A stretch of 38,442 nucleotides of DNA from Subtercola vilae (lineage in GTDB: Bacteria; Actinomycetota; Actinomycetes; Actinomycetales; Microbacteriaceae): the NCBI RefSeq assembly GCF_004923255.1, contig NZ_QYRT01000037.1, positions 1 through 38,442 on the forward strand, given 5' to 3'. The position numbers and the translations under genes were made by a program. The stretch's first letter is position 1; each line of letters starts with the position of its first letter. The notes under the pieces were generated by a model. It did no database searches, was not told where the DNA came from, and saw nothing but the letters and a program-made list of their open reading frames with translations. Shown here piece by piece: positions 1 to 38,442 of this stretch.

Positions 1-20
1 CGCCCACCCCGCCCACCACG

Positions 21-81
21 ATCGAGTTTCCCCAGATTGTCGCTTGGTTCGGGCCGTGCCGACAGGGTGGGGAAACTCGAT
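21..81. repeat. Intergenic palindrome, type A, copy 1
   Basis: A 13-bp perfect inverted repeat (ATCGAGTTTCCCC at 21-33, GGGGAAACTCGAT at 69-81) encloses a second pair (TGTCG at 38-42, CGACA at 60-64). The whole can fold into a long two-part hairpin. A closely similar element lies at 10384-10440, so this is a dispersed repeat and not just a terminator. It ends 19 bases before the lipoate ligase start. Confidence 0.8.
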
Positions 82-100
82 GGCCGCGTAGGCTTCAGGC

Positions 101-1150
101 ATGCATGGTGAATACAAGGTTCCGGGCGGCAAGCTCGTGGTGGTTGATCTCGACGTGGTCGACGGGCGGTTCTCGAACTTCCGGCTCGCGGGCGACTTCT
201 TCCTCGAGCCCGACAGCGCGCTCGGCGACATCGACGCGGCCGTCAACGGGCTCGCGGCCGACAGCGAGGCGGCCACCATCGCCGCGGCCATCAAAGCCGC
301 ACTGCCGAAAGAGGCCACCCTGCTCGGGTTCTCACCCGAGGCGGTGGCGGTGGCCATCCGGCGTTCCCTGGCAAAAGCCACGAGTTGGCGCGACTACGAC
401 TGGCAACTGATTCACTCGAAGGCCGTCGCGCCTGTCATGCAGATGGCGCTCGACGAGGTACTCGCCGTCGAGGTGGGCGAGGGTCGTCGCCAGCCGACGC
501 TGCGCATCTGGGAGTGGGATTCACCGGCCGTTGTCATCGGCAGCTTTCAGTCGCTGAAGAACGAGGTCGACCCCGACAATGCCGCGAAGTTCGGATTCGA
601 CGTGGTGCGCCGGGTCAGCGGTGGCGGCGCCATGTTCATGGAGGCCGGCTCGGTTGTCACCTACTCGATCTACGCCCCGGCCGACCTCGTGCAGGGGCTC
701 AGCTTCGCCGACTCGTACGCGTTTCTCGACGAGTGGGTGATCGTGGCGCTGAAGTCGCTCGGCATCGATGCGTCGTACGTTCCGCTCAACGACATCGCGA
801 GCCCCTCCGGCAAGATCGGCGGCGCCGCGCAGAAGCGGCTCGGCAACGGCGCGGTGCTCCACCACGTCACCATGAGCTACGACATCGACGGCGAGAAGAT
901 GGTGCAGGTGCTGCGCATCGGCCGCGAGAAGATGAGCGACAAGGGCACGAAATCGGCCGCCAAACGGGTCGACCCGCTGCGCAGCCAGACCGGGCTCACC
1001 CGCGCCGAGATCATCGAGCGCATGAAGGCCACCTTCACGTCGCTCTACGGCGCCACCGCCGGCGATGTGACCGACGACGAGTACGCCAAAGCCGAGCAGC
1101 TCGTGCACGACAAGTTCGGCACCCGCGAGTGGATCGAGCGCGTGCCCTGA
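101..1150 (+). CDS. lplA: Lipoate-protein ligase A family protein
   Basis: This 349-residue protein probably attaches lipoate to the E2 and GcvH proteins of the 2-oxoacid dehydrogenase and glycine-cleavage complexes, through lipoyl-AMP. Residues 1-90 resemble the small accessory domain that in many ligases sits at the C-terminus. The catalytic BPL/LplA domain follows from about residue 97. It shows the lipoate-binding loop RRVSGGGAMF at 170-179, the lysine of SGKIGG at 238 and HHVTMSY at 254-260. The accessory domain in front is a circularly permuted order also seen in other actinobacterial and archaeal members; that comparison is from memory. It stands alone, with the next gene convergent. 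The ATG at 101 is the first in-frame start after the upstream palindrome. An octanoyl-transferase role is possible but less likely with this domain order. Confidence 0.85.
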   Translation: MHGEYKVPGGKLVVVDLDVVDGRFSNFRLAGDFFLEPDSALGDIDAAVNGLAADSEAATIAAAIKAALPKEATLLGFSPEAVAVAIRRSLAKATSWRDYDWQLIHSKAVAPVMQMALDEVLAVEVGEGRRQPTLRIWEWDSPAVVIGSFQSLKNEVDPDNAAKFGFDVVRRVSGGGAMFMEAGSVVTYSIYAPADLVQGLSFADSYAFLDEWVIVALKSLGIDASYVPLNDIASPSGKIGGAAQKRLGNGAVLHHVTMSYDIDGEKMVQVLRIGREKMSDKGTKSAAKRVDPLRSQTGLTRAEIIERMKATFTSLYGATAGDVTDDEYAKAEQLVHDKFGTREWIERVP

Positions 1151-1173
1151 GTCACGCTGCCGGAGCCTCCCGG

Positions 1174-1596
1174 CTACTCGGCGGGCGGGCCGTTCTGCTG
1201 GGCCGCTGGGTCCATCCAGGTGATCTGCCACCCGTTGCCGTCGGGGTCTTCGATGTCGCGGGCGTACATGAACCCGAAGTCCTGGGGGTCGCCGGGAACC
1301 GAGCCCCCGGCATCCAGGGCCGTCGCAGCGAGCGCGTCGACCTCGTCTCGCGTCTCGACTCCAAGCGCGTGCAGGGCCTGTGTGTGGGTCTTCGGGTCGA
1401 CGAGCTCCCGGTCGGTGAGGTTGCCGAAACGCGACTTCGCGAGCAGCATCACGTAGATCGTGTCAGACAGCACGATGCAGGCAGATGACTCGTCGCTGAA
1501 GTTCGGGTTCACGGTGTACCCGAGGGCGGTGTAGAACGCCTTCGAGACTTCGAGATCAGCAACCGGTACGGTGACGAAAATGTTTGTGGTACTCAT
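1174..1596 (-). CDS. VOC (glyoxalase/bleomycin-resistance fold) protein
   Basis: A 140-residue single-module VOC protein. It begins with the typical first strand (NIFVTVPVADLEVSKAFY), and near the end has a DPDGNGWQITW strand that carries the usual last metal-ligand region. Members dimerise to form metal sites for isomerases, dioxygenases or antibiotic-binding proteins, and sequence alone does not give the substrate. I chose the ATG at 1596 because it sits directly before the conserved first strand; an upstream extension in the same frame is arginine-rich and looks non-coding. It converges on the lipoate ligase gene with 23 bases between stops. Function beyond the fold is unknown. Confidence 0.8.
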   Translation of the reverse strand: MSTTNIFVTVPVADLEVSKAFYTALGYTVNPNFSDESSACIVLSDTIYVMLLAKSRFGNLTDRELVDPKTHTQALHALGVETRDEVDALAATALDAGGSVPGDPQDFGFMYARDIEDPDGNGWQITWMDPAAQQNGPPAE

Positions 1597-1688
1597 GCCT
1601 CCACAGTGAACCAGACGCGCCGCGAGAAGGGAAGTACGAGTTCTGGGCCCGCGCCGCCTGCTGGCGGCCGGCGAGAGCGCGCGGCGGG

Positions 1689-1976
1689 TCAGCCGCGCTC
1701 TTCGAGCTCGTGGTACTCGGCGTGGGCGTCGATGAAGTCGACCACGAAGGGGCACTGTGCGACGAGCTTCAGGCCGGAGCCCGTGCGTACGTCGTCGAGG
1801 GCCCCCGCGATGAGGGTGCTGGCGAGGCCTTCGTCGCGGTGGGCGGGGTCGACCTCAGTGTGCGTGAAGACGATCGCGTTGCCGGTGAGGCGGTAGTCGG
1901 CGAAACCTGCTTCGCGGCCGTCGACGAGCAGAACGTAACGGTTCTGGGAGGTTCTGTGCTGCAATTCGGTGCTCAT
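1689..1976 (-). CDS. Small GNAT-like N-acetyltransferase (YidJ/COG2388 type)
   Basis: This 95-residue protein matches the compact acetyltransferase family in which the whole protein is one minimal GNAT core. Visible are the strand pair YVLLVDGREAGFADYRL, the central VFTHTEVDPAHRDEGLAS (the acetyl-CoA pyrophosphate loop, with the R-x-x-G-x-A consensus altered to RDEGLAS), and the C-terminal helix with LKLVAQCPFVVDFI and a YHEL tail. The conserved cysteine in AQCPF is typical. The acceptor substrate of this family is poorly defined. It lies between the VOC gene (92 bases away, same strand) and the divergent methyltransferase, whose start is 71 bases away. Confidence 0.8.
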   Translation of the reverse strand: MSTELQHRTSQNRYVLLVDGREAGFADYRLTGNAIVFTHTEVDPAHRDEGLASTLIAGALDDVRTGSGLKLVAQCPFVVDFIDAHAEYHELEERG

Positions 1977-2047
1977 GGTCTGATCGACGGTACGCCCTGT
2001 GGCGTCGCCGGGCGACCGCGTTGCGGTGGGGCTGCCACAATGAGAGG

Positions 2048-2974
2048 ATGCCCGCCCCCTCCGCCCCCGAAGAAGACGGTCTCGGCGACGGCGACGGCGA
2101 CGGCGACCGCGACGGTGCCGCGCCGCTGGGCCGGGTGATCCTCGCCGACAACCTCGAGCTGCTTCCGACGCTCGCCAGCGGGTCTGCCACGGTGATCTAT
2201 CTCGATCCGCCGTTCAACACCGGGCGCGTGCAGCGGCGTCAGGGCACGACGGCGGTTCGGGCATCCGCCGGTACCGGGTCGATCACCGGGTTCAAGGGCA
2301 ACAGCTACACGCGCATCAAGGGTGACCTGCTGCGCTACGACGATGCGTTCGAGAACTACTGGGAGTTTCTCGAACCCCGCCTACTCGAAGCCTGGCGCCT
2401 GCTCGCCGACGACGGAACCCTGTACCTCCACCTCGACTACCGCGAGGCGCACTACGCGAAAGTGCTGCTCGACGCGCTGTTCGGGCGCGAGAGCTTTCTG
2501 AATGAAATCATCTGGGCGTACGACTACGGTGCGAAGGCGAAGACGCGCTGGCCGACGAAGCACGACACCATTCTGGTGTACGTGAAGAACCCCGACACCT
2601 ACTACTTCGACTCGGCGACGGTCGACCGCGAGCCGTACATGGCACCGGGGCTCGTGACGCCTGAGCGCGCGGCGCGCGGCAAGCTGCCGACGGATGTCTG
2701 GTGGCACACGATCGTGTCGCCGACGGGCAAAGAGAAGACCGGTTACCCCACACAGAAGCCCGAGGGCGTGATCAGGCGCATCGTTCAGGCCTCGTCGCGC
2801 GAGGGCGATCTGGTGATCGACTTCTTCGCCGGCAGCGGAACCACCGGCGCCGTGGCCGCGAAGCTCGGGCGGCGGTTTCTGCTGGTCGACCAGAACCCGG
2901 AGGCGATCGCCGTCATGCGGCGCCGCCTCCCGGCCGGTACGTCGTTCGAAGAGGGCGTGCCCGCTCAGCCGTGA
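2048..2974 (+). CDS. Site-specific DNA methyltransferase, DNA N4/N6, beta-type order
   Basis: A 308-residue amino-methyltransferase. The catalytic motif IV reads LDPPFNTG at 52-59 and the AdoMet-binding motif I (FAGSGTTG) comes near the C-terminus at about 260-267. This beta-class order resembles PF01555 enzymes that methylate adenine N6 or cytosine N4. The middle (about 150-235) should hold target recognition. No restriction endonuclease gene is next to it, so it looks like an orphan methylase with a regulatory or house-keeping role. The N-terminus carries a run of Gly-Asp pairs encoded by a short tandem GGCGAC repeat around 2087-2110, which may vary in length. I chose the ATG at 2048; an in-frame start further upstream adds residues unlike the family. 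The stop overlaps the convergent exporter gene by 10 bases. Confidence 0.85.
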   Translation: MPAPSAPEEDGLGDGDGDGDRDGAAPLGRVILADNLELLPTLASGSATVIYLDPPFNTGRVQRRQGTTAVRASAGTGSITGFKGNSYTRIKGDLLRYDDAFENYWEFLEPRLLEAWRLLADDGTLYLHLDYREAHYAKVLLDALFGRESFLNEIIWAYDYGAKAKTRWPTKHDTILVYVKNPDTYYFDSATVDREPYMAPGLVTPERAARGKLPTDVWWHTIVSPTGKEKTGYPTQKPEGVIRRIVQASSREGDLVIDFFAGSGTTGAVAAKLGRRFLLVDQNPEAIAVMRRRLPAGTSFEEGVPAQP

Positions 2975-4866
2975 CGCGGGCCGCTGGGCTTCGTGGTGCT
3001 GTCGGTGCCCTCGGCGCTGGTGGTGGCATCGGTGCCGGGGGTGGCATCCAGGACTGGGGCGGCGCGGAGGGTATCGGCCACCGTAGCCGAGGGCTCACGC
3101 TCGCCGTCAGACGTGCCGGGCTCGATCAGGGCACCCATGGTGTTGGCCGCCGAGAGCGCTTCGGCCGCGAGAGCGTCGTCGCGGGCATCCAGATCGCTCG
3201 CCTCCTGCAGCGCAGACTTCTGGCGAAGCGGCGTGGCCTTCAGGAACAGGCTCAGCACGAACGCAACCGTGATCACCGCGAGGGTGATCCAGAACACCGA
3301 AGCGATGGCGTTCGAGAACCCGTCGAGGAACGGGTAGGCGAGCGCCCGCGTCGAGTTGTTCAGGAACGACGTGTCGCCGTCGAGCGCGTTGGAGATCGCA
3401 GAGGGGTCGTTCGACTGCAGAAGGCCCAGGATGGTCTTGTTCGCGGGGTTCGCGAGCACCGTCGGGTCGGCCAGCGCCGCCTTCAGGTTGGCCGTGTTGG
3501 TGGGGTCGGCGAACGCGTCGCCGATGGTGTTCGGCAGGCGCGTGAAGATGAACGAGAACACGACGGCGGTGCCCAGGGTTCCACCGATCTGGCGGAAGAA
3601 CGTCGACGCACTCGTCGCCACCCCGATGTCACGCGGGCCCACAGCGTTCTGCGACGCGATGGTGAGCGTCTGCATCATCTGGCCGAGCCCGAGGCCGATG
3701 AAGAACATCGACATCATGACGTACCAGAGCGGCCGGTCGACCGTGAGGAAGGTCATCAGAACGAAGCCCACAGCCATGAACAGCGTGCCGGTGATGGGAA
3801 AGATGCGGTACTTGCCGGTGCGGGCGATGAGCTGGCCGCTGACGATCGACGCGATCATGAGGCCGAGAATCATCGGCAGCATCAGGAAGCCCGACTCGGT
3901 GGGCGTTGCGCCCTGAACGAGCTGCAGGTACAGCGGCACGGTCAGGAGCGCGCCGAACATGCCGAAACCGACCAGCACGCCGAGCACGGTGGCCACCGAG
4001 AACGTGGAGTTCTTGAACAGCTTCAGCGGAATCAGTGCGTCGTCGCCCATGCGGCTCTCGACGAAGATGAACGCCACGATGCCGGCCGCCGAGAGAACGT
4101 AGCAAGCCCAGGCGCCGGCCGAGAACCAGCCCCATTCGCGGCCCTGTTCGGCGATGAGCAAGAGCGGGACGAGCGCGAGGATGACCGTGGCCGCCCCCCA
4201 CCAGTCAATACGTACGGCGCGCTTCGTGTGCGGCAGGTGCAGAAACTTCAGTACCACGGCGAGGGCGACGACGCCGATGGGAATGTTGATGAGAAACACC
4301 CAGCGCCAGCCGGTGATGAACAGAATCTCGTGCGAACCCGAGAGCAGGCCGCCGATGAGCGGGCCGATGACGCTGGCGATGCCGAACGTGGCCAGGAAGT
4401 AGCCCTGGTATTTGGCGCGCTGGCGGGGGGCGAGCATGTCGCCCATGATGGTGAGCGGCAGGGCCATGAGGCCACCGGCACCGAGGCCCTGAATGCCGCG
4501 GAAGACCGCGAGCTCGTACATCGAGGTGGCGAGGCCGGCGAGCAGTGAGCCGATCAAGAAGACACTGATGGCGATGATGAACAGCGGGCGACGGCCGAAG
4601 ATGTCGCTGAGCTTGCCGTAGATGGGCGTGCTGATGGTCGACAGAATCAGGTAGGCCGTGGTCACCCATGCCTGCAACGCGAGGCCGTTCAGGTCGTCGG
4701 CGATGGTTCTGATCGACGTGCCCACGATGGTCTGGTCGAGGGCCGACAGGAACATGCCTGCCATGAGGGCGAAGATGATGACCAGAATCTGGCGGTGCGT
4801 CATGACGCCGCCGGCATCTTTGATCGACTGTGCTCGGGCCTGGCCCGTCGAGAGGGTGCGTGACAT
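2965..4866 (-). CDS. MFS drug exporter, DHA2 family (14 TM, EmrB/QacA type)
   Basis: A 633-residue proton-coupled exporter of the DHA2 drug:H+ antiporter group, placed in the cytoplasmic membrane. Residues 26-560 contain the hydrophobic segments, compatible with 14 helices. The membrane signatures include LDQTIVGTSI at about 43-52 (motif D1, with its aspartate) and GKLSDIFGRRP at about 84-94 (motif A loop 2-3). The C-terminal 70 residues are a hydrophilic Ala/Thr/Glu-rich tail. I chose the ATG at 4866 because AGGAAA lies just upstream on that strand; a longer reading back to 4956 adds a sequence without family likeness. Substrate is unknown; no regulator gene is adjacent. Confidence 0.88.
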   Translation of the reverse strand: MSRTLSTGQARAQSIKDAGGVMTHRQILVIIFALMAGMFLSALDQTIVGTSIRTIADDLNGLALQAWVTTAYLILSTISTPIYGKLSDIFGRRPLFIIAISVFLIGSLLAGLATSMYELAVFRGIQGLGAGGLMALPLTIMGDMLAPRQRAKYQGYFLATFGIASVIGPLIGGLLSGSHEILFITGWRWVFLINIPIGVVALAVVLKFLHLPHTKRAVRIDWWGAATVILALVPLLLIAEQGREWGWFSAGAWACYVLSAAGIVAFIFVESRMGDDALIPLKLFKNSTFSVATVLGVLVGFGMFGALLTVPLYLQLVQGATPTESGFLMLPMILGLMIASIVSGQLIARTGKYRIFPITGTLFMAVGFVLMTFLTVDRPLWYVMMSMFFIGLGLGQMMQTLTIASQNAVGPRDIGVATSASTFFRQIGGTLGTAVVFSFIFTRLPNTIGDAFADPTNTANLKAALADPTVLANPANKTILGLLQSNDPSAISNALDGDTSFLNNSTRALAYPFLDGFSNAIASVFWITLAVITVAFVLSLFLKATPLRQKSALQEASDLDARDDALAAEALSAANTMGALIEPGTSDGEREPSATVADTLRAAPVLDATPGTDATTSAEGTDSTTKPSGPRHG

Positions 4867-5007
4867 GATTTCCTGATCTGGAAAAGCGGCTGCGGTGGAG
4901 GTCGCGCAGAAAATTGCGGAGAGTGCAAAGTTACACCCGACGAAAGTTCGGTGCAAGCCGTAGGTCTCTCCAAGGCAATTGATAAGAAAATATGTTCGTC
5001 TTGATCA

Positions 5008-5901
5008 ATGCCTACACGTCGTTCCTTTCTTTTTCTTGCGGTTGGCACCGGTCTGATGGCGGTCGCCGGATGCACGGCGATCAGTGCCGTGGGCGAAGAG
5101 TCACACGCCGGCGCTGCGTCACCCAGCCCGAGCCCCACCCTCACACCGAATCCGCTTGTTACCGACGCAAGCGTGGCGAGCGGATCCCTGGTGGGCGGAA
5201 CCACTGTCACCCTGACCGGGTCAGACCTGGCCGGTGTGGTGAGTGTTCTCGTGGGCACCGTCGGTGCGGCATCCCTGACCAGCACCGGCGACGGCCAGGT
5301 GACCTTCGTGACGCCCGCAGCCATCGACTACCAGCCCGCGAATGCCATGATCACGCTCACCAAAGCCGACGGAACGACGGTCGACACGGGTAAGGAGTTC
5401 ACGTATGAGGCGGTCACGTCGGTCGACAAGCAAATGCAGTACGCCTTCACCTACTGGCAGAACTACAACCTCGACGCCTGGGGCAAGTTCTCCGACAACG
5501 ACTGCGGCAACTTCGTGAACCAGACGCTGGTGGCGCGGGGCTGGGCGCAGAACGACGACTGGTACAGCGACTACGCGACGACCGGCGACTACAGCTTCAG
5601 CTGGATCCGTGGCAACGAGATGGACGACTATCTCGCCTCCCGCACCGATACCCACCGCCTCGAACTGGCCGACCGCGCAAAACTGAAGCCCGGCGACGTG
5701 GCGATGTTCGACTGGGACCCGCAGAACGACAACGGGGTCGACCACACGATGGTGGTCTCGGCCGTCATCGCCAATCCCGACGGATCGACCTCGATCAAAC
5801 TCGTGGGCCACACCCTCGACGCGCAGTACCGCGACCTCGACCAGGCCATCACGGTCGACAACCCGGGCGGAACGGCGCACTTCTACAGCATCAGCGACTG
5901 A
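5008..5901 (+). CDS. Lipoprotein with IPT/TIG domain and amidase-like (amidase_6) domain
   Basis: A 297-residue exported protein. It starts with a twin-arginine-like basic stretch (PTRRSF), a hydrophobic core and a lipobox AVAGC with the lipidated cysteine at 22. After a Ser/Pro linker comes an IPT/TIG Ig-like domain (about 50-133). The C-terminal domain (about 138-297) resembles the amidase_6 family of NlpC/P60-related cysteine hydrolases: DNDCGNFVNQ gives the likely nucleophile Cys166, and VDHTMVV the likely His246. It could act on peptidoglycan or a peptide amide outside the cell. There is no Shine-Dalgarno sequence before the ATG; a TATGTT hexamer at 4991-4996 would place transcription start within a few bases of the start codon, so the message may be almost leaderless. 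Confidence 0.75.
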   Translation: MPTRRSFLFLAVGTGLMAVAGCTAISAVGEESHAGAASPSPSPTLTPNPLVTDASVASGSLVGGTTVTLTGSDLAGVVSVLVGTVGAASLTSTGDGQVTFVTPAAIDYQPANAMITLTKADGTTVDTGKEFTYEAVTSVDKQMQYAFTYWQNYNLDAWGKFSDNDCGNFVNQTLVARGWAQNDDWYSDYATTGDYSFSWIRGNEMDDYLASRTDTHRLELADRAKLKPGDVAMFDWDPQNDNGVDHTMVVSAVIANPDGSTSIKLVGHTLDAQYRDLDQAITVDNPGGTAHFYSISD

Positions 5902-6016
5902 GTCGCGCGGCGCAGCTCTTCATCTGACACGAATTGTGGGCGTCTGAAGGGCGCATGCCAGGTTGTCGTAGCCAGTATTCGGCTACCCGTTCACTGCGCG
6001 GCAATACACTTGGCGA

Positions 6017-6982
6017 GTGTCAACCGATCTGCCCCCCGACCTGCCCCCGCAGAAGAGGTTCAGGCAACCGCGCTCGGGGAGCCGCGAGACTCCGCCGCCA
6101 GCTCCGGATGACCGGGCCCGGGCCCTCCGCGCGCGCCGGGTCGTGGCTGCCTCCCTCATCGTCATCATTCTGGCGGCGCTCATCATCGTGACCGTGGTCG
6201 TGGTGAAGATCGCGGCGCCGACCGCCCTGGCGCTGGTGTCGGGTTCGCCGTCGCCGAGCGCGAGCGCGTCGGGGCTCACGTCAACGGCGCCCTCGCCCTC
6301 GCCGAGCGCGAGCCCGGCCCCGGGCATCCTGCCGACCACGCCCGCTGCGGCGCCCGGCTTCGACAAGACGCGGTACTCGCTCGACGACCCCACGAGTCTC
6401 TGGGTGGTCGTGAACAAGCAGCGGGCCATCGCCGGCGCGGCGGATTTCGTGCCGCCGAACCTCGAAGCCATTCCGGCGGAGATGAAGAACCCGTTCGGGC
6501 AGTCGCTTCGCACTGACACGGTCGACGCGCTGGCCGCGATGTTCGCTGCCGACAAGACCGAGGCCGGCACCACGCTCATCGCGCAGAGCGGCTACCGCTC
6601 GTACAGCACCCAGGTGAGCTCGTACCAGTACTACGTGAACCAAGACGGCGTCGCGGGCGCCGACCAGACCAGCGCCCGGCCCGGTTTCAGCGAGCACCAG
6701 ACCGGCCTCGCCATCGACATCCTCGACACGACCAGCGGATGCACGACCGATTACCCGTGCTTCGGCAAGAGCACCTCGGGGCAGTGGTTGGCCGCGAACG
6801 CGTACCGATTCGGCTTCATCTTGCGCTACCCGGCCGACAAGACGGCGGTCACCGGTTACGAGTACGAGCCCTGGCACTTCCGGTACGTGGGCACGGCCCT
6901 CGCAACCGAGATGCACGCCAAGGGGGTCGAGACCCTCGAAGAGTTCTTCGGGCTCCCCGCCGCCCCCGGCTACGCCGGCTGA
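6017..6982 (+). CDS. Membrane-anchored D,D-carboxypeptidase, M15B/VanY-like
   Basis: A 321-residue protein with a short basic cytoplasmic N-terminus, one membrane helix at about 42-66, a Ser/Pro-rich wall-spanning linker (about 76-112) and an extracellular M15 peptidase domain. The zinc-site motifs are complete: SEHQTGLAIDI supplies His227 and Asp234, and EPWHF supplies the general base and His287. SGYRSY at 191-196 is the usual substrate-binding motif. Such enzymes remove the terminal D-Ala of peptidoglycan stem peptides and can change which stems are available to transpeptidases and sortases. The start is a GTG. It is preceded by a hairpin-forming GTAGCC...GGCTAC sequence (5969-5987) and converges on pgm. 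Confidence 0.85.
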   Translation: MSTDLPPDLPPQKRFRQPRSGSRETPPPAPDDRARALRARRVVAASLIVIILAALIIVTVVVVKIAAPTALALVSGSPSPSASASGLTSTAPSPSPSASPAPGILPTTPAAAPGFDKTRYSLDDPTSLWVVVNKQRAIAGAADFVPPNLEAIPAEMKNPFGQSLRTDTVDALAAMFAADKTEAGTTLIAQSGYRSYSTQVSSYQYYVNQDGVAGADQTSARPGFSEHQTGLAIDILDTTSGCTTDYPCFGKSTSGQWLAANAYRFGFILRYPADKTAVTGYEYEPWHFRYVGTALATEMHAKGVETLEEFFGLPAAPGYAG

Positions 6983-7054
6983 CGCTGGCTACGCCGGCCG
7001 CAGCCGCAGCCACAGCTGCACCCCACCTGCTCGGGTTGCACGTTTACTCCGTCG

Positions 7055-7107
7055 ACTCGGCGAAGTTTGCGGGTGTCACGGCCCCGCACCCACAAACTTT
7101 GCCGAGT
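7055..7107. terminator. Long near-perfect hairpin between convergent genes
   Basis: ACTCGGC (7055-7061) pairs with GCCGAGT (7101-7107), AAGTTTG (7063-7069) with CAAACTT (7093-7099) and GGGTG (7071-7075) with CACCC (7087-7091), each block separated by one unpaired base. It lies between the converging stops of the VanY-like gene and pgm, so a bidirectional terminator is the simplest reading. It differs in sequence from the palindromes at 21-81 and 10384-10440 but is of similar size and layout, so it may belong to a related repeat family. Confidence 0.65.
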
Positions 7108-7118
7108 GGATGCTGCGG

Positions 7119-8744
7119 TCAGGCGCCGAGGGCGCCGTCGACGATGCGCTTGGCCTCGGCCTGCACCTCTTTGAGGTGCTTGGGGCCGAGGAAGGATTCG
7201 GCGTAGATCTTGTAGACGTCTTCGGTGCCGGAGGGACGCGCGGCGAACCAGGCGTGGTCGGTGGTGACCTTCACGCCGCCCACGGCCGCGTCGTTGCCCG
7301 GAGCTCGGCTGAGCTTCGCGGTGATGGGCTCGCCGGCGAGGGTGTCGGCGGGAATGTCGTCGCCATCGAGCTTGCCGAGCTGGGCTTTCTGCGCCTTCGT
7401 GGCCGCGGCATCCACTCGCTCGTAGACCGGGTCGCCGAACTTCTCGACCAGGTCGGCGTAGTGCTGCGAGGGCGTTTTGCCGGTCACCGCGAGAATCTCC
7501 GAGGCGAGCAGGGCGAGGATGATGCCGTCTTTGTCGGTGGTCCATACGCTGCCGTCGAACCGCAGGAACGACGCGCCGGCCGACTCCTCGCCGCCGAACG
7601 CCACGCTGCCGTCGATGAGCCCGGGCACGAACCACTTGAAGCCCACCGGCACCTCCCAGAGGCGGCGCCCGAGCGATGCGGCGACCCGGTCGATCATGGT
7701 GCTCGAGACCAGGGTCTTGCCGATGGCGGCGTCTGCTCGCCAGCCCGTACGGTGCGTGTACAGGTACTGGATGGCCACGGCAAGGTAGTGGTTGGGGTTC
7801 ATGATGCCCGAGTCGGGCGTGACGATGCCGTGCCGGTCCGCATCCGCATCGTTGCCGGTTGAAATGTCATAGGCGTCTTTGTTGGCGACAAGTGAGGCCA
7901 TGGCGTAGGGCGACGAGCAGTCCATGCGGATCTTGCCGTCCCAGTCGAGCGTCATGAACGCCCACTGCGGGTCGACGACAGTGTTGACGACGTCGAGGTT
8001 GAGGCCGTAGCGCTCGCCGATCAGCTCCCAGTACTCGACGCTCGCGCCGCCCAGCGGGTCAGCGCCGATGTGGATGCCCGACTCGGCGATCTTCGTCATG
8101 TCGATGACCCGCGACAGGTCGCTCACATAGTTCTCGCGAAAATCGTACGTATCGGTGGGCTGGGCCTCGCCCCGCAGCACGTCGACGAGGCCGGCCGCGA
8201 TGATGTCGTTCGCGCGGTTCGCGATCCAGCTCGTTGCGTCGGAATCGGCCGGGCCGCCGTGTGGCGGGTTGTACTTGAAGCCGCCGTCGCGCGGGGGGTT
8301 GTGGCTCGGGGTGATGACGATGCCGTCGGCCTGGTCGCTGTGGCCGGCCTCGGCGTGGTTGTAGCGGAGGATCGCGTGCGAGACCGCGGGCGTGGGGGTG
8401 TACGAGCCGCGGGAGTCGGTCCACACCGTCACTCCGTTCGCGCTCAGCACCTCGAGCGCGGTGTCTTCGGCGGGCTTCGACAGCCCGTGCGTGTCGCGCC
8501 CGATGAACAGCGGGCCGGTGATGCCCTGCACGGCACGGTACTCCACGATGGCCTGCGTGATGGCCAGGATGTGGTTCTCGTTGAAGGCGGTGTCAAGCGA
8601 TGACCCGCGGTGCCCGCTCGTACCGAAGATGACCTTCTGCTCGGGGTTCGTCACGTCGGGCGTGAGCTCGTAGTACGCCCCCACGAGAGCGTCGATGTCG
8701 ACCAGGTCTTCGGGGAGGGCCTGCAGCCCGGCGCGCTCGTTCAT
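7119..8744 (-). CDS. pgm: Phosphoglucomutase (alpha-D-glucose specific)
   Basis: This 541-residue enzyme interconverts glucose 1-phosphate and glucose 6-phosphate and feeds glycogen, UDP-glucose and wall-polymer synthesis in the cytoplasm. The start region FGTSGHRG (40-47) is typical of the phosphohexomutase N-terminus. The phosphoserine loop is TPSHNPP with Ser147; the Mg2+ loop is [10 protein letters not shown] at about 297-306; the sugar-specificity loop is GGEESAG at 384-390. C-terminal residues [13 protein letters not shown] form the phosphate-binding site. The length agrees with the bacterial Pgm family that has the CMP/PMM-unlike order used by E. coli Pgm. The ATG at 8744 is followed by a normal N-terminus. 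No operon partner on this strand. Confidence 0.95.
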
Positions 8745-8931
8745 GTGTCCAGTCTGGCACCTCGGCGGGCGTCTTCTGTAGTACTTGCGCGGGGGTTCGG
8801 GAGGGGTTTCAGCGTTGGAAACCCGGGTGCAGAGAATTCGGGAATCGGCGTAATGGAATGGGGGTCACGCACTCTCTTCTCTGTGGAGGCACACTTCGTG
8901 CCACCGAAATCGATCAGAAGAAGGATCCACC

Positions 8932-9288
8932 ATGAACAAGCCAACAAGCCGTGCCCGCCGGTTCGCCGCAGTGGGCTTCGCCGTACTCTCGCTCGCGGGG
9001 GTGTTCGCCGTCGGCGGCGCATCGGCGGCGAACGCGCAGGGTGCCATTGCGTGCGCGCGCAATTCAGAGGGAATCTGCCACGGGTACGGCTCGAGCGGCG
9101 GCGGCGACCCGTGGGTCGCAAACCTGTTCTACTCGGTCGACATAGTGGGCTATGACCACATCTACGCGCGCTCAGATGGTTCGCAGGTCACCTCCGCGTA
9201 CGCCGTCAACCTGTCGCACAACCTGCACTACCGCACGTGCTTCCCCGCCACGAGAGGTAAATCGAGCATCGCCATCTGCCAGGAGTGA
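8932..9288 (+). CDS. Small secreted four-cysteine protein, unknown function
   Basis: A 118-residue protein. Residues 1-35 form a clear Sec signal peptide (basic start, hydrophobic core, predicted cut after ASAANA). The mature part of about 83 residues has four cysteines at 41, 49, 103 and 116, enough for two disulfides, a GYGSSGGGDP turn and several aromatic residues (LFYSVDIVGYDHIYAR). A good ribosome site (AGAAGGA) precedes the ATG. I do not recognise the family; size and shape resemble secreted bacteriocin-like or inhibitor-like proteins but no specific motif supports that. It ends 19 bases before the prephenate dehydratase start, so the two could share a transcript. Confidence 0.7.
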   Translation: MNKPTSRARRFAAVGFAVLSLAGVFAVGGASAANAQGAIACARNSEGICHGYGSSGGGDPWVANLFYSVDIVGYDHIYARSDGSQVTSAYAVNLSHNLHYRTCFPATRGKSSIAICQE

Positions 9289-9307
9289 TCGCAGTAGGCT
9301 CAACTGC

Positions 9308-10312
9308 ATGTCAGCAGCGCCCGAAGAAGCCATCGAAGAAGCCGTAGCCGTAGCCGCCGCCTCGCAGAGCATCGCCGAAGTACCCGAGATCTACAGCTAT
9401 CTCGGCCCCACCGGCACGTTCACCGAGGCGGCGCTCGCACAGGTTCCCGAGGCGGTCGGCAAGGTGTGGCGGAGCGTCAACAACGTGGGCGAGGCGCTCG
9501 ACGATGTGACAAGTGGGCGGAGCGTCGCGGCGATGATCGCCATCGAGAACTCGGTCGAGGGCGGCGTGAGTGCCACCCAAGACGCGCTGGCGAACATCCC
9601 GAACCTGCGCATCATCGGCGAATACCTGGTGAAGGTGCAGTTCGCGCTGGTGGCCCGGCCCGGCATCGAGCTGAAAGACGTGCACGTGGTGAACGCGCAT
9701 CCGGTGGCGTATGCGCAGTGCCGCAACTGGCTCGAGGCGAACCTGCCGACGCACGGGCACATTCCGTCGACATCGAATGTGGCCAGTGCGTTGGCGTTGT
9801 TCGACAGCGACCTCGCCGACGCTGCCATCGCGCCCCCGCGCATCGTCGAGCACCACGATCTGCGGGTGCTCGCCGAGAACGTGGGCGACAACCAGAACGC
9901 CGTGACGCGGTTCGTGCTCGTGAGCCGCGCCGCCCGGCTGCCAGAGCCCACCGGGGCCGACAAGACCAGCCTCATCGTCGAGCTGCCCGAAGATCGCTCG
10001 GGCGCGCTGCTCGAGATGCTCGAACAGTTCTCGACGCGCGGGGTGAACCTGAGCCTGCTGCAGTCGCGGCCCATCGGCGACGCGCTCGGCCGCTACCGGT
10101 TCGTCATCGACGCCGACGGCCATGTTCTGGATGAACGTGTCGCCGACGCCCTGCTCGGGCTTCGACGGTTCAGCCCGAACGTCATCTTTCTCGGGTCGTA
10201 CCCGCGCGCCGACCGCGCTCCGGTGGAGTACATCGAGCGTTACGACGACGAGGTGTTCATCGAGGCGCGCGACTGGTTGCGCTCGCTCATTGCGGGCGAG
10301 CCGCAGGGCTGA
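9308..10312 (+). CDS. pheA: Prephenate dehydratase
   Basis: A 334-residue enzyme that decarboxylates and dehydrates prephenate to phenylpyruvate in phenylalanine synthesis. After an unusual Ala/Glu-rich extension of about 28 residues the catalytic domain begins with YSYLGPTGTFTE (29-40). Family signatures are IENSVEGGVSATQD (79-92) and the catalytic TRF at 200-202. A regulatory ACT domain follows from about 220 with GALLEMLEQFSTRGVNL and the phenylalanine-binding QSRP motif (252-255), so feedback inhibition by phenylalanine is expected. I chose the ATG at 9308: a longer open frame reaches back across the previous gene but encodes an unrelated Arg/Ser-rich sequence. The stand-alone arrangement (no fused chorismate mutase) is usual in actinobacteria. 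Confidence 0.93.
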   Translation: MSAAPEEAIEEAVAVAAASQSIAEVPEIYSYLGPTGTFTEAALAQVPEAVGKVWRSVNNVGEALDDVTSGRSVAAMIAIENSVEGGVSATQDALANIPNLRIIGEYLVKVQFALVARPGIELKDVHVVNAHPVAYAQCRNWLEANLPTHGHIPSTSNVASALALFDSDLADAAIAPPRIVEHHDLRVLAENVGDNQNAVTRFVLVSRAARLPEPTGADKTSLIVELPEDRSGALLEMLEQFSTRGVNLSLLQSRPIGDALGRYRFVIDADGHVLDERVADALLGLRRFSPNVIFLGSYPRADRAPVEYIERYDDEVFIEARDWLRSLIAGEPQG

Positions 10313-10322
10313 GCGCGGGGCG

Positions 10323-10382
10323 CCTGCCGTCCCGTCCCGCCCTGTCCCGACCCCTGCCGTCCCGTCCCGCCCCGTTCCGCGA
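10323..10382. repeat. Two-copy 30-bp direct tandem repeat
   Basis: CCTGCCGTCCCGTCCCGCCC occurs at 10323-10342 and again at 10353-10372, a period of 30 bases, with the rest of the unit partly conserved. It lies right after pheA and just before a palindrome. It is built of CCCGTCCCG-like words and is probably prone to slippage. Confidence 0.8.
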
Positions 10383-10383
10383 C

Positions 10384-10440
10384 CGAGTTTCCCCGGACTG
10401 TCGCCCGGGCTTGCGGGCGCCGACAAGCTGGGGCAACTCG
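10384..10440. repeat. Intergenic palindrome, type A, copy 2
   Basis: CGAGTTTCCCC (10384-10394) pairs with GGGGCAACTCG (10430-10440) with one mismatch, and TGTCG (10399-10403) with CGACA (10421-10425). Arms, inner pair and spacing match the element at 21-81; loop sequences differ. It sits between the converging pheA and lipid kinase genes, so it may also end transcription. Confidence 0.8.
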
Positions 10441-10467
10441 ATTCGGGCGGCGGCGGCGGACCGAGAG

Positions 10468-11565
10468 CTAGACGCGCACCATGAGGGCGGCGGGGTCGAT
10501 CCAGACGTGGATCTGCGACGCCCGCCCGAACTCATCACCGTCGAGCTGGATCTCCTGCGGCTCGTCGAGGTCGAGGCGCAGGTCGGTTCCCTGCCGGTAG
10601 ATGACATCGTTGACGTCGGGCGAGAGCTCGATGATCTTGCGGCCGGCGGCAGACTTGGCGAGAACTCCGTTCTCGATGGCGACCTTGTTCCACGCCCTGA
10701 TCCAGCCGAAGGGCCCCTTGGGCCGCAGCGCCATGAAGTCGAGTACGCCATCGTCGGGTCGGGCATCCGGAATCAGCAGCAAACCACCCGGCAGGAGCCC
10801 GCAATTGCCGGCCATCACCGAGTGCGACGAGACGCTGCGCCATTCTTCGTTGTCGATCGACACCTTCATGGTGATGGCGTGCAGTTCGGGGATGGCGCGA
10901 AGGCCGCCGTCAACATAAGCCAGCCAGCCGACAGCCTTTTTGAGCTTCGAGTTGGTGTTCGCAATCATTTTGGCGTCGATTCCGAGGCCTGCAATCACGA
11001 GGAAGACGTGCGTGGAGACGGGTTCGTCGGGCGCCGTGTCGCCGGCGGGCGGCTCGTTCTCCGACGACTCGCCGCGGGCGATATCGGCCTCGGGGCTCGG
11101 CACCGGCCGGTAGATGTCGATCAGCCCGACGTCGATGGCACGGTCGTAGCCGGTGAACATGAGCTGGATGCCCTCGTCGAAGTTCATCGTCATGTCGAGG
11201 TTGCGCGCCAACAGGTTGCCGGTGCCCGAGGGAAGAAGCGCCAGTGGCACCCCCGTTCCGCGGAGCGCCTCGGCCACGGCCCGCACGGTTCCGTCACCCC
11301 CGGCGGCCATCACCACGTCGGCCCCGGCCAGCACCGCTTCGCCGGTGAGGATCTGCCCCGCGTCATCCACCGTGGTCTCGTACCAGAGCGTCTCGCCCCA
11401 GCCCGCTGCCGCCGCGCGCTCGGCAACGGCACTGCGCAGGTGCTCTTCGTCGACCTTGATCGGGTTGTACACCACTGCCGCGTGCTTCACGCCCGCACTG
11501 CCCTGATCGGCGCTGCCCTCGTCGGAACTGCCCTGCTCTGCTCTGCCCTGCTCTCTGACGGCCAC
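10468..11565 (-). CDS. Diacylglycerol/lipid kinase family protein (DagK/LCB5 type)
   Basis: A 365-residue member of the lipid kinase family that phosphorylates diacylglycerol or a related lipid at the membrane face. The nucleotide-binding signature GGDGTVR is at about 89-95 and PSGTGN at 112-117; these define the DAGK catalytic domain. The C-terminal half forms the beta-sandwich lobe with [13 protein letters not shown] near 260-275. The first 25 residues are a low-complexity stretch of Gln/Gly/Ser/Asp repeats encoded by CTGCC-rich DNA and lack family likeness; a GTG at 11490 (giving [10 protein letters not shown] as the start) would remove it and may be the true start. The gene is divergent from serS, with about 35 bases between the outer starts. 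Confidence 0.85.
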
Positions 11566-11600
11566 AAGACACAGGGTATGGCATCGCTAAGATTGTGCAG

Positions 11601-12878
11601 GTGATCGATCCAGTACTCTTGCGCGAAAACCCCGACACCATTAGGCGCTCCCAGGCCGCGAGGGGCGCGTCGACCGAGCTCGTCGACGAGGCATTGGCCG
11701 CCGACTCCGAGCGCCGCGCGGCCATCACCGAGTTCGAGAACCTGCGACAGGCGCAGAACAGTTTCGGCAAGCAGGTTGCGAAGGCCGCCCCGGCCGACAA
11801 GAAGGCGCTGGTAGCCGAAGCCCAGTCGATGGCCGCGGGCGTGAAGCTCGCCAACGAGCGGGTTCAGGATGCCCAGGCCGAGTTCGACCGCCTCGTCGGA
11901 TCCATCGCGAACCCCATCATCGACGGCGTTCCGGCCGGCGGCGAAGAGAACTTCGTCACTCTGCGCGAGGTCGGCACCCGGCCCGAGTTCGACTTCGAGC
12001 CGCGCGACCACGTCGAGCTAGGCGAGCTGCTCGGCGCCTTCGATCTGCAGCGCGGAGCCAAGGTCAGCGGCGCGCGCTTCTACTTTCTCACCGGCATCGG
12101 CGCCCGCCTCGAGCTCGCGCTCATGAACCTCGCACTGCAGAAGGCGCTCGACTACGGCTTCACGCCCATGATCACGCCCACCCTCGTGCGCCCCGAGATC
12201 ATGCGCGGCACCGGTTTTCTGAACGAGCACGCCGACGAGATCTACTACCTTCCGGCCGACGACCTGTACCTCACCGGTACGAGCGAGGTGGCGCTCGCGG
12301 GGTTCCACGCCGACGAGATTCTCGACCTCACCGACGGACCCTACCGGTACGCCGGTTGGTCGACGTGCTACCGCCGTGAGGCCGGTTCTGGCGGAAAAGA
12401 CACCCGGGGCATCCTGCGCGTTCACCAGTTCAACAAGCTTGAGATGTTCACATATGTACTGCCCGAAGAGGCAGAAGCCGAACATCTGCGTCTCGTCGGC
12501 TACCAAGAGGAGCTGCTCACCTCGCTCGGCCTCAGCTACCGCGTCATCGACGTGGCCGCGGGCGACCTCGGCTCGTCTGCCGCGCGCAAGTACGACATCG
12601 AGGCGTGGGTTCCCACGCAGGGCACTTTTCGCGAGCTCACCTCGACGTCGAACTGCACCACATACCAGGCACGGCGACTGGATGCCCGGTACCGCACCGA
12701 ATCGGGCAAAACCGCTCCCGTCGCCACCCTGAACGGCACCCTCGCCACCACGCGCTGGATCGTGGCGCTGCTCGAGACCCACCAGCAGGCCGACGGATCG
12801 GTCGTGGTTCCCGAGGTGCTCCGCCCGTACCTCGGCGGCCTCGAGGTCATGACCCCGCTGAACGGGCGGCGGCCGTGA
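11601..12878 (+). CDS. serS: Seryl-tRNA synthetase
   Basis: A 425-residue class II synthetase that charges tRNA-Ser (and tRNA-Sec where present). Residues 1-105 are the tRNA-binding coiled-coil arm, with regular heptads through [17 protein letters not shown]. Catalytic motif 2 includes [18 protein letters not shown] and HQFNKLEMF; motif 3 reads [15 protein letters not shown] near the end. [13 protein letters not shown] carries the serine-pocket residues. I chose the GTG at 11601, giving [10 protein letters not shown], the usual start of this family; another GTG lies six bases upstream. The stop overlaps the following HAD gene start by four bases (GTGA), which suggests translational coupling. 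A tRNA-Ser(UGA) gene lies at 19073 in the same window. Confidence 0.95.
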
Positions 12879-13723
12879 GTGCGGCGGCTTCGGTCGGCGC
12901 TGGCTCCGCCGGGCATCCGGTGACCGATCGCTGGCTCGTCGCGCTCGACATCGACGGCACGATTCTGCACGAAGACGGCTCGATCGCCGAGGCCGTCATC
13001 GACCAGGTCGCCCGCCTCACCGGGCTCGGTCACGAGGTCATGCTCGCCACCGGGCGTTCGGTTGCCGCGACCCTGCCCGTGCTCGACCTGCTCGGCATCA
13101 CGCCCACCTACGTAGTGTGCTCGAACGGCGCCATCACCCTGCAGCGCGACACCGACGCGCCCCTCGGCTACCGCCGCGAGATCGTCGAGACCTTCAACCC
13201 GGGCGCCGTGCTCACCCAGATTCACCAGCACCTCGCCAGCGCGCACTACGCCGTCGAAGACGAAGAGGGCTACTTTCGCTACACCGGCGACTTTCCGAGC
13301 GGCTCGATGGGCGTCGGCGGCGAGCAGGTCAGCTTCGAAGACCTGCTCGAGATCGACGCCACCCGCGTCGTGGTCATCTCGCCCGGGCACGACATGGAAG
13401 ACTTTCTCGCCATCGTCGAGACCATGGGCCTGCACCGCGTCTCGTACTCTGTCGGCTGGACCGCCTGGCTCGACATCGCCCCCGACGGCGTCAACAAGTC
13501 GACCTCGCTCGAGCGGGTGCGGGCGCTCCTCGACATCCCTGCCTCCCGCGTTCTGGCGGCCGGCGATGGGCGCAACGACATCGAGATGCTGCTCTGGGCC
13601 GGCGTTTCGGGCCGGGCTGTGGCCATGGGGCAGGCGCCCGATGACGTGCTCGCCGTCGCCACCGAGGTCACCGGAACGATCTATGACGACGGCTTGGCGC
13701 AGGCGTTGGCGCGGTTGGTGTAG
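12875..13723 (+). CDS. HAD-superfamily (Cof-type, class IIB) phosphatase
   Basis: A 282-residue cytoplasmic phosphohydrolase. All four HAD motifs are visible: ALDIDGTI with nucleophile Asp25 and acid Asp27; ATGRS with the motif II residue at about 58; the motif III lysine in [10 protein letters not shown]; and [10 protein letters not shown] in motif IV. The cap inserted between motifs II and III is the large alpha/beta C2 type of Cof/YbjI proteins that act on sugar phosphates or nucleotides. The GTG start overlaps the serS stop, so it is probably co-translated. Its last 70 bases occur a second time at 15482-15547 (see that entry). Confidence 0.88.
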
Positions 13724-13730
13724 TCGCTCC
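13658..13730 (+). repeat. Source copy of duplicated HAD gene end
   Basis: The 3' end of the HAD coding sequence and its first bases after the stop. The first 35 bases (13658-13692) are identical to 15482-15516; the rest aligns with short deletions and substitutions. The offset of 1824 bases equals the distance between the first two propeller genes, which marks the left edge of a tandem duplication. Confidence 0.9.
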
Positions 13731-13758
13731 CGCACCAGTCGGTTCTGCGCAACGAGGG

Positions 13759-13792
13759 TTGAGGTTTGCTCGATACATGAGCTAAGCTCACC
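13759..13792 (+). promoter_or_regulatory. Promoter/operator of propeller gene 1
   Basis: TTGAGG (13759-13764) and TAAGCT (13783-13788), 18 bases apart, make a plausible -35/-10 pair. The -10 lies inside TGAGCTAAGCTCACC (13778-13792), whose core TGAGC-TAA-GCTCA is a perfect dyad. Related 15-base elements stand before the other two paralogues. A repressor or alternative sigma factor could read it; that is inference. Confidence 0.55.
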
Positions 13793-13848
13793 GATGACCT
13801 GAAGTCTCCAGTGACTTTGACACGGGTCGACACTCGAAAGGTTTCATC

Positions 13849-15348
13849 GTGCGTAAACGCTCCCTTCTCGCTGGCTCTGCTGTGGCAGTGCTGGTATGCA
13901 TGTGCACCGCAACCGCGGCGACTGCGACCCAGGTCGTCATCGATCCTCTCGTTTCGCTCGGTGCAGGCTCCGTTCCGCGCAGCATCGCGGTGGGGCCCAA
14001 CGGGGAGTTCTACACGGCGAACTATGGCGCTGGCACGGTGACCGGGTTCAATGCATCCGGTGCATCGCTGAACAATGCGACGATTTCGTTGGGCGGCGGC
14101 GCCGCGCCGAGAGCCATTGCCCGTGACAGCTTCGGTGCCCTCTGGATAGCAGATGCGGGCACCGCATCGGTTTCGCGGTACGTGCCAGGCGAGCCGAGCG
14201 CGTCGACGTACTCGCTTGGTGGAACCCGAGCCCCTGGGGCGGTCGCAGTCGACCACTCCAGCACCGCGTCTGCAGACACTGTCTATGCGGCTGACTCGGT
14301 TGGCAACTCCATTTGGGAGGTGACCCAGTCGGGCGGTTTGATATCACCCATCTCACAGTTCGCAACCCTTGCCGCGGGCGCCTTGCCGAAAGGTATCGTC
14401 ACCGATTCGATGGGCAACGTCTACACGGCCAACTCGGGAACAAGCACCGTCTCGAAGATCACCCCGGGGGGAGTGGTTACCGACAAATTCGCCGAATTCT
14501 CGCCCGGGGACGGGCCGGATGCGATCACTATTGACAGCCACGGCATTCTGTATGTGGCTAACTACGTGGCGGGAACGGTCGCGAAGGTCGACTCGACCAA
14601 GCCCGCGGGTGCGAACGTGGTTGGCACTTTCACCCTGGCTCCAGACGCTCACCCGCTGGGAATCACGGTCGATATGCATGACAACGTCTACGTCAGTAAT
14701 TCGGGCCCGAACACCGTGAGCATGATTCCGGCTGGCAGCAACAGCTCGCCCCTGACGATCTTGACTCTCCCGAACAACGCAGGGGCGTCTGGCATTGTAG
14801 TTTCGTCGACCAACACGCTATTGGTCACCGGGTTCGGCAACAACACCGTCACATCACTCGACCTGTCGACGAGCATCACGACGACTTCGCTGACGAGTGC
14901 AACTGTCGGCAAGGCATTCACGCAGACCATCACGGCGACGGGTGTCGACCCCATCACCTTCGCCTCGACTGACCTGCCGTCATGGCTCACACTCTCCGCC
15001 GACGGCACGCTGAGCGGCACGCCGACGGCCGATGGCGCTTACTCCTTCTCGGTTACGGCTACCGGTCCCACCGGCTCAAGCATTTCGAAGAACTACACCA
15101 TCGAAGTGGCAGCCGTGAACACCGGGGGTGGTACCGGCGGTACTGGGGCACCCGCGGGTGGAACGGGCGCCGGTAGCGGAAATGGCGCTGGCACAGGCGG
15201 TAGTGGCGCGACTGCGACTCTGGCCCACACGGGAACATCGGGCCCGACGCTCGCCGGTTTCGCCGGCACCGCAGCCGCCATCATGGCTATCGGCCTTGCC
15301 TTGACTTCATTTCGCCGTCGGCTCTCCCTGCAGCGCAACTCGCGCTGA
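13849..15348 (+). CDS. LAHTG-anchored surface beta-propeller protein, paralogue 1
   Basis: A 499-residue predicted wall-anchored protein. Residues 1-27 form a signal peptide. Residues about 30-335 contain repeated NHL/YncE-like blades with motifs such as GPNGEFYTANYG, DSMGNVYTANSG and DSHGILYVANY. An Ig-like domain of the putative He_PIG type follows (about 340-424, with DLPSWLTLSADGTLSGTP). Next are a Gly/Thr/Ala-rich linker (about 425-457) and a sorting signal: LAHTG at 458, a hydrophobic helix and a basic tail (FRRRL). LAxTG is the motif preferred by class E sortases of actinobacteria; no sortase gene is in the window. The ligand is unknown; NHL and YncE propellers usually bind protein, carbohydrate or nucleic acid. 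GTG start with GAAAGG upstream. Confidence 0.85.
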   Translation: MRKRSLLAGSAVAVLVCMCTATAATATQVVIDPLVSLGAGSVPRSIAVGPNGEFYTANYGAGTVTGFNASGASLNNATISLGGGAAPRAIARDSFGALWIADAGTASVSRYVPGEPSASTYSLGGTRAPGAVAVDHSSTASADTVYAADSVGNSIWEVTQSGGLISPISQFATLAAGALPKGIVTDSMGNVYTANSGTSTVSKITPGGVVTDKFAEFSPGDGPDAITIDSHGILYVANYVAGTVAKVDSTKPAGANVVGTFTLAPDAHPLGITVDMHDNVYVSNSGPNTVSMIPAGSNSSPLTILTLPNNAGASGIVVSSTNTLLVTGFGNNTVTSLDLSTSITTTSLTSATVGKAFTQTITATGVDPITFASTDLPSWLTLSADGTLSGTPTADGAYSFSVTATGPTGSSISKNYTIEVAAVNTGGGTGGTGAPAGGTGAGSGNGAGTGGSGATATLAHTGTSGPTLAGFAGTAAAIMAIGLALTSFRRRLSLQRNSR

Positions 15349-15354
15349 CTGAGG

Positions 15355-15384
15355 CGCTGGGTCCGCCTGCTTCCGGGCCCAGCG
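15355..15384 (+). terminator. Hairpin after propeller gene 1
   Basis: CGCTGGG (15355-15361) pairs with CCCAGCG (15378-15384), seven GC-rich pairs starting six bases after the stop. There is no T-run, as is common in actinobacteria. Confidence 0.5.
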
Positions 15385-15481
15385 TGCCCCACGCGATTCT
15401 GCTTACCGCATGAATGCCGCCCCCGGCTCGACGGCGCACCACGACCCTGTGCTCGAATGACAACCCGCGCATTTCTCTGTG

Positions 15482-15547
15482 GCCACCGAGGTCACCGGAA
15501 CGATCTATGACGACGGTCAGGCGCAGGCGCGGTTGGCGTAGCGCTCC
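15482..15547 (+). repeat. Duplicated remnant of the HAD gene 3' end
   Basis: A copy of the end of the HAD coding sequence (13658-13730), here cut off from any gene: the first 35 bases are identical, then two 3-base deletions and a few substitutions. It stands between propeller genes 1 and 2 and was evidently carried along when a 1.8-kb unit (HAD tail plus propeller gene) was duplicated in tandem. The rest of 15385-15658 shows no gene. Confidence 0.9.
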
Positions 15548-15652
15548 TCGGTCGTCTTCTCGCGGCCTTCTTGCTGAATTGCCGCCGACTCGGCTGAGGT
15601 TCGTCTTTCTACACGGGCTCCGGATGATCGGTATGGCGCTTCATCGTAATAC

Positions 15653-15667
15653 TGAGTTATGCTCATC
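15653..15667 (+). promoter_or_regulatory. Conserved 15-base element before propeller gene 2
   Basis: TGAGTTATGCTCATC matches the elements at 13778-13792 and 17263-17277. It contains TATGCT (15658-15663) as a possible -10. That would place the transcript start at about 15670, which coincides with the ATG at 15671; the mRNA would then be leaderless. Confidence 0.55.
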
Positions 15668-15670
15668 CTC

Positions 15671-17191
15671 ATGAAACTTCTGCCCTTACTTACAGTGCCC
15701 CTCGTCTGCCTCGCCGTTCTGGGCGCTGCCGGATCAGCCTTCGGCGCCTCCGCGCAGCCGGTCGTGACCGACCCTCTCGTCACGGTTGGCGCGACAGCCC
15801 AACCGCGGGCGATCATCGCGGGCCCGAATGGGGAGTTCTATACCGCCAACTTCGGCGTTCCTTCGGTGACCGCGTTCGCGGGAGACGGCGGAGCCATTCC
15901 GGGCGACTCGTTCTCTGTTCCCGACGCAAGCTTTAGTAGCGTCGTTCGTAATAGCGCTGGTTTTCTCTATGCGGCAGATGTGGCGAACGGTAACATCGAC
16001 GTTTTCGTGCCCGGAATCGGCGTGGGGGTCCATTCGGTAGGAGCCGGCCACTACCCCGTGGCGATGGCGATAGCACCATCGAACACGATCTATTCGGTCA
16101 ACCAGGGTTCGAGCAGTACCGTGACCAGAATTGCGGCTGATGGAACCGGGACCCCGCTCTACGCATCCCTTGCGCCCGGGGCGAACCCCAAAGGCATCGT
16201 CACCGACGCCGCTGGCAATATCTACACGGCGAATTCTGGTGACAACTCGGTCTCGAAGATTGATACAACTGGAGCCACTCTCGTTGTCACGTACAGCATT
16301 GCTGGGCTTGGTTTGGGTGCGGCGCCTGACGCGATTGCCATCGATTCGCACGGCATTCTGTATGTGGCAAATTTCGGTGGTGACTCGGTGACCGCCATCG
16401 ACCCGAGCATTACGACCGGGTCGGCGATCGTCGCGACGTTCCCGCTTGGTGCTGGCGCAAAGCCGTCGGGCCTGGTCGTCGATTCGCATGACAATGTGTT
16501 TGTGGCCGACTCGGGCACCGCGTCGATCAGCGAGATCGCTGCGGGTTCCATCAATACCGCTGACGTCGTCCATACCTATACCGCCGCGGGTGCGAAGCCC
16601 TGGGCGCTCACCGTCTCGTCAGACAACAGGCTGCTGGTTGCCGATACCACGCTCGGCACCGTTTCGGCCCTCGATCTCAGCACCGTGGTCACGACGACCA
16701 CGCTTGGCTCGCTCACCGTCGGTACGCCGTTCACCGGCTCGCTGGCCGCTACCGGCCTCGGTGCCGTTGTGTTCACCAGCACCAATGCGCCCTCATGGCT
16801 GACTGTCACGCGTGACGGGCAGCTCAGCGGAACCCCGCCCACCGCCGGAACCTTCTCGTTTGCCGTGACCGCACGCACCCCGAACGGCGTCAGTGCCGCG
16901 CAGACGGTTACCTACACCGTCGCGGCGGCAGCGACGACCGGCACCCCGACACCCACTCCCACCCCGACCGCAACAACCTCGGGCACCACCATCGGCTCCG
17001 GTGGCGGCACGGGTGGCGCAGGAAGCGCCAGCGGTAACGGTGGAACGTCGACCGGCTCGAACTCGTCGCGCACCCTCGCGAGTACCGGCGCCGACGCCTC
17101 ACGCGCCGTAGCGTTCGGCGGCGGAGCCCTCGCGCTCCTCGCGGCAGGTGGGGCCGTCATGGCACTCCGCCGCCGCCGTCACTCCGTATAG
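15671..17191 (+). CDS. LASTG-anchored surface beta-propeller protein, paralogue 2
   Basis: A 506-residue paralogue of the preceding gene with the same domain order: signal peptide (MKLLPLLTVPLVCLAVLGAA, cut near AFGAS), propeller blades (GPNGEFYTANFG, DAAGNIYTANSG, DSHGILYVANFG), Ig-like domain (NAPSWLTVTRDGQLSGTP), a Thr-Pro then Gly/Ser linker, LASTG at 469, hydrophobic helix and RRRR tail. I chose the ATG at 15671: an ATG at 15659 falls in the likely -10 element and adds only four residues. No ribosome site precedes either codon, unlike paralogues 1 and 3. DNA identity to paralogue 1 is high in places (for example CACGGCATTCTGTATGTGGC in both), so the duplication is fairly recent. Confidence 0.85.
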   Translation: MKLLPLLTVPLVCLAVLGAAGSAFGASAQPVVTDPLVTVGATAQPRAIIAGPNGEFYTANFGVPSVTAFAGDGGAIPGDSFSVPDASFSSVVRNSAGFLYAADVANGNIDVFVPGIGVGVHSVGAGHYPVAMAIAPSNTIYSVNQGSSSTVTRIAADGTGTPLYASLAPGANPKGIVTDAAGNIYTANSGDNSVSKIDTTGATLVVTYSIAGLGLGAAPDAIAIDSHGILYVANFGGDSVTAIDPSITTGSAIVATFPLGAGAKPSGLVVDSHDNVFVADSGTASISEIAAGSINTADVVHTYTAAGAKPWALTVSSDNRLLVADTTLGTVSALDLSTVVTTTTLGSLTVGTPFTGSLAATGLGAVVFTSTNAPSWLTVTRDGQLSGTPPTAGTFSFAVTARTPNGVSAAQTVTYTVAAAATTGTPTPTPTPTATTSGTTIGSGGGTGGAGSASGNGGTSTGSNSSRTLASTGADASRAVAFGGGALALLAAGGAVMALRRRRHSV

Positions 17192-17198
17192 GGCATCG

Positions 17199-17235
17199 CA
17201 GCGATACGCGGCACTCCAGCTCCCGCGTGTCGCTG
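17199..17235 (+). terminator. Strong hairpin after propeller gene 2
   Basis: CAGCGA-t-ACGCGG (17199-17211) pairs with CCGCGT-g-TCGCTG (17223-17235): twelve pairs with one internal mismatch and an 11-base loop, eight bases after the stop. It probably ends the transcript of paralogue 2 before the promoter of paralogue 3. Confidence 0.65.
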
Positions 17236-17262
17236 TGTCAAACCCGAGAAAACCTCAGAACC

Positions 17263-17277
17263 AGAGATATGCTCACC
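17263..17277 (+). promoter_or_regulatory. Conserved 15-base element before propeller gene 3
   Basis: AGAGATATGCTCACC shares 12 of 15 positions with the element before gene 1, and includes TATGCT (17268-17273) as a possible -10. The distance to the start codon (52 bases) is close to that of gene 1 (56 bases), while gene 2 has lost this leader. No clear -35 box is visible. Confidence 0.5.
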
Positions 17278-17329
17278 CTCATCGGGGGGTCGACAGATAT
17301 CAGAGCAGTCAAGTTCAGGGGTTTCCACT

Positions 17330-19024
17330 ATGAATCGCAGATCATTGTTTTCCATTCCCGCCATCACGGCGCTGGTCGCACTCGGGTCGGTGGCCGCAGC
17401 CGCCAGTCCGATGGGTGGCGTCAGTGAACAGCCAAGAAGGGTCGCGCCAAGCGCGGCCCTTCTTGCGTATGTGGGGTCAGGCGCGTCGCCGCGGGCGATC
17501 GTCTCAACCGGGGGAGGTGGGTTCGTCACGGCCGATTACGCCACCAACGCCCTCAGCTTCTTCGGGGCCGACGGCACCCCGAACACAGTGGTCGGGGTGG
17601 GCGGTGTTGTCGGCCTGGGTGCCGACGCGCATCCGAAATCCGTCACCCGCACCGACGACGGAACGTTCTACACCGCGAACTGGGGCGCCCACAGCATCAG
17701 CCGGTTCCAGCCCGGCAGCGATTCAGCGCCGACGACGTTTGACCTGAAGCCGGGCACGAACCCCGCGGCACTCACCCACGACACGGCGGGCAACATCTTC
17801 TCGGCGAACACCATCGGTGACTCCGTCACCCAACTCGCCCCGGGTGGCGGCCTCACCGTGACCTTCGCCAGACTCGCAAACCTGTCGTGGCCAACCGACA
17901 TCGTGGCCGACAATCACGGCAACCTCTTCACCGCGAATTCTGGCACCGACACCGTCTCGAAGATCACCGGCACGGGCGTCGTGACCGACCGATTCGCCGT
18001 ACTCGATCCCTGGTCGCGCCCGACGGCCCTCGCCATCACCCCCGACGGCATGCTCTTCGTCGCCAACGCCGGCGAGAACATCGTGACCGAGTTCGACACC
18101 GCTGCCTCCGCGCCCGCCGCCGGCCTCAACACCTTCGCACTGCCCGACGGGTGCAGTCCCACCACCCTCATCTCCGACGCGCGCGGCAACATCTTCGTCG
18201 CCTGCCCGTCTACCCGAAGCGTCAGCATGATCCCCGCCGGTGCCTCCAGTGCCAGCTTGCCCGACACCATCCTCACCCTCCCTGCGTCGGTCGGCCTCGC
18301 GGGGCTGACCCTCACCCCCGACGGCACCCTGCTCGTCGTCGCCCCCGACCAATCGGCCGTCTACGCTCTGCCCCTCGCCCCCGTCATGACCACCTCAGAA
18401 TTGCCCGCGGCCACCGTCGGCACCCACTACGAAACCACCGTCTCTGCGAACGGGGTCGGTACCCTGTCGTTCACTGCTCCGGATGCCCTCCCGGCCGGCC
18501 TCGGCCTCGACGCCTCATCCGGAGTCATCTCGGGCACCCCCGCCCTCGCCACCACCTCGACGTTCACCGTGGTCGCCTCGAACCCCGTGGCGGCGTCAGC
18601 CCCGCAGCACTTCACCCTCACGGTGAACGCGGCCGCGGGCATCCAGACACCCACACCCACACCCACATCGACAGCACCCGCTGGCCCGACCGGAGCAGCA
18701 ACCCCGCCGCCAACACCCACCCCGTCGTCGGCCGGAGGCGGGGCCACTCCTGCCCCTTCGTCAACGTCAGGCACGGCTCCTTCTGGCGGAGCCGGAGCCC
18801 GAGCTGATGCAGATGCAGGCACGATCACAGGCGCAAGCGTCGCGACCCGCGACCGCGTTCTCACGGCCGCAGACGGCGCTGCCTCGGCCACCGCAACATC
18901 AGCTCTCGCCGGCACCGGGGCCAACGTGCTCATCACCGCCGTCGGTATCGCGCTCGCCGCGGCCCTGCTGGTGCTCGGGATGCTCGCACTCGTCTCCCGC
19001 GCACGCCGCCGCCGAATCGGCTAG
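17330..19024 (+). CDS. LAGTG-anchored surface beta-propeller protein, paralogue 3
   Basis: A 564-residue, more diverged paralogue. Signal peptide at 1-26 (cut near AAASP), propeller blades at about 45-345 (DNHGNLFTANSG, TPDGMLFVANAG, DARGNIFVACPS), Ig-like domain at about 350-435 (LPAGLGLDASSGVISGTP), a linker of about 85 residues rich in Thr-Pro then Gly/Ala/Ser, LAGTG at 526, a membrane helix and RARRRR tail. The linker is the longest of the three. AGGGG precedes the ATG. The gene is more GC-rich and more regular in codon use than paralogues 1 and 2, which fits an older duplicate. As with its sisters, ligand and role are unknown; surface adhesion or polymer binding are guesses. Confidence 0.85.
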   Translation: MNRRSLFSIPAITALVALGSVAAAASPMGGVSEQPRRVAPSAALLAYVGSGASPRAIVSTGGGGFVTADYATNALSFFGADGTPNTVVGVGGVVGLGADAHPKSVTRTDDGTFYTANWGAHSISRFQPGSDSAPTTFDLKPGTNPAALTHDTAGNIFSANTIGDSVTQLAPGGGLTVTFARLANLSWPTDIVADNHGNLFTANSGTDTVSKITGTGVVTDRFAVLDPWSRPTALAITPDGMLFVANAGENIVTEFDTAASAPAAGLNTFALPDGCSPTTLISDARGNIFVACPSTRSVSMIPAGASSASLPDTILTLPASVGLAGLTLTPDGTLLVVAPDQSAVYALPLAPVMTTSELPAATVGTHYETTVSANGVGTLSFTAPDALPAGLGLDASSGVISGTPALATTSTFTVVASNPVAASAPQHFTLTVNAAAGIQTPTPTPTSTAPAGPTGAATPPPTPTPSSAGGGATPAPSSTSGTAPSGGAGARADADAGTITGASVATRDRVLTAADGAASATATSALAGTGANVLITAVGIALAAALLVLGMLALVSRARRRRIG

Positions 19025-19072
19025 CATTGTGGCTTGTTCGCTTGCCGGCGCTTCGGTGCCAGCGGTGAGCTT

Positions 19073-19157
19073 GGAGGGCTGTCCGAGTGGCCGATGGAGC
19101 CAGTCTTGAAAACTGGTGGGCAGAAATGTCTCGTGAGTTCGAATCTCACGCCCTCCG
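19073..19157 (+). tRNA. tRNA-Ser, anticodon UGA
   Basis: An 85-base class II tRNA. Acceptor arms GGAGGGC and GCCCTCC pair, with discriminator G at 19157. The anticodon stem CCAGT/ACTGG encloses the loop CTTGAAA with anticodon TGA at 19107-19109 (reads UCA and related serine codons). A long variable arm and the T-arm sequence GTTCGAATC follow. CCA is not encoded. It sits at the boundary between the surface-protein cluster and the accessory region. Confidence 0.95.
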
Positions 19158-19257
19158 CAGAAAAAATACCTGGTCAGAGAAAGATCTGTGCTGTTCGGGC
19201 CAACTCGGTTCGGGGGAGTGGTCGCGACGCCTCGAGTGCCGGTCACCGAAACGGCCT

Positions 19258-19713
19258 CTAGGACTCCGCAACTCTATTGAGTAGTTCGAAAGCGTGCGCA
19301 ATGACTCTCTGATCTTCAGGACTGAAGTTCTCGAGCTGAGCGTCGAGCCAGGCATTTCGCTGCGCACTGTTCGCGAGAGCGACTTCGGCACCCGCAGCGG
19401 TCGCAGTGAAGAGTACTTTTCTGCGATCGTTCGGGTCTGGCGATCGCACGGCATAACCAGCAGAGGTGAGCCTGTTCACGCTTTGAGTCATAGAAGCAGG
19501 GGCGACTTGAGCCATCTCGCTCAACTCGGTCAAGGTGCGTGGGCCGTGCTTGTGTAGATACGTCAGAACTTCGAGCGCGGTGTCTCCGAGCGCTCCATCA
19601 ACTCGTTCACTTCGGAAACGTCGATAGAGGCGTCCGATAGTTGAGCGCACAGTGGCGCTCAGATCGGCTGTCGCGGCGCTATCCGAAAGGTGTCTTGTAT
19701 CCATTTTCATCAT
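19258..19713 (-). CDS. MarR-family transcriptional regulator
   Basis: A 151-residue winged-helix regulator. The recognition region TLTELSEMAQVAPASMTQSVNRLTSAGYAVRS (helix-turn-helix, about 59-90) and the wing with DPNDRRKVLFTATAAG are standard MarR features; helices at both ends form the dimer interface. Its gene is divergent from the PEBP-family gene, and two copies of a 13-base palindrome lie between them, so it probably represses itself and the neighbour. A TATACT hexamer on this strand (19747-19742) overlaps one palindrome and is the likely -10. The ATG at 19713 is followed by two more possible starts at 19710 and 19704. The ligand is unknown. Confidence 0.88.
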   Translation of the reverse strand: MMKMDTRHLSDSAATADLSATVRSTIGRLYRRFRSERVDGALGDTALEVLTYLHKHGPRTLTELSEMAQVAPASMTQSVNRLTSAGYAVRSPDPNDRRKVLFTATAAGAEVALANSAQRNAWLDAQLENFSPEDQRVIAHAFELLNRVAES

Positions 19714-19716
19714 TCA

Positions 19717-19752
19717 TTAGTGTAACTAAATGAATACCTTTAGTATAACTAA
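19717..19752. promoter_or_regulatory. Paired MarR-type operators
   Basis: TTAGTGTAACTAA (19717-19729) and TTAGTATAACTAA (19740-19752) are near-perfect palindromes of the form TTAGTnnnACTAA, 23 bases centre to centre, about two helical turns, so two dimers could bind on one face. They cover the region where the marR promoter is expected. Confidence 0.75.
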
Positions 19753-19856
19753 AAAGCCGCAACTTGGTACGGGTGGTGGACCTATCATTGCGGCGGCAAT
19801 CGCGAGCACTATGCCTCCTTGATTCGCCACTAGACGCACAGAAAGAAGAAGAGCCC

Positions 19857-20420
19857 ATGATCAATCCCGTTGGACGCGCACTTCGCAATCGACGGGCGGG
19901 ACACCACACTCTTGTTTGGGCACAACCAGATGTCCAAGCACCGGAGAACTTCACCCTAACCAGTCCCGCGTTCGAGTATGGGAGTCCCATACCTGAGCAC
20001 CATCGTGGCCGGATATTTGCGGCGAACATCTCACCAGCACTCACCTGGACAACGCCTCCCGCCGGAACGGAAGAACTCGTTTTGATAGTGCAGGATCCGG
20101 ATGTTCCGGGAAAGCGCCCAGCCACTCACGACCTGACGGTTGGCATTGACCCGTCACTCAAAGCAATTCCTGAAAACGCTCTGACGAACCCGAGCCCACT
20201 TAGTGGCGTGCGACATGGCAAGGGCCCGCTCGGTCGACTCGGCTGGGCAGGCCCCGCGCCGATCCCATCTCACGGGCCGCATTCCTACGTTTTTCAGATG
20301 TTTGCTCTCAATCGGCGCACGACCCTGACCGAGAAATTCACGTTGGCCGAGTTACGGGATGCGATGGCAGGACACCTGGTCGGCCGAGCGCGACTCGACG
20401 GAACCTACGAAATTCGGTGA
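19857..20420 (+). CDS. PEBP-family protein (YbhB/YbcL type)
   Basis: A 187-residue phosphatidylethanolamine-binding-protein homologue. Signatures are VQDPDVP (about 85-91) and GPAPIPSHGPHSYVFQMFAL (about 133-152), the anion-binding pocket of the family. The bacterial function of these proteins is poorly known. The start ATG at 19857 has an AGAAAGAAG purine tract upstream. No signal peptide is visible, so it is probably cytoplasmic. It is likely controlled by the divergent MarR protein through the paired palindromes. The 230 bases after it hold nothing I recognise. Confidence 0.85.
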   Translation: MINPVGRALRNRRAGHHTLVWAQPDVQAPENFTLTSPAFEYGSPIPEHHRGRIFAANISPALTWTTPPAGTEELVLIVQDPDVPGKRPATHDLTVGIDPSLKAIPENALTNPSPLSGVRHGKGPLGRLGWAGPAPIPSHGPHSYVFQMFALNRRTTLTEKFTLAELRDAMAGHLVGRARLDGTYEIR

Positions 20421-20650
20421 CACGGAGCCCAGGAATCTCCAACGGGCACAAGCACGTTCCCAGGTTTGACTCCTAGATTCCACGTCTCAACCTGACGTGA
20501 CTGATGTGGTCATACCGGTGCATTCGAGGCAAAGTGCTCGATGACAGGGAAATAAACTGAGACTGACTCGTTAACAACCTCTCGCAGCGGCTGAAAGCGT
20601 ACCGAAGGCTGTCCGGCCCGCGTGCGGTACCTCGTCATCCATTGGCCCCA

Positions 20651-20990
20651 CTATCGCTCGTTGTCGGGAGTGAGCATCCCGGCAGCATCCGTCGGATCTC
20701 CGGTGAGGGTCACCTCATGGTCGACGAGACCCGCCAGAACCGTCGGCCCCTCGCGGAAGGCGATCGTGGTGGGTTCGTCTGGAATAGGCACTGCACTGAG
20801 CGTGAAAGGTAGCGAGACGTCGCAGATTGTGAGCCCACCAGGGTGCCTGAGCACCTGGAACCCATCGCCGGGCTCCACCTCGCAGCCCCTCACGTCTGCT
20901 GGACCGGCCAGCCACTGAGGCATCCGCAGCCGAATGTCGAGAGGTGCCTCCTCGTCGGAGCTCGCTTCGATCCGCATCCGCAGCGCTGAG
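20651..20990 (-). pseudogene. Remnant: C-terminus of a GH127-like glycosidase (DUF1680)
   Basis: About 112 codons resemble the C-terminal part of beta-L-arabinofuranosidase-type GH127 proteins: RIEASSDEEAPLDIRLRMP with the beta-sandwich strand, GGLTICDVSLPFTLSAVPIP, REGPTVLAGLVD and a closing LTPDNER. A complete protein has 550 or more residues; the catalytic half is absent. The frame stays open further upstream but without family likeness. It lies on the same strand as the beta-helix/ABC operon, so it may once have been its last gene. Confidence 0.65.
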
Positions 20991-21038
20991 GGGCGATGAG
21001 CGTCTCCGGCGTCTGCTGCATTGGCGTCGGGACCGACA

Positions 21039-21161
21039 TAGTGAGATTTCGTCTCCGATGGAGAGACCGGCGGCGAAGAAAGGCGAGTTCTGTAGTTGGT
21101 AAGTTCCGGCCGGCAGTGGAGCAGCCCAAAGCCCCTCAGAGGTGAACGAGGGCCATCCATT
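21039..21161 (-). pseudogene. Remnant: DUF4265-like fragment
   Basis: About 41 codons (SNGWPSFTSEGLWA, then PAGTYQLQNSPFFAAGLSIGDEISL) resemble the start of DUF4265 proteins, in which an E-x-LWA strand is followed by Y-x-L-x-N-x-PF. The frame differs from that of the neighbouring GH127 remnant, and no complete gene can be built. Confidence 0.5.
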
Positions 21162-21630
21162 TGATATCTGACCGTTGCGCCTGAGGTTCTGAAGCGTTTG
21201 ATCCTCGCAAGAGCCAAAAGGACTTAACCCGGACAGCGACACATGAGATGAGGAAGGGCTGTGAAGGATCGTATCGAGGTGCCTGATGTGCGATGAGCTC
21301 TTGTGTTAAAAGCTGCTGTGAGAATAGCCACGACACATCCTCGAGGGGGTCGGGCCGTGAATTTCGCTGACGACCACTCGCACAGGGCTGGCGTCAGTAA
21401 GGATGAGATGTACAAGTCTGAGAGTCTCGCGGGGCCGATGGTTTGTTTAATCCGGGTCCGCCCACGCTGGAAGCGAAGGAACGCGTCTACGCCAAGCAAC
21501 ACCCACCGGTAAGAGCTGCGACACGCAAGCCGACGCACCCATCGCCAGGGACGGCGGAAGCCCCGACAACGTCGCTGAACGCATTGCAACCTTCCACCAT
21601 CTCGGCGACATGACACCTTCTGCGAGGTAG
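21162..21630. other. Stretch without recognisable gene
   Basis: Lower GC, no gene with good codon use on either strand, no strong repeat. It lies among gene remnants and is probably decayed coding DNA. Confidence 0.5.
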
Positions 21631-21962
21631 TCAGAAACAATCTGGATGCGCACGTGGGAAGTATGGGTGCACGCCATCGACCTCGGAAACGGCGCCAGCA
21701 TTCATGACCCACCTGACGATCTCATCGACGCGTTACTCCGCGACGTGCTAGCTTCATGGGCCCGGGGACGTGCGAGCGAGCAGCTACCTCCTATGTTCTC
21801 AGAGCCATTGGCCGGGCCGATCCTGCAGATGAGGCTCCCGATCAAGCCGATTCGATCGTGGTTCGTGGGCTCGCCGCAAACCTAGCAAGTTGGGCAACTA
21901 GCCGAAGCAACGGCAGCGAGTTCCTCTCCGAAAATGACACCGTGCCCCCCGCCCCGGGTTGA
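21631..21962 (+). pseudogene. Remnant: mycothiol-dependent maleylpyruvate isomerase-like
   Basis: The first part reads SETIWMRTWEVWVHAIDLG and PDDLIDALLRDVLASWARG, matching the R-x-x-E-V-x-V-H-x-x-D-L helix that carries metal-binding residues in the MDMPI/DinB fold. After a frameshift near 21770 the second part (QADSIVVRGLAANLASW, ending in PPAPG) matches the C-terminal domain. A stop codon stands right before the first part (21628-21630). So one frameshift, one stop and loss of the N-terminus. Confidence 0.6.
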
Positions 21963-22040
21963 CTGTGAAATAACCGCTTGCACATTCACGAAAGCACAGA
22001 GGGTGCACAGAAGGTTCGTGCTCTCAGCCACTGCGACTGA

Positions 22041-24017
22041 TTACCAAATTCGTGTTCGGTTCAGTCCGCTCGTTAGCGGTGCGATGGGACCAGGCGGGTA
22101 GCTGGACCCGTGCTCTTTCTGCACGCCGTTCACGTCGATGAGAAAAGTCGCCGTGCTCCCGTCGCGCTCCTCGAAGTCGGCGTCGACGAATCGAACTTTA
22201 AGCAGATCGTGGCCCGAGACGGTCTCGACTTGGGCGACGTCGAACTCGGGCGGCAGATCGCTCGTCAAGTAGACATGACCGTCGGCCTCGATGATAGCGG
22301 CGCTTGCCGGCCCTTTCAAAACGATTGGGTTCGCTTCCAGCTCGTATGGTTCAGCGCCGGCTGCGTAGGTGTTGTCGCGGACGTACACAGGTTGTTTCGC
22401 GCCGGCGAAGCGTTCGTGGTCGCCGCGGGTAGGGTCGTTGACCATGGCGAGGTAGTCCGCCAGGTGGGCAGGGTGCCCGTTGTATCCAGCTAACCCGAAA
22501 CCAGAGGTACCGTGCCCGTGGGATGCGTCCGCCCCGTACGGTTTTGCGGGGCTGCTGCCGAGGAAGAGATTTCCGATGTGCCGGTCGTCGCCACCGAGGA
22601 TGGCGGCATAGCCGGCCACCTGGGTACTGTGTGGCACGTGATAGGGCGTTGGGCGTTCAACTACAGGCTCGAGCAGCACGCTGCCGAGAACGAGGTTGTT
22701 CACAAACGCGCCGCCCTGGCTGAAGATCTCGAGCGATGCGGAGGAGCCAAAAATGTTGTGTTCGACAAGGTAGGGGCCGTGGCTTACCTCGACAAAGAGA
22801 TCCCTGCTGTTGTTGTACAGGACGTTTCGGGAGAGTCGGGTGCCCTGCGTCTGCCAGTCCAACCAGATACCCAAGGACGTGTCGTGGATGCGGTTGTGCC
22901 GGATGATCACATCAATCGCCGCATGTAGTTTGATGCCGCCGATCTCGTACCCGTAAAATTCGCGCTTCAGCGCGATGTTGTAGATGTGGTTGTCTTCGAT
23001 GGTCGAGAATACGCAGCCCAGGTGTCCGACGATGCCGTTTTGACCGCAGTCGTATATTGTGTTCCGACGGATGAGGTGGGAGCCGACATGTTCGCGGTCC
23101 CAGCCGATCTGGCGGGCAGAAAACACTGATTCGAGCTGGTATTGGTAGCCGGGTTTGTCGCGGCGGTCTGTGGCGAAATTGTGGCCGGTGGTCTTTTCCT
23201 TACCTATTGAGATCGCGGAGCATTTTGCGTCGTGGATGATGTTGTCCTCGATCACCCATCCTTTTGCCCAGTTCGGTCCGATCAGACCCGGCTGGTCGGC
23301 TGTCGGAGGAGTCCACGGGCTGGCAGACTGGGAGAGCTCGAAGCCGCGTACGGTGATGTAGTCGAGGTGGTGTTCGGTTGGGTAGAACACTGAACGGCGT
23401 ACGTTGATTTCGACGAGTTCGGTGTTGGGGTTTGCGTTGTGAAAATTTGCCCAGATGGTTGTGGCGTCCTCGTCGACTTCGGCGTACCACACATAGCAGG
23501 TCTGTGCTGGATCGTTGATCGTGGTTGTGGTTGCCGTCCAGTCGTCAACGACCGTTGTTCGTCGGGTTGGGTTGGACACTTCCGTGTGGCTGAGGACTTC
23601 GTAGAAACTCTTTCCGTTGAGGTACACGTCGCCGAGGTGTTTCTTCGGTGAGTCTTCGGCGGCGTAGACGATCCAGTCGCCGTTGAGTTCTTCAGCGAAC
23701 GGATTGAAGGTGCCGAAAAAGGCGTTCGGTATGACCGCCTTCCAGACCGTCCCGTGCTCGTGCTCCCACGAGTTGATGTGTTCTGAGCCGGTGATGATGA
23801 CGTGTTCGCCGGCTGCGGCTTGGTAGGTGATCCGCCGGATGTCGCTGGAGCCACCGAACTGGGGTTTCACCCATTCCCGGTAGATACCATCGTGGACGAT
23901 CACGGTGTCTCCCGGGCGGGCTCGGGCGGCAGCCTGGTTGATCGTGCGGAGCGGAGAGTCGGCGTGGCCTGGGGATGTGTCGGAGCCAGTGGTTGCGACA
24001 TGGAAGATGGTAGTCAT
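22041..24017 (-). CDS. Right-handed parallel beta-helix protein (polysaccharide-acting)
   Basis: A 658-residue protein. Its start (FHVATTGSDTSPGHADSPLRTINQAA, then RPGDTVIVHDGIYREWV) is the DUF1565-type cap of parallel beta-helix enzymes. Repeated coils such as WVIEDNIIHDAK, SHLIRRNTIYDCGQNGI, FSTIEDNHIYNI and VIIRHNRIHDTSLGIW fill about 215-430. The family includes pectate lyases and glycosidases (GH141 has a comparable layout, named only as a candidate). There is no signal peptide, so it probably works inside on oligosaccharides brought in by the ABC system encoded upstream on the same strand, 31 bases away. The C-terminal 130 residues form a separate beta-rich part. Catalytic residues cannot be named with confidence. 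Confidence 0.75.
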   Translation of the reverse strand: MTTIFHVATTGSDTSPGHADSPLRTINQAAARARPGDTVIVHDGIYREWVKPQFGGSSDIRRITYQAAAGEHVIITGSEHINSWEHEHGTVWKAVIPNAFFGTFNPFAEELNGDWIVYAAEDSPKKHLGDVYLNGKSFYEVLSHTEVSNPTRRTTVVDDWTATTTTINDPAQTCYVWYAEVDEDATTIWANFHNANPNTELVEINVRRSVFYPTEHHLDYITVRGFELSQSASPWTPPTADQPGLIGPNWAKGWVIEDNIIHDAKCSAISIGKEKTTGHNFATDRRDKPGYQYQLESVFSARQIGWDREHVGSHLIRRNTIYDCGQNGIVGHLGCVFSTIEDNHIYNIALKREFYGYEIGGIKLHAAIDVIIRHNRIHDTSLGIWLDWQTQGTRLSRNVLYNNSRDLFVEVSHGPYLVEHNIFGSSASLEIFSQGGAFVNNLVLGSVLLEPVVERPTPYHVPHSTQVAGYAAILGGDDRHIGNLFLGSSPAKPYGADASHGHGTSGFGLAGYNGHPAHLADYLAMVNDPTRGDHERFAGAKQPVYVRDNTYAAGAEPYELEANPIVLKGPASAAIIEADGHVYLTSDLPPEFDVAQVETVSGHDLLKVRFVDADFEERDGSTATFLIDVNGVQKEHGSSYPPGPIAPLTSGLNRTRIW

Positions 24018-24048
24018 ATTGAGGTGGTGGTCCCTTGGCGGTGTGGTG

Positions 24049-24948
24049 TTATTTTCCGAAGCCGGCGGTGAGGCCTGCGAGTAGCTGTCGCCTGCCGAAG
24101 ATGTACAGTGCCAGGATCGGAAGGGTGGACAAGACGACGGCAGCGAGCACGGCGGGGATGTTGGAGGTGAATTCGCCTTGGAACGACCAGAGCGCCAATG
24201 GCAGCACTCGCTTATCGGGGCTTTGGGTGAGAACGAGGGGGAAGATGAAGCCGTTCCAGACGTTCAGTCCGTCATAGATCGCTACCGTGGTCAGCGCCGG
24301 GCGGGCCAGCGGCAACACCATCGTGGTGAGCATCTTCCAGTTCGACGCACCGTCGACCCGCATCGCCTCGTACAGCTCGTTGGGGATGTCGCGGAGGAAG
24401 TTCACCAAGATGATAATCGAGAGTGGCAGCGAGAATGCGACGGAGGGCAGGATCAGTGCGATGAGGCTGTCGTAGAGTCCGGCGCGGGTGATCATCAGGT
24501 AGATCGGGATAATCACTGCTTGTAGCGGAATCGCCAGCCCGAGCAGGAACACCGAAAACGACAACCGCAGTCGTCTGCTGGTGAGCGAGCCGCGAACGAT
24601 CGCGAAGGCTGCCATCAACGCGAAAGCGACTGCGAAGGCGACACTGACAAGCGTCACGATCAGGCTGTTGGCGAAGTAGGCCAGAAAATTGTTCTGCAGC
24701 ACCAGCGCATAGTTGTCCAGAGTCGGTGACGCGGGGGGCAGCAGGGCGTTACCGGAGAAGAAGTTGGTCTGGTTCTTCAAGCTGGTGATCACGACGTAAT
24801 AGATCGGGACGATGGCGATGAGTAGCCAGATCGTGGCCGTGATGCCTGCCGGGATATTGGGGAGCACCCGGTTTCGTTTTCGCCCCCGTGGAGCTGAGGC
24901 CAATCGGGTTGTGGGGGTTGTTCGGGCGGGGGCGGCGATGGCCATCAT
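24049..24948 (-). CDS. Carbohydrate ABC transporter permease (MalG type)
   Basis: A 299-residue inner permease with six predicted helices and the cytoplasmic EAA loop, here ELYEAMRVDGASNWKM followed by LPLARPAL (about 195-225), which contacts the ATPase. The N-terminus has an extra hydrophilic 25 residues before the first helix. The start overlaps the stop of the MalF-type permease by four bases (ATGA), a coupling sign. The operon has no ATPase gene, so a shared MsiK-like ATPase elsewhere probably powers it, as known for many actinobacterial sugar importers. Confidence 0.9.
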   Translation of the reverse strand: MMAIAAPARTTPTTRLASAPRGRKRNRVLPNIPAGITATIWLLIAIVPIYYVVITSLKNQTNFFSGNALLPPASPTLDNYALVLQNNFLAYFANSLIVTLVSVAFAVAFALMAAFAIVRGSLTSRRLRLSFSVFLLGLAIPLQAVIIPIYLMITRAGLYDSLIALILPSVAFSLPLSIIILVNFLRDIPNELYEAMRVDGASNWKMLTTMVLPLARPALTTVAIYDGLNVWNGFIFPLVLTQSPDKRVLPLALWSFQGEFTSNIPAVLAAVVLSTLPILALYIFGRRQLLAGLTAGFGK

Positions 24949-25889
24949 GCACCTTCCAATTCGCTACTCATCTTTGAGAATCCGGAGAACTTCGTCAGCC
25001 CGAGCGATAGCACCAGGCCGAGCACGACGAGGATCACGGCGAGGACGCTCGCGAGTCCCATGTTGTAGGACGAGAACCCGGTCAGGTACATGTCCAACGG
25101 GAGCAACCGGGTTGAGGTGCCGGGGCCACCGCCGGTCAGAACGAACACGATGTCGAAATAGGTCAGCGATCCGACAAGCATCAGGGTTGAGGACGTGATG
25201 ATGGTGTTCCGAAGCTGCGGGAGGGTGATGTTGAAGAACTGTGCCATCCGGCCCGCCCCGTCGAGAGTCGCCGCCTCGTACAGACTCTCCGGGATCTGCC
25301 TCACGCCGCCCTGATAGAGCAGGGCATGAAAGGGGACGAACTGCCAGGCGATGATGAACACCACCGTGTAGATGACAATGTTCGGGTCGCCCAGCCAGTT
25401 CTGGGACAGCCACGGCACGCCAAGTGATTGGCCGAGACCGAAGTTTGGATCGAGCAGGGACTTGAAGGCGATCGCGATCGCGGCCGCAGAGATCAGTAGG
25501 GGGATGAAGAAGAAAACCCCGTACACGGCCCGGTATTTTTGTTTCCCGGCGGTGAACACGCCCAACAGAAGCGAGATGGGCGTCTGGATGATCCAGCTCA
25601 GTGCCATCACCTGCAGAGTCAGCCCGAGCGAGTGGTACGTCTGCGGGTCGTTGAATGCCTTGATCCAGTTAGTGAGCCCGCTAAAGTTGATGGCGTTCAG
25701 GCCATCCCAGTCGGTGAAGCTCAGCCCCGCGACGATGACGAGCGGAACGATCGCGAACCCGACGAACATGATCAGCGCGGGAGCTGCGTACCAGGCGCTC
25801 GGAGCGGCGGTTCGAGTGGCGTTGTTCGAGGCATTCCGGGGGGTGCCGGCCTGACGTTCGGCCAGCACCCCGGTGTGCGTTTCGGTCAT
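24945..25889 (-). CDS. Carbohydrate ABC transporter permease (MalF type)
   Basis: A 314-residue permease with six predicted helices. The EAA loop SLYEAATLDGAGRMAQFFNITLP (about 215-238) is complete, and the sequence is of the short MalF/UgpA kind without the large periplasmic loop. It begins three bases after the stop of the binding-protein gene and overlaps the next permease by four bases, so the three transport genes form one operon. It forms the heterodimeric channel with the downstream permease. Confidence 0.9.
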   Translation of the reverse strand: MTETHTGVLAERQAGTPRNASNNATRTAAPSAWYAAPALIMFVGFAIVPLVIVAGLSFTDWDGLNAINFSGLTNWIKAFNDPQTYHSLGLTLQVMALSWIIQTPISLLLGVFTAGKQKYRAVYGVFFFIPLLISAAAIAIAFKSLLDPNFGLGQSLGVPWLSQNWLGDPNIVIYTVVFIIAWQFVPFHALLYQGGVRQIPESLYEAATLDGAGRMAQFFNITLPQLRNTIITSSTLMLVGSLTYFDIVFVLTGGGPGTSTRLLPLDMYLTGFSSYNMGLASVLAVILVVLGLVLSLGLTKFSGFSKMSSELEGA

Positions 25890-25892
25890 GAT

Positions 25893-27188
25893 CTATTTGC
25901 TCGCAGCGGTCATCGCATCGGCGAACTGCTGGGGGGTGCTCTGCTTCAAGAACACCAGGTCAAGGTTCGTCAGCAGCGCGTCAGCAGCGCTCGGGTCGAT
26001 TGCCTGATCCCAGGACAGAGTGAAGTTCGCCGCGTTCTCTGACATCTGATAAACGTCCGTCAGGAAAGAAGCGTTCGCGCTCTTCGCGATTTGCGCATCC
26101 AGCCCAGTGATCGGCGGCACACCGCCTGAGGAGAGCAGCCCGGCGATGTAGGTGTCGGTCATGTTCCCGCCTGTGAGGTAGCCGGCGGCTGTGGTCTGCT
26201 GGTCCTTGGATGCGTCGGCGGAGATCGACCAGTAGTTGGAAGCGTTTCCGACGACGTTCGACGCGTCGCCGGTGCCACCCGTGACGGTGGGGAAATCACC
26301 CCAGCCGAGGGTGTTCGCCGAAATGAAGTCGGGTGCTGCGGTCTGGATCGCGGCGTATCCCCAGGCGCCTTGCAGGATCATCGCCGCCTTGCCGGTGTAC
26401 ATCAGGGCGAAGTCTGCGCTGCTGTCGGTGGCGACGGATTGGAACCCGTCCACGAACCCGCCGGCGTCGACGAGTTGCTGGATCATGGTCAGCGCCTGAA
26501 TAACCGACGGGTTGGACCACGCACCAGCCTCGCCGTCCTGGATGGCTTTAAAAGGGGTAGGACCGCCGATCCGGTCGGTGAGGTACTCCAGCCACATCAG
26601 TTCGGGCCACTTGCTCGCACCGCCCAGCGAGAACGGGGCGATTCCTTGCGCGCGGAGCGTTTTGACGTCGGAGAGCAGCTCGTCCCAGGTGGTCGGAGCA
26701 CCGGTCAGGCCAGCCTTGGCCATCACATCTTTGTTGAAGTAGATCAGGGCCGGTTGCACAGTGTTGTTAGGCACCGCGTAGAGCTTGCCGTCGACCTCGC
26801 CGTTGGCGGCGATCGCCGGGAATACTTTGGCTGTCAGCGAGCTGTCAAGCGGCACAAGTTTGTTCGCGTCGACATAGGATTTCAAAACCCCGCCTCCCCA
26901 CGTCCAGATCAGGGTGGGGGAGCTGCCGGAGCCGATCGCTGTTCGTATCTTCTGCTTATACGCGTCGTTGCCGAAGAATTGGACGTCGACTTTCTTGCCC
27001 GTATTTGCAGCATTCCAGGTATCAAATGACGCCTGGATGGTTTTCTGCTGCCCGGTCAGTGCCCACGCGCTGGCGTTCCCGGTGGAACCCCCGCCGGGAC
27101 CCGACGTGCCGCACGCGGTGAGAGCTAACGCTGCGGCGGTGAGCAGTGCCACGCCGAGCGTGGCGCGTTTTTTTGCTGTGAGCTTCAT
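25893..27188 (-). CDS. Extracellular sugar-binding lipoprotein of the ABC importer
   Basis: A 431-residue family 1 solute-binding protein. Signal peptide MKLTAKKRATLGVALLTAAA with lipobox LTAC (lipidated Cys26), a Gly/Ser linker, then two lobes. Typical features are NNTVQPALIYFNKDVMAKAGL (cross-over segment) and GKAAMILQGAWGYAAIQ near the middle. It delivers its ligand, probably an oligosaccharide, to the two permeases. It is the first gene of the operon, with AAAGGA before its ATG, and is divergent from the LacI gene, with operator-like sites between. The sugar cannot be read from the sequence; the beta-helix neighbour suggests a plant wall or exopolysaccharide product. Confidence 0.9.
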   Translation of the reverse strand: MKLTAKKRATLGVALLTAAALALTACGTSGPGGGSTGNASAWALTGQQKTIQASFDTWNAANTGKKVDVQFFGNDAYKQKIRTAIGSGSSPTLIWTWGGGVLKSYVDANKLVPLDSSLTAKVFPAIAANGEVDGKLYAVPNNTVQPALIYFNKDVMAKAGLTGAPTTWDELLSDVKTLRAQGIAPFSLGGASKWPELMWLEYLTDRIGGPTPFKAIQDGEAGAWSNPSVIQALTMIQQLVDAGGFVDGFQSVATDSSADFALMYTGKAAMILQGAWGYAAIQTAAPDFISANTLGWGDFPTVTGGTGDASNVVGNASNYWSISADASKDQQTTAAGYLTGGNMTDTYIAGLLSSGGVPPITGLDAQIAKSANASFLTDVYQMSENAANFTLSWDQAIDPSAADALLTNLDLVFLKQSTPQQFADAMTAASK

Positions 27189-27226
27189 TGCTCGTCCTTT
27201 CGATCAGTGTGATGGAAGGAAAACAT

Positions 27227-27243
27227 TACGAAAGTTTTTACGA
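27227..27243. promoter_or_regulatory. Weak LacI-type operator near the ABC operon
   Basis: The left half ACGAAA and spacing resemble the perfect site at 27304-27320 (CGAAA, three bases, TTT); the right half (TTTACGA) departs from symmetry. It lies about 40 bases upstream of the binding-protein start. Confidence 0.4.
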
Positions 27244-27303
27244 CCGTATTGTCTTCACGGCACAAATTTGGTCGATTAGACCCATAGAGTCAAGCAACAT
27301 GTT

Positions 27304-27320
27304 CGCGAAAAACTTTCGCG
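27304..27320. promoter_or_regulatory. Perfect palindrome, likely LacI operator
   Basis: CGCGAAAaacTTTCGCG, a 7-3-7 perfect inverted repeat, between the divergent binding-protein and lacI-type genes. The CGAAA/TTTCG core fits LacI-family operators of actinobacteria. It is the probable site of the adjacent regulator. Confidence 0.65.
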
Positions 27321-27358
27321 GCACGTATGTTGACGGTGAGAGGATGGGGCGGCTAGAA

Positions 27359-28480
27359 ATGGTTCAGGCAAAGAACGAGAGCGAAGAGTCAGTGACGATA
27401 GAACACGATCTCATCTCCGAGAGGAGAAAACCGGCCAGGCGAATCACCCTCGCCCGGGTGGCTGACGAAGCGGGTGTCTCGATCGCGACGGCATCCAAGG
27501 TAGTGAACGGGCGAACCGGGGTGGGGGAGAGTACCCGTCGTGACATCGAACGAGTTGTCGAGGAACTCGGTTACGTCGGAGTCAGCGAGCGAGAACGGCC
27601 TGTCAGAGGGCTCCGGGAGCCCCTCGTGGAGATCGTTATCGATTCCCTGAAGAACCCGTACGCGTTGGCGTTGCTCTCAGGCGCGATAGCCGCTGCCGAA
27701 TCCGCGAAGGCCGCTGTCGTCACCCGGAGACTCGGCGCACTCGCCACCGAGTCTCCGATGAAGTGGGCGCAACGTTTGGCCAGAACGGGGCGGGTCGGGG
27801 TGATTGAGGTCACGTCCGAGTTCTCCGCCGAACGAGAAGCCGCTCTTCGATCTGTGGGACTTCCTGTTGTGCTGGTCGACCCGATCGATGTGCCCCGAAC
27901 CGCGACCGTGAGCGTCGGCGCAACCAACTGGGCCGGCGGCATGGAGGCTACCCAACACCTCATCGACCTGGGGCACGAGAACATCGCCTATATCGGCGGT
28001 CCAACCGGGGCCGCCTGCGATGTCGCCCGAACGCACGGCTACCAAGCAGCTATGCACCAAGCTGGGCTGCCCACGAACCTCGCGGAGATCATTCACGGTC
28101 CGTTCACCTTCGAACAAGGACTCGAGGCCGGAATCACCATCCTCGCCCGGCCCCACCGCCCCACCGCGATCTTTGCCGCAAGCGACGTCGCTGCACTTGG
28201 CGTGATGGAAGCAGCCCGCCGACTCGGTATCGCAATCCCGACGCAACTCAGCGTCGTCGGGTTCGATAACACCATGCTCGCCCCTTCATCGGCACCGCCG
28301 CTGACAACGATCCATCAGCCTGTCGAAGAAATCGGCGCCACCGCCGTCGCCACCATCTTCCGGCTCGCCAGCGGCGAAACACAGCCCACAAAACGAGTGG
28401 AACTGGCGACACACCTCGTCGTCCGCGACTCCACGGCACCACCACCACGGCATTCAGAAACGAGCATTCACCATCGCTGA
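27359..28480 (+). CDS. LacI-family transcriptional regulator
   Basis: A regulator of about 373 residues. The N-terminal helix-turn-helix reads RITLARVADEAGVSIATASK with the hinge VVNGRTGVGESTRR; the C-terminal periplasmic-binding-protein-like domain has FDNTMLAP and TTIHQPVEEIG, as in inducer-binding LacI members. It should control the divergent sugar-import operon and perhaps the dehydrogenase behind it. The start is uncertain: ATG at 27359 (GGGGCGG upstream) or at 27344; a longer frame reaching 27188 crosses the operator and is unlikely. An acidic extension of about 25 residues precedes the helix-turn-helix. Confidence 0.88.
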   Translation: MVQAKNESEESVTIEHDLISERRKPARRITLARVADEAGVSIATASKVVNGRTGVGESTRRDIERVVEELGYVGVSERERPVRGLREPLVEIVIDSLKNPYALALLSGAIAAAESAKAAVVTRRLGALATESPMKWAQRLARTGRVGVIEVTSEFSAEREAALRSVGLPVVLVDPIDVPRTATVSVGATNWAGGMEATQHLIDLGHENIAYIGGPTGAACDVARTHGYQAAMHQAGLPTNLAEIIHGPFTFEQGLEAGITILARPHRPTAIFAASDVAALGVMEAARRLGIAIPTQLSVVGFDNTMLAPSSAPPLTTIHQPVEEIGATAVATIFRLASGETQPTKRVELATHLVVRDSTAPPPRHSETSIHHR

Positions 28481-29387
28481 AATAGCCATCGCACCGAACC
28501 CAGAGCGCTGGCTCGTCAACGCCCTCTACGACGCCGGGATCAGTGCCGGAACCCTAGACGAAGACAGCCGCGGCCTGATCTGGCTCGGATTTCATGACCC
28601 CGACGGGCTCGCCGCCGCGCTCACCAGAGCCCCGAACATCGAATGGGTCCAACTCCCCTCGGCTGGAGTCGACGACTTCGCCCTCGCCGGACTGCTCGAC
28701 CACAAGATCATGTGGACCTCGGCTAAAGGTGCCTACTCGCAGCCCGTCGCCGAACACGCCCTCGCCCTCATCTTCGCGATGCTCCGAGACCTGCCAATCC
28801 GGGCAAGAGCGCATGACTGGGGCAAGCCTGCCGGTACTACGCTGCACGGAAAACGCGTTCTGATCGTCGGCGCAGGCGGTATCGCGACAGAACTTCTCCG
28901 CCTCCTGGCCCCCTTCAACAACCACGTTGTCATCATCCGCAGAACGCCAGCACCTGTCCCCGGTGCACAGCAGACAGAACCCTTCGAAAGGCTCAGCAAT
29001 GAACTCGCCGAGGCCGACATCGTCGTGCTCGCGGCCGCCCTCACCCCTCTAACTCGAAAACTCATCGCAGCACCAGAGCTCCACACAATGAACCCCGGCG
29101 CAATCCTCATCAACATTGCACGCGGCGGACTCATCGACCTCGACGCGCTAACGACTGCCCTTGCGGATAAACAAATTCGCGGCGCCGCCCTCGACGTCAC
29201 CGAACCCGAACCGTTGCCCTCCTCCCACCCTCTCTGGAAAGAACCCCGCGCGCTCATCACACCCCACACCGCAGACACCTGGGACATGATCTGGCCACTA
29301 CTTCAAGAACGCATCATCAGCAACGCCAAACACTTTCTCGCCGGCACCGACATGCGCGGCCAGATCAACCCTGCGGCCGGCTACTAG
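28473..29387 (+). CDS. D-isomer-specific 2-hydroxyacid dehydrogenase, no normal start codon
   Basis: About 304 residues if read from the ATC at 28473. The NAD-binding loop is VGAGGIATELL; the catalytic arginine lies in INIARGGLID, the glutamate in VTEPEP and the histidine in ITPHTADT, so the active site is complete. The natural N-terminus (EIAIAPNPERWLVNALYDAG) is in frame and overlaps the last bases of lacI, but no ATG, GTG or TTG precedes it; the nearest ATG is at 28710, which would remove most of the substrate-binding domain. Either a rare start (ATC or ATT at 28452) is used or the start was lost. The enzyme class reduces 2-keto acids such as glyoxylate or 2-ketogluconate; the gluconokinase remnant next door fits a sugar-acid pathway. 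Confidence 0.75.
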   Translation: MAEIAIAPNPERWLVNALYDAGISAGTLDEDSRGLIWLGFHDPDGLAAALTRAPNIEWVQLPSAGVDDFALAGLLDHKIMWTSAKGAYSQPVAEHALALIFAMLRDLPIRARAHDWGKPAGTTLHGKRVLIVGAGGIATELLRLLAPFNNHVVIIRRTPAPVPGAQQTEPFERLSNELAEADIVVLAAALTPLTRKLIAAPELHTMNPGAILINIARGGLIDLDALTTALADKQIRGAALDVTEPEPLPSSHPLWKEPRALITPHTADTWDMIWPLLQERIISNAKHFLAGTDMRGQINPAAGY

Positions 29388-29416
29388 AGCTCATATTCAC
29401 CCAAGTCGCCAGAACA

Positions 29417-29610
29417 GTGGGAAACGCGCTGGCAAACCGACTCGATGTTCCATTTGTCGACGGCGGCAGCCTGCACACCAAGAGAAACATCGCGAAAATG
29501 CACTCTGGCGAACCACTCGACGATACCGATCGTGGCCCCTGGCTAGAAAGCATCACCCTGTCAGGAAGCCCCGAGCTGATCGCAGACCGTCTCGGCACCA
29601 CCCCGCGCTT
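29417..29610 (+). pseudogene. Remnant: gluconokinase (gntK-like)
   Basis: About 60 codons match gluconate kinase: VGNALANRLDVPFVDGGSLH, NIAKMHSGEPLDDTDRGPWL and a later GSPELIADRLG. In intact kinases the Walker A loop GxSGSGKST directly precedes the first of these, but here the sequence in front is VART and the loop is gone; the central part before GSPELIADRLG is also deleted. It starts 29 bases after the dehydrogenase stop. Confidence 0.7.
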
Positions 29611-29613
29611 GCT

Positions 29614-30258
29614 CTGGCGAAACGATTCGTCGACGACGGCCGCATCGGTACCATTCGTCATGTTCGTGCCCAATACCTGCAGGACTGGCTCAGCGATCCG
29701 CTCGCGCCGCTCACATGGCGGCTCGACCGGCAGAAGGCCGGATCCGGCGCTCTCGGTGACATCGGGGCACACAGCATCGACACTGCCCAATGGATGACCG
29801 GGCAGAGCATCGACGCTGTCGCGTTCACCGCGGAGCTCAGCGGCGGTGCGCTCGGCGTGTTCGAGGCCACGCGGCTGGCTCTCGGCCGACGCAACGCCAA
29901 CCGCATTGAGATCAACGGCGACCGAGGGTCGGTGGCCTTCGACTTCGAGCGTATGAACGAGCTCGAATACTTCGACGGCACGGATGCCGAAGATTCCGAA
30001 GGCTTTCGACGCATCCAGGTGACAGACCCCGTTCACCCTTACGCCGCCCATTGGTGGCCGACCGGCCATGGCCTCGGTTATGAGCACCTCCTTACCCACC
30101 AGGTCGTCGATCTTGTGACAGACATCAGCGGTAGGCGGCAGCCGTCACCCTCGTTCGCTTCTGCGTTGCAGATACAGCGTGTGTTGGCAGCAGTGCAACT
30201 GAGTGCTGCCAACGAGTCCCGTTACACGAAGGTCTCGTTGAACACAGCGAAGAGATGA
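29614..30258 (+). pseudogene. Remnant: C-terminal part of a Gfo/Idh/MocA oxidoreductase
   Basis: From FVDDGRIGTIRHVRAQYLQD onward the frame matches the second half of Gfo/Idh/MocA dehydrogenases: GSGALGDIGAHSIDTAQW carries the catalytic aspartate and histidine of the family, and NRIEINGDRGSVAF and YEHLLTHQVVDLV follow. The N-terminal Rossmann domain with the NAD site is missing; the frame in front is occupied by the gluconokinase remnant. An ATG at 29794 could still yield a 154-residue protein without the cofactor site. The fusion point of the two remnants is near 29610. Confidence 0.75.
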
Positions 30259-30392
30259 GCGCCACCATGACCAGACCAGCAGGCTGTCTTCGTACCTCGC
30301 CTGGGTCGATCCGCGCCGCGGCGACGGTGGTTGCGAACAGCATCGATGCGCGGCGGAATAGGCGGTGAGGGGAACGCATCGAAGAAGGTGCG

Positions 30393-30896
30393 TCAGTCGG
30401 TTCGCCGAGCTTCCAGTTTTTCCCGTGTAAGGGCATCGTGTTTTGCGCTGAGTGGGTGGCTGCTCAGAAGGCCGCTGTCGTCGATGGCTTTTTCGCGGTC
30501 GCTGAGGTTGAGTTCGGTTAGCGCTTCAAGTTCAGCATCGGGTGCTTCCTCGACCGCGATGAGCCGCTCGTCTGCTCCGGGCATTGCTCGGAGGATCTCG
30601 TCGAGTTTTCGTTGAGTCGCTGATTGTTGCCGGGATTGGGTGTGCTGAATGGCGAACACCATGATGAAGGTCACCGACGAACTCACGACATAAAGCGCGT
30701 TGTCCCACCAGTCGGGAAAATTGGTGAGGATGCCGAAGATGACCCAGGCCAAGATCGATGCGGTCGCGAAGAGACCCGCGGCGGAGTGTGAGCTCGCCTG
30801 CCCGATGGTGTGGAGCATCCTGCTTGCCCGCGACCTCGATGCAGGAGAAGTCGCCGTAACGCGGTACCCGAGGGTGTCGTAGGGGGTGTTGGTCAT
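30393..30896 (-). CDS. Low-affinity iron permease-family membrane protein
   Basis: A 167-residue protein resembling the PF04120 family. It has two helices (ILAWVIFGIL and ALYVVSSSVTFIMVFAI), the signature VFAIQHTQSRQQSATQRKLDEILRA immediately after the second helix, and an acidic C-terminal tail (EEAPDAELEALTELNLSDREKAI). The iron link of the bacterial family is by name only; function is uncertain. I chose the ATG at 30896, one base after the stop of the previous gene on this strand, so the two genes are probably coupled. A GTG at 30911 would overlap that gene. Confidence 0.75.
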   Translation of the reverse strand: MTNTPYDTLGYRVTATSPASRSRASRMLHTIGQASSHSAAGLFATASILAWVIFGILTNFPDWWDNALYVVSSSVTFIMVFAIQHTQSRQQSATQRKLDEILRAMPGADERLIAVEEAPDAELEALTELNLSDREKAIDDSGLLSSHPLSAKHDALTREKLEARRTD

Positions 30897-30897
30897 T

Positions 30898-31449
30898 TCA
30901 GTTGGAGTCACTTCGAGCAGGCACGTTCGGTCTTGCGACGTGTGATTTGAGTTCGCGATATTCGCGCCACACCAAGTAGATGATCACGACGTCTAGAGCG
31001 GTGAATATCGCCATCGAGAGAGTTGGCGTCGTGACGAGGGCATAGACCTGATACGCCAGAAACACTGTCAACACTGAGAGTGCCCACGGGTATGCGCGGT
31101 GAAACCGCTTCAACAGGCAGTAGACCAGAGCGATCTTGACGACGCCGTGCACGATCAGGAAGGCAATGAGAAATGTCGAGTTTTGATGGGCGAGTTGTGA
31201 ATCGAGATGGCCGATGTTGCTTGCAATGAAGAGGTGAGCAGCGGTGTGGCCCTCGTTGGCTTCGTTCACGATTCCGGAGAGCAGGGCGTGAACGGCTGCC
31301 GGTGCGAGCCAGAGTAAGAGTCCGGCCAGTAGCTCGACGGCCCCGTCGACACCCTTCACGATCACTGCAAGAAAGTAAAATCGGTCGAGTATCGAACGCC
31401 GACGCGGTGCGTGTTCGGTGTCGGTGAGCGGGGGTGCGGGGATGACCAT
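30898..31449 (-). CDS. DUF2127-like integral membrane protein
   Basis: A 183-residue protein with about four membrane helices: FYFLAVIVKGVDGAVELLAG at the start, then FLIAFLIVHGVVKIALVYCLL, LSVLTVFLAYQVYAL and AIFTALDVVIIYLVW. The KGVDGxxEL and HGVVKI motifs are typical of DUF2127. Role unknown. I chose the ATG at 31449, which leaves a normal short cytoplasmic start; the frame continues further upstream but that part is not membrane-like. It is followed by the iron-permease-like gene with one base between. The 285 bases between this gene and the next gene on the other strand hold no recognised feature. Confidence 0.75.
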   Translation of the reverse strand: MVIPAPPLTDTEHAPRRRSILDRFYFLAVIVKGVDGAVELLAGLLLWLAPAAVHALLSGIVNEANEGHTAAHLFIASNIGHLDSQLAHQNSTFLIAFLIVHGVVKIALVYCLLKRFHRAYPWALSVLTVFLAYQVYALVTTPTLSMAIFTALDVVIIYLVWREYRELKSHVARPNVPARSDSN

Positions 31450-31734
31450 GTATCCACGGTAGGTAGCCCCCTGGCCGGTGGCGTCCCCCAAGGGGATGAA
31501 CACCGCTACATACATCGAATGACATAGCTGGACCATCGTGGTCTTCTCATTCTGGGTACGGATACCCGCGGTGAGGCAGGGTCGGGTGGAGATGCTGGCT
31601 GCTCCTTTGCGGGCACGGTCATCCTTCAGGATGATGTCAAGATCACCCGTCGGTCTGACGACAGCCTTGCGGGTGAAGCATACGGTGGGTGCTGTCACGC
31701 CGAAGGTGCGCGTGCCTCAGACAGGAAACTCGTT

Positions 31735-32235
31735 GTGACTAACGTCTCGCACAATGAACCGGCCAGACAGTCAGGCAACCGGTTGATCACCGCCCTCCGA
31801 CTTGATTTTCCGGCCGGCAAAAACCAGCCGGGCCTAGCGCGGTTCATCATCGCGACCGCCGTCGCCGTTGCCTTGTCGCTGCTCGCGTGCGCCGGACTCG
31901 CTCAGCTCGGTGTGGTTCTCTTTCCCGCGACGAAAGGGTACGAGCACTATGGGTTCGCCGACTACGGAAAACTCACCATCATCGGAGTCGTGCTGGCCTC
32001 TCTTGCCTGGCCCGCGCTCACGTTGATCAGTACCCGGGCGCAACGACTATACGTTGGGCTGGCGGTGATCGTCACGATCGTGGGATTCGCGCCCGATGCC
32101 TGGATCCTCTATCAAGGTCAACCTGCCGACGCCGTCTTCATCTTGGTGCTCATGCATCTCGCTCTGGCCCTGATAACCGTGCTGGCATTGATGTTCATCG
32201 CCCCACAACACCCCGCACGCCGAGCCCTCCAATAA
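31735..32235 (+). CDS. Four-helix membrane protein, DUF6069-like
   Basis: A 166-residue protein with four predicted membrane segments (about 36-58, 74-95, 103-120, 132-155). The pattern FADYGKLTIIGVVLAS and the GFAPDAW turn resemble a small actinobacterial family of unknown function (DUF6069, recalled with moderate confidence). GTG start. It has no clear operon partner; it stands between oppositely oriented genes. Confidence 0.65.
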   Translation: MTNVSHNEPARQSGNRLITALRLDFPAGKNQPGLARFIIATAVAVALSLLACAGLAQLGVVLFPATKGYEHYGFADYGKLTIIGVVLASLAWPALTLISTRAQRLYVGLAVIVTIVGFAPDAWILYQGQPADAVFILVLMHLALALITVLALMFIAPQHPARRALQ

Positions 32236-32323
32236 TCCTCGAAGAATTGGGTGGACCCAGAAATGGGCCTGGATCGTCGTATTCCCGGGACGGTGAGAGA
32301 GGCGCCACACGGCGCAGGCCTGT

Positions 32324-32959
32324 TTAGTGCAGACGGTTCCCGTCGGGGGAGGCGATGCCTCCGAGCACGCTCAGCACGATTCGCTCGGCCAGGCCGGCGT
32401 CGATCGGTTGGTGGCCGAAGAGTGCTCGGTAGTAAAGCGGTGCGGCAAGCAGATCCGGCGTGAGCTCCATGTCAATCGTTTTGTAGATTTCTCCGCGAGC
32501 AATTGCACGTTCGAGGGCGGCGCGGGTGCTGTTTCGGCGAGGCTCGAAGTATTCGCGAAAGAAAAAGGCCTTCAGTTCGCTGTCGCCTGCGAAATCGGAG
32601 ACGAGACCGGGCAATGCGTTCGCGACCGAGGAAGAGGTGAGGCCGTCGGCAAGGTTTGAAATGCCGGCGAGGAGATCGCAGCGCACACAGCCAGTGTCGA
32701 GAGTGGGCGTGGTGCCCAGCACCGAAATCAGCGCGTGTACGACGACGCCGGGCAGGCTGTTCCACCGACGGCGCAGCGCCGGTTTGCTCGTGCCGGCGGT
32801 GACCGCGATGGCCTCCATGGTCAGGGCGGTGTAGGGCCCTCGGCCGAGAAGTGTGAGTACCGCCTGCGTCGCTCTATCATCAATGGTCTTGTCACGCGGG
32901 CGACCGCCTGGCGCGGCACGCGCGGGGTGTGGTGCGGCATCACTGTGCTGTTGCGATAT
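32324..32959 (-). CDS. TetR-family regulator, start codon non-canonical
   Basis: The complete regulator would be 211 residues if begun at an ATA codon (32959), giving a natural start followed by GRPRDKTIDD, then the helix-turn-helix ALTMEAIAVTAGTSKPALRRRW and an effector domain with CVRCDLLAGISN. In frame there is no ATG, GTG or TTG between an upstream TAA stop (at about 32971-32973) and the ATG at 32818, and starting at 32818 would cut the first helix of the DNA-binding domain. So either ATA is used or the gene has lost its start. It is divergent from a shortened MFS exporter with a perfect palindrome between them, the classic repressor/exporter layout. Confidence 0.75.
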   Translation of the reverse strand: MSQQHSDAAPHPARAAPGGRPRDKTIDDRATQAVLTLLGRGPYTALTMEAIAVTAGTSKPALRRRWNSLPGVVVHALISVLGTTPTLDTGCVRCDLLAGISNLADGLTSSSVANALPGLVSDFAGDSELKAFFFREYFEPRRNSTRAALERAIARGEIYKTIDMELTPDLLAAPLYYRALFGHQPIDAGLAERIVLSVLGGIASPDGNRLH

Positions 32960-32985
32960 GACTCGACGTTAGCGGAGATTCATTG

Positions 32986-33002
32986 CGTTCCGAAGCGGAA
33001 CG
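32986..33002. promoter_or_regulatory. Perfect palindrome, likely TetR operator
   Basis: CGTTCCGaagCGGAACG is a perfect 7-3-7 inverted repeat in the gap between the TetR gene and the MFS gene, about 37 bases from the MFS start. It is the expected site and size for a TetR-dimer operator. Confidence 0.7.
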
Positions 33003-33039
33003 TTGCGTGAGGTGCGCGATGGATTAACAGCTGAACCGG

Positions 33040-33864
33040 ATGCACGCTGAGGTGCCTTGGCAGGTCGACTCGAGCGAACCCTTCGCTGAGGTGGCGGCCG
33101 GCAGCGGAGGCCTGTTCTCCCGCAGGTTTCGCGCCTTCACTGTCGGTATTCTGCTGAGCGTCGGGGTGGTGGCGTTCGAGTCGCTCGGAGTGGCAACCAT
33201 CCTGCCGGCCGTCGCGACCGAGCTCGGAGGGTTGGGCGGATACGGTTGGGGGCTCTCGGCGCTCATGCTGGCAAATATTGTCGGCACAGTGGTCGCCGGC
33301 ACAGACATCGACCGCCGGGGCCCCGCCCGCGCAGTATTCATCGGAAGTCTCGTATTCGCCACCGGCTGTCTCATCGCCGGCCTTGCTCCAGAATGGTGGG
33401 TCTTCGTTGTCGCCCGCGTGCTCCAAGGGCTCGGTATTGGCGCGATCATGGCCTACGCGTACAGCCTCGTCGGCATCGCTTACCCAAGCAGACTGCAACC
33501 GGTCATGTTTGCTTTTCTCTCTTCGGTGTGGACGATCCCTTCGCTGGTCGGCCCCGTATTCGTCGGTCTCGGCCTCGCCGCGGGCGCACTTGCGTGGACA
33601 GCCGGTTCGTTTGTGCAGGCACGCCTCGACGCGGTCGATCCTGGCCGCCGCGCGCGGTCGGTCAGAATCGGCTTTCTTGCTTTGCTCGGTGGCGAGATCA
33701 CGATGGGTGCAACGATCGCACTCCCTGAAATGTGGGTGGGGTGGGCGATCATCGCTCGTCTCGGTGACACCTCGGTCGCGTTCGGCACTGTGTTCGGGAT
33801 GACCGCGGCATTCGGTCTGTTCGGCACGCTCCTCGCGGGTCGACTCACTGAGAAGCAGAAGTGA
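33040..33864 (+). pseudogene. Shortened MFS transporter (internal deletion likely)
   Basis: Residues 1-175 match the first half of a drug-type MFS protein: helix 1 to helix 5 with FESLGVATILPAVAT, the loop GTDIDRRGPARA in motif A position and ARVLQGLGIGAIM. The frame then passes directly from PSLVGPVFVGL to GLAAGALAWTAGSFVQARLD, which belongs to a later helix, and also ends early. At 274 residues it lacks roughly 130 or more residues of a normal 400-plus exporter, although the frame stays open. Function as an exporter is doubtful. The gene was probably controlled by the divergent TetR protein. Its end overlaps the convergent VOC gene by 20 bases. Confidence 0.7.
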
Positions 33865-34234
33865 CCGCCGGTCTGGAGAAGAGGTTCACGAGGTTACCGT
33901 CAGGGTCGCGAAACAGGGTGGACCGGTTGCCCCACGGCATGGTGGTGGGTTCGAGCACAATGTCTTCGAGCACGTCGTGCAGCCGAACGAACTCCGCGTC
34001 GACGTCGGTGACGAGGTACTCGATGATGATCGTGTCGTTGCTACCCGGCTGTGGTGCGTGGTCGCCGAGCATCGCGACCGTTGCCGTGCTGGCGATCGCG
34101 AGGGTTCCCGTTGCCGTTCGAATCTCGGCGAAAACAGGTGCGGGCCGCACGGCGACCGTTTCGGTGACAGCCTCGTAGAAGCGTGCGAGCCGGTCGACGT
34201 CATGAGTGATGATTCGAATCGATGCGAGGTTCAT
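33845..34234 (-). CDS. VOC-fold protein
   Basis: A 129-residue single VOC module: first strand LASIRIITHDVDRLARFYEAV, second-half strand TIIIEYLVTDVDAEF and the closing STLFRDPDGNLVNLFSRP that provides a ligand position. It resembles glyoxalase/bleomycin-resistance members without a known substrate. It lies 76 bases downstream of the WYL regulator on the same strand, so it may be that regulator's target or operon partner. Confidence 0.8.
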   Translation of the reverse strand: MNLASIRIITHDVDRLARFYEAVTETVAVRPAPVFAEIRTATGTLAIASTATVAMLGDHAPQPGSNDTIIIEYLVTDVDAEFVRLHDVLEDIVLEPTTMPWGNRSTLFRDPDGNLVNLFSRPAVTSASQ

Positions 34235-34310
34235 GGGTTCCTTGTCTGTCGGGCCGCGCGGCCAGACGAGTCCATCCTGGGCTGACCGAGCGACAACGTA
34301 CTGTCGGCGT

Positions 34311-35018
34311 TTAGAGCGATTCCTCGCCTGTGCCCACTCTTCGCAGCTCTCCGTACACGATGCCGAGGTCTTGTGCGCTGAGCGGGCGTCGCGGTGGTCG
34401 CTCAGCGAGAGACTCCGCCGTGCTGATGCGGTCGCCGCGGAACGCGCGAAGGCCGTTGCGAAGGCGACACCAGGCGATCAGGTACCAGTCACTGCCCTTC
34501 ACGACGAATCCCATGGGTTCGACGTGCCGCGAGGTGACAATTCCGTTGCGGTCACTGTAGGCGATCTGCAGAACGTGCCCGGTTCGGAGCGCGTCAGCCA
34601 ACTCGCGCGGCGCCTCATTCGACCGGTGCTCACCGAGCAGGTGGATGCGGGTCGCGAGAAGCGCAGTCTCATTCAGACGGCGATCGTCGGTTACGGCGAC
34701 AACCTTGCGAAGCGCCGACGCCGCCGCTTCGCGGAATGGGCTGGTGGCCAGAGCGCCCAGGGAGATCATCATGGCGAGCGCCTCGTCGACAGTGAACCCC
34801 AGGGGCGCCAGAGTGTGCGCCGGGTCAAGGCAATACCCTCCCGCGCGGCCCGGCTCTGCCCAAATGGGTACTCCACCCTGTTGCAGCGCCGACACATCTC
34901 GCTCGATGGTGCGGGAACTGACACCGAACTTCTCGGCGAGCCACCGGGAACTCCTCGGCCGCGGTGCCACGGCCCGCAACTCCTCCACGAGTGCGTAGAG
35001 TCGATCGGTGCGGGTCAC
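34311..35018 (-). CDS. WYL-domain transcriptional regulator
   Basis: A 235-residue regulator. The N-terminus has a winged helix (RSSRWLAEKFGVSSRTIERDVSAL, about 21-44) followed by the wing GVPIWAEPGRAGGYCL. The WYL domain begins near residue 128 (GHVLQIAYSDRNGIVTSRHVEPMGF) with the motif DWYLIAWCRLRNGLRAFRGDRI. Such proteins sense nucleic-acid or small ligands through the WYL fold. It uses GTG and is the first gene of a likely two-gene unit with the VOC gene; the sigma factor gene is divergent, 42 bases away. Confidence 0.88.
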   Translation of the reverse strand: MTRTDRLYALVEELRAVAPRPRSSRWLAEKFGVSSRTIERDVSALQQGGVPIWAEPGRAGGYCLDPAHTLAPLGFTVDEALAMMISLGALATSPFREAAASALRKVVAVTDDRRLNETALLATRIHLLGEHRSNEAPRELADALRTGHVLQIAYSDRNGIVTSRHVEPMGFVVKGSDWYLIAWCRLRNGLRAFRGDRISTAESLAERPPRRPLSAQDLGIVYGELRRVGTGEESL

Positions 35019-35060
35019 ACCTAGACCCTAGTTGCGAGAGCGAACGTTAGGCTTGAGCAT

Positions 35061-35927
35061 GTGGAGCCAGCCCAGTCTTTCGAGCTCGAACGCCCGCGGT
35101 TGACGGCCATCGCGGCGCGGCTGCTCGGCGATCGACACGAGGCCGAAGACATCGTGCAGAAGGCGTGGCTGCGCTGGAGCGAAGCCTCGACTGAGGTGAT
35201 CAGTCTGCCCGCGTGGTTGACGACGGTAACCACCCGGTTGTGCCTCGACAGGCTGCGCGCGCGCATCCCTTTGCCGGCCGAGACTCTCGATGCGGTCGCC
35301 GCCGGCCACGACGATCCGGCGACGACCGCAGAGCGGGCTGAGTCGGTCGGCCAGGCGCTTCATATCGTCATGGCGAGGTTGACCCCGAACGAGCGGGTGG
35401 CATTCGTTCTCGCCGACACGTTCGGGTTTGACTTTGTGAGCATCGGCGAGATTCTGGATCGCAGTGCGGCAGCAACGCGCCAACTGGCGTCGAGAGCGCG
35501 AAACAAGGTGGCGAGTGCCGAGCCGGATGGCCCTGCATCTGACGCGCAGGTTGTGGACGCCTTCATGGCCGCGGCCCGCGGCGGCGATCTCGAACGCCTG
35601 CTCAGCCTCCTTGCCCCCGATGCAGAGGTGAGCGCCGACGCCACGGCGATTCTGGCGGGCACGCCTTCGTCGATTCGCGGCAGGGCTGCGGTCGCCGAGT
35701 TCTTCAATGGCAGTGCTCGTGCGGCGCTGGCTGTGTTCATCGACGGCCGGGCGGGTGCGGCCTGGTTTCAGAAGGGAACGGCGAAGGTGGCCTTCGATTT
35801 CACGGTCGTCGAGCACGAGGTGCAGGGCATTGTCTTTCGGGCCGCCCCGGCGACGCTCCTGCAGGTCGTGCCACGAAAGGCAACCCTGCCGAGAAGCCCA
35901 GATACGAACTCGCCGTCACATTCGTGA
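35061..35927 (+). CDS. ECF sigma factor with SnoaL-like C-terminal extension (ECF41-like)
   Basis: A 288-residue sigma-70-family regulator. Region 2 (about 7-70, with ARLLGDRHEAEDIVQKAWLRW and the LPAWLTTVTTRLCLDRLR segment) and region 4 (about 96-150, with MARLTPNERVAFVLADTFGFDFVSIGEIL) are both intact. Residues about 160-288 form a SnoaL-like domain, which in the ECF41 group controls activity in cis. The DGGGK motif expected in that extension is replaced by SADATA (191-196). ECF41 members usually sit beside a carboxymuconolactone decarboxylase or oxidoreductase; here the neighbours are a WYL regulator and a DUF1059-like protein. GTG start. Confidence 0.85.
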   Translation: MEPAQSFELERPRLTAIAARLLGDRHEAEDIVQKAWLRWSEASTEVISLPAWLTTVTTRLCLDRLRARIPLPAETLDAVAAGHDDPATTAERAESVGQALHIVMARLTPNERVAFVLADTFGFDFVSIGEILDRSAAATRQLASRARNKVASAEPDGPASDAQVVDAFMAAARGGDLERLLSLLAPDAEVSADATAILAGTPSSIRGRAAVAEFFNGSARAALAVFIDGRAGAAWFQKGTAKVAFDFTVVEHEVQGIVFRAAPATLLQVVPRKATLPRSPDTNSPSHS

Positions 35928-35986
35928 CTGCTGATTCGTCAGGAGAGTGAGTCGTGCCATTCTGGCGCCTCGTGAGGAGAACCGAA

Positions 35987-36223
35987 ATGAAGACCATGAC
36001 CTGCCGCCAGCTGGGCGGACCGTGTGATGAGGCCTATGTCGAAGCGACCGCTGACGACGTGATCAAGGCGCAAGACCGCCACCTGAAGGCGGCTGTGAAG
36101 GCCGGCGATGCGACCCATGCTGAGGCGCGCGATGCGATGAAGGGCCGATGGATGCACCCGAAGAAGTCCATGGACTGGTACTCCGGGGTCAAGCGCGACT
36201 TCGCGGCGCTTCCCGAAAGTTGA
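35987..36223 (+). CDS. Small DUF1059-like protein
   Basis: A 78-residue soluble protein beginning MKTMTCRQLGGPCDE, which matches the start of DUF1059 proteins (M-x-C-R-x-L-G-x-x-C-D). The two cysteines sit eight residues apart. The C-terminal half (HLKAAVKAGDATHAEARDAM, then MDWYSGVKRDFAALPES) is helical and charged and extends beyond the DUF1059 core. I chose the ATG at 35987 because GAGGAGA lies eight bases upstream. It follows the sigma factor by 59 bases on the same strand and may be its target or partner; that is inference. Confidence 0.7.
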   Translation: MKTMTCRQLGGPCDEAYVEATADDVIKAQDRHLKAAVKAGDATHAEARDAMKGRWMHPKKSMDWYSGVKRDFAALPES

Positions 36224-36241
36224 TCGGCGAGGGGCGGTGAC

Positions 36242-36706
36242 TCAGAGCTGACCCAACACCGCCGTGCTGAGCGCTGACCTGTCCCACAGTTCGACGTAGT
36301 CGCGAAAGATCGGAGAGTGCCGGCGAGGTTGGCGAAGCCACGTGCGGAGTTGCGTTTCGAAGTAGTCGAAGAGGGCGGGCTGGAGGCCCCCGTTCATCGA
36401 GTCGCGCCGAAGCTCGCTCAGCATGTGCTCCGACCAGTTCGACGCCGCATCTGCGCCAGGCAGGCCCGAGATGCGCAGGCGCAGATTCAGCCGTCTGGCG
36501 GTGAGGCCGGCCGCGGCGCGCTCACTCGCCGAGAGAAACTGCCAGATCGTCGCTACATTGCCGGCTTCGATGAGTGCGCAGATGAGCGAGCGCCGAGCCA
36601 TCACTTCACGGCGACGGGCAGGGCGGTCGTTCACGTGCAGCACGATGAGCACGGCGAGCAATACTGCAATCAGAGCGCCAGCGGCGGCGGCGAAGAGAGT
36701 GATCAT
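36242..36706 (-). CDS. Single-helix membrane protein, unknown function
   Basis: A 154-residue protein. One N-terminal membrane helix (about 3-24) is followed by an arginine-rich border (RPARRREVMARR) and a mainly helical cytoplasmic part of about 125 residues with FDYFETQLRTWLR. No family recognised. AGGAA precedes the ATG. It is on the same strand as, and 108 bases after, the 58-residue membrane protein; both are divergent from the fused sigma factor. Confidence 0.65.
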   Translation of the reverse strand: MITLFAAAAGALIAVLLAVLIVLHVNDRPARRREVMARRSLICALIEAGNVATIWQFLSASERAAAGLTARRLNLRLRISGLPGADAASNWSEHMLSELRRDSMNGGLQPALFDYFETQLRTWLRQPRRHSPIFRDYVELWDRSALSTAVLGQL

Positions 36707-36814
36707 GGGGCGTTCCTGTCGTTGAATGCGCGGCAGGCCACGAGCCCGCTCTGCCTAGGAAGACACCGATTCACCTATTTTGTGACGCGCCGCCCTGCCC
36801 ACACGTCGGATGGC

Positions 36815-36991
36815 TCAGATTGCTCGCAACAGGTGCAGCACAAGCAGGACTCCGCCCACCCAGATGCCGATTGAGATTGCGATTGCCACAAAGATTCCCC
36901 GAAACCGGCGATAGTTCTCGTGTCTGAGCATGACGACCCCCTGGATGGACTGCTGCGACTGCTCGATCTCCGATGCCCGTACCCGCAACAT
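36815..36991 (-). CDS. 58-residue single-helix membrane protein
   Basis: A small open frame with convincing protein character: MLRVRASEIEQSQQSIQGVV, then LRHENYRRFRG, then a hydrophobic helix (IFVAIAISIGIWVGGVLLVLHLL) and RAI at the end. An amphipathic basic stretch precedes the helix, so a cytoplasmic N-terminus is likely. Other frames here give no sensible protein. Purine-rich sequence precedes the ATG. It lies between the single-helix protein and the fused sigma factor, divergent from the latter. Function unknown; small membrane proteins of this type often modulate a larger membrane partner. Confidence 0.65.
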   Translation of the reverse strand: MLRVRASEIEQSQQSIQGVVMLRHENYRRFRGIFVAIAISIGIWVGGVLLVLHLLRAI

Positions 36992-37059
36992 GTGCTTCCG
37001 TAAAGGAAGACCCTCCGTTCATCGTTTCGTGACGCGGCTACGAAAACTTTCATTTGCGA

Positions 37060-37074
37060 CCGCATAAGATGCGG
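37060..37074. promoter_or_regulatory. Palindrome in front of the fused sigma factor gene
   Basis: CCGCATaagATGCGG, a perfect 6-3-6 inverted repeat, in the 147-base gap between the divergent 58-residue protein gene and the sigma factor gene. It overlaps a TAAGAT hexamer that could be a -10 box. Operator or hairpin function cannot be told apart. Confidence 0.45.
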
Positions 37075-37138
37075 CGCGCCGACGAACCCGATAGCGTGAG
37101 GGTCGGGGGGCCTACTACCGCGCCTTTGGGGGCTGACC

Positions 37139-38440
37139 GTGAAACACGCCTACGACTCTGAAGCCATCGACCAGCTCCACTCCGACATCGACCTCGTCGC
37201 TCTGACGCGCGAAGGAGACACTCGGGCGTTCGCTGAACTCTGGGCGCGGCACGCTGGTGCTGGTCAAGCGTTTGCGCGAGGATTTTCGAGCTACGACGCA
37301 GAAGATCTCACTATCGAAGCGTTCTCGAACATTCTCGCTTCGGTGCGCGCCGGTGCTGGTCCGACGGCAGGGTTCCGCCCGTACCTATTGAGTACGATTC
37401 GCAATGTCGCGCGCAACTGGTCTCGAAAAGCCGACCCGATCACAACAGACGAACTTGACCACCTTGCCGACCCGGCCACCGAAGAGGCCGCTGAACTTGC
37501 GGCACTCGACAGCGGAATCACGGCCACCGCCTTCAGGTCGCTGCCGACCAGGTGGCAGGAGGTTCTCTGGTACTCCGAGGTCGAAGCGATGAAGCCACGG
37601 GAGATCGCACCGCTTCTGGGGATGTCTGCGAACTCGGTTTCTGCGCTCGTCATCCGCGCGAAAGCAGGGCTTCGCGCTGCCTGGGTTCAGGCGCATCTGA
37701 AGAAATCGCACGATCCCGCGTGCGCGGCCGTCGCCGGCTTCTTCGCCTCATACTCGCTCGGTAGCCTGGCGAAGAAGAACGTCGATGCGGTCGACCGGCA
37801 CCTCGCGGTGTGCGAGCGGGATTGCGTGATCGTGCTCGAGGAGGCCAGTCACGTCAGTTCGATGCTGGTACTGGTTCTACTGCCCCTTGTCACCGGTGTC
37901 GCCGGGGCCGGGGGATATCTGGCCTACACGCAAGCCGGCGCGCACGCGGCGGTGTCTGCTTCGCCCGTTTGGACCACCGGGTCGGTGCACGCCATCCCGG
38001 GCGGCTCGAGGGCCCACCTCGCTTCTGCGACCGTGAAGACCCCGGTGACCAGGGTGGGGCTCGTCGCCGGTATCGCCGTTGTCGCAGCGGTTGTGATCAT
38101 CGGGGCATCTGTGACGTTCGCGCTTATTCTCGGCAGCTCGGGCAGAGTGAAGACGGCCCCAGACGCTGGAGCCCCGGTGGCCATGCCCAGCCCGGAGTCG
38201 TCGCCGCTCGCCACAGCGATACCCGAGCCGGCGAGCACGCCCGCCGCCCCCGATGCGCCCGTGACCCCGCTCCCGACCGACGCGCCGGCTCAGAAGACGA
38301 CGCCGAGAATCAGCACCTACACGGTGCCCGTGTCGAACATCGATGCGCCCACGGCGGTGCCGCTCACCACCCCAGAAGTTGCGCCTGCGACGACCCTGCC
38401 GACCCCCCATCGGGCCTGCGCTGGGTCAGCACGGCGTTAA
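37139..38440 (+). CDS. ECF sigma factor fused to zinc-finger-like and membrane module
   Basis: A 433-residue composite protein. Residues 14-95 are sigma region 2 (ALTREGDTRAFAELWARHAG, DAEDLTIEAFSNIL, FRPYLLSTIRNVARNW) and about 128-185 region 4 (LPTRWQEVLWYSEVEAMKPREIAPLLGMS). A zf-HC2-like anti-sigma segment follows: Cys195, His221, Cys225 and Cys229, with CxxxC instead of the usual CxxC. Two membrane helices (about 243-262 and 306-332) and an extracellular Ala/Thr/Pro-rich tail (about 340-433) complete it. This matches the known actinobacterial sigma factors with fused membrane extensions (ECF52/53-like), so it may sense an envelope signal directly. The tail ends abruptly after a C6 run at 38403-38408; a one-base shift there leaves the frame open to the window edge. 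GTG start. Confidence 0.85.
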   Translation: MKHAYDSEAIDQLHSDIDLVALTREGDTRAFAELWARHAGAGQAFARGFSSYDAEDLTIEAFSNILASVRAGAGPTAGFRPYLLSTIRNVARNWSRKADPITTDELDHLADPATEEAAELAALDSGITATAFRSLPTRWQEVLWYSEVEAMKPREIAPLLGMSANSVSALVIRAKAGLRAAWVQAHLKKSHDPACAAVAGFFASYSLGSLAKKNVDAVDRHLAVCERDCVIVLEEASHVSSMLVLVLLPLVTGVAGAGGYLAYTQAGAHAAVSASPVWTTGSVHAIPGGSRAHLASATVKTPVTRVGLVAGIAVVAAVVIIGASVTFALILGSSGRVKTAPDAGAPVAMPSPESSPLATAIPEPASTPAAPDAPVTPLPTDAPAQKTTPRISTYTVPVSNIDAPTAVPLTTPEVAPATTLPTPHRACAGSARR

Positions 38441-38442
38441 CA

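Follow-up and report, generated by a model that had tools for sequence, protein, structure and literature searches.

A tandem array of putative LAxTG-anchored propeller proteins at a fixed, copy-variable site in Subtercola

Results

Three tandem genes encode propeller proteins with LAxTG tails

We analysed a window of 38,442 nucleotides from Subtercola vilae (contig NZ_QYRT01000037.1) and found three complete plus-strand open reading frames in tandem, here called genes A, B, and C (Table 1). The proteins share a layout: a putative signal peptide, a seven-bladed NHL/Vgb-like propeller, a single Ig-like domain, a low-complexity linker, and an LAxTG motif. The initial annotation had described three tandem LAxTG-anchored propeller proteins, and the reading frames, the Pfam matches, and the AlphaFold models of A and C bear this description out. 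It had placed the array at 13658..19024; the end stands, but position 13658 still belongs to the HAD gene upstream, and the start of the array moves to 13849, with a promoter-like element ahead of it from 13779. The first ATG of gene B sits within the shared promoter element, and the second ATG is therefore most likely the start.

Table 1. Features of the array and its flanks in the S. vilae window
Feature	Position	Strand	Remarks
serS, seryl-tRNA synthetase	11595..12878	+	conserved flank
HAD-type hydrolase (Hydrolase_3)	12605..13723	+	left flank; homologue in 12/12 Subtercola genomes
Promoter-like element of gene A, GAGCTAAGCTCA	13779..13790	+	58 bases ahead of start codon
Gene A (alpha group)	13849..15348	+	GTG start, 499 aa, LAHTG
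Gene A propeller, seven-bladed	13936-14874	+	residues 30-342; Pfam and AlphaFold model
Gene A Ig-like domain	14875-15111	+	residues 343-421; seen in AlphaFold model
Gene A Gly-rich linker, 36 aa (44% Gly)		+	followed by LAHTG (15220-15234), hydrophobic stretch, Arg-rich tail
Duplication scar between A and B	15479..15547	+	second copy of HAD gene end (13655-13730)
Promoter-like element of gene B, GAGTTATGCTCA	15654..15665	+	5 bases ahead of start codon
Gene B (beta group)	15671..17191	+	frame opens at 15659, start refined to 15671; LASTG
Gene B Thr-Pro/Gly linker, 50 aa		+	LASTG at 17075-17089
Promoter-like element of gene C, GAGATATGCTCA	17264..17275	+	54 bases ahead of start codon
Gene C (gamma group)	17330..19024	+	ATG start, 564 aa, LAGTG
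Gene C Thr/Pro/Ser/Ala linker, 92 aa		+	LAGTG at 18905-18919
tRNA-Ser (TGA)	19073..19158	+	right flank of array

All three proteins passed the Pfam cut-off for NHL, A and B also passed that for SGL, and A passed that for Vgb_lyase. AlphaFold, which had been suggested as a check of the propellers, gave confident seven-bladed models for A (pLDDT 96.5, pTM 0.93) and C (pLDDT 94.3, pTM 0.90); predicted structures cover these two proteins, and the architecture of B was read from its sequence. The modelled polypeptide exits the propeller past the third strand of blade 7. The D-A/B-C loop face is the usual ligand face of propellers, and this exit would probably turn it outward. The domain family He_PIG, which is Ig-like, scored above the Pfam cut-off only in C (45.1 bits), and the Ig-like domain of B was recognised by alignment only. 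Read by eye, the N-termini of A, B, and C have the basic N-region, hydrophobic core, and small residues ahead of the mature part that would fit signal peptides.

The linkers differ in length and composition, as the initial annotation had stated, and each linker type was seen again in other species. Its further suggestion, that one binding head is displayed at different distances from the wall, did not hold: the heads of A, B, and C are only 36-43% identical and belong to different old groups, and head and linker therefore differ together. In an alignment of the heads of the 14 full-length genes, every His, Glu, Cys, Trp, or Arg column fell short of 9 of the 14 sequences; judged on sequence, the propeller heads are without a conserved catalytic residue. 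Above the Pfam cut-offs only propeller families were found in the head, and no known adhesive tip domain. With respect to the criteria for fibrillar adhesins, we found no repeated stalk domains (A and C have one Ig-like domain and a linker), and the LAxTG surface anchor is present.

The sorting signal is matched by class E sortases elsewhere in the genome

An LAxTG motif with an Arg-containing tail was present in all 14 full-length locus genes. In a genome search with TIGR01167, A and B scored above the cut-off and C below it, and in a protein scan only B was above; the tail of C, read by eye, runs LAGTG, hydrophobic stretch, Arg. The earlier observation that the window holds no sortase extends to its contig, in which a sortase search gave no match; four sortase genes lie elsewhere in the S. 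vilae genome. Two of the four passed the class E sortase model (237.0 and 218.6 bits, cut-off 160). A genome search for this class had been proposed, with the absence of any class E sortase counting against anchoring; because two are present, that objection falls away. The core class E sortase retains the Tyr proposed to read the Ala in LAxTG, and its GHY aligned with the SrtE1 Tyr (numbered 229 in this analysis). A close match to the core-type sortase was found in all 12 Subtercola genomes, the class E assignment itself coming from the S. vilae genome alone.

We rejected the count of LPxTG_anchor matches as a list of substrates. At an E-value of 1 this model also matched in 14 of 14 control genomes, above the cut-off in 9, and weak matches are therefore no evidence. 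Among 21 LPxTG_anchor tails, 15 fit the regular expression, and all 15 are LAxTG. Beyond the array, the genome encodes five more relatives, three of them with LAxTG; six LAxTG proteins in S. vilae have the propeller-stalk layout. Taken together, we consider anchoring to the wall by a sortase, as predicted from the tails, to be the best reading for A, B, and C.

A promoter-like element and a duplication scar mark the array

The pattern GAGNTANNCTCA matched three times in the window, compared with 0.05 expected. The spacing of the gene B element suggests a leaderless arrangement, which would be common to six beta genes. Genome-wide, GAGNTANNCTCA showed no excess, with 10 sites against 13 for a reversed control pattern. 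One of the 10 falls within the start of srtE, and an exact match was found in 0 of 11 srtE stretches from relatives. We rejected a sortase-array regulon acting through GAGNTANNCTCA on the reversed control and on the relatives' srtE. Near one dispersed propeller gene (C71, 10.6 kb), the GAGNTANNCTCA match is on the opposite strand.

The scar between A and B aligned with the end of the HAD gene at 65 of 76 identical columns (score 95; best of 100 shuffles, 28), and the HAD ends of 11 relatives scored at most 58 against it. The alignment shows a putative younger rearrangement beside B.

The site is constant and copy number varies among Subtercola genomes

Across 12 Subtercola genomes the array position was constant, in the order serS, HAD, array, tRNA-Ser. 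Three genomes had no copy, five had one, two had two, one had three, and one had at least four. Because 3 of the 12 lack them, the array genes are dispensable. One genome, G010, has a contig break within the array, and G010 and G011 correspond to contigs labelled metagenome-assembled genomes. Considering the best 10 candidates per genome among 150 Microbacteriaceae genomes, at least 3 genomes matched at an E-value of 1e-30, all of them Subtercola, and at least 31 matched at 1e-10, many in the Ig and sorting-signal half only. At 1e-10, a genome of another genus (G036) has two adjoining relatives, one with a LASTG end. On these relatives we rejected strict restriction to Subtercola, and an architecture exclusive to the genus is therefore not supported.

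One gene combines a head and a stalk of different affinities

From 87 frames in relatives, 71 were of suitable length; alignment A3 comprised 52 rows from the relatives' loci and 3 from the window. A 20-row tree, built without the first gene of G010 (which entered in pieces for the stalk identities and AU tests), gave three groups, with alpha and gamma well supported and beta weak (80/87). Each group has its own linker type and its own promoter-to-start spacing. A, B, and C fall into different groups common to other species, and a recent triplication of a single gene was rejected on this ground. The 14 full-length genes comprise seven head types at 50% identity, with 29-46% identity between types and 53-90% within.

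The first gene of G005, a one-contig genome, was 37% identical to the first gene of G011 in the head and 83% identical in the stalk. Its head clustered with those of A and the first gene of G010 (100/98), and its stalk with the G011 stalk (99/98). Head and stalk trees conflict for this gene (AU p 5e-5 for heads and 0.0002-0.0009 for stalks, with groups named after the identities had been seen). DNA identity between G005 and G011 was 77-93% in the upstream flank, 36-63% in the head, 67-83% in the stalk, and 56% in the segment spanning the gene end. The H2 head occurs on its own stalk in the G010 middle gene and in G011, and the H1 head on another stalk in the G010 first gene (two overlapping pieces) and in A. 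The whole stalk of A is 48% identical to that of the G010 first gene and 46-47% to those of G005 and G011, and only its Ig domain is closer to G010 (61%). We count one clear chimera, the G005 first gene. In view of this mosaic, heads appear to have been swapped by recombination.

In the heads of the two closest pairs, dN/dS was 0.07 and 0.16, indicating purifying selection. We rejected diversifying selection on the outer face: p rose from 0.013 to 0.0675 once sparse columns, some with a single sequence, were removed, and the excess of outer-face variability was not specific, a control of 44 distant NHL rows giving a larger difference.

Discussion

We lean towards reading the array as a diversifying surface-recognition locus, in which class-E-sortase-anchored proteins would carry ligand-binding heads on recombining copies, and we consider this reading moderately probable. 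To judge from the sorting signal and the sortases, the secreted protein would be cut at LAxTG by a class E sortase and linked to the wall. A Gly-rich or Thr-Pro-rich linker and one Ig-like domain would keep the seven-bladed propeller off the wall, with the modelled D-A/B-C loop face outward. The head would most likely have a binding role and not a catalytic one, its ligand being a glycan or a protein on the surface of neighbours, substrate, or host. Duplication, loss, and recombination among tandem copies and alleles would alter head number at one site, and recombination could put a head on another stalk, of which comparison gives one clear case. More tentatively, the array may be a cassette-like system, with a single promoter-stalk-anchor framework at the serS/tRNA-Ser site, interchangeable propeller heads, and tandem copies as a recombination reservoir.

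The head could instead be an enzyme anchored to the wall, a Vgb-like lyase or lactonase whose substrate is an extracellular cyclic peptide or lactone, as has been proposed in print for comparable 'fibrillar enzymes'; we regard this as unlikely. Protein A passes the 50-bit cut-off of Vgb_lyase (PF24684) with 55.4 bits, but B (43.1) and C (45.8) fall below it. The segment near Vgb His270, a rough position from alignment ranges, lacks His in A and C, has one in B, and lacks Glu in all three; the lack of a His or Glu column in at least 9 of 14 heads likewise argues against an enzyme. Structural alignments with Vgb gave 15-18% sequence identity, and membership of the Vgb family was rejected on the cut-off and the catalytic residue. 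We find it similarly improbable that the propellers are structural, binding each other or their own wall polymers, engaging no foreign ligand, and stiffening a coat or biofilm. Several paralogues per cell, with six LAxTG proteins of the same architecture in the genome, would suit such a role, as would an archaeal S-layer protein (1l0q) that combines a propeller with PKD and, in the available text of PMC13251363, the action of SrtE and its substrates in Actinoplanes morphogenesis. Nevertheless, the locus is present in some species and absent from others, and head types found at one site share 29-46% identity, which suits a changing partner more than a fixed structural role.

Surface proteins that are dispensable, vary in copy number, swap heads, and carry stalks specific to their group might also be expected of phage or bacteriocin receptors or decoys whose heads vary and whose recombination aids escape, but the purifying selection in the heads of the two closest pairs speaks against this, and we give it little credence. 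Equally doubtful is the proposal that no heads were exchanged and that the mosaic reflects errors of assembly, or hidden paralogues evolving at unequal rates. The break inside the G010 array and the metagenomic labels of G010 and G011 favour it, as does the A stalk, which does not clearly repeat the parental pairing of the H1 head. The mosaic gene itself, however, sits on the single contig of G005, the H2 head is seen on its own stalk (G010 middle gene and G011) and the H1 head on another (G010 first gene and A), and the G005/G011 DNA identity falls at the head and rises again at the stalk.

Several known systems resemble the array in part. Vgb is a soluble drug-resistance enzyme; its seven-bladed fold recurs in the A and C models, but we found no counterpart of its catalytic His270 in the heads. 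In Mycobacterium tuberculosis PknD, the extracellular NHL domain forms a six-bladed sensor attached to a kinase, whereas the array heads have seven blades, a wall anchor, and no kinase. NHL blades like those of the array occur in this sensor (1rwi), which the family profile matched at an E-value of 2.6e-32, and in designed Pizza proteins. The Ig-like domain resembles He_PIG (PF05345) and the domain of the SraP adhesin (4m03); the SraP chain aligned to profile positions 360-414 with an E-value of 5e-9. In the array the domain occurs as a single copy and not as a repeat.

A Vgb-like propeller on an anchored stalk was predicted earlier in Firmicutes, in cluster 9 of 'fibrillar enzymes' or adhesin-like proteins, whose N-terminal domain has virginiamycin B lyase 2Z2O as its best structural match and is ambiguous between binding and catalysis (PMC9210967, available text). 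Both groups have a Vgb-like head, a stalk, and a surface anchor. As that text presents it, cluster 9 belongs to Firmicutes, has a Flg_new stalk in its example, and overlaps Pfam PSII_BNR; the array differs in its one Ig-like domain and low-complexity linker, its LAxTG, its tandem genes, and its place in Actinomycetota. The initial suggestion of a family not described before thus fails for anchored Vgb-like propellers and may stand for an actinobacterial LAxTG array, of which we found no description in the open-access literature. The staphylococcal sdr locus of Clf-Sdr MSCRAMM proteins likewise has a varying number and type of wall-anchored proteins at a constant site and is a proposed recombination hotspot; its heads are N2N3 with SD repeats, whereas the array has propeller heads and no SD repeats in its sequences (PMC8360574, in the portion available). 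Streptomyces chaplins (PMC5148588) and Actinoplanes SrtE-dependent proteins (PMC13251363) share LAxTG and a class E sortase with the array, but the chaplins and the Actinoplanes hydrophobic proteins are, in the accessible parts of these reports, morphogenesis proteins and not propellers. By analogy, the array may be an actinobacterial form of the propeller-on-anchored-stalk design known from Firmicutes, with genetics resembling those of the sdr locus.

The locus offers a compact natural experiment, in which related environmental actinobacteria keep the site and the promoter element and vary the head and the copy number, and a case of head/stalk recombination readable from sequence. Three species are without the array, and its function is therefore testable by simple comparison. 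If anchoring is true, class E sortase substrates extend from morphogenesis proteins to propeller heads. If the cassette-like reading is true, the heads would determine the neighbours, glycans, or phages that a given Subtercola strain encounters.

Groups, linkers and upstream element of the tandem propeller genes

The initial annotation read A, B and C, the three tandem LAxTG propeller proteins, as one binding head held at different distances from the wall. To describe them, we separate the head, a seven-bladed propeller, from the stalk, comprising the Ig-like domain, linker and anchor part. The 14 full-length heads compared fell into seven types at 50% identity, with 29-46% identity between types and 53-90% within them. 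Because the heads of A, B and C are 43% (A-B), 37% (A-C) and 36% (B-C) identical, they are not one head, and this part of the annotation was dropped.

A tree of 20 proteins grouped A with first or middle genes of the Subtercola genomes G005, G010 and G011 (alpha; support 97/98) and C with the last genes of the same genomes (gamma; 100/96), while B joined the single genes with weaker support (beta; 80/87). Linkers agreed with these groups, measuring 36-56 aa with 41-51% Gly in alpha, 40-54 aa of Thr-Pro with Gly in beta, and 70-98 aa rich in Thr-Pro in gamma; since the tree was built from proteins that include them, they are not independent of it. A trait outside the tree's data is the spacing between a common element, GAGNTANNCTCA, and the start codon: 58-62 bases in alpha, 51-54 in gamma, and exactly 5 in beta (6/6 genes). 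We conclude that linker type and spacing are two further traits agreeing with the tree groups. Of 14 genes, 13 carry an exact copy of the element and that of G002 has one mismatch; it occurred in 1/2800 shuffled upstream regions, and the window has three sites versus 0.05 expected. Genome-wide enrichment was not found (10 sites versus 13 control sites). Given the TANNNT -10-like box within GAGNTANNCTCA, transcripts of the beta genes are probably leaderless.

An apparent head/stalk mosaic in the G005 array

G005 and G011 carry their first genes at the same position in the array. DNA identity between the two, taken in 100-base windows, is 77-93% in the upstream flank, 36-63% over the head and 67-83% along the stalk; the 100-base window spanning the gene end is 56% identical. 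The encoded heads are 37% identical and the stalks 83%; heads of the next genes in the two arrays are 90% identical. The G005 head is 62% identical to that of A and 67% to that of the G010 first gene. The G005 stalk shares 61% identity with the G010 middle gene and 46-47% with A and the G010 first gene. The head tree placed G005 with A and the G010 first gene (100/98), and the stalk tree placed it with G011 (99/98). With groups named only after the identities had been seen, AU tests rejected G005 with G011 in the heads (p 5e-5) and the three alternatives tested in the stalks (p 0.0002 to 0.0009). The simplest reading of this conflict is recombination within a tandem array like that still present in G010. 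It is one clear case; the stalk of A, 48% identical to that of the G010 first gene (Ig domain 61%), offers no unambiguous second example of the original pairing.

Chromosomal site and copy number

The order serS-HAD-array-tRNA-Ser(TGA) is kept across Subtercola. G006 and G007 have no copies between HAD and the tRNA, which follows after ~200-240 bases. One copy is present at this site in G001, G002, G003, G004 and G008, and G005 and G011 have two each. The window's genome has three; G010 has at least four, in an array split over contigs with uncertain gene order. G009 has none at the HAD site, and its tRNA-Ser was not found within the 12 kb fetched. A duplicated HAD end, closest to the genome's own HAD gene, sits between A and B, a further sign of rearrangement.

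Separately, G005 DNA 0.5-0.9 kb past tRNA-Ser matches window positions 37535-37933 in translated comparison, and an insert of ~18 kb therefore seems to follow tRNA-Ser in the window. The GC of this insert is lower in part, and it encodes two regulators (MarR and LacI), a sugar ABC transporter and a GH120-type hydrolase.

Coordinates of the features discussed
Feature	Sequence	Position	Strand
Gene A	window	13849-15348	+
Gene B	window	15671-17191	+
Gene C	window	17330-19024	+
Putative insert	window	19160 to ~37535	
Match to G005	window	37535-37933	
Dispersed LAxTG relative	C71	124.6 kb	
Dispersed LAxTG relative	C71	10.6 kb	
Cys-tail protein	L017 (C2)	3965-5470	
Second class E sortase	L020 (C29)	6255-6986	
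997-aa LAHTG protein	L020 (C29)	7127-10120	
GH8-class F sortase fusion	L003 (C60)	1489-3129	
Diverged sortase-like protein	L022 (C8)	8591-9442	
Frame pair	L206 (G036:C2)	221156-223941	

Sortases and probable wall anchoring

No sortase match was found on the window's contig, and the genome (4.04 Mb, 103 contigs) holds four sortase genes. Two passed the NCBI class E model and one class F; the fourth, diverged copy passed none. The initial annotation had treated absence of any class E sortase as decisive against it, an objection that falls with these two genes. The core class E gene lies in a pabA/PASTA-type neighbourhood (neighbours labelled by reading), and its GHY aligns with the Streptomyces SrtE1 Tyr taken as Tyr229, numbered from Arg329 and Cys320. 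In the proposed mode of recognition, Tyr229 reads the Ala of LAxTG. Close matches to the core-type sortase occur in 12/12 Subtercola genomes, the class model having been applied in the window's genome alone. We infer that A, B and C are anchored to the wall by sortase, and they form a real set whose members are probable class E substrates.

The second class E sortase adjoins a LAHTG protein (Pfam match none at E 0.01), likely a dedicated pair. On C60, a glycosyl hydrolase family 8 domain is fused to a class F sortase domain. The diverged C8 protein has TLVTA in place of the usual TLxTC, adjoins a PstB-like ATPase (names by reading) and may be a sortase fold without activity. Its partial match, covering positions 1-106, is shared by relatives in G001, G003-G006, G009 and G011.

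Dispersed relatives

Besides A, B and C, the genome encodes five propeller-Ig relatives, their layout assigned by family profile and reading. Three end in LAxTG (two on C71, one on C44); in the C2 relative a C-terminal GSTGCWYWSGPCGL replaces it, and the C74 tail is Gly-rich with Cys. Pfam placed both propeller and Ig parts over cut-off in C74 alone, He_PIG alone in C2 and C44, the propeller alone in C71 at 124.6 kb, and nothing in C71 at 10.6 kb. Locus genes formed one group separate from six dispersed rows (93/95).

A subfamily without sorting signal has a conserved STGCW[YF]....CG[LF] tail with two Cys (L017, L052/L157, L053, L058, L059, L060, L061, L062, L064), present among the loci fetched in 9/12 Subtercola genomes, the nine in which it was sought. 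A possible parallel tandem lies in G036, which belongs to a different genus of Microbacteriaceae: neighbouring frames of 595 and 491 aa both match the family, and the latter has LASTG at its end.

Putative function and known work

Purifying selection acts on the heads of the two closest pairs (dN/dS 0.07 and 0.16). No column of His, Glu, Cys, Trp or Arg was common to 9/14 heads, and the segment at the approximate place of the Vgb catalytic His270 contains a single His in B and none in A or C. This residue pattern favours binding over a conserved enzymatic activity as the putative role. A test for a variable outer face of the head was negative after control.

We did not find this propeller array described in the open-access literature searched. 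Firmicutes proteins with a stalk and an anchor have already been predicted to carry Vgb-like domains and termed possible fibrillar enzymes (PMC9210967), the idea of domain shuffling at the tips of adhesins is well established (PMC10952558), and the staphylococcal sdr locus (PMC8360574) is the nearest genetic parallel. Surface receptors or adhesins, as initially annotated, are plausible and gain evolutionary support, and several heads on group-specific stalks should replace one head at several distances.
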